From: Rhododendron vialii
Lineage: Eukaryota; Streptophyta; Magnoliopsida; Ericales; Ericaceae
DNA length: 64,000 nt
Direction: 5' to 3'
Assembly (NCBI RefSeq): GCF_030253575.1
Contig: NC_080567.1
Coordinates: 15,627,001-15,691,000, forward strand
Shown: piece after piece, positions 1 to 64,000 of the stretch
Position numbering within the stretch: position 1 is the first letter of the stretch
Layout of the letters: every line of letters starts with the position of its first letter
Notes under the pieces: model-generated
The model's database searches: none
What the model was told of the DNA's origin: nothing
What the model saw: only the letters and a program-made list of their open reading frames with translations
Position numbers and translations under genes: made by a program

Positions 1-82
1 GCGCTTGTTATGGCTGAGCAACCGCTCGCCGCCGTCTGGTTCAAGGCGGCGCTGGGCTTCTCCAGCGCTGTTCACGCTATTA

Positions 83-154
83 CCGAGGTCTAAACTCATC
101 CCGAGACCTAGATTCATCCCGAGGCCAAAACTCATCCCGAGACCTAGACTCATC
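83..154. repeat. 18-bp tandem repeat, 4 units
   Basis: Four head-to-tail 18-bp units (83-100, 101-118, 119-136, 137-154) of consensus CCGAGNCCTANANTCATC. Units 1 and 3, and units 2 and 4, resemble each other most, so the array may have grown as a 36-bp unit. It lies in the retrotransposon between the antisense gene and the unseen 3' LTR, upstream of the antisense gene, where its promoter or 5' UTR would be. Nothing else is visible in 1-248. Confidence 0.8.
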
Positions 155-344
155 TTGATCCCAAGGGAAAGGACTTCTGATCTTTAGAAATTATTCCAAG
201 AGGGAAGCGCCTTCATAGGAAACGATTGTCCGAGGACTCCGAGGAGCGATGACCATTCCGCACCGAGCGTTAGACATTGATTTTTTCCCTGAGCACATAG
301 CTAACGGGTTTTTTGTATTCCTTTCCTTGGTTAGGCAGAAGCGA

Positions 345-2642
345 ATGGTCATCGAGCTCTCTTCGGACAGTTCCGGTAGTTCAGGCTCTTCTCCTATCGA
401 AATTCCCGAGGACATTCGCCAGACACTTCGGGAGAGGGCATTCTTCCGGACTCCAATCGACTGCGTTGAACCATTTGAACCCTCGAGAGCTCCTCGTGAG
501 GTGACGACGTTTGACTCCCAAGAGATGGAAGCCCCAAGTACCTCGAACCAAGGTCCGGGTCCATTCGCGGATGCCCCCGAGGAGGTACGGGGACGCAGGA
601 GGGCGATGAGGCCATGCCCATACCGAAACCAGTATTTTGACGGCTCCTCGGCTTCTTATGCTGAATTCAAGAGGGTATACAGCGTTCCTCATGACGTTGA
701 CGTTCGGATCTTACCGAACAGCGACCCCAAGGACCTTCCTCACCGGGAGGGAGCTCTCATCTTCCCTTTGATGGCTATCACAGAGGGGGGCGTTAGATTC
801 CCCCTTCATCAGTTTGTCCGAAGGGTTCTCCGAGCCCTCTCCCTCACGTCTTCTCAGCTTACGGTGAACTCCTACCGGATCATCACGAGCATTATAGAGC
901 TGAGGAGGCAATACAACCTCACGTTCGGACTCGAGGAGCTTTTCGGTGTATACCTCGTTGGAGTTAACCGGGAGAGCGACCGTCACTACCTCTCCTGTAG
1001 GACGGGATACGATACATTCCTTATCGACCATCTTCCCGACTCGGAAGAGTGGGCCAGTATTTATGTATCGGTCACCGGGAATTTTATGTTTGGGCCCGGG
1101 GAAAGCGCGGACACAGCCACCACAGTTCAGTTCGAAACCGGGGCTCCTGGTCGGTAGAAGTATCTTTTTAGCTTTATTATGTTTGCACATTTTTCTTTCC
1201 TCATTGTATACTAATTCTTCCATTGCCTATCTTTCAGCCGAGGGCATCGTTGCAGAGCTTCGGGCAAGGGCTAACCGAGCGCAAATAACAGCTGCTTACG
1301 CCATTCCTATTACGAGTCGGTATACACCTGATCTGCTCGGATACAAACCGACCTATACCGGCTATTTGAAAAAGAAGCCGAGGCAGCAAGGAGTTTCTCG
1401 AGGTGGACGAGGACGTGGCTGAGGGAGAAGCCAAGGAAGAGGAGAAGGTAGGAGAGGAGGAGCTGGGGCGACAGAGGACGAAGTTGGTGATTCTGGTCCC
1501 CGAGGCGTGATCCGAGAAGAAATCGACCGGGAGACCCCAGAAAGGACGGGACTTAGTGGAGAGATGAGCGGTCGTGGAAGAGAAGTGCTCAACCTTCGGC
1601 GCCAAAGGCCACGAGGACGGGGTGCTGGCGTCAGGATTGGCTCACCGGGGGCCGGAGCCTCGAGGGTGATCCCTATTTCTCCTCAGGAGCCTCCGGAGAA
1701 GAGGGCTCGGACCGAGGAGGAAGGCTTCGGACAAGGAAGGGGCGGGGAGCCGATCTTGATAGAAGAGACGGGAACCCGAGGAGACGAGAGAGATGTGGAG
1801 AGCCGGGGGGGAACCGAAACGGGGACTCGTGTTCCAGCGAGGGAGGTCCCCTAGGCCCCTGAGGTTAGTCACTACTCGGGGCGCCTAATTCATCACGCCG
1901 ATAGCGCGTCTTCTAACATTGGGACGGCGTTTGGGCTGCTTCGGTCGTGTATTCTTCCGAAGGATGCTCGAGCTGTTGAGGGTTGCACCGTGGATCTGAC
2001 AGGAGAGATAGCGCAGGCACTTCTGAAAGTAAGTTACTTCTGAAAGTTTCTTTTCTTACCCCCTTGATCGATTGTTGGAATTTTGATCAATTTCAATTGT
2101 GTTGGCAGGCCGGTGCTCGGGTGCTCGCTGTGAACGAACAATGCAAGGCACGAGAGCAGGAGATGGAGCTGCTGAGGAAAACCCTTGCTCAGAGAGAGGA
2201 CGACCTGAAAGTGGCGAGGGAGACTTGTGACCTCTACCTGGCCGACTTTCAGAGGTGCGACCGGGAGCGGATAGTTGCTGAAGGAAGGGCCACAAAAGCT
2301 GAGGAGGACGCTGACACATTGAGGGTTGCTGGGGCCCGGGAGGTCGAGTTTGCAAGGAACAAGGGCTACGATGAAGGCTGGGATGCTGCCGGAGTAGAAT
2401 ATAAGAAGCAGGTCCGGGAGATAGAAGCCGAGCTCTTCAGAGATCGGTTCTTGGACGGACTTCGGTACGGGCACGAGGCCTTGATAAGCAAGCTTACTCT
2501 GCCAGAGGGTTCGGAGCTTCGAACCGTGCCTGAGCCCCCTCCTGAAGAGCTCGTGCTACCAGAGGAGGAAAGCGAGCAGGTGCCGAACCAAGAGCCCCAA
2601 GCGACCGAGGAGCCAGCTGACCTTAGCGCCCCTGTTTCCTGA
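345..2642 (+). pseudogene. Antisense gene of the Tat element, putative gypsy-type transposon domain protein (PF04195-like), two nonsense codons
   Basis: Three exons are inferred: 345-1149, 1238-2028 and 2109-2642. Intron 1 (GT at 1150, AG at 1237) and intron 2 (GTAAGT at 2029, AG at 2108) preserve phase and join the pieces into about 709 codons. Exon 1 holds the conserved domain (stretches such as LPHREGALIFPL and FPLHQFVRRVLRAL), exon 2 is basic and Arg/Gly-rich, and exon 3 is a Glu-rich coiled coil with a Pro/Glu tail. Two in-frame stops lie in exon 2: TGA at 1420-1422 and TAG at 1852-1854. ATG 345 is chosen because it follows a T-rich stretch ending in AG at 338; ATG 249 is in the same frame. 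Proteins of this family are known as antisense ORFs of Tat elements; their function is not established. Confidence 0.75.
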
Positions 2643-3546
2643 TGAAGCATAGGAACTTTATATTTCGCAGCTCTTGAAAAGTACTTTAACTTTTTGCTTA
2701 AATGGTCGGTTTACTGGACGGCTCCGGACATTTGGAGTTTGCCGTTCTAGGGATTGTAATCGTTTGATACTTGAAGCAGTACCCTTTTTGTTTATTGTTC
2801 GTGAATGAATGCTCTTCTTTTCTTGAATGTTTTTCTTTGAAATGCTTGTTTGATTGGTTTGCTCCTTAGGTTATGATGCCCCTGCTTCGCTGGGACTTGA
2901 AAACTTTGTAGAAACAAGTTTAACCGAAGCGTTAACCGAATTGTTTTGCCAAGCATAAAAAAAGATGTTTAATCAAGAAAAAGTGACTCGTTCCGAAGCC
3001 CCAGCTAGTAGGAGGGCCGGTAGGGACCGAATCAGAACCACTCGTTTTAATGAATTTTTGACGTTGCATGCCCCTGCTGATTAATAGAAATGAGCTTATC
3101 GAGCAGACGCGGGATGGTATTACTGCTAGGGACGTAGGCCGGGGTCACGAAGTGGTATGGCTTCTGCCATAGGTTCGTGACGCAGCGAGTCCGAACAGTG
3201 AGAAATTTCTGGTGGGTCGGTGTAAGGGGCTCGGAGAGAGAGGCCGAGTATCCTTACAGCGAGTGACCAGAAATTCAGACGACCGAAGACGCCCGGGCGA
3301 CTTGGTGGGAATTTTGTCCGAGGGTATCACCTATGGGAGAACAATATCCCTGAAGTCGGTATAAAATGGTCCGGGCAAGAATAGACCAAGTATAAGTAAT
3401 TTAAACAATCAGTGTACGAGCAGTGCCAAAGAGAATTCTCATTAAAACTCGGAGTATTGTCAATACATAAGCAGATTGCCTTCAAAAACTTTCTCAAAAA
3501 GAAAATGCAACGTAATAAGGACCAAACGGGCTTCGGTAACCGAGCC
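2643..3546. other. Non-coding spacer between antisense gene and gag-pol
   Basis: Tail-to-tail spacer in which the plus-strand antisense gene and the minus-strand polyprotein both end. I see no ORF with family resemblance. It must supply the 3' ends of both transcripts, so overlapping sense and antisense RNA is possible here. A TATAAAATGG at 3360-3369 is noted without further support. Confidence 0.6.
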
Positions 3547-6500
3547 CTATCCGTAGAACTTCTTCAAGTTGTTTGCATTCCATGACTTAGCAATGGGGGA
3601 ACCATCTAGTTTCTCCAATTTGTAATTACCCGAACCGAGGTGCTTGAGAACTCGGTACGGACCCTCCCAATTGGGCATTAGCTTTCGCTTTTTGGACTTC
3701 TCCACCACCTTTTTCCAAACAAGATCGTCAGGCTTGAACGACCTGAGGCGCACGCTCCGGTTGTAACCCTTTGCAATCTCCTGTTGGTATGAAGCGAGCT
3801 TGATCCTTGCGTTGTCCCGTTCTTCTTCGGCTAAATCGAGGTCCGAAGCAATGGTGTTATTGTTGACCGACTCATCAAAATTTTCTGTTCTCATTGTTGG
3901 GAGTCCGACTTGGAGTGGGATGACCGCCTCCATTCCGAATGCCAAGGAGAAAGGTGTGCGACTGGTTGATCGCCGAGGCGTCGTACGGTAGCCCCAGAGT
4001 ACCCTGGGCAGCTCTTCGGCCCATTTTCCTCGCCGTGACTCGAGTCGTCGCTTTAGTCCGGATGAAATTGCTTTGTTTGCCGCCTCGGCCTGTCCGTTGC
4101 CCTGGGGGTAAGCCGGGGTGGATGTATCCCATTTGATACCGTATTCGTCAAGCAGGGCCCGGTACTTCTGCCCTGTAAACTGCCTTCCATTGTCTGTAAT
4201 TATGGCGAACGGAACACCGAAGCGAGAGATTAAGTTTCGCCATACGAAGCGGATGACGTCTGTTTCTTCAATGGTGACCAGGGGCTCGGCTTCGACCCAT
4301 TTTGAAAAATAATCGGTTGCGGTCAAGAGGAACTTGAATCCACCCGGAGCGACAGGGAGCTTTCCAACGATATCCATGCCCCATTGGGAGAAGGGCCAGG
4401 GGCTGGTAAGAGGGCTAAGGTCCCGGGCCGGCTGATGGATAATGGGAGCGAACATCTGGCACTTCTTGCAACGCTTGACGAACTCTTCAGAATCCTTTTT
4501 CATCGTCGGCCACCAATACCCCTGAGTGAGGGCTCGGTGGGCGAGCGATCGTCCACCGGAGTGACAACCGCTGTCACCGGCATGAAGTTCTTCGATGATG
4601 CCCGGAACTTGATGTGGGTGCGCAACCAATAAGTACGGCCCGGTAAATGATCTTCGGTAAAGCTTGCCGTTGGGATTGAGCCAGAAGAGAGCAGCTTTGT
4701 TTCGGAGTCGGTGAGCCTCCTTTTTGTCAGTGGGAAGGGAGTCTTCCCTCAGGTAAAGGACGATTTCATCCATCCAGCTTGGACCGAGCTCTATGTTGAG
4801 TACTTCCTTCTGTAGGTCTTCGAGCTCAAAACTGGGCTTGTCAATAGAATTGAAGGAAATGGATCGGTGCCCGGTACATGAGAATGCCGAAGTGAGCCCT
4901 GCCAGGGCGTCGGCGTGGGCGTTCTGTTCCCTTGAAATATGCTCGACTCTGATTGCTTTAAAGCGCTGAATGAGCTGGACTGCGGCGCTGAGGTAGGTAC
5001 GCATGCGGTCATCCCGAGCTTCGTATTCTTCAGAGAGTTGGTTAACCACCAACTGGGAGTCGCTGTAAACGACGAGCTCTTCGATGCCAATGGCTTCGGC
5101 AGTCTTGAGTCCGGAGATCAACGCCTCGTATTCGGCCTCGTTGTTAGAGGCTGGGAAATTGATGGAGAAGGAGCTTTCGTGCAAGACACCGGAGGGTGAG
5201 AGAAGAACGACGCCTGCACCTGCGCCTCGGCTGTTGGATGCACCATCGACGTACATTTTCCATACATCTCCGTGAAAGAGCTGCCAAGCTGTGCTAGGGT
5301 TGGCCTGGAGTACTGCTTCGGAGCTCGGTGTGGGTGCCGAAGCAGATACGTTGGGCGGTGTAAGCTCTGCGATGAAGTCAGCCAGCACCTGAGCCTTTAT
5401 TGCTGTCCGAGGCTGAAAGTGGATTTCGAAATTGGCAATCTCAACGGCCCATTGTGAGATTCGGTTGGAGAGATCGGCCTTCCGGAGAAGAGATTTGAGC
5501 GGGAACTCGGTCAGGATGATGATGCGATGAGACTGGAAGTACGGGGCAAGCTTTCGGGAGGCTGAGATGAGGGCGAGCACGAGCTTCTCCAGGGGGAGGT
5601 AACGCGTCTCGGCGGGAGTCATGGTTTTGCTGGAGTAGTAGATTGGCTGGTGCTCCTGACCCTCCTGTCGGACGAGCACCGAGCTTACGGCGTGCGGAGA
5701 GACAGCTAGATAGAGGAACAAGTCTTCCTGGTCCCTATGAGTGACGAGGAGTGGAGCCGTGGAAAGATACTCCTTTAGTCGCTGGAGGGCTCGGTCACAG
5801 TCTTCTGTCCAGTTGAAGCTTCGTCGGCTGCCCTTTAGTAGTGCGAAGAATGGCTGACATTTGTCCGAGGAGCGACTTATAAACCGATTCAGAGCAGCAG
5901 CCATACCGGTTAGGCGCTGAACATCGCGCTTGTTGTGGGGAGCCGAGAGCTGATCAATAGCTCGAATTTGGGAAGGATCGGCCTCAATACCGCGTCGGGA
6001 GACGAGGTGGCCAAGAAATTTGCCGGAGCTGACGCCGAAGACGCATTTCTCGGCATTGAGGCGGAGTTTGTGGCTCTTGAGTATCTCAAAGACTTCGGCG
6101 AGGTGAGTTAGATGGTCACCGGCGCGAAGACTTTTAACCACCATGTCGTCAATGTATGCCAGCATAGTGTCGCCCAGTAATCGCTCGAACATCTTGGTTA
6201 TCATTCGCTGGAAGGTTGCTCCGGCATTTTTTAAACCGAAGGGCATGACAAGGTAACCGAAGATCCCGTGGGGGGTAATGAAGGCGGTGTTCTCGATATC
6301 GCCTTCGCTCATGGCGATTTGGTGGTAGCCCCGGTACGCATCCAAAAAGCTGAGTTGCTCGTGTCCGGAGGTGGCGTCGACGAGCTGGTCGATACGGGGA
6401 AGAGGAAAGAAGTCCTTCGGGCAAGCGTCGTTGAGGTTGGAGTAGTCGACGCAGACACGCCATTTGCCATTCTTCTTCTTGACTACGACGGTGTTAGCCA

Positions 6501-9412
6501 ACCACTTGGGGTACTGGACCTCTCTGATTGCCCCAGCGTTTAGGAGTCGGTTGACTTCTTCAATGACGGCCTCGGAGTGAATAGGAGAGGACCGTCGTGC
6601 CTTCTGTACGACCGGTCGCTTGGCTTTGTCGATGTTGAGCTCGTGGCAGATGAAAGAAGGGTCGAGCCCCGGCATCTCATAGGGGGTCCAGGCGAACACT
6701 TCAATGTTTCGGTTGAGAAAAGCTACCGTCTCGTTCCGATCAGTATCACTAAGTGAGGAACTGACAAGGAAGAAGCGGGAGCCGTCCTCGGTGATTGGGA
6801 TTGTGGCAACATCTTCAACGGTTTTGTCGTCGGGGGATCTGCCGACGTCCTCCAAAACTGGGGCTTCGGGGGCTTCAATGAGATTCACCCGGGGGGTCTG
6901 TTTGGTGCTTCGGACGGCGTTGACGTAGCACTGCTTGGCCGCGGTCTGGTCTCCGTATAAGTCTTCCTGGTGCCCGTGAGTGCCAATGAAACGCACCACT
7001 TGGTGATAAGTGGAGGCAATCGCTTTAAGCCTATGCAGCCAGGTTCGACCGACAATGGCGTTGTAAGGGCCAGGGACGTCGACCACCACAAAGTCTATTT
7101 CGAGCGTTACCGAGCCGGCACGGACAGGAAGAGTGATCATACCGATGGGCCAGACAGGAGCTCCGTTGAAGCCGATAAGGGGAACTTCGGAGGGACGGAG
7201 GTTGGTCTCGGGAATCTTTAGATCCTTGAAAAGAGAGTAGTACATGACTTCGGCCGAGCTACCCTGGTCTACGAGGACGCGACGGACGTTGAAATTGCCG
7301 ATGCGTAGCGTGACCACGAGGGCGTCGTTGTGGGGAAGCTGGACGCGGTCGAGATCCTTCTCGGTAAACGTTATCGTCCATTTGGAGCCGTCGTCGGTTC
7401 TGGGGCGCTTTGGTTCGAGGCCAACTAACATGACCTGCTTGGAGGAGGAGGCTTCATTCAACTCTGCCCGAATGACTCGAGCGGCCTCGGGGTTAAATGG
7501 ACCGTGTATGACGTGGATTGTCTGTACCTCTTCCTCGGTATGTGATTCGGTCCGCTGTGTCCGAGCCGTCGTCTTCTCGTGATCGATGAAGTTGCCGAGG
7601 TGGCCACCAGCAACAAGCTGTTCCAAGTAAGCCTTGAAGGGCTTGCATGCTGTGGTGAAGTGACCTTGCTCGCTATGGTAGCTGCATCGAACGATGGGAT
7701 TCTTGATTTTCCCATTTTCGGTTCCGAGCTTTTGATTGGGGAAGGAGAAAAAGGGCTGATCCTTCACTTGATCAATGATCCGGTAGATGGGAATGGTGAA
7801 GACGGTCTTTTCGGCGTTGAAGTCACTTGGCTTCGGTCCCCTCCTCGGCGACTGCTTGATTGTGTTGACCTGTTTCTTCGGTGTTGAGACAGGTGCGGGG
7901 GCCGGTATGGATACCGAGGTGTTCAACGCTTTTGAACTTGTAGGCTTCCCGATGCCTCTCTCTGCCTTGGATTCGATGAGCTGACACCAGCCCTCAATTC
8001 GAGTCATAAGGTCCTTCATAGAGTTCGGCTTATGGCGAGCGAGGTCGTCGTAGACTTGCTCGTCCTGGGAGGTGAGACCGAGCTTGAATCCTCGGGCAAA
8101 GATGACACCGTCGCAACCTTCTATCTCATTGAACAACTCCCAATAACGGCCGGCGTACTGCCGAAGCGTTTCGTCGTTCCTCTTACGGAGGGCTAAGAGG
8201 GAGTCGATTTCCTTCTCGTGCTTGTTGCTCGTTACGAACCGTGCCATGAAGGCGTCACAGAGGGAGTCGAACGAGGAGATTGACCGAGCCGGGAGTTGAT
8301 TGAACCATGTGAGGCCCAGGTTGCCGAGGCTTGCTGGAAACACTTTGCACAGGAAAGCGTCGTCCGAGGGTTCATTCCGAAGAAACAGAGACATGACGGT
8401 TTTATACTGAACCAGATGAGTGTACGCCTCGGTCTTTCCGTCATATTTGGCAAACTTGGGTTGGGAGAATCCTTTGGGGGGGGTAACCGAGTCGATCTCT
8501 CTTGTGAAGGGAGAGGTCGTGAGTCGCGCAAGTCGCGCATCGCGATGAGGTCGGATCGAACAGTCGGGGCCGTCTGGACGCTCAGTGGCTGTACGCTTAT
8601 TGGGGACGAGTTTGTCCAATCGTTCGTGCTCCTTTCTCTTTGGATCGATACTAACCGATTTTCTGGGAAAACGCTCCTGGCGATGATGTCGGTAGCTATC
8701 CCGAGCGGAAGCCTCGAGGCGCTCGATGACCGGGCTCCTGCTGTTTGCGCCGCCGGGGTGCAAGACGATGGGACTTCTGGCTCGGGGGCCCTTCAGGCGC
8801 TCGCGGTATCCTCTTGTCTGGATCTCGACAAGGCCGTCATCTCCCCTGGATGCCCTTGTGAGGCTAGGGGTAGATTCCCGGCCTGTCCTGCCCACAAGGA
8901 CGGAGTGGGTAGAGGAGGCAGAGACACTCCCACCACCGAGCCTGTCAAAGGCCGATGGTCTCCTTCGAAGTTGCGCAGGAGAGCGAGAACGGTCCCTGCG
9001 CGATGTTTCTTTTGGGGCTCGTGTGTCCACCGCTCTTGGTGACTCAAGGCGATCCTTCACTGAAGGGCGGGGTCTGTGCTCTAGCAGGTGACCGGCTTCG
9101 TGACTGCGTGGGGGGGTGCGACGGTTTGTTCTTCCGCCGCGGCTCCCGGAGGAATGAGATGGGGAGATGAGGAGGTGTTTGATCGCGATCCACGACCGTC
9201 GTGAGATCGTCGATTTTGCGCTCGAGATGGCGGATGTAGGAGTGGAGCTCGGAGGATGGGCCTGCGTCTGGAGCTGAAGCTCCGGCGCCAACTCCGATGG
9301 ATATGTGGGTCTTTCCAAGGGCCGCCGCTCCGCCAGAAGCCAGGTTGTGGTCCACGAGGGAACCAAGCCCGTGGGCGGTACCACCGTGATGTGCGTCGTC
9401 GATCTCCACCAT
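3547..9412 (-). CDS. Gag-pol polyprotein, Ty3/gypsy Tat lineage, with a frameshift near the gag N-terminus
   Basis: The open frame 9384-3547 codes 1,945 residues but begins at a GTG; the likely start is ATG 9412 in another frame (MVEIDDAHHG, then a short coiled coil). Domains in the 1,945-residue frame: gag about 310-480; CX2HX4HX4C knuckle at 567-580; protease VDQGSS at 705-710; reverse transcriptase about 960-1130 with YIDD at 1077-1080; a first RNase H about 1187-1345 lacking the usual first Asp; archaeal-type RNase H about 1375-1500 with D1380, E1418, D1442, D1492; integrase with an HHCC zinc site 1601-1642, catalytic D1671, D1731, E1767, and a GPY motif at 1908-1910. The two N-terminal frames overlap at a run of seven G (C on the coding strand) at 9110-9116, so a one-base indel there is the likely break. 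Confidence 0.93.
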
Positions 9413-9475
9413 GTTTGATTCTGGACGTTTTAACGGAGCAGAAGGGGGGAGGTGAAAGTTGAAAGAATGGCTAGA

Positions 9476-9493
9476 TCCCCAGCGGAGTCGCCA
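9476..9493 (-). other. Primer-binding site
   Basis: On the minus strand TGGCGACTCCGCTGGGGA starts two bases after the LTR end. It begins with TGG, as expected for a site complementary to a tRNA 3' end (CCA). The form resembles sites of Tat/Ogre elements thought to use tRNA-Arg; the tRNA identity is from memory and not verified. Confidence 0.75.
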
Positions 9494-9495
9494 AT

Positions 9496-10060
9496 TGTAG
9501 GGGTTCGATTTAGGAGGAGGGACCTTCGCCTGAACTAGTACTTCACTTCCGCTACTCCGTTCCTCCGCCGCTGACCCTGCAACAAGTCACTAAGGCTGGA
9601 ATAGCCTAGTGACCCTCCGACGATCAAGTTAGATGTAAGGAGAGATGCTTTTAGGTCTAGGGTTAGGGTAAGATGGCATACCTCTCAAAGGTGAGTATCC
9701 CTTTGTATTTATAGACCTAGGTTAACTTGGGCTCCAAGCTAGTGCGTGGAGGTCACGCTTAGGTAACCGCCTCGGGTGACGTCATAGATGACGCACCGGA
9801 TAAGACGGTTACGAAGCACATGGCCAGACTTGGCCCCTCTGATCCTTTCCGCCACGCGTCCCTCTTGGTCCCCTCCTGCTATGCAACATTCTTCCAAAAG
9901 GCTTTAACGGAATGCACACTTCGGTATTTATCCGAAGAGTGAACAGGAGACCTAACGCCGAGCGAGTAAACAGAAAGGTATACACAGGCCCGTGTTAATA
10001 TGAAGCCTCGGTTGATGGTGGTCCGGTTAGATTACCGAGACCATGACCGAAGCCTCCACA
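9496..10060 (-). repeat. 5' LTR of the Tat element
   Basis: 565 bp, beginning TGTAGGGGTT and ending CCTCCACA on the plus strand, giving the standard TG...CA termini. It sits directly against the primer-binding site. A TATA-like CTATAAATA on the minus strand (9706-9714) lies in the right place to drive the genomic RNA. The U3 side holds TGACGTCA-like sequence near 9777-9785. The outer boundary is set by the terminal CA only, since the partner LTR is not in the window. Confidence 0.8.
9706..9714 (-). promoter_or_regulatory. TATA box of the Tat LTR
   Basis: CTATAAATA on the minus strand, about 210 bp before the 3' end of the LTR, suited to start the gag-pol transcript. This is inference from position and consensus only. 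Confidence 0.5.
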
Positions 10061-12329
10061 GCAATCATTTATTCAAATGACAAGCTAAATAAACTACTTG
10101 CTCTCCCTACTTTTTCACCAATCCAGTTGATTAGCAAAGAATGCTTGGCATGGTTCCTATGTAGATCTAAAAGCCCAAATCAGGTTCCTATTATAAACAA
10201 AACAATATGCTTTATCAGAGAACATGGTAAAGTATAATCACAGTTATCATATAGTCCACTTGAAGAGAGATTGAAAGCAACAAAAAAGAGAGGTGGAAAT
10301 AGAGAAGAAAACAGGAAACTGAACATTAGGGTTACGAATCGACAAAGTGTAAATCTCAAAAGTGATTGCGAAGGAAAACAACATACATGGCAACAATAGC
10401 ACGCATTTATCATTGAAAAACTACCGTCACTGGAAGAAACAAAATACTGAAATTCAAATCCACCCCAATGGTTATATCTTAAAGGAAGAGAATGATTGAA
10501 ACAGATCGATGTTCTTGTTCTTAATTGTTCATGGTTATTTTAATAACAAGCAATGTGTATCTATGCATAAATAGTGATGGCAATTCACCTTGAGGGCTGT
10601 ATGATGACATATAGGTCAAGAAATTGATCCACAACCTATAAAAAATATGAACTCTAACCTAAACTGGATTCTCTTATTAGCCCTAAATCAGCTAGGTATT
10701 ACCTATTAGAAAGGGAAGATTGTACTGGCTTCCTCTCCAAGTAACAATCGAAGAAGAATGATCTCTCCTGAAACACAAATTACCACAGAACAACCAATTA
10801 CTTCACCTTATACTTGAATCTCTCATTATTCAGAAACCCTAATTTAAGTTCAAGAAATTGACAAGGGACAAGGTTCTAATAGACAACACAGATCTAAGTA
10901 GAGAGAGCATTACCTTGAACTCTACCGATGCAAAGATACGAGTTTTAGCTTATGATCTATCTGCTGCAAATTAGAACGAGTGGGAAGAAGAAAAAGGATA
11001 AGTGTGGGTTGGGTACTGCAATAGGGGGAAACAACTCCCAAAATCTGCAGAGAGTAAATAGCGCCAAAAGCAAAAAAAAAATACGGTTGAAGTTCCCCAA
11101 AATCAACCCAAGTGACGTCATTGTGGTCACATTTGGCCTGTTACACATGCCTAAAGTTTTCAATTCTCTACAAAAGTGCCTTGTTACACACAATTTTGGG
11201 TCTCTTACTTGAATGCGAAGACGGGAGGGAGAAGGGCAGCGTCCATCAGGAGCAGAAACTCTCCTGGCAGAATACTTCGGTGAAAGAGAAGAACCCACTT
11301 GATTCATGTGGGAGAGGACTAGATACTTTTTCCCCTAACCCTCTTACACACTCACCCCACAATGCAATCAAGAATTCCTTGGATGGAAACTGGTACAAGA
11401 GACCTAGCAAACTAGGGAAATACATAGTATCTAAGAATAGATAAACCACTGTAATCTCTACGAATGTATCTGATTCCATGAATTATAAACCCCAAAATCC
11501 ACCACACAAATCACAACTCTAGAACAAGAAATCATTTAAGATATAAACCAACTATGTTTCATACATGGCCGAAGAAAGAATGAACATAAAAAACCAACTG
11601 GCTTCTTCTAGCATGGATGCAAGATGAAGAAGCTAGAAGATTGAACATTCAAGATTAAAACTAATGGGGCATGATATACATACACAACTTAAACTATAAA
11701 AAAGATCTAAACTATTTTCTGGGCCCATGAATCACAAAGTCCACATTTCACCACCCAAATCGGAGTAAACCCTAGAACCGACATCAAGAGTTATTTGTTT
11801 TCTCTTACATGAATACGAAGATGAAAATCAAAACCCTAGCCTTGTATTTGGGAAAAATCTTCTGATGAGGAGAAAATCAAATCAAAACCCTAGCCTTGTA
11901 TTTGGGCAAGAATTAAGGAAAAAATCAAATCGGACCTGGTGAGGACTCTCCAAAATAGTTGTTTTGCTTCAGCCAGAGCAATCTGTCCCAATATGACTCC
12001 GATTCTACTCAGACTACGAAATGAGAAAGAAGAACGATCGATGAAAGACACGAGAAATACATAACAAGGATCAAAACTTCAACTCAAGATTAACCCCTGG
12101 AATACCTGGAGATCGATCCATAGCGGCCAACTGGTGTTTCGAACAAATACAGAAATCTACACCAGTTCGGACGAAAACAATTAAGAGAAATATGAGAAAT
12201 CTAGCGACTACAATTTTGGCAGAGCCGATTAGAATTTTCAGCAAGGGTTGATGCCTATAATTTGGGAGTGGAACGCTGTTGGAGACATTAATGAAACACT
12301 GGTATTCTAGGCACGGGCGTTTCCTCCCT
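10061..12329. other. Unassigned DNA between the Tat LTR and a CACTA-like end
   Basis: No credible gene is seen on either strand. The stretch has loosely repeated blocks: CAAAACCCTAGCCTTGTATT occurs near 11831 and again near 11885, and blocks around 11440-11530 and 11715-11790 look like diverged copies. It may be the interior of a CACTA element that ends at 12423 and into which the Tat element inserted. Confidence 0.35.
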
Positions 12330-12423
12330 TTTTATCACAAAACGCTATTATTGGTTCTCTATCACAGCATTCCTAAAAAATCGCTATTAATTAATGCTAT
12401 GGAAAGTCATAATTGTTGTAGTG
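12330..12423. mobile_element. Probable CACTA (EnSpm) transposon terminus
   Basis: The plus strand ends in ATTGTTGTAGTG at 12412-12423, so the reverse strand begins CACTACAACAAT, a typical CACTA terminal repeat. Just inside are repeated short motifs around AACGCTATTATT and TCGCTATTAATT, as expected of subterminal repeats. No matching left end is visible. Superfamily inferred from the terminus alone. Confidence 0.5.
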
Positions 12424-12931
12424 ACATGACCTAGGTATTGCCCAAATGAGCCTTAAAAAGGAATAATGATTGTTTTCAAATGGATAGGAAGGAACTGTTT
12501 GGGCCGTAAGCTTCACCGGGGGTCTAATTTTCATTATGCACTTCATTCATCTACTGGGATTTCGGTAAGCAATAATGTTCAATGAAGAAATAAGCACTGG
12601 GCATGCACAGGAGAGGCTTGATCATGTTTCTTGTTTTCTTTATTACAAGGCTAAAAGTAACCATTGGAATCTAATACAAAATAGTACATAAAAAGGAAAA
12701 ACAAACAAAAAGACGACGTTAGAAAGGAAATCATTCCAAAATGTTGCAACTCAAGATGATTTCCCTCATTGAGGATGGCATATAGGTGAGTGCTAGAACC
12801 ACTGGTTAAACTGTCAGTGATCCCAACATAACAGATGAAGTCTCTGAAACAAAAATCTGAAGCAGACAACATCGTGTGGTTCTTCATCTTGTAGCTTAAA
12901 CAACATCATCAATGAATCCCCTTCAGCTGTT
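12424..12931. other. ORC4 3' flank
   Basis: About 500 bp downstream of the ORC4 stop codon. No coding signal is recognised. It should contain the ORC4 3' UTR and polyadenylation site, which I cannot place with confidence. Confidence 0.4.
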
Positions 12932-15900
12932 TCAACCTTCACGATCGATTAGTTTCTGAAGAATTGCCTATCAATACAAGTAAAATGATACCAATCACCA
13001 ACTTCTGATATATAAGGTAAGCCAAAATTGTTGACATCATAATAGGTCTATAAATGACGCTAGGAAGCTAGCTTTTTGGAACATTGTAATAAGATAGATA
13101 CTGAAAAAGAGCATGAAAATATTCCCACAGAGCTACGTAGATTCTTAAGTATAAAGTCAGATGTTTATCGATTTTCATATGTACGGTTACGTTATTTTTA
13201 TGGAGCACGAAAAATTAAGACCATTAACATGATGCATGCACTACAATTTTTCAAACTTACGGGACAAGAGCGATACGATTTTAACCCTTGATATAGTTCG
13301 TGGTAGGAGATTAGAAGCTTCACCGGGCGAAATTCAATAGACTGATTGTGCCCTCTATGATCCATAAAGGAGATCAATTCACGTGCAAGAAGGTGCTCAA
13401 ATGCCTGCAGAAGTTCAGATAAACAGTTAGCCAAAATATGATTGGGGGATATATTAGAAGCAAAGAATATCATGCAAAGTTCGATACCCACCCGTAAGCA
13501 TACATTCCGAGAATAGTAATCCGATGTCTGGAATGAATCATGTATACTTTTGTACTCTGGAATGCATGATTAACACTATGTCAAAACATATTGCCAAAGT
13601 TGAACTAACATAATAAACAACATTTCAGGCGCACCTTTCATTACAGAATTGAAGTTGTACGAGTCTTGCTCTTTTACTTCTAACCTCCTCATGCAAACTA
13701 GTATATAGAGCTCAAGAATGGAGCAATCTGCTTTAAAAAAAGGTTGAATTTGCACAGACAACATTTAGCGCCACATAAGTCTACGTCAAAAGAAACTCAA
13801 CAAAATGGTGATAAGAAGTCGGGCCTGATAGATATTTCAGCGCCTTCGTGACATATGTAGACGCCTAAAGAAGCATGCATGCGACTAGAAGCTTATTGTT
13901 TTTGGGTTCGTAAGTGGGCTTCTAAGAGTTTGAATTCCTACTTGAAAAGCAAATGAATGGAATATTTTTGCCGATCAAAAAAAAAGTCGAAAAGCTCGTA
14001 ACCAACGTAAAAATCAAGGAATAGAAAGATGTTCAAGTTTGTATGTGAATTGATCATCTCTTGGAAAGGAAATGCACTTTCCCAAATGATAGCAAAATTA
14101 TGGACACAAGAGAGAGAGACAACAAGAAGGTAAAGATTCTCCAATAACAAAAAAACAACCCGAATCATAAATAGTAATCAGCAAACGTAAGGACGCATAC
14201 AAGAAGAACATTATGAGGCTTTCTTCTGTCTTCCCATGGCTCAGATTAGAGTCGCTTAAGAGACATATTTAACCAGATTTAGAACTCCAATATTCCCTCT
14301 TCCAGAACTTACACAATCAGAAACAAGATTTTGTACCACGTTCTCCCTAAAACAAACTAGATACTGTATTAGTCTTCCTTAACAATTCTAATCCTCTTGA
14401 CTTATTTCTAGATAACGAATTCTACATGTCTCCAAGCTTATTCCTGAATCAAATGCCCCTCATCTTCCCCACTGGACTGGAAGGGAGAACGTTAGATGTA
14501 AACAGGCAAATTTGAAAGTTCCAGATCATAGCTTATTTATAAATCTGGCCATATTAGAGCTCATCAAGAAGTACTTGGCATCCAGCTCAAGCAAGAACCA
14601 GATGGATTCATATAAAATTGCATCATCTTTAGTATTCTATCAGAATAAAAGAAATAGGGAAAAACCCTATTATCAGAGTTCACCCTCCAAATCCAGACTA
14701 TCTATCAATCAGGCAGGCAATGAACCAAGGAAAGTTAAGGAACTCAAAAGCAGGAAATGCATGAGAAAGAGGGAAAGGTGTATTGAGGTACCCCCGTACC
14801 ATTTAAACATTCCAGCTTTGGCTGCCTTTGGATGCTAGCAAGTGCAGCTTTAAAGTTGTCAATAGACAACAACCCAGTTTCCACATTCATATGACGAACA
14901 GCAGAAAACCTGGCGTTAGAGACCATGAGAGTTAGGTTTAGGAACAAATAAAAGAAGTGCATGTTTGCACTAGAATTGTATGCTTTCTGATCTAAAAAAC
15001 TTACAGAAACTTCAAAAGATGGTTGCATGTGGAATCAGAAGTTGTTAATGTATCAATAAGTTGTTTGAATCTCTCATCGGCTAGTATGTTCTGATGAAAG
15101 TCAAGGATTTACATTCTAAGCATCCTATAGGCATACACCTAACTTCTCAAGTAATTCACCTTCCCCAAACAGACCACCCAAAATGTAAGCATGGGGTGTA
15201 TACCTTGCATATGATTGTTGAGGTGCATATTCTTTATATGATTTCTCTCTCCATGAGGAACACAAACAAAAACAACATACAAGGGAACATATGTCAAAAT
15301 AGAAAACCTTTAAACAAGTTATTTATCAAGATGGTTTAGAAAACACTATATAGCTCAATGCACATACAGGATTTTCTTATATAAATAAAGCCAAGCAAAC
15401 ATGGTGGAAAGGCACACACATCCTACCATAGCCCTTCTCAATATAATCTTTTACTTGCCAAAAAAAAAACATAAACGTAAAAAGTAAGAAAGCAAAATAA
15501 GGAAAAATATAGGAAATGTAGGACACTTCAACAAAAATCAAAATTGGATGTTCATTTGCCATCATGCAAATTTTGACCTCGTGTCAATTTGGATACAGGT
15601 ACTAATATGTCTGCTCTGTGAGAAATTGTAAAGTGATGGTTTCTTCATGAAATAGTGAAGCTTCTTTCCCTACAAGTTTTCATGTGCTCACTCTGCATCT
15701 CATTATTTCCACTTCTTGTTATTTAATGAAAGGAACTTCTCGTCAAGTTTTCTTTCCACACTATCTAAAAAAGTTTACATGCTCTAAGCCAAACTTGGAT
15801 GTGCTATTCAGAAAAACAAAGTTATAGAAAGGATACAAGAACGCTTGAGTTGAATTCAGAAACATAGTCATGCGGAAGGCTTGACTCTATTGGTAACTCC

Positions 15901-18576
15901 AAAATGTGCTTTAGAAGTCTGCATAACAAATAGGCTTGAAGATTAATACGTCAACACTTTTATCTAGAATCCTCAACTTGGTCATAAGCTACAGCAGCTC
16001 TTCAGACGTAAGTTAGAGAAGTACCTCTGCAAATCTTCCTTCGATGGAGGAAGAAACAGGAGTTTCCTATGTGAGAAACGAGATCTCACTCTTTTTTCCA
16101 AGAGCTGATCAGCATCCTACATGTTGTTAGAAATAATTTATCAATTATTAGTGTTCTCTGCCAATTGCAGGACATTTTTGTGAACCACCAAATTCAATTT
16201 TCATGTTTAGCAATTATCTGGAACATCTCTCGTTTCTGACAGGACTAAATTAAACCCAGAAACATTAAAAAAGTGAAGATACATACCAGTCGGGAACTCA
16301 CACCAATTACAACAGCTTGTGAAGTTAGAGATTGCATTGCGTCGAGCAAACTATAAAGTAGTCGTTGTTTACCCTGAGAAGTGCGAGACAGGTAAAGCGT
16401 GTCACATCTAGCAACAGAAACGCAGAGCCATAATAGCCCATAGGGTTTCTCTGAAAAAAGGGAGTTTAATAGTTACTAATCCACCAAACTGCACCAAATG
16501 ATCAAGTACGATTAAACAATCATATATGCACCCAGAAGAAGAAGGAAGAATAAAAAGGTGATGTCAGTTCAAAGATTCAGGAATGCAAACAACAGAAGAG
16601 AATAGAAACAAACTTAAGATCTTACCTGGGCAAAGAGGTCAAATTCATCCAGTACGAAAATGACTGTTTTGTGTGTTAATCCACATTCCCTAGCAACACG
16701 ATATGACAAATGAGCATATATATGCATGGCAAATGCAACCAGCCCTGAAGTGTCTGATGGAAACTACAAATTTTGGATGCATGCCGACTTACTTTAACAT
16801 TGATATCATGAACTGGGTGTTATCATCAAAGGATGCCTGTAAAAACATTATGTTGACATTACAAATACTGAATCAATTATATTCCAAGCAAATTGTACAT
16901 TCTGAAATGCGTTAGTCATGTTACCATTTTTGAGAATAACAGTTTATGTTGACATTACAAATACTGAATCAATTATATTCCAAGCAAATTGTACATTCTG
17001 AAATGCGTTAGTCATGTTACCATTTTTGAGAATAACAGTTGATGTTCCATGCATAATTGTCGAGCAATTTCCTGGATAATAGAAAAGAAAGTAAAGGTAA
17101 CATAAAAAAGCATCAAAGAGAAAAACAAACATACAGGACAAGTAGAACTTTATTTTCCGTACTATTAAAAGGAATGTGGTAACGCTTTTAGTTGAGCTTC
17201 CTAAGAGAAGAGCCGCAATGATGTATATGAGATGCATATAAGCAATATGAAAAGTGTGACCATAGAAAGGCATTGATCTCTAACAATGCAGCCCAGGCTT
17301 GACTTGAATCCCACGATTTAGTAGAATCCCAAGATTTCTTATTCTTTCGATTGGGAATGAATTTGCAGCGAAACATGAAATTCAAATATATATGATGAAA
17401 AAAACAAGTGCAGGGAACATCAAAAAAGATAAACAACAAACGAGTATGCGAGGTTATCAAGATGAACCTTGAGTGCACAATTGTCGTCACTGTGTAAAAG
17501 CCCATTCAGCTTTATCTGAAACCGTCGCAAGATGAATCAATATAGTGAAAAGGTAAAAGACTCACCAAATATGAAAATCTCAAACGAAATAAGGGACACA
17601 TCACCATTCACCACGGTTGTTTTCTTTATAGAAAAAACAAAAATAACAAGCGAAGAAGCATGATTGGTATTCTCCCCCATGCATTCAATATCTAATCTTC
17701 CCAGGAAAAAGTAAAAGCTGAGCAGAAGCATACCACTGATATCGTGCCGGGATATTCTTTCAATACCTCTTCAATGACAAGCTCTAACACCTAAAAAGTA
17801 CGAAGTATCAGACAACAGATTAAAAAACAAGAAAACCAAGGCATTCTTCTCTATTCCATTCGATAACTAAATTGGGTTATCCATGAACAAGTAATCTCAA
17901 CAATTAACTACTCCCTCCGTTCCAATTTGTTTATGTATTTTTGACTTTGTCTTGTCCCAATTTGTTTGTCTGTTTGACTTTTAAATGAACAAAACTCCTT
18001 TTTTGCCCTTACTTTTTTTGAAATAAAGTAACTTTTCAAAAAAGTCGAAGGGTAAATATTGGAAAGTAAACTACTTTTAGGTGTAATCATTAGCGGAGTG
18101 ATTTTGGCACTCCCCAAATTGATAACCACGCTCCCAAGATTTTGGCAAATCAATTTTGGGGAGTGCCAAAATCAATTCCCAATCATTATGCTCCCTATTC
18201 CATTTGATAAGATAACTAAATTGGGTTAACAAACTTATCCATGAACAAGTAATCTCAACAATTGTTGATTATTACCGCATTTTTACCGCAACCTCGTGGA
18301 CCGAGGAGCAGAACAGAGTTGTTAGATGCCTCAGTGACCGAGCTCGATACGATGAACTTCAACTTGCTGGAATCAAACCAAAACAATGTCAATCGAATGG
18401 GGTGGAAGTGAAAAACACAGGAAACAGCGAGGGGATAGGGACCTGTAGTTGCTGTCGGGAGAGTGGGCGAAAGGAGAGAAGACGAATCTAGGGTTGCAGA
18501 GTCTGTTTCGAAGGAGGATTAGGGCTTCCCTTGCTAGGTCTTCCCGTCCCATTGTTTGCTTGGGGTTTTGCTGCAT
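12932..18576 (-). CDS. ORC4: Origin recognition complex subunit 4, 16 exons, intact
   Basis: AAA+ subunit of the nuclear ORC, which binds origins and loads MCM helicases. Exons: 18576-18443, 18366-18276, 17790-17734, 17515-17468, 17071-17021, 16836-16793, 16689-16626, 16373-16287, 16116-16025, 15918-15837, 15090-15005, 14909-14800, 13727-13635, 13556-13492, 13404-13261, 12967-12932. All junctions are GT-AG, phases agree, and the sum is 427 codons plus stop, close to the plant family length. Walker A (GPRGCGK) is in exon 2, Walker B (FVLDEFD) in exon 7, and exon 8 carries LLYSLLDAMQS. The later exons carry the expected C-terminal motifs (NVETGLLSIDNF, QRQPKLE, LELYILVCMRRLE). ATG 18576 is used; ATG 18552 (MGREDLAREA) is an equally good start. 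A MULE lies only 170 bp upstream. Confidence 0.95.
16848..17039. repeat. 96-bp tandem duplication across the ORC4 exon 5 splice donor
   Basis: Two nearly identical 96-bp copies lie head to tail (about 16848-16943 and 16944-17039). The unit contains the last 19 bases of ORC4 exon 5, its GT donor and adjoining intron. The real exon keeps the copy at 17021-17039; the other copy leaves a second, intact-looking donor in intron 5. Confidence 0.9.
17853..18261. mobile_element. CTCCCTCCG-type MITE in ORC4 intron 2, flanked by about 60-bp direct repeats
   Basis: The insert starts TACTCCCTCCGTTCC at 17909, a terminus common in plant Tc1/mariner-like (Stowaway-type) MITEs. It includes a hairpin: GATTTTGGCACTCCCC near 18101 is inverted near 18157. 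Host sequence TATTCCATTYGATAACTAAA... occurs on both sides (17853-17905 and 18197-18261), much longer than a TA target duplication, so a second event such as unequal exchange or template switching is likely. Confidence 0.55.
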
Positions 18577-19108
18577 TTGGGGAAGAAACGGCGGGAAATG
18601 ATTTTAACATTCTCAATTTATCAAGGATTATTAGCCATCTCTTTATTATATCTTTCATTTATACAAGTGTATGTGCAAATTCTTGAACTTAAGCGGAATT
18701 TTTCTTTTTCTCAAAATTGGACTTGACCTTGCCTTCACAAACGTTAGGGTAAATTACAGTTAACCCCCTCTAACTATGGGTCGGGGACGCTTTACCCGCT
18801 TTAACTTATTTTTTTAGCAATTAACCCCCTCTAACTTAACCCCCTCTAAGTAATGGAAACCTTATTCCACTTTCTTAACGGAGAGGCTTGAAGTTACGAA
18901 TTTGCCCTTCACAAAAACACGCCTCTGCAAAGGCCAAAGAAGTATTTCATGTTCCTTACCCTAACCCTTAAAAACATGCCTCTACAAAAATGGAGTCTCT
19001 CTCTTCTGCAAGATTCAAATTGCAGTTCTGAAGTCCAGGTTCACCCAAGCAAAACTCCCTCAAAAATCCAAACAGACACAGATTCTAGAGTGAGACACAC
19101 AGACGCAC

Positions 19109-19112
<4 letters not shown>

Positions 19113-19160
<48 letters not shown>
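19113..19160. repeat. (AG)n microsatellite
   Basis: About 24 uninterrupted AG units inside the left arm of the Pack-MULE. Short ORFs across it are artefacts. Confidence 0.95.
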
Positions 19161-19161
<1 letters not shown>

Positions 19162-19339
19162 AAACAAACCCTAATAAATGTCAAAAAAGCACAATCAATA
19201 ACCAATGAAACCCTAATTAGGAATATACAAATCATTGCTCTATTCAATCATTTCCATAGCAACCAACGAAAATAAATGTCCAAAAAAAGCACAAGCAGTT
19301 ATAATATATGAAACCCTAATTAGGAATCGAATTGCTCAC

Positions 19340-19557
19340 TTCAGAGAGGAGCCGATTCTTGGGGAGCAGTTTGGCCACTTCAGGAGGGAGAACCACGTGC
19401 CTGCAAAATCAACAATTCCAAACCCTCAAGGATATATGATTTTGAAAAACCAAAGTAGCGGAAATCGAAATCCGTAGAAATTAGGGCGTGGTCGATTGGG
19501 TTACCTGTACTCGAAGGTGTCGTCGAAGTACTTCTCGGAGTACTGGATCTAACCCAT
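19340..19557 (-). pseudogene. CKS1: Captured fragment of CKS1 (cyclin-dependent kinase regulatory subunit), exons 1-2
   Basis: On the minus strand, exon 1 (19557-19505) begins ATG GGT TAG and continues IQYSEKYFDDTFEY; exon 2 (19400-19340) reads HVVLPPEVAKLLPKNRLLSE. These match the plant CKS1 N-terminus, a small CDK-binding protein. The 104-nt intron between them is kept with GT and AG, so capture was from genomic DNA. Codon 3, Gln in the family, is TAG here, and the rest of the gene (third exon onward) is absent. Position inside a MULE arm makes this a Pack-MULE capture, not a host gene. Confidence 0.88.
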
Positions 19558-20524
19558 AACTAACTACAGTGAACTAGGATCGCTTGAAAGAGAGAGAGGA
19601 AGTTGATCTGTCGAATCTGCGAACATACAGAGAGGACTAATTACAAACCCTAATTCAGATTCGATGGAATTGTGAACGTAAAAGCGGAGATGGTGGAGTC
19701 TGTGGCGGAGCGGAGGTGGTGGAGTCTGTGCAGTGACGACGAGTAGCGGCCGTCGCCGTTGGAGGAGTTCCTACAGGTCGAGCGGAGGTTCGGCGATGTG
19801 GCGTTGTTCAGTGCTTCCGATGCGGAGCTCGAAGGCAGCGGTGGTCGGACGCGGGAGGGAGGGATGTTGTTCACTGACGAGAAGGTGCTTCCGTCGCGGC
19901 AGGCGGAGGACGAGGCGACCTGTTCGAATGAGGAGAGACAGACTTGTGTGTGTATATAGATGTGTATATAGATCTGCAATCTACAGCCCAGGAAAGCCCC
20001 AACCCATGATAGTTGGCGTGGCCTGGCCCCATGTCAGCTTTAAGTTTAAAAACAAAAACTAAAATCAAAATTTTGAATCGGCTGCCAAAAACCCATCCTC
20101 TTCTCGCGCGAAATTACCACGCTCCAGAACACAGAGAGAGAGAAAGAGAGAGGAGGAGGAGTCCGACCACCGGCCTCACCTCCACCTCCGGCGATCACCA
20201 CCACCAGCGGGCCCGCCTCCGACGATCAACCTGTTGCGAAAATTGACGCAACGCCGACTTCAAAACCACTGCCAAGGTCTCTCTCTCTCTCAAACCCTTG
20301 CTCCCATTCTCATCCACTGCAGTTCCTTCAACAAAAACCCATCATTTTCTAAAGTGCTCTTTCTTTCAAAGGGGAAAGTGATTTGCGAATCGATTTCCAG
20401 TGTTCTATTGGTGCTAATTCGTCTAAATTTTCTGATAGGGAAAGTTAAGGGTGAGATTAATGTACAAATTCTGACATGTGGGCTGCGAAATCAAAAGTAT
20501 TTAGGTTGCTTGATTAGGCCCAGT

Positions 20525-20755
20525 TCCGGAACAACTTAAAAATTAAATATTTATTTTATATTTTTAAATTAAAAAATTGTGTAAATAAAAATTAATTTTT
20601 AATTTTTTTTTGCACCGTATAAAAGATCTCATCGAGATCTTTCAAACAAGATCCATATTGCATATTTTTATATTTCAATAAGCCTATTATTTTTTAACTT
20701 AAAATTGCCTTCTTAAAAAATAAAGACTTATTTTACGTTTCGGAACGGGGTTTAA
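20525..20755 (+). mobile_element. AT-rich MITE-like repeat, copy 1 of 3
   Basis: AT-rich block with the core AAACAAGATCCATATTGCAT. The same core, with similar flanks, occurs reversed near 37385-37600 and again near 46676-46875, so it is a dispersed repeat. Termini not resolved. It lies inside the Pack-MULE. Confidence 0.5.
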
Positions 20756-21020
20756 ATGTGATTTTGACGGATCCTTTTATAGAAAAATGGGGGAATGGTT
20801 TGCTTGAAGTCCATGCCTATGAGGTTTGTCCAAGTAGGGAAGCAGCCGACGGGTTCCAATACAGACTCAGGTTCAGTCTAGTGTCAATCCCATCCGGTCA
20901 AGTCCAGTTTCGTTTTTGTGGGCCCATTGCGGGATCAGATTGGAAAAGTTCATTTTGTAGAACTCGTAAGGTTCTTGGAGATGGAAAAAAATAATGTTCT
21001 CTAAATGCAACAACTGGTGG

Positions 21021-22290
21021 TAAATTTTCAGCCAAATCAGCTTGGGAAGCCTGTCGGCATAGGAATTCTTTCCAACCTTGGCATACACTTGTGTGGTTCA
21101 GCCAAGGTGTGCCTAGATGGAGTTTCATTGCTTAGTTGGCTATCTTGGGAAGGCTGTCAACAAAGGACAAGTTAGTGAGTTGGGGTATGGTGGTGCCCCC
21201 TCTTTGTTTTCTCTACTTGACTGATATAGAATCTCATAGCCATCTTTTCTTTGAATGCCAGCTTTCTAAGATGATTTGGAGGCAAATTTTGGCTAAAAAT
21301 GGGATTACTAGGCTGGTTCTGCCTTTGACCCAGGAATTGGAGTGGGCAGTCCAGTATAGACAAGGGAAAAGCTTGTGTGATTCTCTGTATAAGCTGTCTT
21401 TGACAACCTTCGTTTATGTTCTTTGGGGGGAACAGAACTCGAGGATCTTCCAAGGCAAATCCAGAGGTGTTGATGGGATTGTGGGTGAAGTCTTTAACTC
21501 CATGAGAGCTAAGGTTAGCTCTTGGTCAGCTGTCAAATTCTCCATGCAGAATAGGAAGTTTTGCAATGATTGGCTTCTAGATTCTAGGATTTTTTCTATA
21601 AATAATTGTTCATGGTTTCCTTATGAGTTTGTTTTTTGGACGTCTCTTGGTCCTTTTGATGTATAGGTGGCCAGGGGGATGCCCCTGTTGATTTCTTCTA
21701 GCTTCGTGCGCGTTTTTTTGGTTATATAAATTTTTACTTGTTGGAAAATTGAATGGATTGGGGGTCTATTACTTCCCCATATTCATGGTGGGGGTTACCT
21801 CTATTCATTGTGGGGGTTTTTTTCCCATTCATTCTGCCATTTACTCCACGAATTGAAGGCCAGGCAACATTACAAGGGTCAAGTTCCGCCTATATAAGGA
21901 GCATTTCACAGCATAGTTCAACACAATTCACACAAAATCTACCAGCATTCTGATACATTGCGAGAGAGAGAGAGAGAGACGCTGAGTTAGTTTGCCAAGA
22001 CGTTCTTCGGTGGTGTTCCGACGTTCGTGGTCTGAGCCGGATCAATCCTGGGAGACAGACGCCGAGTAACCTCAACACCCTCCGGTAGGCGATGAATCTG
22101 TTTTAAGGACACCGTGTGAAACACGGGTTTCGGTTCACGAATCCATTCTGTATTTCGGTTTGCATTTCAGTCTTTGTAATTTCATTATGTTGTAATTTTG
22201 TTCATATGTAAATGTTATAGAATTCGTACTCGGGATTCCCGATTGTAAACATTTTGTGTATCATTACTTACCAATAAAAAAAAAAAAAAA
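21021..22290 (+). mobile_element. 5'-truncated LINE (L1-like) insertion, split by a solo LTR
   Basis: Target duplication AACTGGTGG at 21012-21020 and 22291-22299, with a poly(A) tail at about 22276-22290. The coding part (21021-21665) is the C-terminal reverse-transcriptase zinc-binding domain (zf-RVT): SAKSAWEA, LVWFSQGVPRWSFIA, then LAILGRLSTKDKLVSWGMV, followed by the HLFFEC motif. One in-frame TAG follows SFIA (21133-21135), so the copy is dead. A solo LTR interrupts its 3' UTR. It is the second layer of a three-level nest. Confidence 0.82.
21739..22263 (+). mobile_element. Solo LTR with 5-bp target duplication
   Basis: 525 bp beginning TGTTGGAAAA and ending TGTATCA, flanked by TTACT at 21734-21738 and 22264-22268. 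It contains CTATATAAGG near 21890 as a TATA box and a (GA)9 tract. No internal retrotransposon sequence remains, so it is a product of LTR-LTR recombination. The TGTTGGAAA start is frequent in Ty1/copia LTRs, but the superfamily is only a guess. It interrupts the LINE 3' UTR just before the poly(A). Confidence 0.8.
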
Positions 22291-23206
22291 AACTGGTGGA
22301 GGAATCACATATCTGTTTTGCAACCAGTCCCGCAAATATGAATAAAACAACACCTTGGAAATAAAGTATTGCCAATCCACTCACTATAAGGGGGTGTTTG
22401 GGAGGCATGGTTTTACATTTTTCAATTCCCATTTTTAGATTTTGGGTGTTTTGGATTTACATTTTTCAATTAGTCCAGTGTGACACATATCCTCATTATA
22501 TGACTCCAAGCAATTCAACCTGGCCTACAAGTCCTATGAATTTTAACTTTCACACTGACATTGAAATTATACAATCTACTCAAAAATGAAATCTTGCAAA
22601 ACTCTAATAGATTAAGCTTTTGGTTTCACATATTTACCATATAGTCAACAGATTCACGCAAAAAACTAAACATATAAAAAATCTTATGTTTCAATTCCTA
22701 GCATAAACCAAATAAGGAAAAGCAAAGAAACTAAAACCCAAACTTTCAATTGAAACCAGGCTCGACCTGGGCACAATCCCGTGAAACCACTATAGAAATC
22801 AACAAACAAAAAATAACAGAGAAAGATGAACAAAGCAACAAACAGAGAGAGACCTTGGTGGTGCGTGGTCGCGTCGGAAGTCGTGAAGGTGAAAATCGCC
22901 ACTGGTGGTGGCAGTGTTCGGTGGAGGGAAGGTCGCCAATGGTGGTGGCGGTCGCGGTGGTGGTGTTAGTCTGGTCGTAGACATCCTCCTCTCTCTCTCT
23001 CTCTCTACAGATGAACGCGTCTTTTGATTTTAGTTTTTTTTTTAACTTAAAGCTAACGTGGGGCCCAGTCCACGTCAACTATCATGGGTTGGGGCATGGT
23101 TTCATTTCCTGGGCTGTAGACTTATGTAGGAGAAAGATATTTACATTTGTAATGAGGGCACATAACACTTCCCATCCAAATCCTAACGAAATGAGGTTTC
23201 CATTAG

Positions 23207-23208
<2 letters not shown>

Positions 23209-23241
<33 letters not shown>
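23209..23241 (+). repeat. 33-base G homopolymer
   Basis: A run of 33 G followed by T and six more G, in the right TIR of the Pack-MULE. The left arm has no counterpart. It may form a G-quadruplex and may be a length error in the assembly. Confidence 0.9.
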
Positions 23242-23242
<1 letters not shown>

Positions 23243-23337
23243 GGGGGGAATAAGTTAGAAAGTGTAAAGTGTTCCTAACCCATAGTTAGAGGGGGTAAAT
23301 AGTAATTTACTCCAAACGTTATTCACAAGTATAAAAC

Positions 23338-23661
23338 GGGCACTGCTTTTCGCAGCCCTTTATTTTCTCCCATAGCCCGTTAAAAATTTTCAATTATACT
23401 CGACAGTTAGTTGCCGAAATTGAGATATGTTTTCAGCATCCAATTACCGAAATATAATATTTTTTTCAACAGCTATTTACTGAAAATGTATGTTCGGCAG
23501 TTGTTTACCGAAAGTTGAACATATTTTCGACATGTAGTTACCGAAATATAATCTTGTTTTCAATAATTATTTACCGAAATGTTATGTATGATTTTCAACA
23601 ACCATTTACCGAAATATAGTGGGTTATGGGAGAAAATAGAAAGCTGCGAATAACAGCGCCT
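23338..23661. mobile_element. 324-bp MITE with internal TTACCGAAA repeats
   Basis: Inverted ends of about 40 bp: CTTTATTTTCTCCCATAGCC on the left is inverted as GGTTATGGGAGAAAATAGAA on the right. TATAAAAC flanks both ends (23330-23337 and 23662-23669). The interior is about six degenerate units of roughly 40 bp, each with TTACCGAAA. An 8-bp duplication suits hAT, or a slightly decayed MULE. It sits 16 bp from the Pack-MULE target duplication. Confidence 0.65.
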
Positions 23662-24040
23662 TATAAAACTTCTCTACCTTTTCAAAATGACAACTTCATT
23701 TTATTGATCGGCAAGGCCATTTCAATATTGCATTTCAATCCATATAACAAGGGAAGGAGGGTTTTCAAAGACCCTGAAGAATATTCCTTTTCTTCCAATC
23801 TCAATCCTTCAATTCTACACCTCCAATGGTCCAAAAAATATCTCTCTCACAAACTAACTTTTGAATGGCAGTTTGGTAAATATGTGGGATTTTTCATGGC
23901 AAATATCGAGACTAGTTCCCTTTTTCTTGGCCGGTACAAACAAGCCTTTGCACCCCCCCTCCCTCCCTCCCTCTCTCTCTCTCTCTCTCTCACGGCTGAA
24001 TCACTCCTGAATTCAAAAGCCCCAAATTGGATTCAAAATT

Positions 24041-24043
<3 letters not shown>

Positions 24044-24112
<69 letters not shown>
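24044..24112. repeat. (TC)n microsatellite
   Basis: About 34 TC units. The serine-leucine ORF that crosses it is an artefact. Confidence 0.95.
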
Positions 24113-24114
<2 letters not shown>

Positions 24115-24195
24115 AGTAGTAGAAGATTCACGACAAACCCCCTCCATCTCCGATGATGGCCCTCATCGCCGAACCCTTCTCCGGCGAGCAACCCA

Positions 24196-24198
<3 letters not shown>

Positions 24199-24258
<60 letters not shown>
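24199..24258. repeat. (CT)n microsatellite
   Basis: About 30 CT units, just after the GC-rich block at 24113-24198. Confidence 0.95.
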
Positions 24259-24262
<4 letters not shown>

Positions 24263-27200
24263 ACCCACATCAGGTCACTCCACTGGAGAAAAGGTGGTTA
24301 AGAAGGTAATCCAGAAGTTCCGTCTTTTACGATGTATGCTCTGAAACTGGTTCATACTGGAAGAATGGATGGTGCAGGAGTCTCTCTTCTGAGACTTGAA
24401 CTCTGTAATCTAAACTCTCCAACCTTCCTCGCACCACAAACCAAATCGTCGCAACTGACCTCGGCAGGTAATCAGATTCTTGATTTCCAACCCATCTAAT
24501 CTTCGATTTTCTTCCCTGTGTATGGTTTTGAACTCTATATTTTGTATGCTCTTCAGGTGTATTTTGTGTATCATAACGGAAGACTGAAGGTATTTTCTTT
24601 CCACTTTTTTTTTTTGGCAGCACAGTCGATTTTTGCTTGAGTAAACAATTTTGTTCATTGTTTGGCCAAACACAGCTTAGTTGAGAGCCTTCCTAACATA
24701 GCACAATCATTTTTTTGTTTGTTCATTTTTGGGCAAACCATGTAGATTGCTTGATCGGTGTGAAAGAAAATCGCCGGCACGAGCCATCGATTGCAACAAA
24801 CACCTCTCTTTCATCATTGTTATTGGTTTGGGCTTATTGGTAACTTGAATTGTGTTTCTTCCCTGTTTATGATCTCTAACCCAATTAATTTTATGATTGC
24901 TGCATTTCATCATTGTTCGATTGCTTTGGTTGGTTTCAATATTTTTATGGTTTCATGTCCAGCTAATGGTGGTGCACCCGTAGCCAATTAATGTTGTTTT
25001 TAGCTAATTTTAGATCTATGTTCACTCCATCTCACTATTATACAACTTTGCTCTTTTAGTTATTTGTTTGGGAAGGTTATAGTCGGCCAATTTATGTTAG
25101 GTTAAGGTAACTCTCTTATGTTAATAAGTTTTTGATAGTTGGTGGTCTTTGCCAATGAAATTTAATAGAAATTTGTGGGCTTAAGCATTCATATTTTTTT
25201 GATAGTACAATTCTATTTGTTTCACAAACAGATTATAACGCATTTACTGAAGATGTTGAGCTTTGATGAGAGGCTTGGTCCTTTTTTTAGTAAGTGCTAA
25301 GTAGGTAAGCTTTGTTGAGCATCAATGCTTTCAACAGTCACCCTCCACAACACATGTTTTACCACCAGTTTGTGCAGAGTCCCCATTAGCATTTTGTGTC
25401 GATGTTGATCTTATCTGAAGTTGTCTCACTTTGTCGGTTTGACAAATGTTAAGACCAAAATTGTTAAACCTGGTAACTTTGCAAAATTATTCCATAACTC
25501 ATCAGTGCGGAGTAATTCTAATGGATTTGAAGATCGACAACTTCATGTTATGTGTGGGATTTTTTTAATACCCATTGCCGTGACATAATCACTTTAATCC
25601 CAACTTGGTATACTTCTTAATCTTTTCTGGAGGAGTAAAAAAAATTGCTACCAATTTCATTCCAAAAGGTGGATAAATGATTTTAGTATTGCTCTTCAAA
25701 ATCACTTTAAGTTGGATAATGCAAAAAATACACTTTCATTATGTTACATTTCTTGCTTTCACTTTCATGCTTTGTACACATTTAAAGCATGATGTTTGAT
25801 AAATGGTGAGGTTCAATAAACTAATATGGAATGTGCTACTTCAAGCAAGAGAGCCCATCTACCACATTTTGGAATCTCTCAGGTTGTAGAGAAAGCAATA
25901 GTGGCAGTGGCAGTGGCAGTAGCAGTAGCAAGAGAATGACCATTTTTTTTATGTTTAGAACTCTATTATGTGTCCTTTACTTATTATGCATGCTGTAAAC
26001 ATGTAGTCATTTCGGACTACTTTGTAGGATAGAGGAGGCAATGGTTTGTGATTGTGAGTAGTGTTAGGTAATTGTTTCATCTGGTCATTCAAAATTTTAT
26101 GATCAATTTTTACGTTTGAGTTGTTGAAAGTTGAATTAAATTTGCCTAGAACTTTGGTTCTAACTTTTATTCTATTTGAATTTTTTATTCTAGGTGTGAC
26201 TTGATTATGTGATCTTGAGCTACTGTTTCTAGGGAAGGATTCCTGGAACTATCCCCATGTCAAAGCAATTGGTAATCGGTAAGGACACATTTGGTAAAAA
26301 ATTGCTACTCATAAACTCATTTTCTCCCCTCCCATATTACCATGAGCATTTTATAGTCTGATATACCAAAACCGAGATAGACGAGTCATTTTTTTTTCCA
26401 ATTATGCTTGATTATTTGTATAAGTTAGGGGTTGGATTATAATGACCCTCTAATATTGTCATTTGCAGACAAACAAAATTATGCCTGTTGATGGTAGGAT
26501 TGCATTCTCTCCCTTTTTTCCACTTGAAGAGTTACAACTTATGAGTAATGAATTGATATAGTGATATTGAATAGAGTTTTCAGTTGGTGGTGATTCACTC
26601 TCCCTCTGTTAGGTAACTCTCTACCTTCTCTTAGTCCAATTGCAATAGGTATAGTTTCTTTATGCTAACTGAAAACCGATCATTAGATTTGTCATCAGAA
26701 AAATTAATTGGACCTGAAATCACTTTGAATGGTTCTAGGATAAGTTGAACTTTTGGTTTAAGTTCTGTTCTGATTTGGGTTTTTTGTTCCTTTTTGCAGC
26801 TATGATCCTATGACTGATTGGCCGTTAATTATGAATCTCTTCAATTTTGTCTTCCTTTGCTAAACTTTTATTTGGTTTGGTTTCCTGATTAAATTGTTCA
26901 TTAACCACAAATTTATTCGGTAGTCAATTTCTTTTTTCTTTTTGGTCAAACGGATATTCGGTAGTCAGTTTCTTTACTTGCTATTTGACAACTGCAAATA
27001 TTGCTTGGATTCCTAATGCCCTCCTTTTATATGGGATTGGAATGTCCTTTTATTTCTCTTATTTGTAGAAGTAGATTTTGATAACAATCGAGTTGGATTA
27101 TGGACATTAACAGTGTGTGAGAATGGTTGGTTTAGTGTAAGTAATTTTTTGAACATGCATAGGTAGATTGGCTTTTATTCATATTCATGGAATGTACGGA

Positions 27201-27810
27201 ATCCGTGGGAATCCAATAGCCTTCGTGAATGGTTTGTTTGATTATATCTGTAATGATATTGAATGCTATGTTATTTTGAGTAGCTACTTCAAAACTCTTG
27301 CAATTGATCAAGCTTTTTATGTTGGTTTGAATTTTGTTTGGTGGCCGGTATTTGCAACGCACTTCTTGCTACTCGTAGCCGATTAAAATTTTTATCAATT
27401 ATAGACAAAAATGCCCTTATTCAGTTTGACCATTATACCTCTAAAATCTCATGTTATTTGACCATTTTACCCTCTTACATAATTCATTACATACAACCAC
27501 AAAAATCATCTCTTGTCCATCCCTCCTTCCCTCCCAGAACATACAACCACAAAAAATCTCCCCGTCCATCCCTCCCTCTCGAAACATCTCCTCCCTTCCC
27601 CATTCAAACTCCTCCATTTTCATCCCTACCCAGCTGTCATCACCCACCACAAGGCCCCTCCTACCAGCAGCCAAGTCTGCCTATCTTCCTCCTCTCCTCT
27701 TCCTCCTACATTGTCAATGGAAACCTCGATTGCTTCTTTTCCCTCCATTGATAAACAAGAAAAGGTTGACCCATCAATATACCACAATTTGGAGTCGGAA
27801 GATCACACAA

Positions 27811-30800
27811 ATGGATGTTGAGAAACATGTCACAGATGTTGTAGTGACGGAGCAAAAATCGTAGCAAGAGGTAAGCCTGCCCATTTCAATTTTAGAAGCC
27901 CTCCATTTTCAATTTCAGTTTTGGCCCGACACAGTTGGACACGCAGTGCCAAAACTTTACTAACTTTTCGGACTCTAATATCTGAATTATGTACAACTAT
28001 TCGGATATTAATATCCGAATTTATTGCCAGTTTTCAGATATTAATATCTGAATGAAACTGCAGAGAATCCTGCACTTACAGTTGGATACACAGTACCAAA
28101 ACTTTACTAACTTTTCAGACTCTAATGTCTGAATTATGTACAACTATTTGGATATTAATATCCGAATATTGTCAACATTGTTGGGCTCTTATATCCGAAT
28201 TTAGTGCCAGTTTTCAGATATTAATATCTGAATAAAACTACTTAGAATCCTACACTTACCTGGTTTGTCTTTGAGTGTTACAGGGTGACACTTCAACACT
28301 TGGTAGTTATGTAGGGCTATCGACTATACCTACTTCGACTTGTCCTCCATACGATTATACGGAGCATTTTACAACGGAGACGGTGAGTATTTTTTTTGAT
28401 AGAGTGTTTATCTTGTGCAATCTTATATTACGGGCTATAATTTTTTGTATGTGTGTGTAGGTTTTTCCATCCGATGAAGCGTTGGTAGATTGGATAAGAT
28501 GCACTGGTAAACAACACGGGTTTATCATTGTGATTAAGGGTTCTGAGAAATGTATTAAGAATCGCACACCTAGGATGAGGTTTTCATGTGAAAGGAGTGG
28601 TAAGTATATGCCGTTTGTAAAGAAAGTTGATGGGAAGGAGGTAGCTGTAAAGAAGAGAGTGCGGTCCACGGGCACCAAAAAATGTGAATGCCCATTTGAA
28701 TTGAAAGCTGTAAAGGGCAATGATGGTTGGACTGTCTCTGTCCATGATGGCACCCACAACCATCCTCCAGCGGTGTACTTGGAGGGTCATTCGTATGCCG
28801 GGAGGTTGTCGGCAGAGCAGACTAGCACGGTGGTTGATTTGTCAGTTGCTTTGGTGAAACCCAGAGAAATCCTAACCCATTTGAAGGTTCAAGATCCTGA
28901 GAACGTAACGTCTATCAAAACCGTGTACAATGTACGACAAAAGTATCGAGTGATAGAGAAAGCTGGAAAATCTCAAATGCAACATTTGTTGGATCGGCTA
29001 GAAAAGTACCACTACGTTCATTGGACCCGTGGGAACAAGACTCAGAATGTCACGGAGTTGTTTTGGTCTCCCCCATCTGCCGGGGAGATGTTACGTGCTT
29101 TTCCCCACGTGTTAATGATGGATTGCACATACAAGACGAATAAGTACAAGTTTCCTTTGCTTCAAATTATTGGTGTAACATCAACGGAGATGACTTTTTG
29201 TGCAGCGTTTGCTTTCATGGAGTGTGAAAAAACGGAAAACTACACTTGGGTCTTGGAGAAGCTAAAAGGCATGATGGATCCCAACGCGCTTCCGTCCATT
29301 ATTGTCACGGATAGGGAGTTGGCGCTTATGAATGCCATCACAAATGTTTTCCCTCATGCTACCAACCTCCTATGTAGGTGGCATATTGGCAAAAACGTAT
29401 TAGCCAAGTGTAGAAAGATGTTTGATGACAAGATGTGGGAGGAGTTTATTTGCAGTTGGGGCCTAGTCGTCCTTTCATCGAGTGTTGCATAATACGAGGA
29501 ACGCCTTTGTGTTTTGAAGCGTAATTTTGAAATGGTTCCTGCAGCACTTGAGTACGTCGAGAAAAATTGGTTGGTACCTTACAAAGAGAGGTTTGTAGGA
29601 GCTTGGACGGACAAAATCATGCATTTTGGAAACCTAACAAGTAACAGGTAAACGCTTCATTCGCAACTCTGGCATTTTCCTTAATATTCATGTTATTCAC
29701 GCATTTTTGGGAATTTTCTTATATTTATGTTATTTGCTATGGTTAATATCTTGCCATATTTATTCATAGGGCGGAGAGTTCACATTCGCAACTAAAAAAT
29801 CATCTTGAAAACTCACAATGCAATTTTGATACTATATGGGAGAAGATTCACAGATTGATGTTGTTACAAGTTACTGAAGTCAAAGCTTCGTTTGAGAAGA
29901 GTCTTAATTCTATACAACATGATTTTAGGACAGCTCTATTTGATAGGCTAAGGGGAGTTGTTCGTCGAATGCCATGACACTTGTTTTAGTGGCATCCCAT
30001 GAAGTCGAATGGTTTGTGGAATCGAAGCATCAGTGCGAGTGTTCTTTGAGGCACACACATGGTTTACCTTGCGCTCATGAGATTGCTCCTTACAAGATGG
30101 CAAATATCCCCCTACCGATTGAGTTAATCCACGACCATTGGAAAAGGCTTTCTTTGCTTTCACCCCAGAATGAGGGTTCGATGGAGGAGACGCTTTTGGC
30201 TCACTTTGATTGTTTTTACAACAAGTTCTTAAGTGAAGATCAATATGATGTAAAGCTCAATTATGTTAAGAAGATGCAAGAGCTTGCTCATCCGAAAACC
30301 AGTACTCTCCTTGAACCCAAAGTGAATGCACAACCACGCGATCGAAAGTCAACGAAAGAAAAAAATGCAGCCAAAGAACAAAATTCGACGCGTAGGGATC
30401 CTTCGGAGTTTGAGCATGTTCTAGCCTCCCCTAAGCCCATTAAAGAGAAACCGCGGCGCAATGTGAAAGGGAAAGCAAAAGTTCCAGTACAACTTTTTAT
30501 ATGCCCCTTCATCAATCAGTTCCCGGAAACAATAAGACCTTACATAGAATCGATCAAGGATGTTGAAGATGATGGGAATTGTGGGTTTCGGGCAGTGTCG
30601 GACTTCATGAAAGGCATGAGTGGTTAATGGTAAGAAGTGATTTGCTGAAAGAGTTGGAAACACATTTACACCTTTACGAACAAGTGGTAGGGGGGATCCA
30701 GAGGGCTAAGGAATTACTTCACATCTTGTCATGCTATGAAAGTCCGGCGCCACAGGAACATTGGATGACAATGCCAGACATGGGTCACATCATAGCATCC

Positions 30801-31204
30801 GCTTATAATTGTGTCCTTGTCCATTTATCAAATGTTCAATGTCTTACATTCCTCCCCCTCCAATCGAAGCCTTTACCCTCCATGAAACGAAAGGTTATTG
30901 CTATCGGGTTTGTTGACGGCGGACACTTTGTACAGGTATTATTTTGGTAAATGATTTGTTGTCATCTATATAATGAATTGTGCTCCTTAGGTCCAACTTA
31001 ATTTGTCTTTTATAAGTACCTAATGCAATTTGATAGGTATTCCTAAAAAAAGGTTCCCCTATGCCGCCAATAGCTTGCAATTGGAAAAGACATCGTCTTT
31101 CTATCGCTAAAAATTGGGATGCAGCACATGTTGCGGCCATTCAGAAGTTCAACGAGATCATCGGCGTTGACGTAGCAACAAAGGAGGTCATCCATGTCAA
31201 TTAG
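27811..31204 (+). pseudogene. MULE transposase (FAR1/MuDR-type) fused to an OTU-like cysteine protease domain, broken
   Basis: Exons inferred from splice sites: 27811-27870, 28284-28382, 28461-29647, 29770-30935, 31037-31204. The N-terminal zinc-binding region (CECPFELK...HDGTHNHP) would bind DNA. The MULE transposase core follows, with Asp in MMDCTYKTNKYKFP and IIVTDRELALMNAI and the CRWHI motif. A SWIM zinc finger (CEC...CAH) lies in exon 4, then a Lys-rich linker, then an OTU-like domain with DDGNCGFRAVS (Asp/Cys site) and GGHFVQ (His site) split by the last intron. Defects: TAG at 27862, TAA at 29490, a frame change near 29965 and another near 30612, just after the catalytic Cys. It is a dead copy of an autonomous-type gene of about 890 codons. 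Confidence 0.85.
27960..28240. repeat. Palindromic GGATATTAATATCC array, left
   Basis: Repeated units such as TCGGATATTAATATCCGAAT and CAGATATTAATATCTGAAT, mostly self-complementary, in the first intron of the transposase gene. Related arrays lie at 31290-31810 and 35518-36095 in the same element, so these may be subterminal transposase-binding sites. Confidence 0.7.
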
Positions 31205-32168
31205 CCATTTTTAGATTGAGAAACGATTTAATGTGTTGTATTATATAATGTGTTCTAATGTTATGAAAATTGGATGATTACGTCTGCTTGTAGTTTTCGG
31301 ATCATCAAGAAAATTCTTATACTGTATTTCTGTTTGAAAATTCATAGTTGTCAAGTCCGTGACATTCTGTTCATAAACAAGAATGGTGTCATGCCATCTC
31401 ATAGTTTTCATTTAGTTCGGAAATTAGAATCTAATTAAAGGTATACAAATAAGATATTAAAGTCCGAACATGAGTATAAATTTCGGATATTTCTTTCTGA
31501 ACTTATTAATCCAATTCGAACATTAGTATCCGAATGGTGTTAGGCTATGTCATAGTTTTCCTTCGGTTCGGAAATTAGAATCCAATTAAAGGTATAAAAA
31601 TCAGATATTAAAGTCTGAACGTGGGTATAACTTTCGAATATTTGTTTCCGAAATTATTTATTCAGTTCGAACATTAGTGTTCGATTGGTGTTATTCTATT
31701 TGATAGTTCTCATTCTGTTCGGAAATTAAACTCCATGTACTGGTATATAAATCAAAAATTAAAGTCCAAAACTTGTTATATATTTCGGATATTTATTTCC
31801 GAATTGAATTTTCTCCGCATGAATGGGCTGTTATGGACGAAAAAGAGTGTAGAAATTAAAAGGAAAAATTAAAAATTAACTCCCTTATTTATTATTGGTG
31901 AAAATGGGATGTAATTCTTCCTCGTATAACGTGCCAACATGAAAATATACATTTGCAGGAATTTTAGTCCTCGTAAAACGTGTTCGTGTCCAAAAATTCA
32001 ATGATGCTGCCATTTTTATATAGTAAGTAAAAAATGGGTTATTTGGAGCAAATTTATTCCTCGAAATACGTGCTGACAGGACTATTAAATGACACCCAAG
32101 ATTTTGTCAAATAAGACAACGGATTTTGTGTAGAAATTTTTTGACATGACTATTCAATAAAATTTCAG
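31205..32168. other. MULE interior between the two OTU-like pieces, with palindromic array
   Basis: Holds the middle array of TCGGATATTAAAGTCCGAA-type repeats (31290-31810), repeated blocks of about 130 bp around ATAGTTTTCMTTYRGTTCGG, then AT-rich DNA. No coding exon is recognised before the acceptor at 32167-32168. Confidence 0.55.
31290..31810. repeat. Palindromic TCGGATATT array, middle
   Basis: Degenerate units with TCGGAAATTAGAATC, AGATATTAAAGTCYGAA and TTTCGGATATTT; three larger blocks of about 130-140 bp can be seen. It follows the stop codon of the transposase-OTU gene. Confidence 0.6.
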
Positions 32169-32423
32169 ATTGCCCCACTACGATATCCGCCGCTTCCCCC
32201 TGAGAGTCAACGTTTGATTGCGCTCGGACACGTTAACGGTGATCACTTTGTAACGATACATTTGCGACCAAATTCCCCCATCCCGCCTATTGCAAGGAAT
32301 TGGTATATACATCACTACTCATTCGCGGATGGATGGAATATACAATATTCAAACAAGATCGAAGAGTTTAAAAACATAGTGGGGAACGATGTGGCAACGA
32401 CGGACATAATCGAACTAGACTAG
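32169..32423 (+). pseudogene. Second OTU-like C-terminal exon in the MULE
   Basis: Follows an AG acceptor (TTTCAG ending 32168) and reads 84 residues to TAG at 32421. HVNGDHFVTIHL and PIPPIARNW match in order the C-terminal pattern of the main gene (FVDGGHFVQ, then PMPPIACNW), so it carries the His side of an OTU-like domain. No Cys-side exon is seen nearby. It could be an alternative last exon of the transposase gene or a remnant of a duplicated gene. Confidence 0.6.
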
Positions 32424-33409
32424 GTTGGCTCGAAGGACTTTTATGTAAAATTTTAGTTCATAGAATCTTATTATAAAATATGAAATTTATGCAAACTCTT
32501 GTTTTTGGTAGTGTTCTATGTTTGTCTACAGCATTGTCGGTTCGTACGGCACTCCTCATTTAAATCTAAATTTTGACATACGAGTATTGTGTAGCGAATT
32601 TCTGTGCCTAGGAAAGTATCAAGAATGATTCAAACCAACCAATATACGTTTAGATGCCCTACTTAGCATTCATATTTTAACGGTATCCAATTATCACAAA
32701 TATCCTAATAGTTATCCGCAATAAAACAAAAGTCATTCCACCACGGAAAGTAGTTCATAAACCATGGCCATAAAGTGTCTAAAATAAATACAAGGCCATA
32801 AAGAGTCCATCAAAAATAAGTCATAGAACATCAAGTCTCAGGTATGGTCACGGCGCCGGCACCTAGTGTAACGACTTGAGTAATGATCCGAACTAGGGCC
32901 TGCTATGCTCGCTTCAGCAGCCTCTGTTCCCCTCAAAGTCCTCTGCACTTGAACAAGTTCTTGTCGTAGTTTATACGGGCAAGTTGAAGTCATAGCCCTA
33001 GTACGACCCAAAACACTGTCCAAAATAGCCAAAGCCGCTGCATTGCGCTCTTCTGCACTCTCGGTATACGGCACCTCTACGGGACAGGGTGAGACCCTGA
33101 AGTGGGAGACCGTCCTAAACCAAGGAAGGTAGCTGACGCCCTCTCCCCCGTCCTTGTCCTCTCCCCCGTCCTCGGCCTCTCCCCCGTCCTCTGTCTTGTG
33201 TCGTTTCCTGTATATTGCAAACAATAGTTTAGTCTAATAAATGAATTATAAAATGAAACATAAACGAAAAATTCTAGAGTAGTAGTAGTAGTAGTTGAGT
33301 AAAATATATCTATCCAATTCAATGATAGAAATACAAAATCGTATTCTAACTTTCATGTACCTCGTCCTCCTGTTGATCGGATTCACGCTCATTCTCCCGT
33401 ACATCAACA

Positions 33410-33510
33410 TGTGGCTCATCCTCACAAATTTCAGTATGTGGCTCATCCTCCCCTACATTATCATGTGGCTCATCCTCCCGTAGAACAGCATGTAGCTCAT
33501 CCTCCTGTAC
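33410..33510 (-). repeat. About 30-bp coding tandem repeats
   Basis: Repeated ATGTGGCTCATCCTC at about 30-bp spacing, coding on the minus strand for EDEPH-type 10-residue repeats in the opposite-strand MULE gene. Confidence 0.75.
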
Positions 33511-33589
33511 CTCCGAATGTATCTCAACATCCACATCCTTCTCTACCTCAACATGTTGCTCAACCTCCACATCCTCCTCTACGTCCGAA

Positions 33590-34045
33590 TGTACCTCAAC
33601 CTCTTGCCTTTGCCCTTGTCCTCGTCTTTTGCCTCGTTTCCTTTCCAAAGTTAAAGTTTGCTCAGCCTTCCTCTTCCTTGCAGAAACGGTAGGAGGAACT
33701 CGTTTCATTTCCTATACATTGCAAACAATAAGTTAGAACCGTAGTTGTCAAAATCGTACGATTTCCACAAAAACGATACGAATCTATACATGAATCAAGG
33801 TTTATCACATTATTGCATTTGACTAATATGAAAACACATACAAAACTATAGTATTTATTTTCCTACTAGGTACTAAAGTCTACCTCACGATGTTGCTCAA
33901 CCACCACATCCTCCTCACCCCCAACCTCTTGCCTTTGCCCTCGTCCTCGTGTTTTGCCTCGTTACTTTCCAAAATTAAAGCTTGCTCAACCTTCCTCTTC
34001 CTTGCAGAAACAGTAGGAGGAACTCGTGTCATTGTATTTTCTGTA
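33590..34045 (-). repeat. Duplicated exon, period 324 bp
   Basis: GTAGGAGGAACTCGT and the surrounding 130 bp occur at about 33590-33720 and 33880-34045. The right copy has a one-base change in length (GGAAAGTAACG against GGAAAGGAAACG) that shifts its frame. The duplication includes the splice acceptor side. Confidence 0.75.
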
Positions 34046-35517
34046 CATTACAAACAATACATTAGTCTAACGCTTGAATTAAAGGTAGGTGAATTGGATA
34101 CTAATTTTTGAATAAAGATACATCAATCGGTGTCACACCCCGCGTCTAGAAACACCAAAAACGAAGTTTAACAAAGAATAAACTATAGTGTCAGGTAATA
34201 CCAACGACAGGCCACATAAACCTTGGCTATAGAATTATATCAGCATCTATCAATGGTAACATGACAAAAACTTTCCATCAATAAACTTTTTACTTTCAAG
34301 CTCATAAGAGAAGCATTAAATTAGCATAAGACTTGCACATGTAATAAAATATGAGACAAGTGTCAAGAAAACCCCACCTCTAACTTCTACACAAAAGATT
34401 CACCAACACGTCGCTCACGGCCTACGTATCTCAGACGACCTTGGAACCTCGTTAACACCTAGCACACAATTGATATCACCAAATCACCTTTACAAAAAGA
34501 AAAAATCAAGTTTACTTGCACAAAGCAACATATGAATGCATGTCCCTCCCAAATAGAAGACTCAAAGTTGTATTTTTAAAGACTAATCCGTACAGAGTTA
34601 AGAACCACGAATTTATAAGATCAAATTAGATATATAGAACAGCAACTACTCAAAAAATTAGAATAATACGACCTCGTTAGGTCGCTCAATTAATTCCACA
34701 AACTCATACCACATGCTATGGTCAAAGTATTTCCAGCAGTGTCACACCAATTTGTAAAATCTGCCAAGATTAAAGTATACACCCAAATGACTTGGGATTT
34801 GGTATAACTCATAATAACACATCAAAGTTCATCCTTGATTTTTCCCGGAATTTTATAAGCAAGAGAACCAACTCAAATTCAATCTCAAAGTCAGAAATTC
34901 TGTGCAGGAAACACAGTTTTTCAGCAGAGCAGTCTGTGATCGAATATTCATTACAAATCGTGTACTTCATATTTTTTGATGATTCCATCGCCAAAACAAC
35001 ACCAACTTAACTATCTTTGAGACTCAAAAGGACCCATAACCAATAAACTTGTCTAAGTATAACAAATTTGATGAAAAACGCAGCTTTGGATGCTGCCCAG
35101 ATTTTCCAAAATTTCTCAACATCAATAGTAGTAAGCAACTTCAAAATTCTACAAGTTCATGCTCATAATCCATCTATATACCAACCAACATGCATCAATC
35201 TTGGGTTTCCATGATCAAAATCATAGTATCCATACCAATTAACAATATTTGAGAATTTAAGATGAATTAGGTATAAAATCACCATGTAAGCACTATAGAA
35301 CTCTAATTCTTAAATCTCTTCCATGTAGGTTGATTCTATATGCACATATTCATCAATACTCATAGTTTAAGGAAGATTTCTTACCACAAGAAGAGAAATT
35401 TTCAGATTACATGTCAAACTCCAAGAAATTACTTCAAGTTCTTCAAGCCAAATTAGGGTTTTCCTATTATTTTTCAATGGAGAAGAAAGAACTCCGAGTG
35501 GGGTAATGTTATGAATG
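34046..35517. other. MULE interior, unassigned
   Basis: AT-rich, no coding exon recognised. From 34133 the sequence GGTGTCACACCCCGCG begins a stretch of different texture that may be a separate small insertion. A segment near 33736-33800 (GTAGTTGTCAAAATCGTACG) resembles the end of the hAT MITE found at 51321. Confidence 0.35.
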
Positions 35518-36095
35518 TTTATGGGTTCTCACACAATCGGATTCTAATGACTGAAATAGAGGGGACAAATCGGACTCTAATGTCCGAATGGGGTAAAATA
35601 CTTTGGATATTAAAATCCGAATGAGGCAAAACATTTCAGATATTAAATTCCGAATGACTTTACCTTACAAATTCAGCTACATATTAAAATTCAAAATTTT
35701 TGTCAATCATTCTTGGACAATGTCAATGGTTTGTGTCACTGTCTAATCGGTTCACATCATATGATGAAAACGTCTAGAGTGAAAAACTTACGAAGACCGA
35801 TTACAGAATTGGGGTAAAATACATACACGACTCAGGTATAATTTAAAGTCCGAATGTGATCAAATATTTTGGATATTAAAATTTGAATGAGGTAAAAAAA
35901 TTCAGATATTACATTCCGAATGAGCTATGCTAACAAATTTAGCTGCTGCTGTAGTACATAGGGGCCAATCGGCCAATTGGATACTAAAATCCGAATGAGG
36001 CAATAAATTTCAGATCTTAAAATCCGAATAGGGGCAAACAATCAGACTTTAATATCCGAAACTGTGGAAAACAAACGGACTCTAATGTTCGATCA
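35518..36095. repeat. Palindromic GGATATTAAAATCCGAAT array, right
   Basis: Units such as TTGGATATTAAAATCCGAAT and CAGATATTAAATTCCGAAT, spaced about 30-40 bp. It lies 650-1,230 bp from the right end of the MULE, a mirror of the left array, which is 620-900 bp from the left end. Confidence 0.65.
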
Positions 36096-36761
36096 AATTT
36101 GAAATACACGAAATAGCAACATACTTACTGTGTGTTTCTCAAAAAAATTCAAACTAAAATTGAACAAAAATAAAAAACACCCGCGTAATAACAAGATTCA
36201 AAAATTTACCAATGTTCAACTTCTAAATAGTTGGTGATGCCGGTGTGTTGTGCTCTCTTCTCACACCTTCTTCGCCTCAAAGTTGTATTGCTATTGTGGT
36301 GTGGTGAGAGTGGTGTTGTGGTGGCTGTGGTGGTGACTGATGGAGGAGAAGAAGAAACGGGGCAATAGGAGAAGAAGAAACGGGGCAATAGGAGAAGAAG
36401 AAACGGGGGAAGGAGAGAGAGACGGGAGGTGGGCCTGTGGGGTGGGGCTTGGTGGTGGCAGTAATGGTGGGTAGGTGGGTGGTGGCGGTAATGGTACCCG
36501 TGGGTGGTGGGAGTCGACTGGAGCTGTGGATGGACTGGAGAGAAAGAAAACCTAGGTTAGAAAAGGGAACGAACGGAAGAAGAAGGAATGGGATTGTTGG
36601 GTTATATGTATGTTATGTTTATTGTATAGAAGGGCAAAAAGAGGAGTTCAGGAATAATTTATTGGTTGTAAGTAGCAATTCCTTATAAGGTGGTGGTTTG
36701 TAGGTAGCAATTGACTGCGAGTAGCAAGAATTGGGTTGCAAATAGCGGCCACCTTTTGTTT

Positions 36762-37384
36762 TGCTTGATTTGTTGAGTTATATCTTCAATTGAGAGTAAG
36801 CGATATTAGTGTTGATAGTGCAAGCAAGTTCTACGTTATCGTCCGTCAATGCATTTGATTCATTTGCATACAGATTTCAGTCCTTTAAAGTTGGACCATT
36901 TTCAGAATTTCAATATACACTGGTCGACCAGGAAAAACAATTACACACTCCTCGATAATTTATTTTAGTCGTATTCAAAATCGTGTTGCACCGTGCCTTC
37001 AGGCACGGGCTCAATCCCTAGTATTACTACAAATTGCAACTGAATGAGAGGATTTTCTTGCGAACGTATAAATAGAGTCATGTACCATGAAATTTTTTTT
37101 CCTGACTACCAAAAGCGATTTATTTCATTTATGACAACATGACAACCAGAAACATAAATACATCAGCATCCCCATGGAAGCAGAAATATACAATTGATTT
37201 TCATGTATAAACCTCAACATAATGCACAAGTGCTAAATATGATTATCTTTTTCCACTAAACAACTACAAGATATATATCTATAAAAACGTGAAGCTCCAA
37301 AAGTGTTTCCTTTCTTCCAAAAATAACCCTCAAAAACACCCTAAATAATTGACCCAACCCAATTAAGGCTCCGTCGTGGAATCA
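36762..37384. other. Unassigned intergenic DNA
   Basis: AT-rich host DNA right of the MULE target duplication. Nothing recognisable. Confidence 0.4.
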
Positions 37385-37600
37385 AAAAAAATTTCTTATT
37401 TTTTAAGAAGACAATTTCAAGCTAAAAAATTATAAGTTTATTGAAATCTAAAAATATGTAATATGGATCTTGTTTGGAAGATCTCGATGATCTCTTTTAT
37501 ACGATGCACAAAAATTTTGAAAAATTAATTTTTATTTATTTTATTATTAAATTTAAAAATGTAAAATAAATTACTTATTTTTTAAAAAATTTTCTGGATG
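37385..37600 (-). mobile_element. AT-rich MITE-like repeat, copy 2 of 3
   Basis: Reverse-oriented relative of the block at 20525-20755: ATATGGATCTTGTTTGGAAG here is the reverse complement of the core of that copy, and similarity extends over about 150 bp. Confidence 0.55.
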
Positions 37601-39612
37601 GGAGCCTAGAAACAATACCACGCTGCCTCGTACACCGTCTCTGCACCCACCTTTATGATACGCCGCATTCAACTGTTGCAGCTCTCCAAAAGCCCATTCC
37701 CTTGCCGTTTCTCCTCTATGCACCGTGTTCTCTTCAAGCATGGCCACCTGTCGCATCTCTCACAACTCCCCCAGACCATTTGAAGAGCCTCTCGAATGTC
37801 CTTCCACCCAACTCTCCGACACTCGAGAGTTTCCTAGAATTAGCCCTTCGTTCTCATTTCAAGACTGAATTCTGGGGAAGAAATTGCCAAAGTCATCCAA
37901 CCGATTGGTAAGTTTCCGAAAAAATGTGTATTGCTCTCTCACTCTCTCTCATGGTGAATCTACAATGAAGCTTTTCTTGCTTATATGTGTAATATTATGC
38001 ACAGGAGTTGGATATATATGCATTGCACTTAAGGTGTTTGATGAATTGCTCCTGTTGCCCTTCCATTTATTGGATATCCAATGTATTCAATCTCTAAAAT
38101 TTAAGAGAATACTTGGTTTAATATATTATGTGATTGGCCTCGTTGGAAGAAAATACTCTCAAAGTGATCCCACGTAGCCAACTAAAAAGATTGTGGTATA
38201 CATCGTAATGACAGTCATAAAATAATATACATGAAGAGATGCCATGTAGCAAACTAATAAATTTTATCATCCTGGTGCTTTAGTTCCACACCATCAGAAA
38301 CTTTCATGTTTTTGTACACAGAAAATGAAAATAGCAGAATGCTTGTGAAAGTTAATTCATTGTTCTTCCTTTAAATTCCTGACTTCATGCAATTTGTGGA
38401 GGATTGCGTAAAACGACCAATGACCTCGGCAGTAGACATAACTTTTCACAAAATATGTGCAAGATGTTCGACAAAATGTCAGTTACAATCTGATTTTTAC
38501 GTTCTCTGGAAAAAATATCTTCTAAAGCATTGCTTCCTTTTGGTATGTGTATTTCTTCCTCAACTTTTGAGAATTTTTCCTTTTCTTTTGAGATTATGTT
38601 TCATATCACACTCAAATGCTTTCATTGACATTGTCAACAAACTAATCTAAGATCATTCTAATTTGGAGGGATGTATGAAGCGCTTTCCTTCAAACTCCTT
38701 TGCCAACAATCTGTCTATGCATAAAGTCTTATGCAACTTTGATCAGTTAGTTTTTTTTTTTTTGAACGTCTTTGATCTATTAGTTGTTCATAGGTTTTAT
38801 GTCTCGTTCTTGTTCATATTTTGTAAGTTCTTTATGTTGTACTTCTTTACTTTTAAGAAAGAAAAGAAACATTAAACTGCTTCTTTTAAGGGCAGTCAGC
38901 CTTGTTCACTCACTTCTCTGATTGATGTTATCTTCTCGCATATCACAATGACTATAGATCAATGCCTTACTATTACTGTACTAAAGTGGTGCTAAACGAC
39001 CTGGGAGACTCGAAGCCACTTCTTATATGTTGATTGTCCAATTTTCTAATTCTAATACATCAGACACCTTTGTTTCGAAGAAAAGGACACAAAAAAAAGG
39101 AGAAAAATCTTGCAGGGAATCTCATTTTGTTGTCTTCTTCACAATTGAATTAATTTCCAAAACTTCTTTATCCTCTTTAGCTACTGCAGAAGATATGGAG
39201 TGCCAGAAATAGTGTCACAAACTTAGTGCCTTTAAGTTCGCCTTCCCTTCTGATGATAAGATGCAATACTTCACCTTTAAAATGGAATCCTATTATGCCT
39301 GGATTTAAGAAATTTAACATCGTGGAACTCCCCCCCGGCTAGGTCTTCAGGTCTTGTAGGTGTAGGGGGGATTTTCTGATTCTAAGGTTACACAAGCGAT
39401 TTTGTTCAACCTTTTGCTCATCTTATTGGTTCTCAAGAACAACCACATCTCTGACAACTGGCTTTCCATATGCGCTCCACGAAGATCGCTACTTGGAGTC
39501 TATACAATTATATCTGCGTAGTTACAAATTTGCCATCACTAGCAAGAGATTTCCGAGTCGCTTGACCTTTTGGAGTATATATAGCCTTCATCTGTTGCAT
39601 TTAAGTTCCACG
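37601..39612. other. Unassigned DNA with an exon-like GC-richer block
   Basis: 37610-37916 is richer in GC and ends at GTAAGT. ATG 37655 reads MIRRIQLLQLSKSPFPCRF and on for 42 residues to a stop, and other frames stay open nearby, so this may be a decayed first exon with a targeting peptide. I cannot name the family. 37917-39612 holds nothing recognisable. Confidence 0.3.
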
Positions 39613-41290
39613 GAGTGCTAGAATGGTTGATGATGTTGTTGAAAGGAAAGGGTGGAAACCACTAAAGCCAGCAAGAGGGGGGCCGGATATATCTCACCAG
39701 TACTTTGCCGACAATTTGTGGTTTTTTTTTTTTTTTTTGTGGGGGGGGGGGGGTGAAGCAGCTGATAAGCAGGCTGAGGCCATGGCTAGCATCATGAGAA
39801 GGCTCTGTGAGACTGCTGGCCAAGAAGTCAACTTGGCTAAATCTAAGATGTATGTGTCCCCAAATGTACGTGTGTGTGGGGTGGGTGGGGGGAGGGTGAA
39901 GCAACTGATAAGTAGGCCGAGGCCATGGCTAGCACCATGAGAAGGTTCTGTGGGACTGCTAGCCAAGAAGTCAACTTGGCTAAATCCAAGATGTACATGT
40001 CCCCAAATGTACATGTAGGTAGGAAATTTCTAGGCAGGGCAAGTTGAGTTTAAACAATTGTTGCAGTTTGCTAGGTAACCAAGGCTGGTTGGGCTTAGTG
40101 GTGTCTTTAGGGACAAGAGAGGCTGTTGGACGTTCAATTATTCCTCATCTGCAGATTGAAGTTGATTCAGAAGTAGCAGCGAACTTGATCAAGAGGAGAG
40201 CTCTTGCAAATTCCCCTCACAAGTTGATGGAGGAAGAATGTAAAGAAACCATGCCAAAGACATGGAAGGATATTCTACACGTGGAACAAAAAAAACCCTA
40301 CTCATTTTAGCATATTTTTTTAGAAATGCGAGCTTAAAGGTGGGAAAGGGAAAGGAAATTTCTTTTTGGCAGGATGTTTGGTTTGGAAATGAAAGTCTCA
40401 AATCAAATGTCCCAAGATTATATACTTCGGTCCTAGCCAAAGATGAAAATCTATGTCACATATATAAAAGGAGAGGTGAGGATGGAATTTGGAACTTGCT
40501 TTTTAGAAGAGGTTTGTTTGCTTGGGAAGAAGAAGAACTCCAAAGACTGAACCATATTTTGACTGCTAGGCCATGTGCTCAACTTGTAGCAGAGATGCAA
40601 TGGTATGGTGAGCAACTACAGACAATCTTCCCTCTATCAAATCTCTATATGATATTTTGGAATCAGAAAGCACTGGGGTCTGGGGTCTATGTATCGCAGT
40701 GATGTGTAAATGGAGGAACGTAGCTACCCCTAGAGTTCAGCTTTTTGGATGGTTGACATGTGCCAGAAAGGTGAAGACATCATCACTATTGTCTTTCTTT
40801 TTTTCCTTTTTTTTTGGATGATCCGCCATCACTATTGTCTAGAATGGGTATTATTGAAGACAATTAGGACTCATTATGCAAATTCTGTGGTAACAGTCGG
40901 AAGATGATGGAATTTGTGGACAGACTGGATGAAATGGTGGGGGTGCTCGTGGGCTTCTCCTGGTTCAATTTCAATTTTGTTCAGATGGTGGAGAGGAGGG
41001 GAAATCAATGGAAGGTCAAGCACAATTATAAAGGCAATTTGGGATGCTATTCCTCTTGCTATCATTTGGTTTGTTTGGAAAACTAGGAAGGAGCTCTTGC
41101 TTGAGGTGACTGAACCGATATGGGGTGAACTGGGTCTAGAAAAATTCTCCTCCAAATTCATACTCGGTAGGAGACATGATTTGCGGGATGCAAAGTATCG
41201 AGGGAACTTGATTCTATGCCTTGTAATTTGGGATTTGCCTCTTTTTTCTTCTTTTTGTTGTTCTCGATGACTTAGTACATTTGTAGCTTT
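39613..41290 (+). pseudogene. Degenerate L1-like LINE fragment
   Basis: Pieces in several frames follow LINE order: reverse transcriptase (GGPDISHQYFADN, then AGQEVNLAKSKMYVSPNV), an RNase H-like scrap (IEVDSEVAANLI), the region VGKGKEISFWQDVWFGNESLK, a zf-RVT scrap (TPRVQLFGWLTCARKVK), and a C-terminal block (AIIWFVWKTRKELL). Stops and frame changes separate them, and the FADD-type active site reads FADN. T18 and G14 homopolymers interrupt the RT part. Confidence 0.8.
39753..40015 (+). repeat. 143-bp tandem duplication within the LINE RT region
   Basis: GTGAAGCARCTGATAAG at 39753 recurs at 39896, and similarity continues through AGAAGTCAACTTGGCTAAAT. Two copies, about 90% alike. Confidence 0.8.
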
Positions 41291-43047
41291 CTTTCCATCC
41301 TCCGTTGGCTTCTTGCCAACTTTTTTTTTTTTTTTTTTTGAAAGAAAGGCATATGTTTGGCAGGAAATTGGATGCTAATATAGTTTGGATGCACCTTTCT
41401 TAGCAACGCTTCCATTGTTCTATCCTTTCAATCCCTCTATAACACTTTCAAGATCAATAGATTTATCTTTCGCGGTCAGAAAAAGAAAAAGAGGAGGAAT
41501 TGCATTGTTCACTATATTTTGCGGGAAATGGTGGTCATTCCTTTGAAGAAAGAGAACTTTTTTGAGCTGATTTTGGCCGGAATTTGTCTTCATTGAGTTT
41601 AGATTAATCTTATTTCATTACAGTACACCCACAAAGAAAAAGAATGATGCGTTGTTTTCTTTATTGTCTTATTTGGTTCTGATTAGGTTTTGGCGTAGCG
41701 CGGGTGTACGCAAGTTCAATGAGAGTGTTTGGAGTTGCAAGTTACAGAAGCGTCCCTGCAAAAACTAATAATAAAAGAATGAAGCATAGAAAGGAAAAAC
41801 TTGCTTTGTTCACTTCACTTTTAATATTCAAATTCACACAATCATCCACGTGCACAGCACGTGCAACTTTACTAGTTGCTCATAAAAAAATAACAATAAA
41901 TCAAGAAGATTGGAAAGAACAAAGTAAAGTAACAGAATATTAAAAGAGATAATATACATATACATCTCCAATTCGCTTGTGCACAGAAAATTAAAAGGAC
42001 GTTCATTTACCACCAAAGATCTACTTGTTTGAAAATGAAGGCTATAGAGTATAGATCAGCATGCTAAGAAATGAAACACTATCCAATATATAGGAGATAA
42101 CAAGGGATAGAATTAGTGAGTGGGTTAAACATCCAACTAAGCAGATTTTATGATCAATTGAGCATCTCCACAAAAATAGCAGATTCCCAATATTGTTCTT
42201 TTGAAGTCAAAAGACCAAAAGAAGTGAAAAAGAAAGCATCAAAGTATACGTTATAGAGAAAACCACAAGGGCATTCATCCTAGAGCCACGATAAATCACT
42301 AGAGTATGTATACAACAAGCATACCATTGACAATTATAGAACCTTGGCCAAACCTCTAAAAGAACAGAAATTCTACAAAGCTGTTATGGCATTGCATGTG
42401 GTCACATGATTAGAGTATTACATCCGTAAAGCCAGGAACAATTAGATTTTGTTAGACCAGTTTGTTAACATTAAACACCAAAAACATCCCAACAAACTAA
42501 ACCTCAAATTAAATTGGACATAAAAAAAAATAATTGTGAACCATCAATAAAAGACAGAGAATCACACTACCACAATAGTAAGAGATTTGGTTGCCTGATA
42601 TTCATCACACTAAATCATAACGGGGAAGGAAATGAAGTATACTAAAACAAATAAATAAAACCCGCACCAAATCGTTGTTGCTCATTGTTCTGATGTCACT
42701 AAAACGTGAGAGAGCTGCAATGGTGGGTCACGGGTTTGGTGATGCAGATGGGTTGAGCTATCGGTATGGTCTCAGTTCAGAAGTGATAAGAGTTATGAGA
42801 AAACACAAATGAGGAAGGGAAATGAAAGGCTGAAGAGATAAAATATTAGATAAACACAAATATAATCATGAAAATATTAGAATTCAAATTCCACAAATGT
42901 AAACATGTACAATCAAATACATAAAAAATCAAAAAAAAAAAATAGAAACATTAATAACAAAAAGAGGACGAAATTCCTATATAACTGAGAACACAGAGAG
43001 ACGCTCCCAAAATGCTTGGTGTGGGCTGAACGTTGTTTGAATTTTTG
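41291..43047. other. Unassigned AT-rich DNA
   Basis: Starts with a T21 run at about 41319. No exon, RNA gene or element end is recognised on either strand. Confidence 0.4.
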
Positions 43048-43962
<915 letters not shown>

Positions 43963-44507
43963 TTCAAAATGCAAAATGAGAGAGGTCTTGTTTGAAATAG
44001 GAGTGAGAGGCGTGTACATCTTGGAAACCAACTTCCTTTATGGGTAAGATCTTGCAATCCCGAAACGAACTATGTCCGTTGGATTGATTAATAGACCGAA
44101 TCTCAACCTTGACTAATGTAATTGTATGGAAAGTTGAAATAAGTTCACATTTTAAAAGGAGATAAAATGAAAAACACCATTTGAATACATCGTCATTCCA
44201 TATGATAGCATCAATTTTCATTCTTGAAAATTACTAATACTCAATCTAATCCATTCTAAAACCACTCTCTCTGTTATATAGATTTTGGTGATTGAATATG
44301 GAAATAAGAAAAGATATTATTACCTTTTAGATCTCCAACCTTTGAAAATCACAGAAGAAGAAGGTATGTTTCTTAGAAATAGGAAAAAGTTTTAGCCTTT
44401 AAATAATCAATTTACCAATATCAATCATGGCCAATAAAAGGAGTAGTATGTTGCCGAAGATTTAGATGATTTTGGTGAACTACGTCATGCATTTTATAGC
44501 TTATAGG
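43963..44507. other. Unassigned DNA
   Basis: AT-rich, nothing recognisable on either strand. Confidence 0.4.
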
Positions 44508-44736
44508 TAGGGGCGGAGGCACATGGGTACAAGGGAGGGCAGCCGACTCCACTGGCTGTCAAATTTTCCTTGAGATAGGTATAATTTTTATTAATTTGAC
44601 CCCAAATTTTCATAGGAATAGGTATAATTTAGTTATTTTTGCCCCACAAAAATTCTCTAAATTGCCCCAACTTGTTTTAAGTGCATATAAATCTAATTTT
44701 TGACTCCACTAACCAAAATTCCTGGCTCCGCCTTTG
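44508..44736. mobile_element. 229-bp hAT-like MITE
   Basis: Starts TAGGGGCGGAGG and ends CTCCGCCTTTG, with TTATAGG on both sides (44501-44507 and 44737-44743). GGGGCGGAG termini with a 7-8-bp duplication fit hAT MITEs common in plants. Confidence 0.65.
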
Positions 44737-45029
44737 TTATAGGCAGGCGATTTAGGAAATCTCAGCTGAAGATTTGTACATTTGATAACAGTATAATAGG
44801 AATTCTCAGCCTAAGAAAATAAGGAATCAATATTTTAGGAAATCTCAATCGAAGATTTGTACATTTGATAATAGTGTATTAGAAAATCACAATTTTTTGT
44901 GCCTAAGATTTGTACCCTCGTTCATTATTCCCAAATATATATCTCTAATCCTACTATCCGTAAATATCAATCGTTAAAAAAATGTGTACCAATCCAGTGG
45001 TCCAAAATATAGGAAATTCAAAAAACACT

Positions 45030-45320
45030 GCTCCATGTTCAGTGACAATATTTGTCTTCGTAGCGACGCAAAAATGTCCCTTCCAAGTGAAGTAATGAAC
45101 ATCGTCGATCCCAGACTCATTGTGGAAGAGGATGAGGAGCCAAGTAGGACCAACCAAAACAGCACAAGAAATACTGTGAAAGTGGAGGTTTGCCTTGCAT
45201 CCGTTCTTCAAATTGGAGTTTCGTGTTCTGCTGAGCTATCAGGGGAAAGAATGAATGCAAGAGATGTTCTTAAGGAACTGCACAAGATTAGAAATTTGTT
45301 TATGGAGAACATGCAATTTT
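45030..45320 (+). pseudogene. LRR receptor-like kinase fragment, kinase C-terminus
   Basis: Encodes about 95 residues in one open frame resembling the end of the kinase domain of EFR/Xa21-type LRR receptor kinases: SMFSDNICLRSDAKM, LPSEVMNIVDPRLIVEE, then SVLQIGVSCSAELSGERMN and ARDVLKELHKIRN. Everything upstream (LRRs, transmembrane, kinase core) is missing, and a MITE follows immediately, so this is a remnant. Confidence 0.78.
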
Positions 45321-45334
45321 TTTTTTTACGATCT

Positions 45335-45488
45335 TGCTAACCTCCGCCCACTAGACCGGAGGATATTAAGTATAGATTGACAAATAAGTCCGAATATCAA
45401 TACACATTTTACGGATATTAATACACTTTTTTCGAATATCGATATACTTTCTACCCATTATCCTACGTTTAATGGGCGAAGATTAGCA
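45335..45488. mobile_element. 154-bp MITE
   Basis: TGCTAACCTCCGCCCA at the left is inverted as TGGGCGAAGATTAGCA at the right. Between are three ACGGATATTAATACAC-like repeats similar in style to the arrays of the 9.4-kb MULE, so it may be a miniature derivative of that type. Confidence 0.6.
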
Positions 45489-46675
45489 TTTTCCTTTTTT
45501 TTTAAACTTAATTTGGATAACACAGTTATTGTTTATGTTTGTTAAAAAAAAAACGGATTGCTTTATATGGCATAAAGGTTAATTAAGTGTACTAGATATT
45601 ATTGTTTACTTGGTCCAAATTAAAAAGCTCAATGTGTTAGAGGAACTGTTGGTTTTGGTCCAAATTAAAAAAAAAACGGATTGCTCAATGTGTAAGAAAA
45701 TTTTCTTACCTGTCCAACTTGTAATGATCCAAGATATACAGTCCGGAGAGAGGTCCAGCGTGTGTAGAGGCGCACTGTTTTTCCATTGCAGAAAGAGTTG
45801 ACTGGGATAGCAAGACGGGGGGGGGGGGGGGGGAAGGGCGGCGTGTGGTGTTTTTAAAACTGAAAGCTTTATGGTCAAGGATGTTTTTGTTTAGTGCGTA
45901 CTTCAGAAGGACATTTTTTTATGCTTGTGGAGCCTGTGCATGTGATTTTAATGTCTTTGTGAGTGCTTCATAGAAACTCTGAGAGGTGGTGTTTTTGTGA
46001 GGGAAATTGGTACTACTTCGCATATTGCTGATTCTTCATTGTTCACTGAAGAAGCACCGGCTCTTTTGATATCCATCACTGTTCAAATGCACAATGTTAA
46101 GCAGAGAGGCTCCTAATTCTAACAAGGAGCATGTGGGTAGTGATTCAGTTGGGAATGGAAGCGTCATTAACAAAGACTCAAGGAAAGGAATTCATCATTA
46201 TTATTGTCTCAGAAGTCTGGTTTTGTGGCCCGGCCCACAACTATTTAATCGGTTAATGCATTAAGTTGGAGACATTTGACGACAAATGGAAGAAATGGAA
46301 TTAAGACACCTTTTCTTTACAGACATTCCCAAAAAAAAAAAAAAAAAACCTTCGCCTTGCAAGCTACGGGCTACCCTTACGATCTCCTGGTGCTAGTGTT
46401 GGTTTGGTTTCTTTTTTTTGGTCTATCTGCATGGGACATGGCCATGTGGGTTTTTCTTTCTTTCTTTTCCTTTCGATCTCCTGGTGCTAGTATGATGTTG
46501 GTTCCATTTCACATGGTATTAGAGCTTTGTTTTTTGGTAGGTTATGGGGTTCAAGTCTCTCCGTTGGTATTTGTTCCCTGTTTTGATTCTCCCCTTCGCA
46601 TTCTATTTCTCTTTCAATCTCCATATCCTAGACAAGGTTGCACATTCGGGAGGGTGTTGGATTAGCTTAATATAT
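45489..46675. other. Unassigned DNA with homopolymers and a possible LTR fossil
   Basis: Contains a G17 run near 45816, an A18 run near 46330, a repeated CGATCTCCTGGTGCTAGT (about 46380 and 46473), and ACATGGTATTAGAGC near 46510 that looks like an LTR end plus a tRNA-Met primer site of a Ty1/copia element. No element can be delimited. Confidence 0.4.
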
Positions 46676-46875
46676 ACTCCCTTCATCCTAATTTGTTTAT
46701 CCAATTGTCGAAATTCGTGTCTTTTAAAAATATACTTATATTTTTCATTTTATAATATTTTTTTAAAAATTTTGAAGATTTTGTATAGTAAAACTAATTG
46801 AGATCTACTAAACAAGATCTATATTGCATATTAAAAATATTACGAATTAAAAATTATAGACAATTTTTTTAGAGG
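46676..46875 (+). mobile_element. AT-rich MITE-like repeat, copy 3 of 3
   Basis: Starts ACTCCCTTCATCCTAATTTG and shares AACAAGATCTATATTGCATA with copies at 20525 and 37385. The start resembles the CTCCCTCCG MITE terminus. Confidence 0.5.
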
Positions 46876-47851
46876 TCAAACATGGGTCCAATAATAATGT
46901 GCAGCTTGAAAGTCGCAGGAGATTCTGCGTCCTTCGGGATTGGGATAAGATGTGTTAGTTTATTAGCGCTTTTAAATGTCAATTATCTATTTTGGTGGGC
47001 TTCTCATATTATTGGCATTTTATTCAGTTGTGTGGCTTTTGAAGTTCACTTTAATTTCGTGTGCCATTATGCATGCATACAGGTATCGCGTGGCTGAAAT
47101 TGAATGGGTTCGTGATATATCTCCAAGCGCAGGAACAACACAGAGAGAAGATGTACGTGTTACAGTTTGACTTCCGTCTATTATTTTTAAGAATGGAACC
47201 AGAAGGTTTAGTGGCGGCGACTGCCACGATTAAAATTTTAAAAAATGCAATTATTATATGTAAAAAAAAAATTATGCCCAACTTATATAGTCTCGTCACT
47301 ACTAGATTTTTTTTAGTATACATTTCGCCACTGCTAGAGTAAAATCTTGGTTCCGTCCTTGATTATATTCCTAAACTGCGTCCAAGGCCTCTAAAAAATC
47401 AAGCCGACAGTCTTATTGAACGTATACCTCAGAGGCCTAGGGGGAGGATCTTGGTTGCACCTTTTCTGCCTTTCTTTACCTTAATTGGTTCATGAGGCCT
47501 GCATGTCATCATGATGTCATCTAATTAGCATTCAACTTCCTCTTTTCTTTTTCATTTCCTGCCACCGTTGACCTCTTGCCAACGGTTTTTATTAGGTATA
47601 TATATAATCTGAAACCAAACTGTGCAAAGGATTCTATTTCAATGCATTGGCCTAAATTTTTTTTTTTTTTCCAGAAATATTGAAATGTTGAAGAGGTTAA
47701 CAGCTTTTATTAATTTCTTGTATGTTTTTAATTTCCTTTGGCTTTTTCATCTCTTTTACGCTATGCTAGATGTACAGAATGTTTATGTGAAGCTCAGCTA
47801 TGAGATCATCTTTCTTGAAAATGTTTACCAAAAAAAGACCCAAGAAGTAGT
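46876..47851. other. Unassigned DNA
   Basis: AT-rich, no recognised gene. GTGGCGGCGACTGCC near 47210 with CACTGCTAGAG near 47330 might mark a small eroded MITE. Confidence 0.35.
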
Positions 47852-47879
47852 ATGTTTACAATTATTACAACCTCCAGAG

Positions 47880-48000
47880 CTATGCTAAGATGGCTCGATC
47901 TCCCGCACCAAGTGATGGAAATTGTCAATTCGAATATCGTTATGCAAGAAGAGGAAGAAAGGTCCATAGGAGGGACCAGCCAAAGCACTAAAGTTGTTCT
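47880..48000 (+). pseudogene. Second LRR receptor-like kinase scrap
   Basis: About 40 residues, LPHQVMEIVNSNIVMQEEEE followed by RSIGGTSQSTK, aligning with the same part of the kinase C-terminus as the fragment at 45030 (LPSEVMNIVDPRLIVEE). It is too short to be functional. Two relics 2.6 kb apart suggest a former receptor-kinase gene or cluster here. Confidence 0.55.
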
Positions 48001-48271
48001 TGTAGAAAAACATATTACTGCTTCCGCTCTAATTTACTGATAATTGATTGAATTGGTTTTTTATAAGAATCTACATAAATATTATACATGATTTTAATGG
48101 CTCAAAGCAGTTTTGGAAGTCCCAAAGTGGATCCCACACAATTCGGTGTACACTTGCTGCACAAATTTGTTGTACCTGCGCGTAGTGGGGCTAGAATGGA
48201 ATTGAAATCTCAAAAGAAGAAATATATGACGAAATTGGAAGACTTTACGGACTTAAATTGGATTGAGGCAT

Positions 48272-48397
48272 AATTATGGTCCAATAATGTTGTGTACACA
48301 CATAAGTAGTTATGTAAACCAAGAGTTTAGTTGGAATTATGGTCCAATAATGTTGTGTACACACATAAGTAGTTATGTAAACCAAGAGTTTAGTTGG
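48272..48397. repeat. 63-bp perfect tandem duplication
   Basis: AATTATGGTCCAATAATGTT...TTTAGTTGG occurs twice in a row (48272-48334 and 48335-48397) without visible differences, so it is recent. Confidence 0.92.
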
Positions 48398-48744
48398 AAT
48401 AAACAGTTTTACAGAACGCAAACGGTAATTAGTATTTTATGTAACTACTGAAGTGGTTTACGATGTGTGGTCAACAATACAAATTTTAGAAGTTTTGGGG
48501 GTAAATCTGTGATACATGTAAATGTAGCTTAAAATCAAACTTCATCTCTTCAGGCTTTGCTGTTTCTCAGTATTACTGTGTTCGGGTGGAATCAGTAGCT
48601 TGTTGTATGGCTGGATTTGTATCCGAGTGATTTTGTAGATACCGTATGGCTTGATTGAAAGAGCTGGTTTGTTTTTTTTGAAAAATAAAAGTACTCCAAT
48701 TCTTTTTTTCTTTTTCCCCTCTTTCTAAAGTGCAAGTGAAACCG

Positions 48745-49466
48745 TCTACTTGGCAAAAATAAGTCTAGTTTTTTTTTTAATTTAATTTTTTTTCAAATTT
48801 GTTTTACCTTAAATTCTTTACACCGCCGATGTAAACATTAGTTTTCTCCAAATTAATTACATTGCGTCACGTTGCAAAACAGTGGTCTCAATCAATCATA
48901 CATAGCGGCGTAACGCAATGTAATTGATTTGGAGAAACAAATGTTTACATCGGCGGTGTAAAGAATTTATTCTCCTCAAAAAGCATTCATTACCCTTATT
49001 TTCAATCATTATTCTCATTTTTCTTTCATCTTTTCAATTATTATTCTCATTTCTTTCTCTATCTCTCTGCACTTGTTATCCCTATCTCTAATTATTACCC
49101 TAATTTTTCTCTCCACTTATTATATAAAACCAAACCCAAAAATTTTCAAAAACTCTTATAAACAATGCACCGCATCAAGTTTTTACAGATTATTGATTCG
49201 TCTCTTCGAGAGGAATTAAAAAAGTAAAAATTTTGATCAAAACTTATAATTTTTTTTAATAAAGACAACAAATAAGAGACATATCTTCTAGCTTATTTTT
49301 GAATTTATTCAAAAAAAATATAAGTTTGGATCATAAATTTTTTATTTTTTGATTCTTGACATCAATAATCCATAAAATTTTGACACAAAACTAACGAATG
49401 CGAACAATTTTTGAATATTGAACAAAAAAGAAAACAAACGACTTGACTTATTTTTGCCAAAATAAA
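48745..49466. mobile_element. Outer inverted-repeat element enclosing a hairpin MITE
   Basis: TTGGCAAAAATAAGTCTAG near 48752 is inverted as CTTGACTTATTTTTGCCAAA near 49444. The interior is AT-rich and holds the hairpin MITE at 48811-48968. Boundaries approximate. Confidence 0.5.
48811..48968. mobile_element. 158-bp hairpin MITE
   Basis: Almost perfect inverted halves: AAATTCTTTACACCGCCGAT on the left and its reverse complement at the right, for about 60 bp per arm, with a short loop. TTA/TAA at the ends fits a PIF/Harbinger or mariner-type target. Confidence 0.8.
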
Positions 49467-49639
49467 GCCGACGTTTTGAGGAGAAAAATTATTTTATGGA
49501 GCTTTTTAATGAATAGTGATTTACAGAAGTGAATCGTGTCCGTCCAAAAAGCATTGGATTGTCCAAATCTTAATAAAAAAATTCAAAATAAAGTTTAATT
49601 CATTAAAATTTGAATAGTCTAATATCAAAATGAACGACT

Positions 49640-49808
49640 GAAATCAAGCCGTTCCGTAATCTTTACAGCTTTACAGCGGCACACTGAATAAGCCATACTC
49701 CGGTTTGAGCCCTAGTTACAAATCGATCAGTCAGAAAACGTCCCAAAAATCTTTAATCCAAATCGAACCGAAGCTCAGTAGCTCCGGCGACGAACCATAC
49801 CAACAGGC

Positions 49809-49874
<66 letters not shown>

Positions 49875-50739
49875 TTCTATTTGTTGTTTTGCGGGGGTGC
49901 TTAAACATGATATTGTTGGATAGACGTTTTAAAAATTTAGGGACCCTTCCTTTTCGCTTTCGCCTGAAGCGGTGGCTTTGCAGGCCTCTGCTCAGGGCAG
50001 GCCCTGCTTCGTTGGATAGTATGTTTTTTTGTGAAGAGCACAAATGATTTTGATGATCCAAAAAAAAAAAATGATTTTATTTGCTTTAATGAATATCTTA
50101 CAGTACTCCAAATCGACATATTTCAACCATGATAGGAATTTCACGTTTTGTAACCCTGGTTGGCGGTTGCTGTTCTCGGACACGTGATTTCAGTCTTTTG
50201 TAAGTGTCGATGTAAGGATTTTGCAGTTGGAATTAACTGCGGTTTAAAGTTGTTCAGCAATATACCTAGGTCGATTATAGAAAACAATAATTTCATCTGA
50301 CAAATAGTGGACTTCAGAGCGATTAGACATTGGCAAAAAAATAGAAAAGAAGCAATATATTGCAGCTGCTGAATTGTCAATTATGGTAATGAATGATTAT
50401 AGTTTTGCTATTCCATGTACTGTGCACTTTTTTGGGGATCCAAAAAAAATATGTACTGCACTTTTTAATTTCTCGTTTAGTTGGAGATGTGCAATCTTCC
50501 GTCGGGTGATAATGCATTCAATGTTCCAGTGTAAAGATGGTTTGTTGCAGCAGTTATGCAATGGGAAATATTGGATTTGGAATTGAATGAGAATGTCATC
50601 TTCTGATTAATTGCCTTCGTTTTCTTTGACAAATTAGAGTATGACTAATTGTCGCTAGTGCTCTATTTTTATTTGGCTTGACTCTGAGCATGAGCCACAG
50701 TTGGAACAACTAATGTGATATTTATGCATACTGCCACAG
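49640..50739 (+). promoter_or_regulatory. AE7 5' UTR region and 5' UTR intron
   Basis: GC-richer DNA at about 49670-49810 followed by (CT)28 at 49810-49866 looks like a plant 5' UTR. A CCACAG acceptor at 50739, 14 bases before the AE7 ATG, implies a 5' UTR intron of roughly 0.8-0.9 kb; the donor may be the GTGTGTG just after the CT tract. Exact start and donor not proven. Confidence 0.5.
49810..49866. repeat. (CT)28 microsatellite in the AE7 5' UTR region
   Basis: Uninterrupted CT tract. Such tracts are common in plant 5' UTRs; ORFs across it are artefacts. Confidence 0.95.
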
Positions 50740-50753
50740 GCTGATTGAGGAGA

Positions 50754-53700
50754 ATGGTTTCTGAATTAATCAACGCCAATCCCACTGTGTATGAAAAGAA
50801 GGAGCGTCGAGTTAGAATTACACCTGCTGATTTGGATGAATATGCTGTGGAGCCCATTGACCAGCTAGAAATTTTTGATATCCTTTCAGATTACTGCATG
50901 TGATGCTCTCTCATGTCCGCTGTGTTTTCCCAGTTCTACATCTCAGAATTCACATCATTCTTTGCTAAGCTTACATTCAGAAGTAAAATCCACTTATAGA
51001 GAAATATACTGGAGACAAATCTTTAGTCTGTGTGTGTTGATCAAACAAATCGAACCAAGGGTTGAAGCCAAGGGCGGAGCCATTAAGAGAAAATTTTCAT
51101 TTCTCAATTGGGAATATTATATTTTTCACTCAATATTTGCTATTTTGACTCCACAATAGAGCTCCTAATTTGACATGCATTGCTATTGTTATAGTTTTGG
51201 ACCCTTCATAAATTGCTAAATTCGTAAACAAGTTGAACCGATTGTCACCATTCCCTTACCTTAGCGTTGTAAAAAGGGAGCAGAAGAAAATGTAAGAAGC
51301 ACATGCAAGTTAGGTAGTTCCATAGTTGTCAGAATCGTACGATTCACGATTCGTATCGTACGATTCGATACGATTCGGTGGGTAATTGATACGAATAGGC
51401 TGCCGAATCGGAAATAGCTGAGAATCGTAAGTGAATCGGCGATTTACGATTCGTATCGTACGATTCGGTGGGTAATCGATACGAATAGGCTGCCGAATCG
51501 GAAATAGTTGAGAATCGTACGTGAATCAGTGAATCATTCAATTCACTTAAAATTTCCGAAATTCATTTTTTACTCTTGTTTTGCTTCTTTTGTTGTTTGA
51601 AAAGGGTTCAAATATTTTTTTAAGGTCTTGTATTGTTATATGTCATCTTTTGTCTATGTTATATATGGATAGATAATAAGAAAATGAGATTTATTACGAG
51701 AGTGAATCGAAAATGAGGAAGATAAATAGAATATAACAACCCTATAGACCTTCCAAGGGTTTGTTTTGTACTTGTAACTCTTTCGTACAAAAAGAACCAT
51801 AAATAGGCTTTACGAATCATCATCTCTTGGTAGTTGCAATAGAAGCAACTTACCTAATATTCCACGTTATTATCAAATCATCATTTAGAAGAAAGTATTT
51901 ATTGATTTAGGCCTAAATCTTTCATTTGTAGTATATATTGTTGTTACCCTAATCAATAAGCATAGGTTTCTATGCATTATAGAAGTAATGACCAAATCAA
52001 AGCGATTCACGATTCGAAAAATAACCATTTCGATTCTCAATTCGATTCACGATTTGACAACTATGGGTAGTTCAAACTTATTATTTATAAATTGTGTCTT
52101 TAACTTTTAGAGAAACTTTTGACAATCAATGGCATATTGCAGAAAATAATTATGACATGTGATACATTTTTAATATGTGTGAGTACTGAGGACTATACAA
52201 ATAGTCAATAAGTGTTGCCCATTGAGTTTATAGACAGTTTAGGTTACAGTGCACCTCTAGTAGACTGGGTACCCATGCATGCTTTACCCATGCCTTCATT
52301 CTAATTCCTAACTATTGGGGTCAGTGATCGCAATTCCTTCTTTTCTGTCCAGGCTTCCAGCACGTCTAGGGTAATCTTGAGGTGTTAGGTTTGGACCTTA
52401 GGGCAGCCACGTTGTGCATATAACGGTTAAGGTTGGGAATATACCAGGTGTAGTTTCTTGTATGCTGCATTGTGCAAATTTTGGATCGGGGCAGAAATGT
52501 AGATTCACTAGATTGTGACACTTGTTTTGTGTTTTTTTTCTCATCAGGTAATTATTTTCTAATAATTCAAAACAGATTCTTTGATCAAATGCAATGTATA
52601 TGTCTCTATTCGCCTATAGGGATGTCTCGAACTGAAAACTTCAAATATTGTTGTTGCGAATGTCTAAATATTCATAATAACTTATCAAGTAGGGACAATA
52701 TCCAAACTTATGCCAACCAATAAGAACTGTTTCCTCTTACTAAGTACCCATGAATATGCCACATGTCTCACATGCATGTCATGTTGCATGATAGATCTGT
52801 TTAGTGATTGAATAGAAGTTATCGGTGAATCAAATTGAACAATTAGAAAACTGCGGGATGCAATTGAAAAAAAAAAACTAATTAAAGGATAAAGTAAAAA
52901 TTAGAGCACTAAATGGGGGCAAATGTAACATATAAACTGTGGAACACAATTGAAATCTGCACACTCCCTCTTCTACAGTAGTATGATACAAGGGAACTAT
53001 GTGGTTGTGCAAACTCTGTACTTTTCTTAACTTTCTTACATCATCTTAGAGACATAAAAGATCCCGAGCATCCTTATTCCTTGGAAGAGCTGAAAGTAAT
53101 AACAGAAGATGCAATTGAACTAGATGCTAAGCGTAACTATGTCAGGTATAAAGAATTCCCCTGTATTGCTGGAATTTTCTATTCTCATACTGGGACTCAC
53201 TCTTCTGTAATCTAAACTAAAGATGGTTCTCTGATGCAGGGTGACATTCACTCCAACAGTTGAGCATTGCAGTATGGCAACGGTGATTGGCCTCTGCTTG
53301 CGTGTAAAACTCATGCGCAGCCTGCCTTCGCGTTTTAAGGTGTCTCCTTTATCTTGTGGTTAGCTTGGTTGTCTACATCCTGCCTCTTTGTTTATATAGC
53401 AACAGTTAAATTTCAGCAATCTTCTGATTGCATTCAAAAGACTAGCCATGTTACTGATGAAATCTCCTATGTTGGCAATAACTACTCTAACTGCTATCTC
53501 TAAAATTATTTGAGTTTGCTTGTTGCAATGTTTTTCTGTGCTGTAATTGAAGTGTCTGCTTTATGTTTTGTGTTGAACTTTTTTGCTTGTGATTTCGGTG
53601 TACATGGATCTTCAGGTCAATATGGAATGTTTTAGACCGTTTCTCTCTCACATTTATGCTTCAGTGTTGCGTTACATGCTCTTTGATGTCATAAGTCAAT

Positions 53701-54378
53701 AGAACATTTCCCAACGTGTACTTGTTTTAGATGAATGACTTTCTTTGGTTGTTGGCTTAGACTTTGCAGAATGAGTTCATTGCTCATTACTTGCAGGTTG
53801 TTTTGTTGAAGCCTTAAAATCCACATTCCTGAACATTGTAGATATTCGATGCATAAGCTTGCATTTTTCCACGATTGAGTTTATCACGAAGAGTAGGATT
53901 TTAGCTTTGAGAGGAATAGTACCAATACAATGGGGTTTCTTAGATACTTTTAAACAGGCTTACAAAAGTTATTTTTTAATCCTTTTTGGCAACAATTAAC
54001 ATATTGGTTTCATCACCATAGGGGTCATGCTACCTTGCCCCTGATAAATGATTCAATACTTTCTACTCAAGCTCCATCCTAGAAATTGACATAAAATAGC
54101 TCCTTATTTTACTATGTATTGTAAATGAGTACATGACAAACTGATCTGTAACCAAGTGGCACGTCTCACTTTGACTGAATCTGGAACTGATAACTTTAAA
54201 TCATCTAAAGCTGAATTACTGTCGTACTTCCAACATTGGGTGGTTCGGATAAATTTCACAACTTTGAGATAGCATTCAGTTTTAGGTTCCCTTTGTTTTT
54301 GCTTTCTGGTTTTTACATCTCTTGTTCTTCTTCCAGGTGGATATCAGGGTAGCGCCTGGAACTCATGCGACTGAAGCT

Positions 54379-54436
<58 letters not shown>

Positions 54437-55497
54437 CAAACACACGCGCGCACGCACGCACGCAGCTCTGAGGTACAAATCCGGAGATATGAATAGCATC
54501 TTTTCAAGTCAAGAGTTTGGACCAGACATCGATTGCCTTCTGGAAACAGCTTCCACTAGTCATAAACTTAAAAATCTAACAAACAAAACAAATAACTCAG
54601 TCTAAACCCAGTGTTCTAAAACTCGGAAATAGTCGGTGAGTACTCAGTGCCTAGCCGAGTAGAGTTAGGGCTACTCGGTGGGAATTACTTGGCCAGCCGA
54701 TTACTCGGCATTACTCGGTGAGTACCCGGCGAGTACCGATTACTCTGTAAAACGAGATTACTCGGAAGTGGGGAGAAAATAAAAAAAAAACTGGAAAATG
54801 GGGTAAAATGCATAATATGTTAAATTTGAAGGGTCGTTAGTGTAATTTCAGTATAGTTTTATACTTACCCTAATTGAGTGAACACACTAATCAAGCTACT
54901 GCTGCTGTTCGAAGCAGCTGCTGCTGTTCCAACGTTGAACTTTGTAATTGACTATTAATTTCGTACTTGGTTTCATTTAGTTTGAACGTTAAACTTTGCA
55001 ATGGACTAGTAATTTTGTACTTAGTTTCATTTGGTTTGAACTATGAACATTGAACTTCTCATTATGCATTATGAATATCATTTGGGGAACATATAAAATA
55101 AAAAATCCAAGTAATTTCTACTCGCCGAGTAATCGCCGAGTACTCGGCCTACAAGGTACAAGGTGGCCGGCCGAGCGAGTACCGAGTACCGAGTTTTAGA
55201 ACATTGTCTAAACCTCCATCTCTTGATTATAAAGCTCATTAAGCCCGTACTATCTTTGTTTGAGCTTTGGATACCAGTAAGAGTTTTATTAACTTAAATG
55301 GAAATATTGCAGTTGAATGTGAATTTAGCATGCTCTCAGTCTCCAAATGCTGTCCTTTTTATGGCTTATTATGTTGTTCCTGCTTTCTGCTTGCAGTAAA
55401 TAAACAGTTGAACGATAAAGAACGGGTGGCAGCCGCTTTGGAGAATCCTAACCTCATAGATATGGTTGATGAATGCCTGGGTCCATCTTACGAGTGA
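50754..55497 (+). CDS. AE7: AE7 / MIP18-family protein (cytosolic Fe-S assembly), 5 coding exons, intact
   Basis: Component of the CIA targeting complex that hands Fe-S clusters to cytosolic and nuclear enzymes. Exons: 50754-50877, 53040-53145, 53240-53339, 54337-54382, 55397-55497; 477 nt, 158 aa, close to the plant family length. It begins [19 protein letters not shown], then [28 protein letters not shown], the DUF59-core motif [20 protein letters not shown] with its conserved Cys, and [16 protein letters not shown]. The first coding intron (50878-53039) runs from ATATCCTTT to TTAC: only this AT-AC splice restores [10 protein letters not shown]. The other coding introns are GT-AG. hAT MITEs occupy introns 1 and 4. 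ATG 50754 is the only start giving the full family N-terminus. Confidence 0.95.
51321..52065. mobile_element. 745-bp hAT MITE in AE7 intron 1
   Basis: CATAGTTGTC at the left end and GACAACTATG at the right, flanked by GGTAGTTC on both sides (51313-51320 and 52066-52073). An exact 8-bp duplication is diagnostic of hAT. Inside the left half a 90-bp unit rich in TCGTACGATTCG is repeated twice. Confidence 0.9.
54385..54433. repeat. (CT)n at the AE7 exon 4 splice donor
   Basis: The GT of the intron 4 donor at 54383-54384 runs directly into about 24 CT units, so the donor reads CAG/GTCTCTCT. Confidence 0.95.
54609..55206. mobile_element. 598-bp hAT MITE in AE7 intron 4
   Basis: CAGTGTTCTAAAACTCGG at the left, CCGAGTTTTAGAACATTG at the right, with TCTAAACC duplicated on both sides (54601-54608 and 55207-55214). 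Both ends are rich in ACTCGGCGAGTAC-type repeats. Confidence 0.9.
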
Positions 55498-56822
55498 AGA
55501 CTTAACTGTACATGCATTTGGTGTTTGATGAGGCTTTCCCTGGGATCTTTTATTGCTTCACTTTCGAATACACAACATTCTATACTCAGTTTCCCGTAGG
55601 CTTTGTTGGCAGCGTTTGCTTTTACTTTAGTGTTGTGAGAGACATTAGTCATTAGTTAGAGAGCCGATCGTTGTAACGTGATTTGATTATTCATACTTCA
55701 GGTTTACTGCTTATGTAATGTAAAGACTAAAGATAATATTGACAGCATTTCTTGCAAAAAATAAAATAAAATTAATAAGCAATTAGATTTTACTGAATGA
55801 AAAGGCTTCTAGGGGATGCCACCCATGTTCAAAAGAACATTTCTCGCAAGTTTTTACCCAGTAGGATAAATTATCTCTATCAATACTCTTTTTTAGACCT
55901 TAGATACATGGTACTGGTGGAATTGAGTGTGTGGCACACTGATGCCGAGTCCGCTCCTAATTCATGATGAGCCCACCAACTTCATAGCAAGATGGCTCTG
56001 GTTAAAAACCACCGACATCTCAAGATCTAAATTCGAATTGGTTCTTGACATGTCAAGATCCAAACTAGAATTGCCACATTTTTTTTTTTTGACATAGAAT
56101 TGCCACATTTTGAAGTCGGTGAATGTTCCGTTTTTCAAAGTTCTTTCTATATTCCCCGAGACAAGCCAGTTCATCAAGAAGAATTCCACCCAAAAATGTT
56201 TCTATTTTCAAGTTGCGAAAACTTTTACACCGACACGGCCATGGCCACAAATGAATTGAAAGTTTCCTTCCAAAACCACCCGAACATAGAGCTTGAATGT
56301 CCCTTAGATTCGACAGGATCATAGAATTGCTCATCTACTACTCTTAGTAATTGAGGACAGTTCCCTTCCAAGCATGCCACATGTCTTCAAACCAGGCAAC
56401 CCTCAGGGGATGTTTCTTCCTATAAATATGGGCACTTAGCCAACCCTAAGCCATTTCTTATATCCTACCTACCCACACCACCACTTTTACTTGGATCTGT
56501 TGGATTTTACTACCTACCCACACCAGCACATTTGCTCTCTGCTCCTCCCCCCTTGGCACCACAGGCCTTCGGTATTTCGTTGGCATCCCGGTTATCCTCA
56601 GGTACTCGATCGTGCACAAAGATGTCATCCATTAATCAATCAGTGAAATAAAGGAAAACGAAATCAGTCAAACAAACAAGGCCACTTATTTCCATTGGAT
56701 CAGACGGTCATCAACCGAAATCACAATAATGTATAGAGAACATAATCAACTAAAAAAATTACACTAGTATACATAGAGCAAACATGAATCAAACGCTAGT
56801 TGAACCGAAACGGAGGAGAGCA
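55498..56822. other. Convergent 3' region between AE7 and VPS25
   Basis: AE7 ends at 55497 and VPS25 at 56823, tail to tail. Possible AE7 poly(A) signals (AATAAAAT) lie near 55760. At 56418-56426 CTATAAATATGG followed by ACCCACACCACCAC repeats looks like a stray promoter with no ORF I can attach. Confidence 0.5.
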
Positions 56823-59800
56823 CTAGATGGAAAATTTCACGCCCTCATCATCAGCTGAAGTTCCTTTGAAGATTGCGAGCTTCCCCTTGTGTTCTAATAG
56901 CTTCAAAGCTCGCATTAGTACTGTGCGGTCAATCCCATGAAGGTCTAATGCACAGCCCAGCAGATAGAGAAAGCGAGAGATTAGTACAACATTGAAAGCA
57001 CAATGAAGCACCGCAATCTTTTTCCAATGAATTTAATATAAGAGAGTGACATTGAGGAGAAAGGTACCAAGGCCAATGAAGAATGATTAATCTAATGCTT
57101 TCCCTACTCTAGTTGAGAAAGGGTTTTCTTTGATAAGCCTTCTGTTGTAGATATACTCCGGGGAAATCAAACTTCATGCTCGGACTCCACGTCCACCAAA
57201 CCCCTCTTAAATGTGTGTGCGTGTGAGAGAGATGGCATAAACACTAATTAACATCTGATTATTGGACCAAAGATGAGGTATGAAATTTTGGTCAACAAGA
57301 AGCCAAAAGCTGCCAGCGAAATCAAAGTCATACACTTCATGCGTAATCATGTGTAATTGTGTAAAGGGCCATTTTCATGAGATGGTTTCAGTAATCATCG
57401 TAAATTATCTTATTACAATAAAAGCCATTTATCGTCTTGGGGGAGTAGGGCAAAGTGCATCACTTTCGGTAATCTAGAAATTTTTGCTCAACTCTGTCTA
57501 TACTAAATCGGGCACAAGTACATCACTAAAACAAATATTGTAGTAAGTATATCTCTTTTAGTGAAATATGGCAGTACAGAGACACATATAAAGCCAGAAC
57601 AAAATGGAAAATGATTTGATTGGTCCATAACCTACAAGTTTTTTGGATGCACCACAAGAAGTCCTCCCGTTCTTATTGACACAAGTTTTCCTTTTTGATC
57701 AAATTTGGTCTGTTTGACCTACAAGTTTTTCGGTAAATCTGTCCTCACAGATAATTTGTGCACAGATTTTATTGTGGGGTCCACCACGGGTCCCCACACA
57801 AACGATCCGAGCCTTTCATTAAATGTAAAAAAAAATTTCAAGGGTTCCCGTAAAAAATTAACTCAATCCAATAGCTATAGGTGCTTGATCTAATCATCTA
57901 ATTTTTCATTACCCGAAAATCTGAATGAAAATTTAGATCATTGGATCGAGCATCTATAGGTATTATATTGAGCTTATTTTTTGTGTGGACCTTTGAAAAA
58001 ATATTTTACATCTAATGAATGGCTCGGATTATTTGTGTGGGACCCGTGGTGGGCCCCACAACAAAATCTGTGCACAGATGTATGTGTGGTTAGCAAGACC
58101 CCAAGTTTTTATGGATGCAAAGTCCTCCCATTCTTATTGACGCAAGTTTTTCCTTTTGTATCAATATATGGTTTGTCTGAAAACCTTCTTCCATTCTTTT
58201 TAATTTGACCCTACAAATCACTCCAATCGAAGATCCAAAAGGCAGCCGAATGTATTATCAGCATTCAGAATCTTATTTCCAAGTGGATTGTGACTGAAAA
58301 AAAGATTCTTGTCATTTTTCTTTTTGGTGTTCTTCTGGGATGTTATTTTTGGACAGCTGCTGATTAACTCGTATTAATAGGGTCTGTATTACCTTCACAG
58401 CAATAGTAAGCAAACCGGGGTTTAAGAGGAAAGTTTAGGTTTACAGCTCACCTGTGCCACGGGATTCAGTCCCTGAACGAATTTCCTCAACTGTCATAAC
58501 GCTATCTTCCAAGCCATTATCTTTCACCTAATGCAGTACTTTCAAGTAACATTAATAATAAGCAAATCACTGATGTAGCAAGCACACATGAATGGAAAAC
58601 AGGTTCTAATCAAGATCACAAAGCTACTTACAAAGCGAAAAATTAAATCAGCCCATTCTTGAATGCGGTGCCAGAGGATAAGACATTTCCTATGTCCCTT
58701 GTCCATCCATTCTGCACGTCCTGTAAAGTCAAACGTAAATTTAACAAACTAAACCCTACATTTACATGCAAGAGGAGGATGGTCAACTTCATGGCACTAA
58801 AATAGGAAATCTTGGGGACATGAACAAACCTTCGGAAACTAAGGTTGAGAGAAACACTTCCCTAGCTTCATGGCTTAGAGACCCTGAATTGCCACAATGA
58901 AGTTGACATTCAGCAGCAGGTGAGGAAACGTATTTTTTCCACGGGTAATTTACAAACCAAAATGCACACATTAACCCAAATACTCTTGAAATTTGAATGG
59001 TAGAGAAAATAGAATCGAGCACAGGAGTGCAACCTGTAGTTAAAATTATTCGCATTCAGAATGTTAAAGAGCATTTGTACTATAAAACTTCATTTTACCT
59101 AAATGATTGAATGTCATCGTCCTGTCTTCCTAGTGATTTAACAGCACAACTCTTTCAGATTTTACCTCTCCATAGTAAGTAGATAAATCATAGAATATGG
59201 ACCACACATACACCTTTTTCTGTATCTTAAATTTGACAAAACTTGCAGCTTCAGAACAAGCCTTGACACGTGAAGAAGACATTATACCTATCATCTGAAA
59301 CCAACCTAGTACACCACAATCTCCACAACAGTTGAGCTGAGCAGAATCCTGAGGCCTCCATCAAGGAATGGGGTGGAACATTAAAATAACCACCAACATT
59401 CATGCATAATAACTTCTCGATGTAGAGCAGAATTTCAGACATTAAGTTCTCTTTATGCCAGATAGATGGCGACAAAGAAATATCTCCATTTTATGCTTTT
59501 AAATGCCTTGAAAAGCCCCATGCAGTGGTATTATACTCGGGTCATAACACAGAACTCATTTGCGTTTAGAGAACAATCAGAAATATGTTATGATTGCATG
59601 AAATAAGCAGGTAAACCAAAGCAGAGAAAGTAACAAGGAGAAAGGGCTTACTTTCAATTCCAGAATTTGTAAACAGAGGAAATCCTTCCGGTTCAACTAT
59701 AAAAACCTTTTGGGTTTTACAGTAATCAAGTATGAGCTCCTTCCAAAGTTGAATCTGCTTCTCCCGCGTGTCCTTAACTGGCTGCAAGCTATACAAAGAC

Positions 59801-62147
59801 AGAAGAAGGAATGCAAATGACCAATTTTCATTATGAAAGGTTCCAAGAGGGAAAATTTCCAAATGAGTAATTTTCATGAGACAATTATATGAGTATGTAT
59901 GCAAACTCACAGTGCAGATGGAAATGAATATCTAACAAGCCAACAACACATGGAGTCGTAAAGGTATCGGATACCAATACTCAGTTTAAGAATACCCAAA
60001 GATACGTTTATCTACACTACCAAACATATCCATCCATTTTATAAGAAATGGATACTCTTCAGCTCTAGGTCACGTATCCACTCTTATGGCAATGAAAATT
60101 TGACACTTCTTGCTTAGCATTGGAGTACAAGAAGGTTACTGACTGACTCGACAATTGGCATCATATATGCACAAAATAAGTTGGTTTTGCTGGTTTGGCA
60201 TTTCTCTTCATTCATATTGACACCGCATACCTCAAATCATGGGAATGAAATCTGGTGGCCTCTCAAAATTCTTGAAGAGCCAACTAGCCAAGAATGTCGC
60301 TTTTCTGGCATGAACTGTTCTGACCGCTTTTAGAGCACAGGACCATGAATTTGCATGAAAACTTCACAATGCAGCTCCAATTCTTCCAACTTTTTTTTTG
60401 GAACAAGACATTTATTAACTAACCAAAGCAATGGGAAAAGAACCCCGAGAACAAAACCACCTCCCTCCTATCTTTACAGGAGGAAACAAAGAACAAAACA
60501 CCAAAAAAGGCTATACAAACTCAACCTATCCAAACGCAACAAAAGAGAAAGCTAAACTAAGGGTGCTGGAACATCCAACGAGGAAAACCCCAGGCAAGGC
60601 CCAATTTTTGATTCTCAGCAGATGCAGGGATCCTTCTCCAAGAACAGAGACGAGGACATCACCCACAACCCTACTAACCAAACTAGCAGAATCTCCACCG
60701 TGGTTCCAAAAAATACGGCCATTTCTCTCTCGCCAGATATGATAAACGTCTTCCGCTAGACAGAGCTTACACAGACTGTTTGAAAGAGGCCCCTCGGCAG
60801 TGTGAGCCTCCCTAGGTGAGAATGAAATTCATGTTTGAATACTCCCTAATGGACTAGTGATTTACAAAAGGATATGAATATACTCAATTCAATAGGTTGG
60901 GTCATTAGGCCTGGTTTCCAGCCTTAGATAATGTCACCGGTAACTTGGTAAACAAGAAATCATTGCTACCTAGCCACTTTCAATTGATACTCAAAGGATG
61001 AAACTCAGATTCTTGCCATACCAAGAGAGTTATATTTTTGCCTCATAGTGAAAGGGCAAGCTTAGTAAGTATGATAGCTTTTGAAATTGATTCGTTAAAT
61101 TCACCCAGACAAGGTCGTCAAACAAGGCACATTCTTGAAGGAACTTGGTCAAAACTCAAAAGTGCAAAAAATTAAAGCTTTCCTCGTAACAAGTAGAATG
61201 AACAGCAAAATATCAACTAGATATTTATCGATGTTGAATCAAACAAGCTGATTCTAATTGGCCCACACTCTTTGGAACTCAACACGCCCAAATCCCACTC
61301 ACCTGGGTCCGACTACATGGATCGGTCCTTCCCAATCAGAGCATTTTGAAAAAAGTACATATTTTTTTACTGCTCTAATGGACTCTCTAAATTGACTCCT
61401 TAGGTAGGGCTGGTAGGCACCCATGCTTGGCTCCAAAGTGGTTTATTAAATCTAGCAATCTATTCAAAAACCAAAAGGGAGGGAGAGACGAAGAGAGGTC
61501 GAGTGGAAGAGAGAAAGAGAGTGGGGACAACTTTACTTTATGTATGTAATACATCTGTTATGTATTTGTGTATACCTCAACAAACACTAAAGCTATTCCA
61601 TTAGATCACTCATCCATGCACTAAATTACCACACACGCAACGCAAAATATTAGGCCAACCTTTATCATTTTAGTAGCCAAGTTTTGTTATTCCATTGAGG
61701 ATGCTCTCAGCAGTATGAAAACACCCCTACCACCAGGGGGAAGAGCAAGAAAAAGCTTAGAAACTAAGTGCCACAAGGTACAAGCTGTATCGTCTCTAGA
61801 TGAAGGAAATACCATATACAAACTAAAATTCGTTATAAATATCAACAGCGTGATTCAAATTCAGACAATTTCAAACATGCCCTTTATTTTTGGTTTTTCC
61901 AGTGAGCAATTACCATAACATACGGAAATAAACCCGTTTCTACAACAATATGTACTGATGTCAATCCTACAATGCACGTCTCCGGTGGATCTTTCATGTA
62001 CCTAATTGCCAATAAGTATGCAGGGTGCAGCAAGTATCTCGAACTTAAAAATCAATGACCTATCAAGCAAAAGAGAGCAACAAATTACGTGAAGTACGGC
62101 GGGTAGTTGAAGAAGTTGGGCAGCTTGAATTCTCCCAATTTCTGCAT
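56823..62147 (-). CDS. VPS25: VPS25, ESCRT-II subunit, 6 exons, intact
   Basis: Winged-helix subunit of ESCRT-II, which sorts ubiquitinated membrane proteins into multivesicular bodies and recruits ESCRT-III. Exons: 62147-62089, 59788-59652, 58883-58830, 58720-58632, 58527-58452, 56944-56823; 537 nt, 178 aa, equal to the usual length within one residue. Motifs in order: MQKLGEFKLPNFFNYPPYF with the PPYF contact site, PVKDTREKQIQLWKELIL, SLSHEAREVFLSTLVSEG, RAEWMDKGHRKCLILWHRIQ, LEDSVMTVEEIRSGTE, and GIDRTVLMRALKLLEHKGK to the stop. All junctions are GT-AG with matching phases. Intron 1 holds a LINE fragment and intron 5 a hairpin MITE. Confidence 0.95.
57637..58180. mobile_element. Hairpin MITE in VPS25 intron 5, flanked by about 80-bp direct repeats
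   Basis: TTTGTGCACAGATTTTATTG...CCACCACGGGTCC at 57758-57800 is inverted at about 58040-58080 (CCGTGGTGGGCCCCACAACA); the element spans about 57735-58100. Host sequence GTCCTCCCRTTCTTATTGAC with about 80 bp around it occurs on both sides (57637-57722 and 58103-58180), far longer than a normal target duplication. Confidence 0.65.
60391..60810 (-). pseudogene. LINE 3' fragment in VPS25 intron 1
   Basis: On the minus strand, Y-LARERNGRIFWNHGGDSA and following residues match the C-terminal end of plant L1-type LINE proteins (IWxERNxRxF). T9 at 60391-60399 is its short poly(A) tail. 5'-truncated and non-functional. Confidence 0.65.
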
Positions 62148-62801
62148 CTCTCTCTACCACTTGTTTGTTTATGAATTACCTAAAATTGCATCTGCCCAAC
62201 ACAAGATAAAATTTTGAGGGCCAATAATTTGGCAAACAAAGAAACAGCCACAAAATTCTTCACAGCAGTCAACATACCCCAGAATTCAGATTCAATAAAG
62301 AACCAGTTTCGATTCCGAATTCATTACTACCTTATATAATCAAACTGTAACTACATTCAGGTGTAATCAAACTATAACTACAATCAGGGCTGGCCCAGGG
62401 CAGAAGCCGCCGCCAGGTTAGGCCCCCCGCCAAAATGCTAGGAGGGAGGGCACCTAGATGGTTAATAGTTTTATTTCTAGCTCCCACAAAATGTTATATT
62501 TAAGCATCTAAATTAGCCATGAAGAACAACAAAAAGAAAGAGAGATATATCACAAGAGAGAGAACCTGTCGGCTTTTGTTCGATTGAGATCAATTTCGCG
62601 GGTGAGTTTTTGAGTCTTCGGACCGATCAATTGCCAAAACCTACTAATTATCAAAACTACTTTTGAGTCGCCGCCGGAGTGCTGTCGGAGTCGCCGGAGT
62701 GTCGTCGTCGCAGAGGCGGTGGATCGATGGTGGTGGGTCAGAGGGAGAGAGGGGAGACGGAGGGGTGTTCTTAGACCATCTCCGCAGTTACTCCTGTTGT
62801 T
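62148..62801. other. VPS25 upstream region
   Basis: Should carry the VPS25 5' UTR and promoter. CAGGGCTGGCCCAGGGC at 62385 resembles the end of a hAT-type repeat, and 62640-62760 is GC-rich with CGCCGGAGTG repeats that could be an old 5' UTR. No ORF recognised. Confidence 0.4.
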
Positions 62802-63958
62802 GAGAAACTTTTTGGTATAACAGGTGTATAACTCACCAAAAATGACAGAGGCATGTTAGGTGTGGCACATTCATCTCACGTACAGGTGGGATCCATTCAT
62901 CTCAGCCACATTCATCTCATATATAGGTGGGGTCCATTCCAGTAGACCATTTCAGCCACATTCATCTCATATATAAGTGAGGTCCATTCTAATGAACCCC
63001 ATCTGTATATGAAATGAGTGTGGCTGAAATGTGCCATATCCGATATGTCCCTGTCCCCCTTCACAACAAAACGGACACGGGGCAAATAAAATCTGAGGAT
63101 TTCAACTGTAATTTCCGCATAAGCTATTCCTCTTTCCGTACAAAGGCTTGGATCTCTTTAATTAATTTTTTCGTTTCACGTGTTTTTAACAAAAAAACAA
63201 AAACAAAAACAAAAAAAAAAATCACTAAAGACGAAAAAATGTATCAAAACAATTTTCTTTTAGAGCTTAAATATCGTTTTATTTGAATTTTTTCATCGGT
63301 CCATATTTTTTTAGATTGGGCATTTTTCATTTTTATATCTTTCAATCCATATATATATAGGGTATTTTTAGCATTATAAATTGAAAAATATAAAAAATTT
63401 CTTAAAATGTTCAGAATAGTAACATGGATACTCATTATGGAACGGAGGGAGTATTTAATTTGTTCTAAACTTATTGCGGTATTTTTTACATTTCGCAACT
63501 TTTTCGTTTAGCTTTTTATCATAATTTTTAGGGTTAATCGTTCATTTTGATGAGAATAATCGGTAAAGTATAAAAATATGAACCGATGAAAAATTTCAAA
63601 TAAAACGACACTTGAGCTCTAAAAGACAGTTGTTTGATATTTTTTTTTGTCTTTATTGATTTTTTTTGGTAATAATTTTGTACTTTTTAGACTCCTCTCA
63701 TCTAGACAGATGATTAATTTTAAAAATATCACGTGAATCTAACAAAAATTTAAAAGAGACTAACAAAACATACAAAATAAAAAAAAATAATTAAGTTAAA
63801 GATAACCAAGCCTTTGTACGGGAAGAAGAGTAATTTGTGCGGGAATTACAATTGAAACCCTCAAATTTTGTTTTAGATTTTGTTTGCCACGTGTCAGGTT
63901 TTTTTGTGAAGGAGGGATAGCAAGTGGGTCATTTACCCGTTATACCAAAAAGTTTCTC
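62802..63958. mobile_element. Long-TIR non-autonomous element upstream of VPS25
   Basis: GAGAAACTTTTTGGTATAAC at 62802 is inverted at 63939-63958. A second inverted block pairs about 63050-63180 with about 63760-63900 (CGTACAAAGGCTTGG and TTCAAYTGTAATT). The left arm carries an insertion of three repeats of CACATTCATCTCATATATAG (62870-62995). A CTCCCTCCG-type MITE end is seen at 63437-63452. Probably a MULE-like derivative; no clean target duplication. Confidence 0.6.
62870..62995. repeat. About 48-bp tandem repeat, 3 units
   Basis: CACATTCATCTCATATATAG plus GTGGGGTCCATTC repeats three times with small changes; the next stretch (63004-63035) is a partial inverted copy (GAGTGTGGCTGAAATG). Confidence 0.75.
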
Positions 63959-64000
63959 CTGTTCGGAACTTAAAGGCTTTGTTTGGGTCCTACGGAAAAG

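Follow-up and report, generated by a model that had tools for sequence, protein, structure and literature searches.

A degenerate plant MULE transposon whose transposase continues into a predicted OTU-type deubiquitinase domain

The locus described here raises the question of why the transposase of a plant DNA transposon should run on into a domain resembling an OTU-type cysteine protease, and what such a domain would do for its element. The window, i.e. the whole 64-kb stretch of DNA that was analysed, contains a degenerate, broken copy, ~9.4 kb long, of a plant MULE DNA transposon. It is bounded by 45-bp terminal inverted repeats (TIRs), the left at 27340..27384 on the plus strand and the right at 36709..36753 on the minus strand, which match each other at 39 of 45 positions, a level of agreement reached by none of 200,000 random 45-mer pairs drawn from the 64-kb window. 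Exact copies of an 8-bp target-site duplication, TTTTGTTT, flank both TIRs (27332..27339 and 36754..36761), and the preliminary description of one 9.4-kb element with TIRs of about 45 bp and an 8-bp duplication thus holds. The TIRs, a duplication within the class range of ~8-11 bp and a MULE transposase domain together place the element among the MULEs. The plant Jittery sub-group is entered in Table 1 of PMC6446971 with an 8-bp duplication, and this, along with an N-terminal finger, fits the present element, a comparison made by the table entry alone.

The main gene lies on the plus strand, and its layout is amended here to five exons in a copy broken by stops and frameshifts. Exon 1 (27717..27870, broken, with a donor GT at 27871) was placed by tblastn with the proteins P0001 and P0003, and exon 2 (28284..28382) likewise by tblastn. 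Exon 3 (28461..29647) encodes a FAR1/WRKY-GCM1-like Cys-His finger, recognised by eye, and the MULE RNase H-like catalytic domain, for which Pfam MULE PF10551 matched 28461-29489 with an E-value of 9.6e-28 (97 bits vs a cut-off of 27.6); a ZSWIM1-3 RNaseH-like match was found in the same exon (Pfam, E 2.6e-14). Exon 4 (29770..30935) carries the end of the transposase, a SWIM-like motif, a linker and the OTU domain with DDGNC (Cys) and GGHF (His), two pieces of it matching the OTU profile with i-E values of 2.3e-15 and 2.7e-52. The C-terminal end of the OTU domain is encoded by exon 5 (31037..31204; i-E 1.1e-15), where P0003 is 98% identical by tblastn across 31037-31198. Exons 1 and 3 have in-frame stops, that in exon 3 being a TAA at 29490-29492. 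The reading frame is also shifted once in exon 1 and twice in exon 4, where the later shift follows directly on the OTU Cys motif. The gene had been taken to encode a FAR1/MuDR-type transposase with a SWIM finger; the MULE domain is confirmed by Pfam, and the finger and the SWIM-like motif (C-x-C...GLPCAHE) were seen by eye only, the Pfam scan of the latter piece giving no SWIM match. Both DDGNCGFRAVS and GGHFVQ lie downstream of this motif with no splice boundary between it and the OTU, i.e. the transposase end and the OTU fall within a single exon; together with the MULE match, this bears out the earlier claim of a transposase joined to a C-terminal OTU. A second, divergent OTU fragment lies further downstream on the plus strand (32169..32423; OTU profile i-E 6.3e-26), consisting of the His half (NGDHF); its Cys half was not found in the window. 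The protein P0002 of R. vialii has the same second OTU part, at 89% identity.

As to the identity of the C-terminal domain, a profile built from 15 relatives matched VCPIP1, OTUD5 and OTUD3 in the PDB with E-values from 1.7e-4 to 9.8e-4, and a modelled relative retrieved OTU structures, which supports an OTU fold. Among the complete OTU domains of relatives, the Cys was kept in 61 of 62 and the His also in 61 of 62, so the domain that had been read as an OTU fold with catalytic Cys and His retains that assignment. In Pfam, only one of 15 members was matched by PF02338 (E 0.036), and six of 15 by Otubain PF10275 (best E 0.014); such weak scores imply a large distance between this domain and the OTUs characterised so far. 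In the 106 OTU-positive proteins listed, the Cys is present in 97, the His in 90 and both in 83, those without both being truncated or altered at these sites; Ser or Tyr stands at the Cys site in five. The residue order is that of OTU proteases, Cys first (DGxC) and His downstream, and both motifs are present in the window. In the SUMO-protease fold of Ulp1, the residues come in the order His-Asp-Cys, and MULEs with a Ulp1-type protease, for which the name is KAONASHI, were reportedly described by Hoen in 2006 and van Leeuwen in 2007. Those too are plant MULEs with a cysteine protease from the ubiquitin/SUMO world, whereas here the fold is OTU with Cys then His. A Ulp1-type protease was rejected for our element, as the Cys precedes the His and Pfam scans of the window pieces and of P0001 gave no Ulp1 family. 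The domain is predicted to be a deubiquitinase, relatives matching OTU deubiquitinases in sequence and fold. The domain might instead be catalytically inactive, or a ubiquitin reader that only tethers the transposase to ubiquitinated proteins, and the weak Pfam scores, the occasional Ser or Tyr and the fact that activity is only predicted would all agree with this; we consider it unlikely, the two catalytic residues having been kept so consistently despite a median OTU identity of 0.40 among 51 proteins.

Whether the fusion is a property of the family or of its gene models was asked of the relatives. Since the OTU was part of the query used to find homologues, the 106 OTU-positive proteins among the 120 homologues listed are not an unbiased share of MULEs. 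Within that scope, most of the related flowering-plant proteins found keep, by their predicted sequences, transposase and OTU joined, in eudicots and monocots; the OTU lies C-terminal to the transposase and co-diverges with it (r 0.818) in all 51 testable proteins. As evidence against a fusion, the preliminary description had named intact relatives whose transposase ends ahead of the OTU part, the two being separate genes. Transposases without the OTU were seen in a minority, 14 of the 120 listed homologues, and a separate OTU gene paired with one of them was not found among the matches listed. P0005 is a complete Rhododendron transposase of 667 aa, representing 36 member sequences, that stops in the linker without an OTU, and of the 14 OTU-less models, six end at P0001 residues 655-667 and four at 603-611. 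Because of P0005 and these two narrow end zones, which hold 10 of the 14, the short forms may be genuine, and some copies may not need the OTU. The same end zones could also mean that gene-prediction programs have joined two neighbours, a transposase gene and an OTU gene. So could the OTU-only models, as 53 of the 112 that reach the OTU start begin fewer than 30 residues before it. However, another 48 of the 112 begin at least 60 residues upstream, as pieces of a broken fusion would, 32 of the 112 begin with a linker-like motif, and the window itself has both parts in one exon. The constant order argues the same way, co-divergence alone being compatible with neighbours too, and we regard separate genes as extremely improbable and disfavour them, with P0005 and the two end zones counting the other way. 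Another explanation is that the OTU is an optional passenger, a host gene fragment acquired Pack-MULE style and unneeded for transposition. MULEs tend to acquire such fragments, according to the part of PMC6446971 consulted, P0005 does without the OTU, and the second OTU fragment looks like debris; yet a passenger would hardly be expected to be found fused in both eudicots and monocots, with fixed order, co-divergence and mostly kept catalytic residues, and this reading, which we hold to be very unlikely, is likewise disfavoured. Many relatives are labelled 'PKS-NRPS hybrid synthetase cheA-like' in public databases, likely a mislabel, and SET-MULE-OTU proteins are common to Rosaceae.

Our tentative interpretation, to which we give somewhat less than even credence, is that of a degenerate MULE whose fused OTU, a predicted deubiquitinase, would act in cis and let the transposase escape turnover. 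The transposase continues, within one exon, into the OTU-type cysteine-protease domain, which in cis would strip both the transposase and the proteins at the bound DNA of their ubiquitin; since the OTU would remove ubiquitin, the transposase would likely escape turnover while the element moves. The fact that most relatives keep both parts joined suggests that the transposon likely uses the OTU against host ubiquitin control. We infer an active enzyme that acts on ubiquitin and not on another modifier, that takes it from the transposase or its immediate neighbours and that in this way protects against degradation; the action in cis is argued from the fusion alone. According to the part of PMC9741609 consulted, OTU domains of transposons have not been tested.

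On its other strand, a complete element of this family would likely also encode a plant mobile domain (PMD) protein. The minus-strand gene noted earlier within the element is indeed present and is, more exactly, the tail of a PMD gene: tblastn placed a C-terminal tail at 32841..33134, 85% identical to P0121 (R. griersonianum) and 88% to P0122 (R. simsii), both PMD proteins. On the same strand and upstream of the tail are a basic/acidic repeat exon (33361..33711; P0129, P0130, P0132), a duplicate of the start of that exon (D10; 33878..34035, 92% identical over 72 nt) and a presumed, low-complexity first exon (36227..36307) with a weak match to P0123 (52% over 27 aa). The P0123 model joins 36307-36227 to 33732-33583, and a second model, P0133, translates 36541-36083, adjoining array C described below. 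The PMD domain PF10536 was absent from the two window pieces scanned with Pfam (0 families), tblastn gave the tail only, and the PMD body was not found in the window. Among relatives sharing the tail, P0121 (3e-12) and P0128 (4.9e-15) match PF10536, and no such match was seen in P0125. The only link found between such a transposase and a PMD gene in another copy is in R. molle, which has consecutive locus tags, on contigs of equal length, for a transposase, P0013 (Rhmol09G0082400), whose model ends right at the OTU start, and for the PMD-tail relative P0125 (Rhmol09G0082500). In the model P0079, a single protein on a single strand takes in the transposase, the start of the OTU and a full PMD. 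Nested inside the element is a TG...CA insertion of 1,405 bp (34131..35535) with the 5-bp duplication ATCGG at 34126-34130 and 35536-35540, likely a solo LTR.

Three arrays lie in parts of the element read as non-coding; their unit is a 20-bp palindrome, in most cases spaced at 33 bp. Array A (27967..28232), in intron 1 of the transposase-OTU gene, has six copies with at most four mismatches and one with five; array B (31416..31803), which lies within three tandem copies of a 151-bp unit (31381-31833), downstream of the OTU gene and ahead of the second OTU fragment, has eight and three; and array C (35536..36060) has nine and, at 36074, one more with five mismatches, and presumably sits in the first intron of the opposite-strand gene, as placed from P0123. 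At up to four mismatches, all 23 copies lie inside the element and none elsewhere in the 64 kb; at five, one match lies outside, at 40382. In a complete element, the arrays would likely stand in introns of both genes and would dock an element-encoded DNA-binding protein. In a chromatin reading, rather unlikely in our estimation, the OTU would act there and not on the transposase: the finger of the transposase would bring the fused OTU fold to the element, histone ubiquitin would be removed and silencing weakened. In its favour are the joining of a Cys-His-finger transposase to the OTU, the confinement of the arrays to the element, in parts read as non-coding, a placement like that of the VANC targets in VANDALs (PMC5735166, in part), and host members of the PMD family that act in silencing (PMC5418596, in part). 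Nevertheless, binding of the palindrome by the transposase finger is purely putative, and the arrays could be drifting minisatellites. When right halves were shuffled among the 23 copies, dyad pairing was no better in the observed set (163 of 230 pairs vs a mean of 165.9, with 77.5% of 2,000 shuffles as high), and selection for palindromy is thus without support. Nine of 10 dyad pairs are reached by only four copies, all in array A, and also by five unrelated sites outside the element. The CpG sites are intact at 24 of 46 places in the 23 copies; among the 22 that have changed, 21 now read CA or TG. These changes fit decay of methylated CpG and may be inherited through duplication. A bolder version would see an angiosperm-wide MULE clade with a counter-silencing kit made up of the OTU transposase, the antisense PMD gene and, as docking sites, palindrome arrays in the first introns of both genes, where the transposase or the PMD protein would deliver the OTU to element chromatin, histone ubiquitin would be removed and array-bearing copies reopened. 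We find this distinctly doubtful; if true, the kit would parallel VANC anti-silencing by means of a deubiquitinase. Pfam returned no VANC or other family on the two opposite-strand pieces scanned.

With respect to known systems, and as far as the consulted parts of the papers go, the arrays resemble two cases. In VANDALs, the VANC target motifs lie in introns and upstream regions (PMC5735166), short tandem motifs in non-coding MULE parts as here, but the VANDAL motif is YAGTATTAY, as opposed to our 20-bp palindrome, mostly at 33-bp spacing, with no VANC protein recognised. Muta1 of Aedes aegypti (PMC5225508) is a MULE with an 8-9-bp duplication and subterminal tandem repeats, as here, but its repeats are 12-bp units inside the TIRs. 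MULEs with an antisense PMD gene (Table 1 of PMC6446971; PMC5418596) have the PMD opposite the transposase strand, as in our element, where in contrast the transposase is fused to an OTU and only the PMD tail is in the window. In the case of the fusion itself, Ginger1 likewise has a DNA transposase with a C-terminal OTU (or Ulp1) cysteine protease, for which its authors propose a role in transposition (PMC2836005). It differs in its Gypsy-integrase-like transposase, its CCGG/CCGT-type duplications and its occurrence in animals, as against a MULE transposase, an 8-bp duplication and plants, and membership in Ginger1 was rejected, the window transposase and P0001 matching MULE and not the Gypsy-integrase-like type. 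Helitrons and Helentrons with OTU and/or VTD deubiquitinase domains (PMC9741609, PMC6431247) share the built-in deubiquitinase-type domain, VTD activity having been shown, but their protein is a rolling-circle RepHel and not a DDE transposase. The nearest published precedent we found is the Hydra MULE MuDR-6_HM, which Table 1 of PMC6446971 enters with 'Ovarian Tumour Gene'; it is a cnidarian element and a single table entry, whereas ours is from a plant, and no OTU stands in the plant rows consulted of that table (Jittery, MUDR, VANDAL and others). No account of a plant MULE with an OTU was found in the consulted parts of the open-licence papers PMC2836005, PMC6446971, PMC8599713, PMC9741609 and PMC6431247, and 'OTU' is absent from the main text of PMC8599713; a five-term search of the open-licence literature for Rhododendron MULEs gave no paper. 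OTU domains in Ginger1, Helitrons and one Hydra MULE are already in print, and the plant OTU-MULE was found undescribed within those papers, in agreement with the earlier statement of similar reading frames in plant databases and no described system.

With the MULE case, deubiquitinase-type domains joined to the mobilising protein have now been seen in at least three transposon machineries, the others being Ginger1 and Helitron; this suggests that transposition may generally be subject to a ubiquitin checkpoint. The plant family has uninterrupted predicted proteins and occurs in crops, its named sources including Citrus, Glycine, Malus, Prunus and Camellia, and transposases without the OTU, P0005 among them, provide a natural counterpart for comparison. 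The FAR1-family transcription factors were derived from MULEs, as stated in the part of PMC8599713 consulted, and the OTU-bearing lineage is for that reason a plausible source of domesticated genes, for which the SET-MULE-OTU proteins of Rosaceae are candidates.

The 9.4-kb MULE (27340-36753) reads as a plant version of a transposase-OTU fusion already known from other transposons. Its gene, modelled from alignment to relatives and splice signals, has five exons (27717-27870, 28284-28382, 28461-29647, 29770-30935 and 31037-31204), with a Pfam MULE domain in 28461-29489 (E 9.6e-28). Three motifs, one SWIM-like and the other two carrying the OTU Cys (DDGNCGF) and the OTU His (GGHF), all fall in exon 4, so the transposase and the OTU have a common exon, which bears out the fusion proposed in the preliminary description. 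The window copy of this gene is dead: exon 1 has an in-frame stop and a frameshift, exon 3 another in-frame stop, and exon 4 two frameshifts. A second OTU fragment (32169-32423; OTU profile i-E 6.3e-26) has the His half without the Cys half, and is also present in P0002, a relative from R. vialii.

The borders described for the element hold as well. Its 45-bp TIRs (27340-27384 and 36709-36753) are identical at 39 of 45 positions, a level reached by 0 of 200,000 random 45-mer pairs drawn from the window, and the exact 8-bp target-site duplication TTTTGTTT flanks them. Nested within, abutting the edge of a palindrome copy, lies a likely solo LTR of 1,405 bp (34131-35535) with TG...CA ends and the 5-bp duplication ATCGG. 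Around the MULE are 171-bp inverted repeats (20587-20757 and 37362-37532, 80% complementary). Elsewhere, a minus-strand open frame of 1,960 aa (3547-9429) resembles, by eye, a Gypsy-type gag-pol polyprotein; 145-bp inverted repeats 607 bp apart (43055-43199 and 43807-43951, 85% complementary) look like a small foldback-type element; and the tandem duplications at 16848-17039 (96 bp) and 48272-48397 (63 bp) are perfect and thus likely recent.

A read-through translation, with X at broken joints and the OTU included, matched 526 proteins; the listing covers the best 120. The top match is P0001 of R. vialii, a predicted protein of 921 aa without interruptions (90% identity, 100% query coverage), which points to a Rhododendron as the likely host. 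An OTU profile (15 domains) matches 106 of these best 120 and at least 140 of its 186 positions are spanned in 83, shares that are no census of all MULEs because the query itself included the OTU. Among the matches listed, OTU-positive sources include Rhododendron, Citrus, Melia, Cannabis, Glycine, Actinidia, Aquilegia and Tetracentron, and the monocots Platanthera and Acorus. Of the 120, 51 have both a transposase core and a single complete OTU (the other 69 having a part incomplete, duplicated or too widely spread). The transposase precedes the OTU in all 51, and the distance matrices of the two parts correlate at 0.818, reached by 0 of 1,000 permutations. Public databases give many of the transposase-OTU proteins the name "PKS-NRPS hybrid synthetase cheA-like" or "CHGG_01239-like", apparently a misannotation that has spread.

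Some relatives carry further domains. Single predicted proteins from Prunus, Malus, Argentina and Rosa (P0026, P0028, P0029, P0031) run from an AWS-SET methyltransferase domain through transposase to OTU, with a junction (LGAKSRGFQ...TSSRGSGVGS) nearly identical across Rosaceae genera, which makes this SET-MULE-OTU gene a candidate domesticated gene; P0103 (Rubus) belongs with them without the OTU, and P0071 (Phlomoides) has a like domain order with a long linker. Among the Actinidia proteins P0018, P0019 and P0140, an FHA domain stands ahead of FAR1-MULE-OTU and a PB1 domain ahead of a related OTU.

The preliminary description had set against the fusion any intact relatives whose transposase ends ahead of the OTU, the two being separate genes, and the first half of this applies to a minority: 14 of the best 120 of 526 are without the OTU (P0005, P0008, P0011, P0013, P0050, P0056, P0081, P0087, P0088, P0091, P0092, P0099, P0103, P0111). 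In P0001 the OTU starts at residue 719; aligned to that protein, the 14 stop at residues 655-667 in six cases, at 603-611 in four, and at 555, 697, 699 and 723 in the others. The narrow zones may reflect splice sites that the gene models ran past, or genuine short forms. P0005 (667 aa, from R. vialii), which starts at the first Met and stops at residue 667, in the linker ahead of the OTU, is a complete transposase without it, and its cluster of 36 member sequences is the largest among the close Rhododendron clusters listed; it is a warning that some copies may do without the OTU. An OTU profile search gave 263 proteins; among the 120 listed, 112 extend to the OTU start, beginning fewer than 30 residues upstream in 53, 30-59 in 11 and at least 60 in 48, with a linker-like motif in 32 of the 112.

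The opposite-strand gene reported earlier is present, and can now be identified as the tail of a plant mobile domain (PMD) gene. Its PMD C-terminal part (32841-33134, minus strand) is 85% and 88% identical to the relatives P0121 and P0122, and repeat-rich exons lie at 33361-33711 and 33878-34035 on the same strand. The joined-exon query matched 14 proteins, all from Rhododendron; a Pfam scan placed PF10536 in P0121 (3e-12) and P0128 (4.9e-15) and did not find it in P0125. The PMD body was not found in the window by tblastn (E <= 1e-3) with the 14 relatives and P0079, which contains a full PMD. One transposase relative and one PMD-tail relative, both from R. molle, carry consecutive locus tags and lie on contigs of equal length, which suggests that they belong to one element. 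The literature already describes PMD genes antisense to MULE transposases (PMC6446971) and speculates on anti-silencing (PMC5418596).

The element also contains 23 copies (at most 4 mismatches) of the 20-bp palindrome TTCGGAYWTTAAWRTCCGAA, with none elsewhere in the 64-kb window and one outside match at 5 mismatches; at 3 mismatches or fewer there are 18 copies vs 0.04 expected. They form three arrays. One (27967-28232) sits within the transposase gene, in its intron 1; another (31416-31803) follows the OTU gene and precedes the second OTU fragment; and the third (35536-36060) occupies what is presumed to be intron 1 of the opposite-strand gene, where the model P0133 translates adjoining sequence. 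Adjacent palindromes are exactly 33 bp apart in 13 of the 16 spacings of at most 70 bp, and 24 of 46 CpG sites are intact, 21 of the 22 changed ones being CA or TG. Known here from this copy alone, the arrays resemble the VANC-bound motif arrays of VANDAL elements (PMC5735166), but dyad pairing in the copies is no better than in shuffles, which counts against a function.

Transposase-OTU fusions as such are known from Ginger1 and Helitron proteins (PMC2836005, PMC9741609 and PMC6431247), and the Hydra MULE MuDR-6_HM has a one-line published entry with an OTU (PMC6446971). Since our search of the open-licence literature, which was not exhaustive, found no published account of a plant MULE with an OTU, the present element is, to that extent, a new version of a known fusion. 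A use of the OTU in transposition is supported by the fusion itself, by catalytic residues that are mostly kept, and by the reappearance of such fusions in Ginger1 and Helitrons. The main rival, in which the predicted OTU would deubiquitinate chromatin instead, seems to us unlikely. As for the ubiquitin substrate, we infer the transposase or neighbouring proteins. Our preferred though tentative explanation, to which we give slightly under even chances, is protection in cis, by which the predicted OTU deubiquitinase would strip ubiquitin from the transposase and adjacent proteins.
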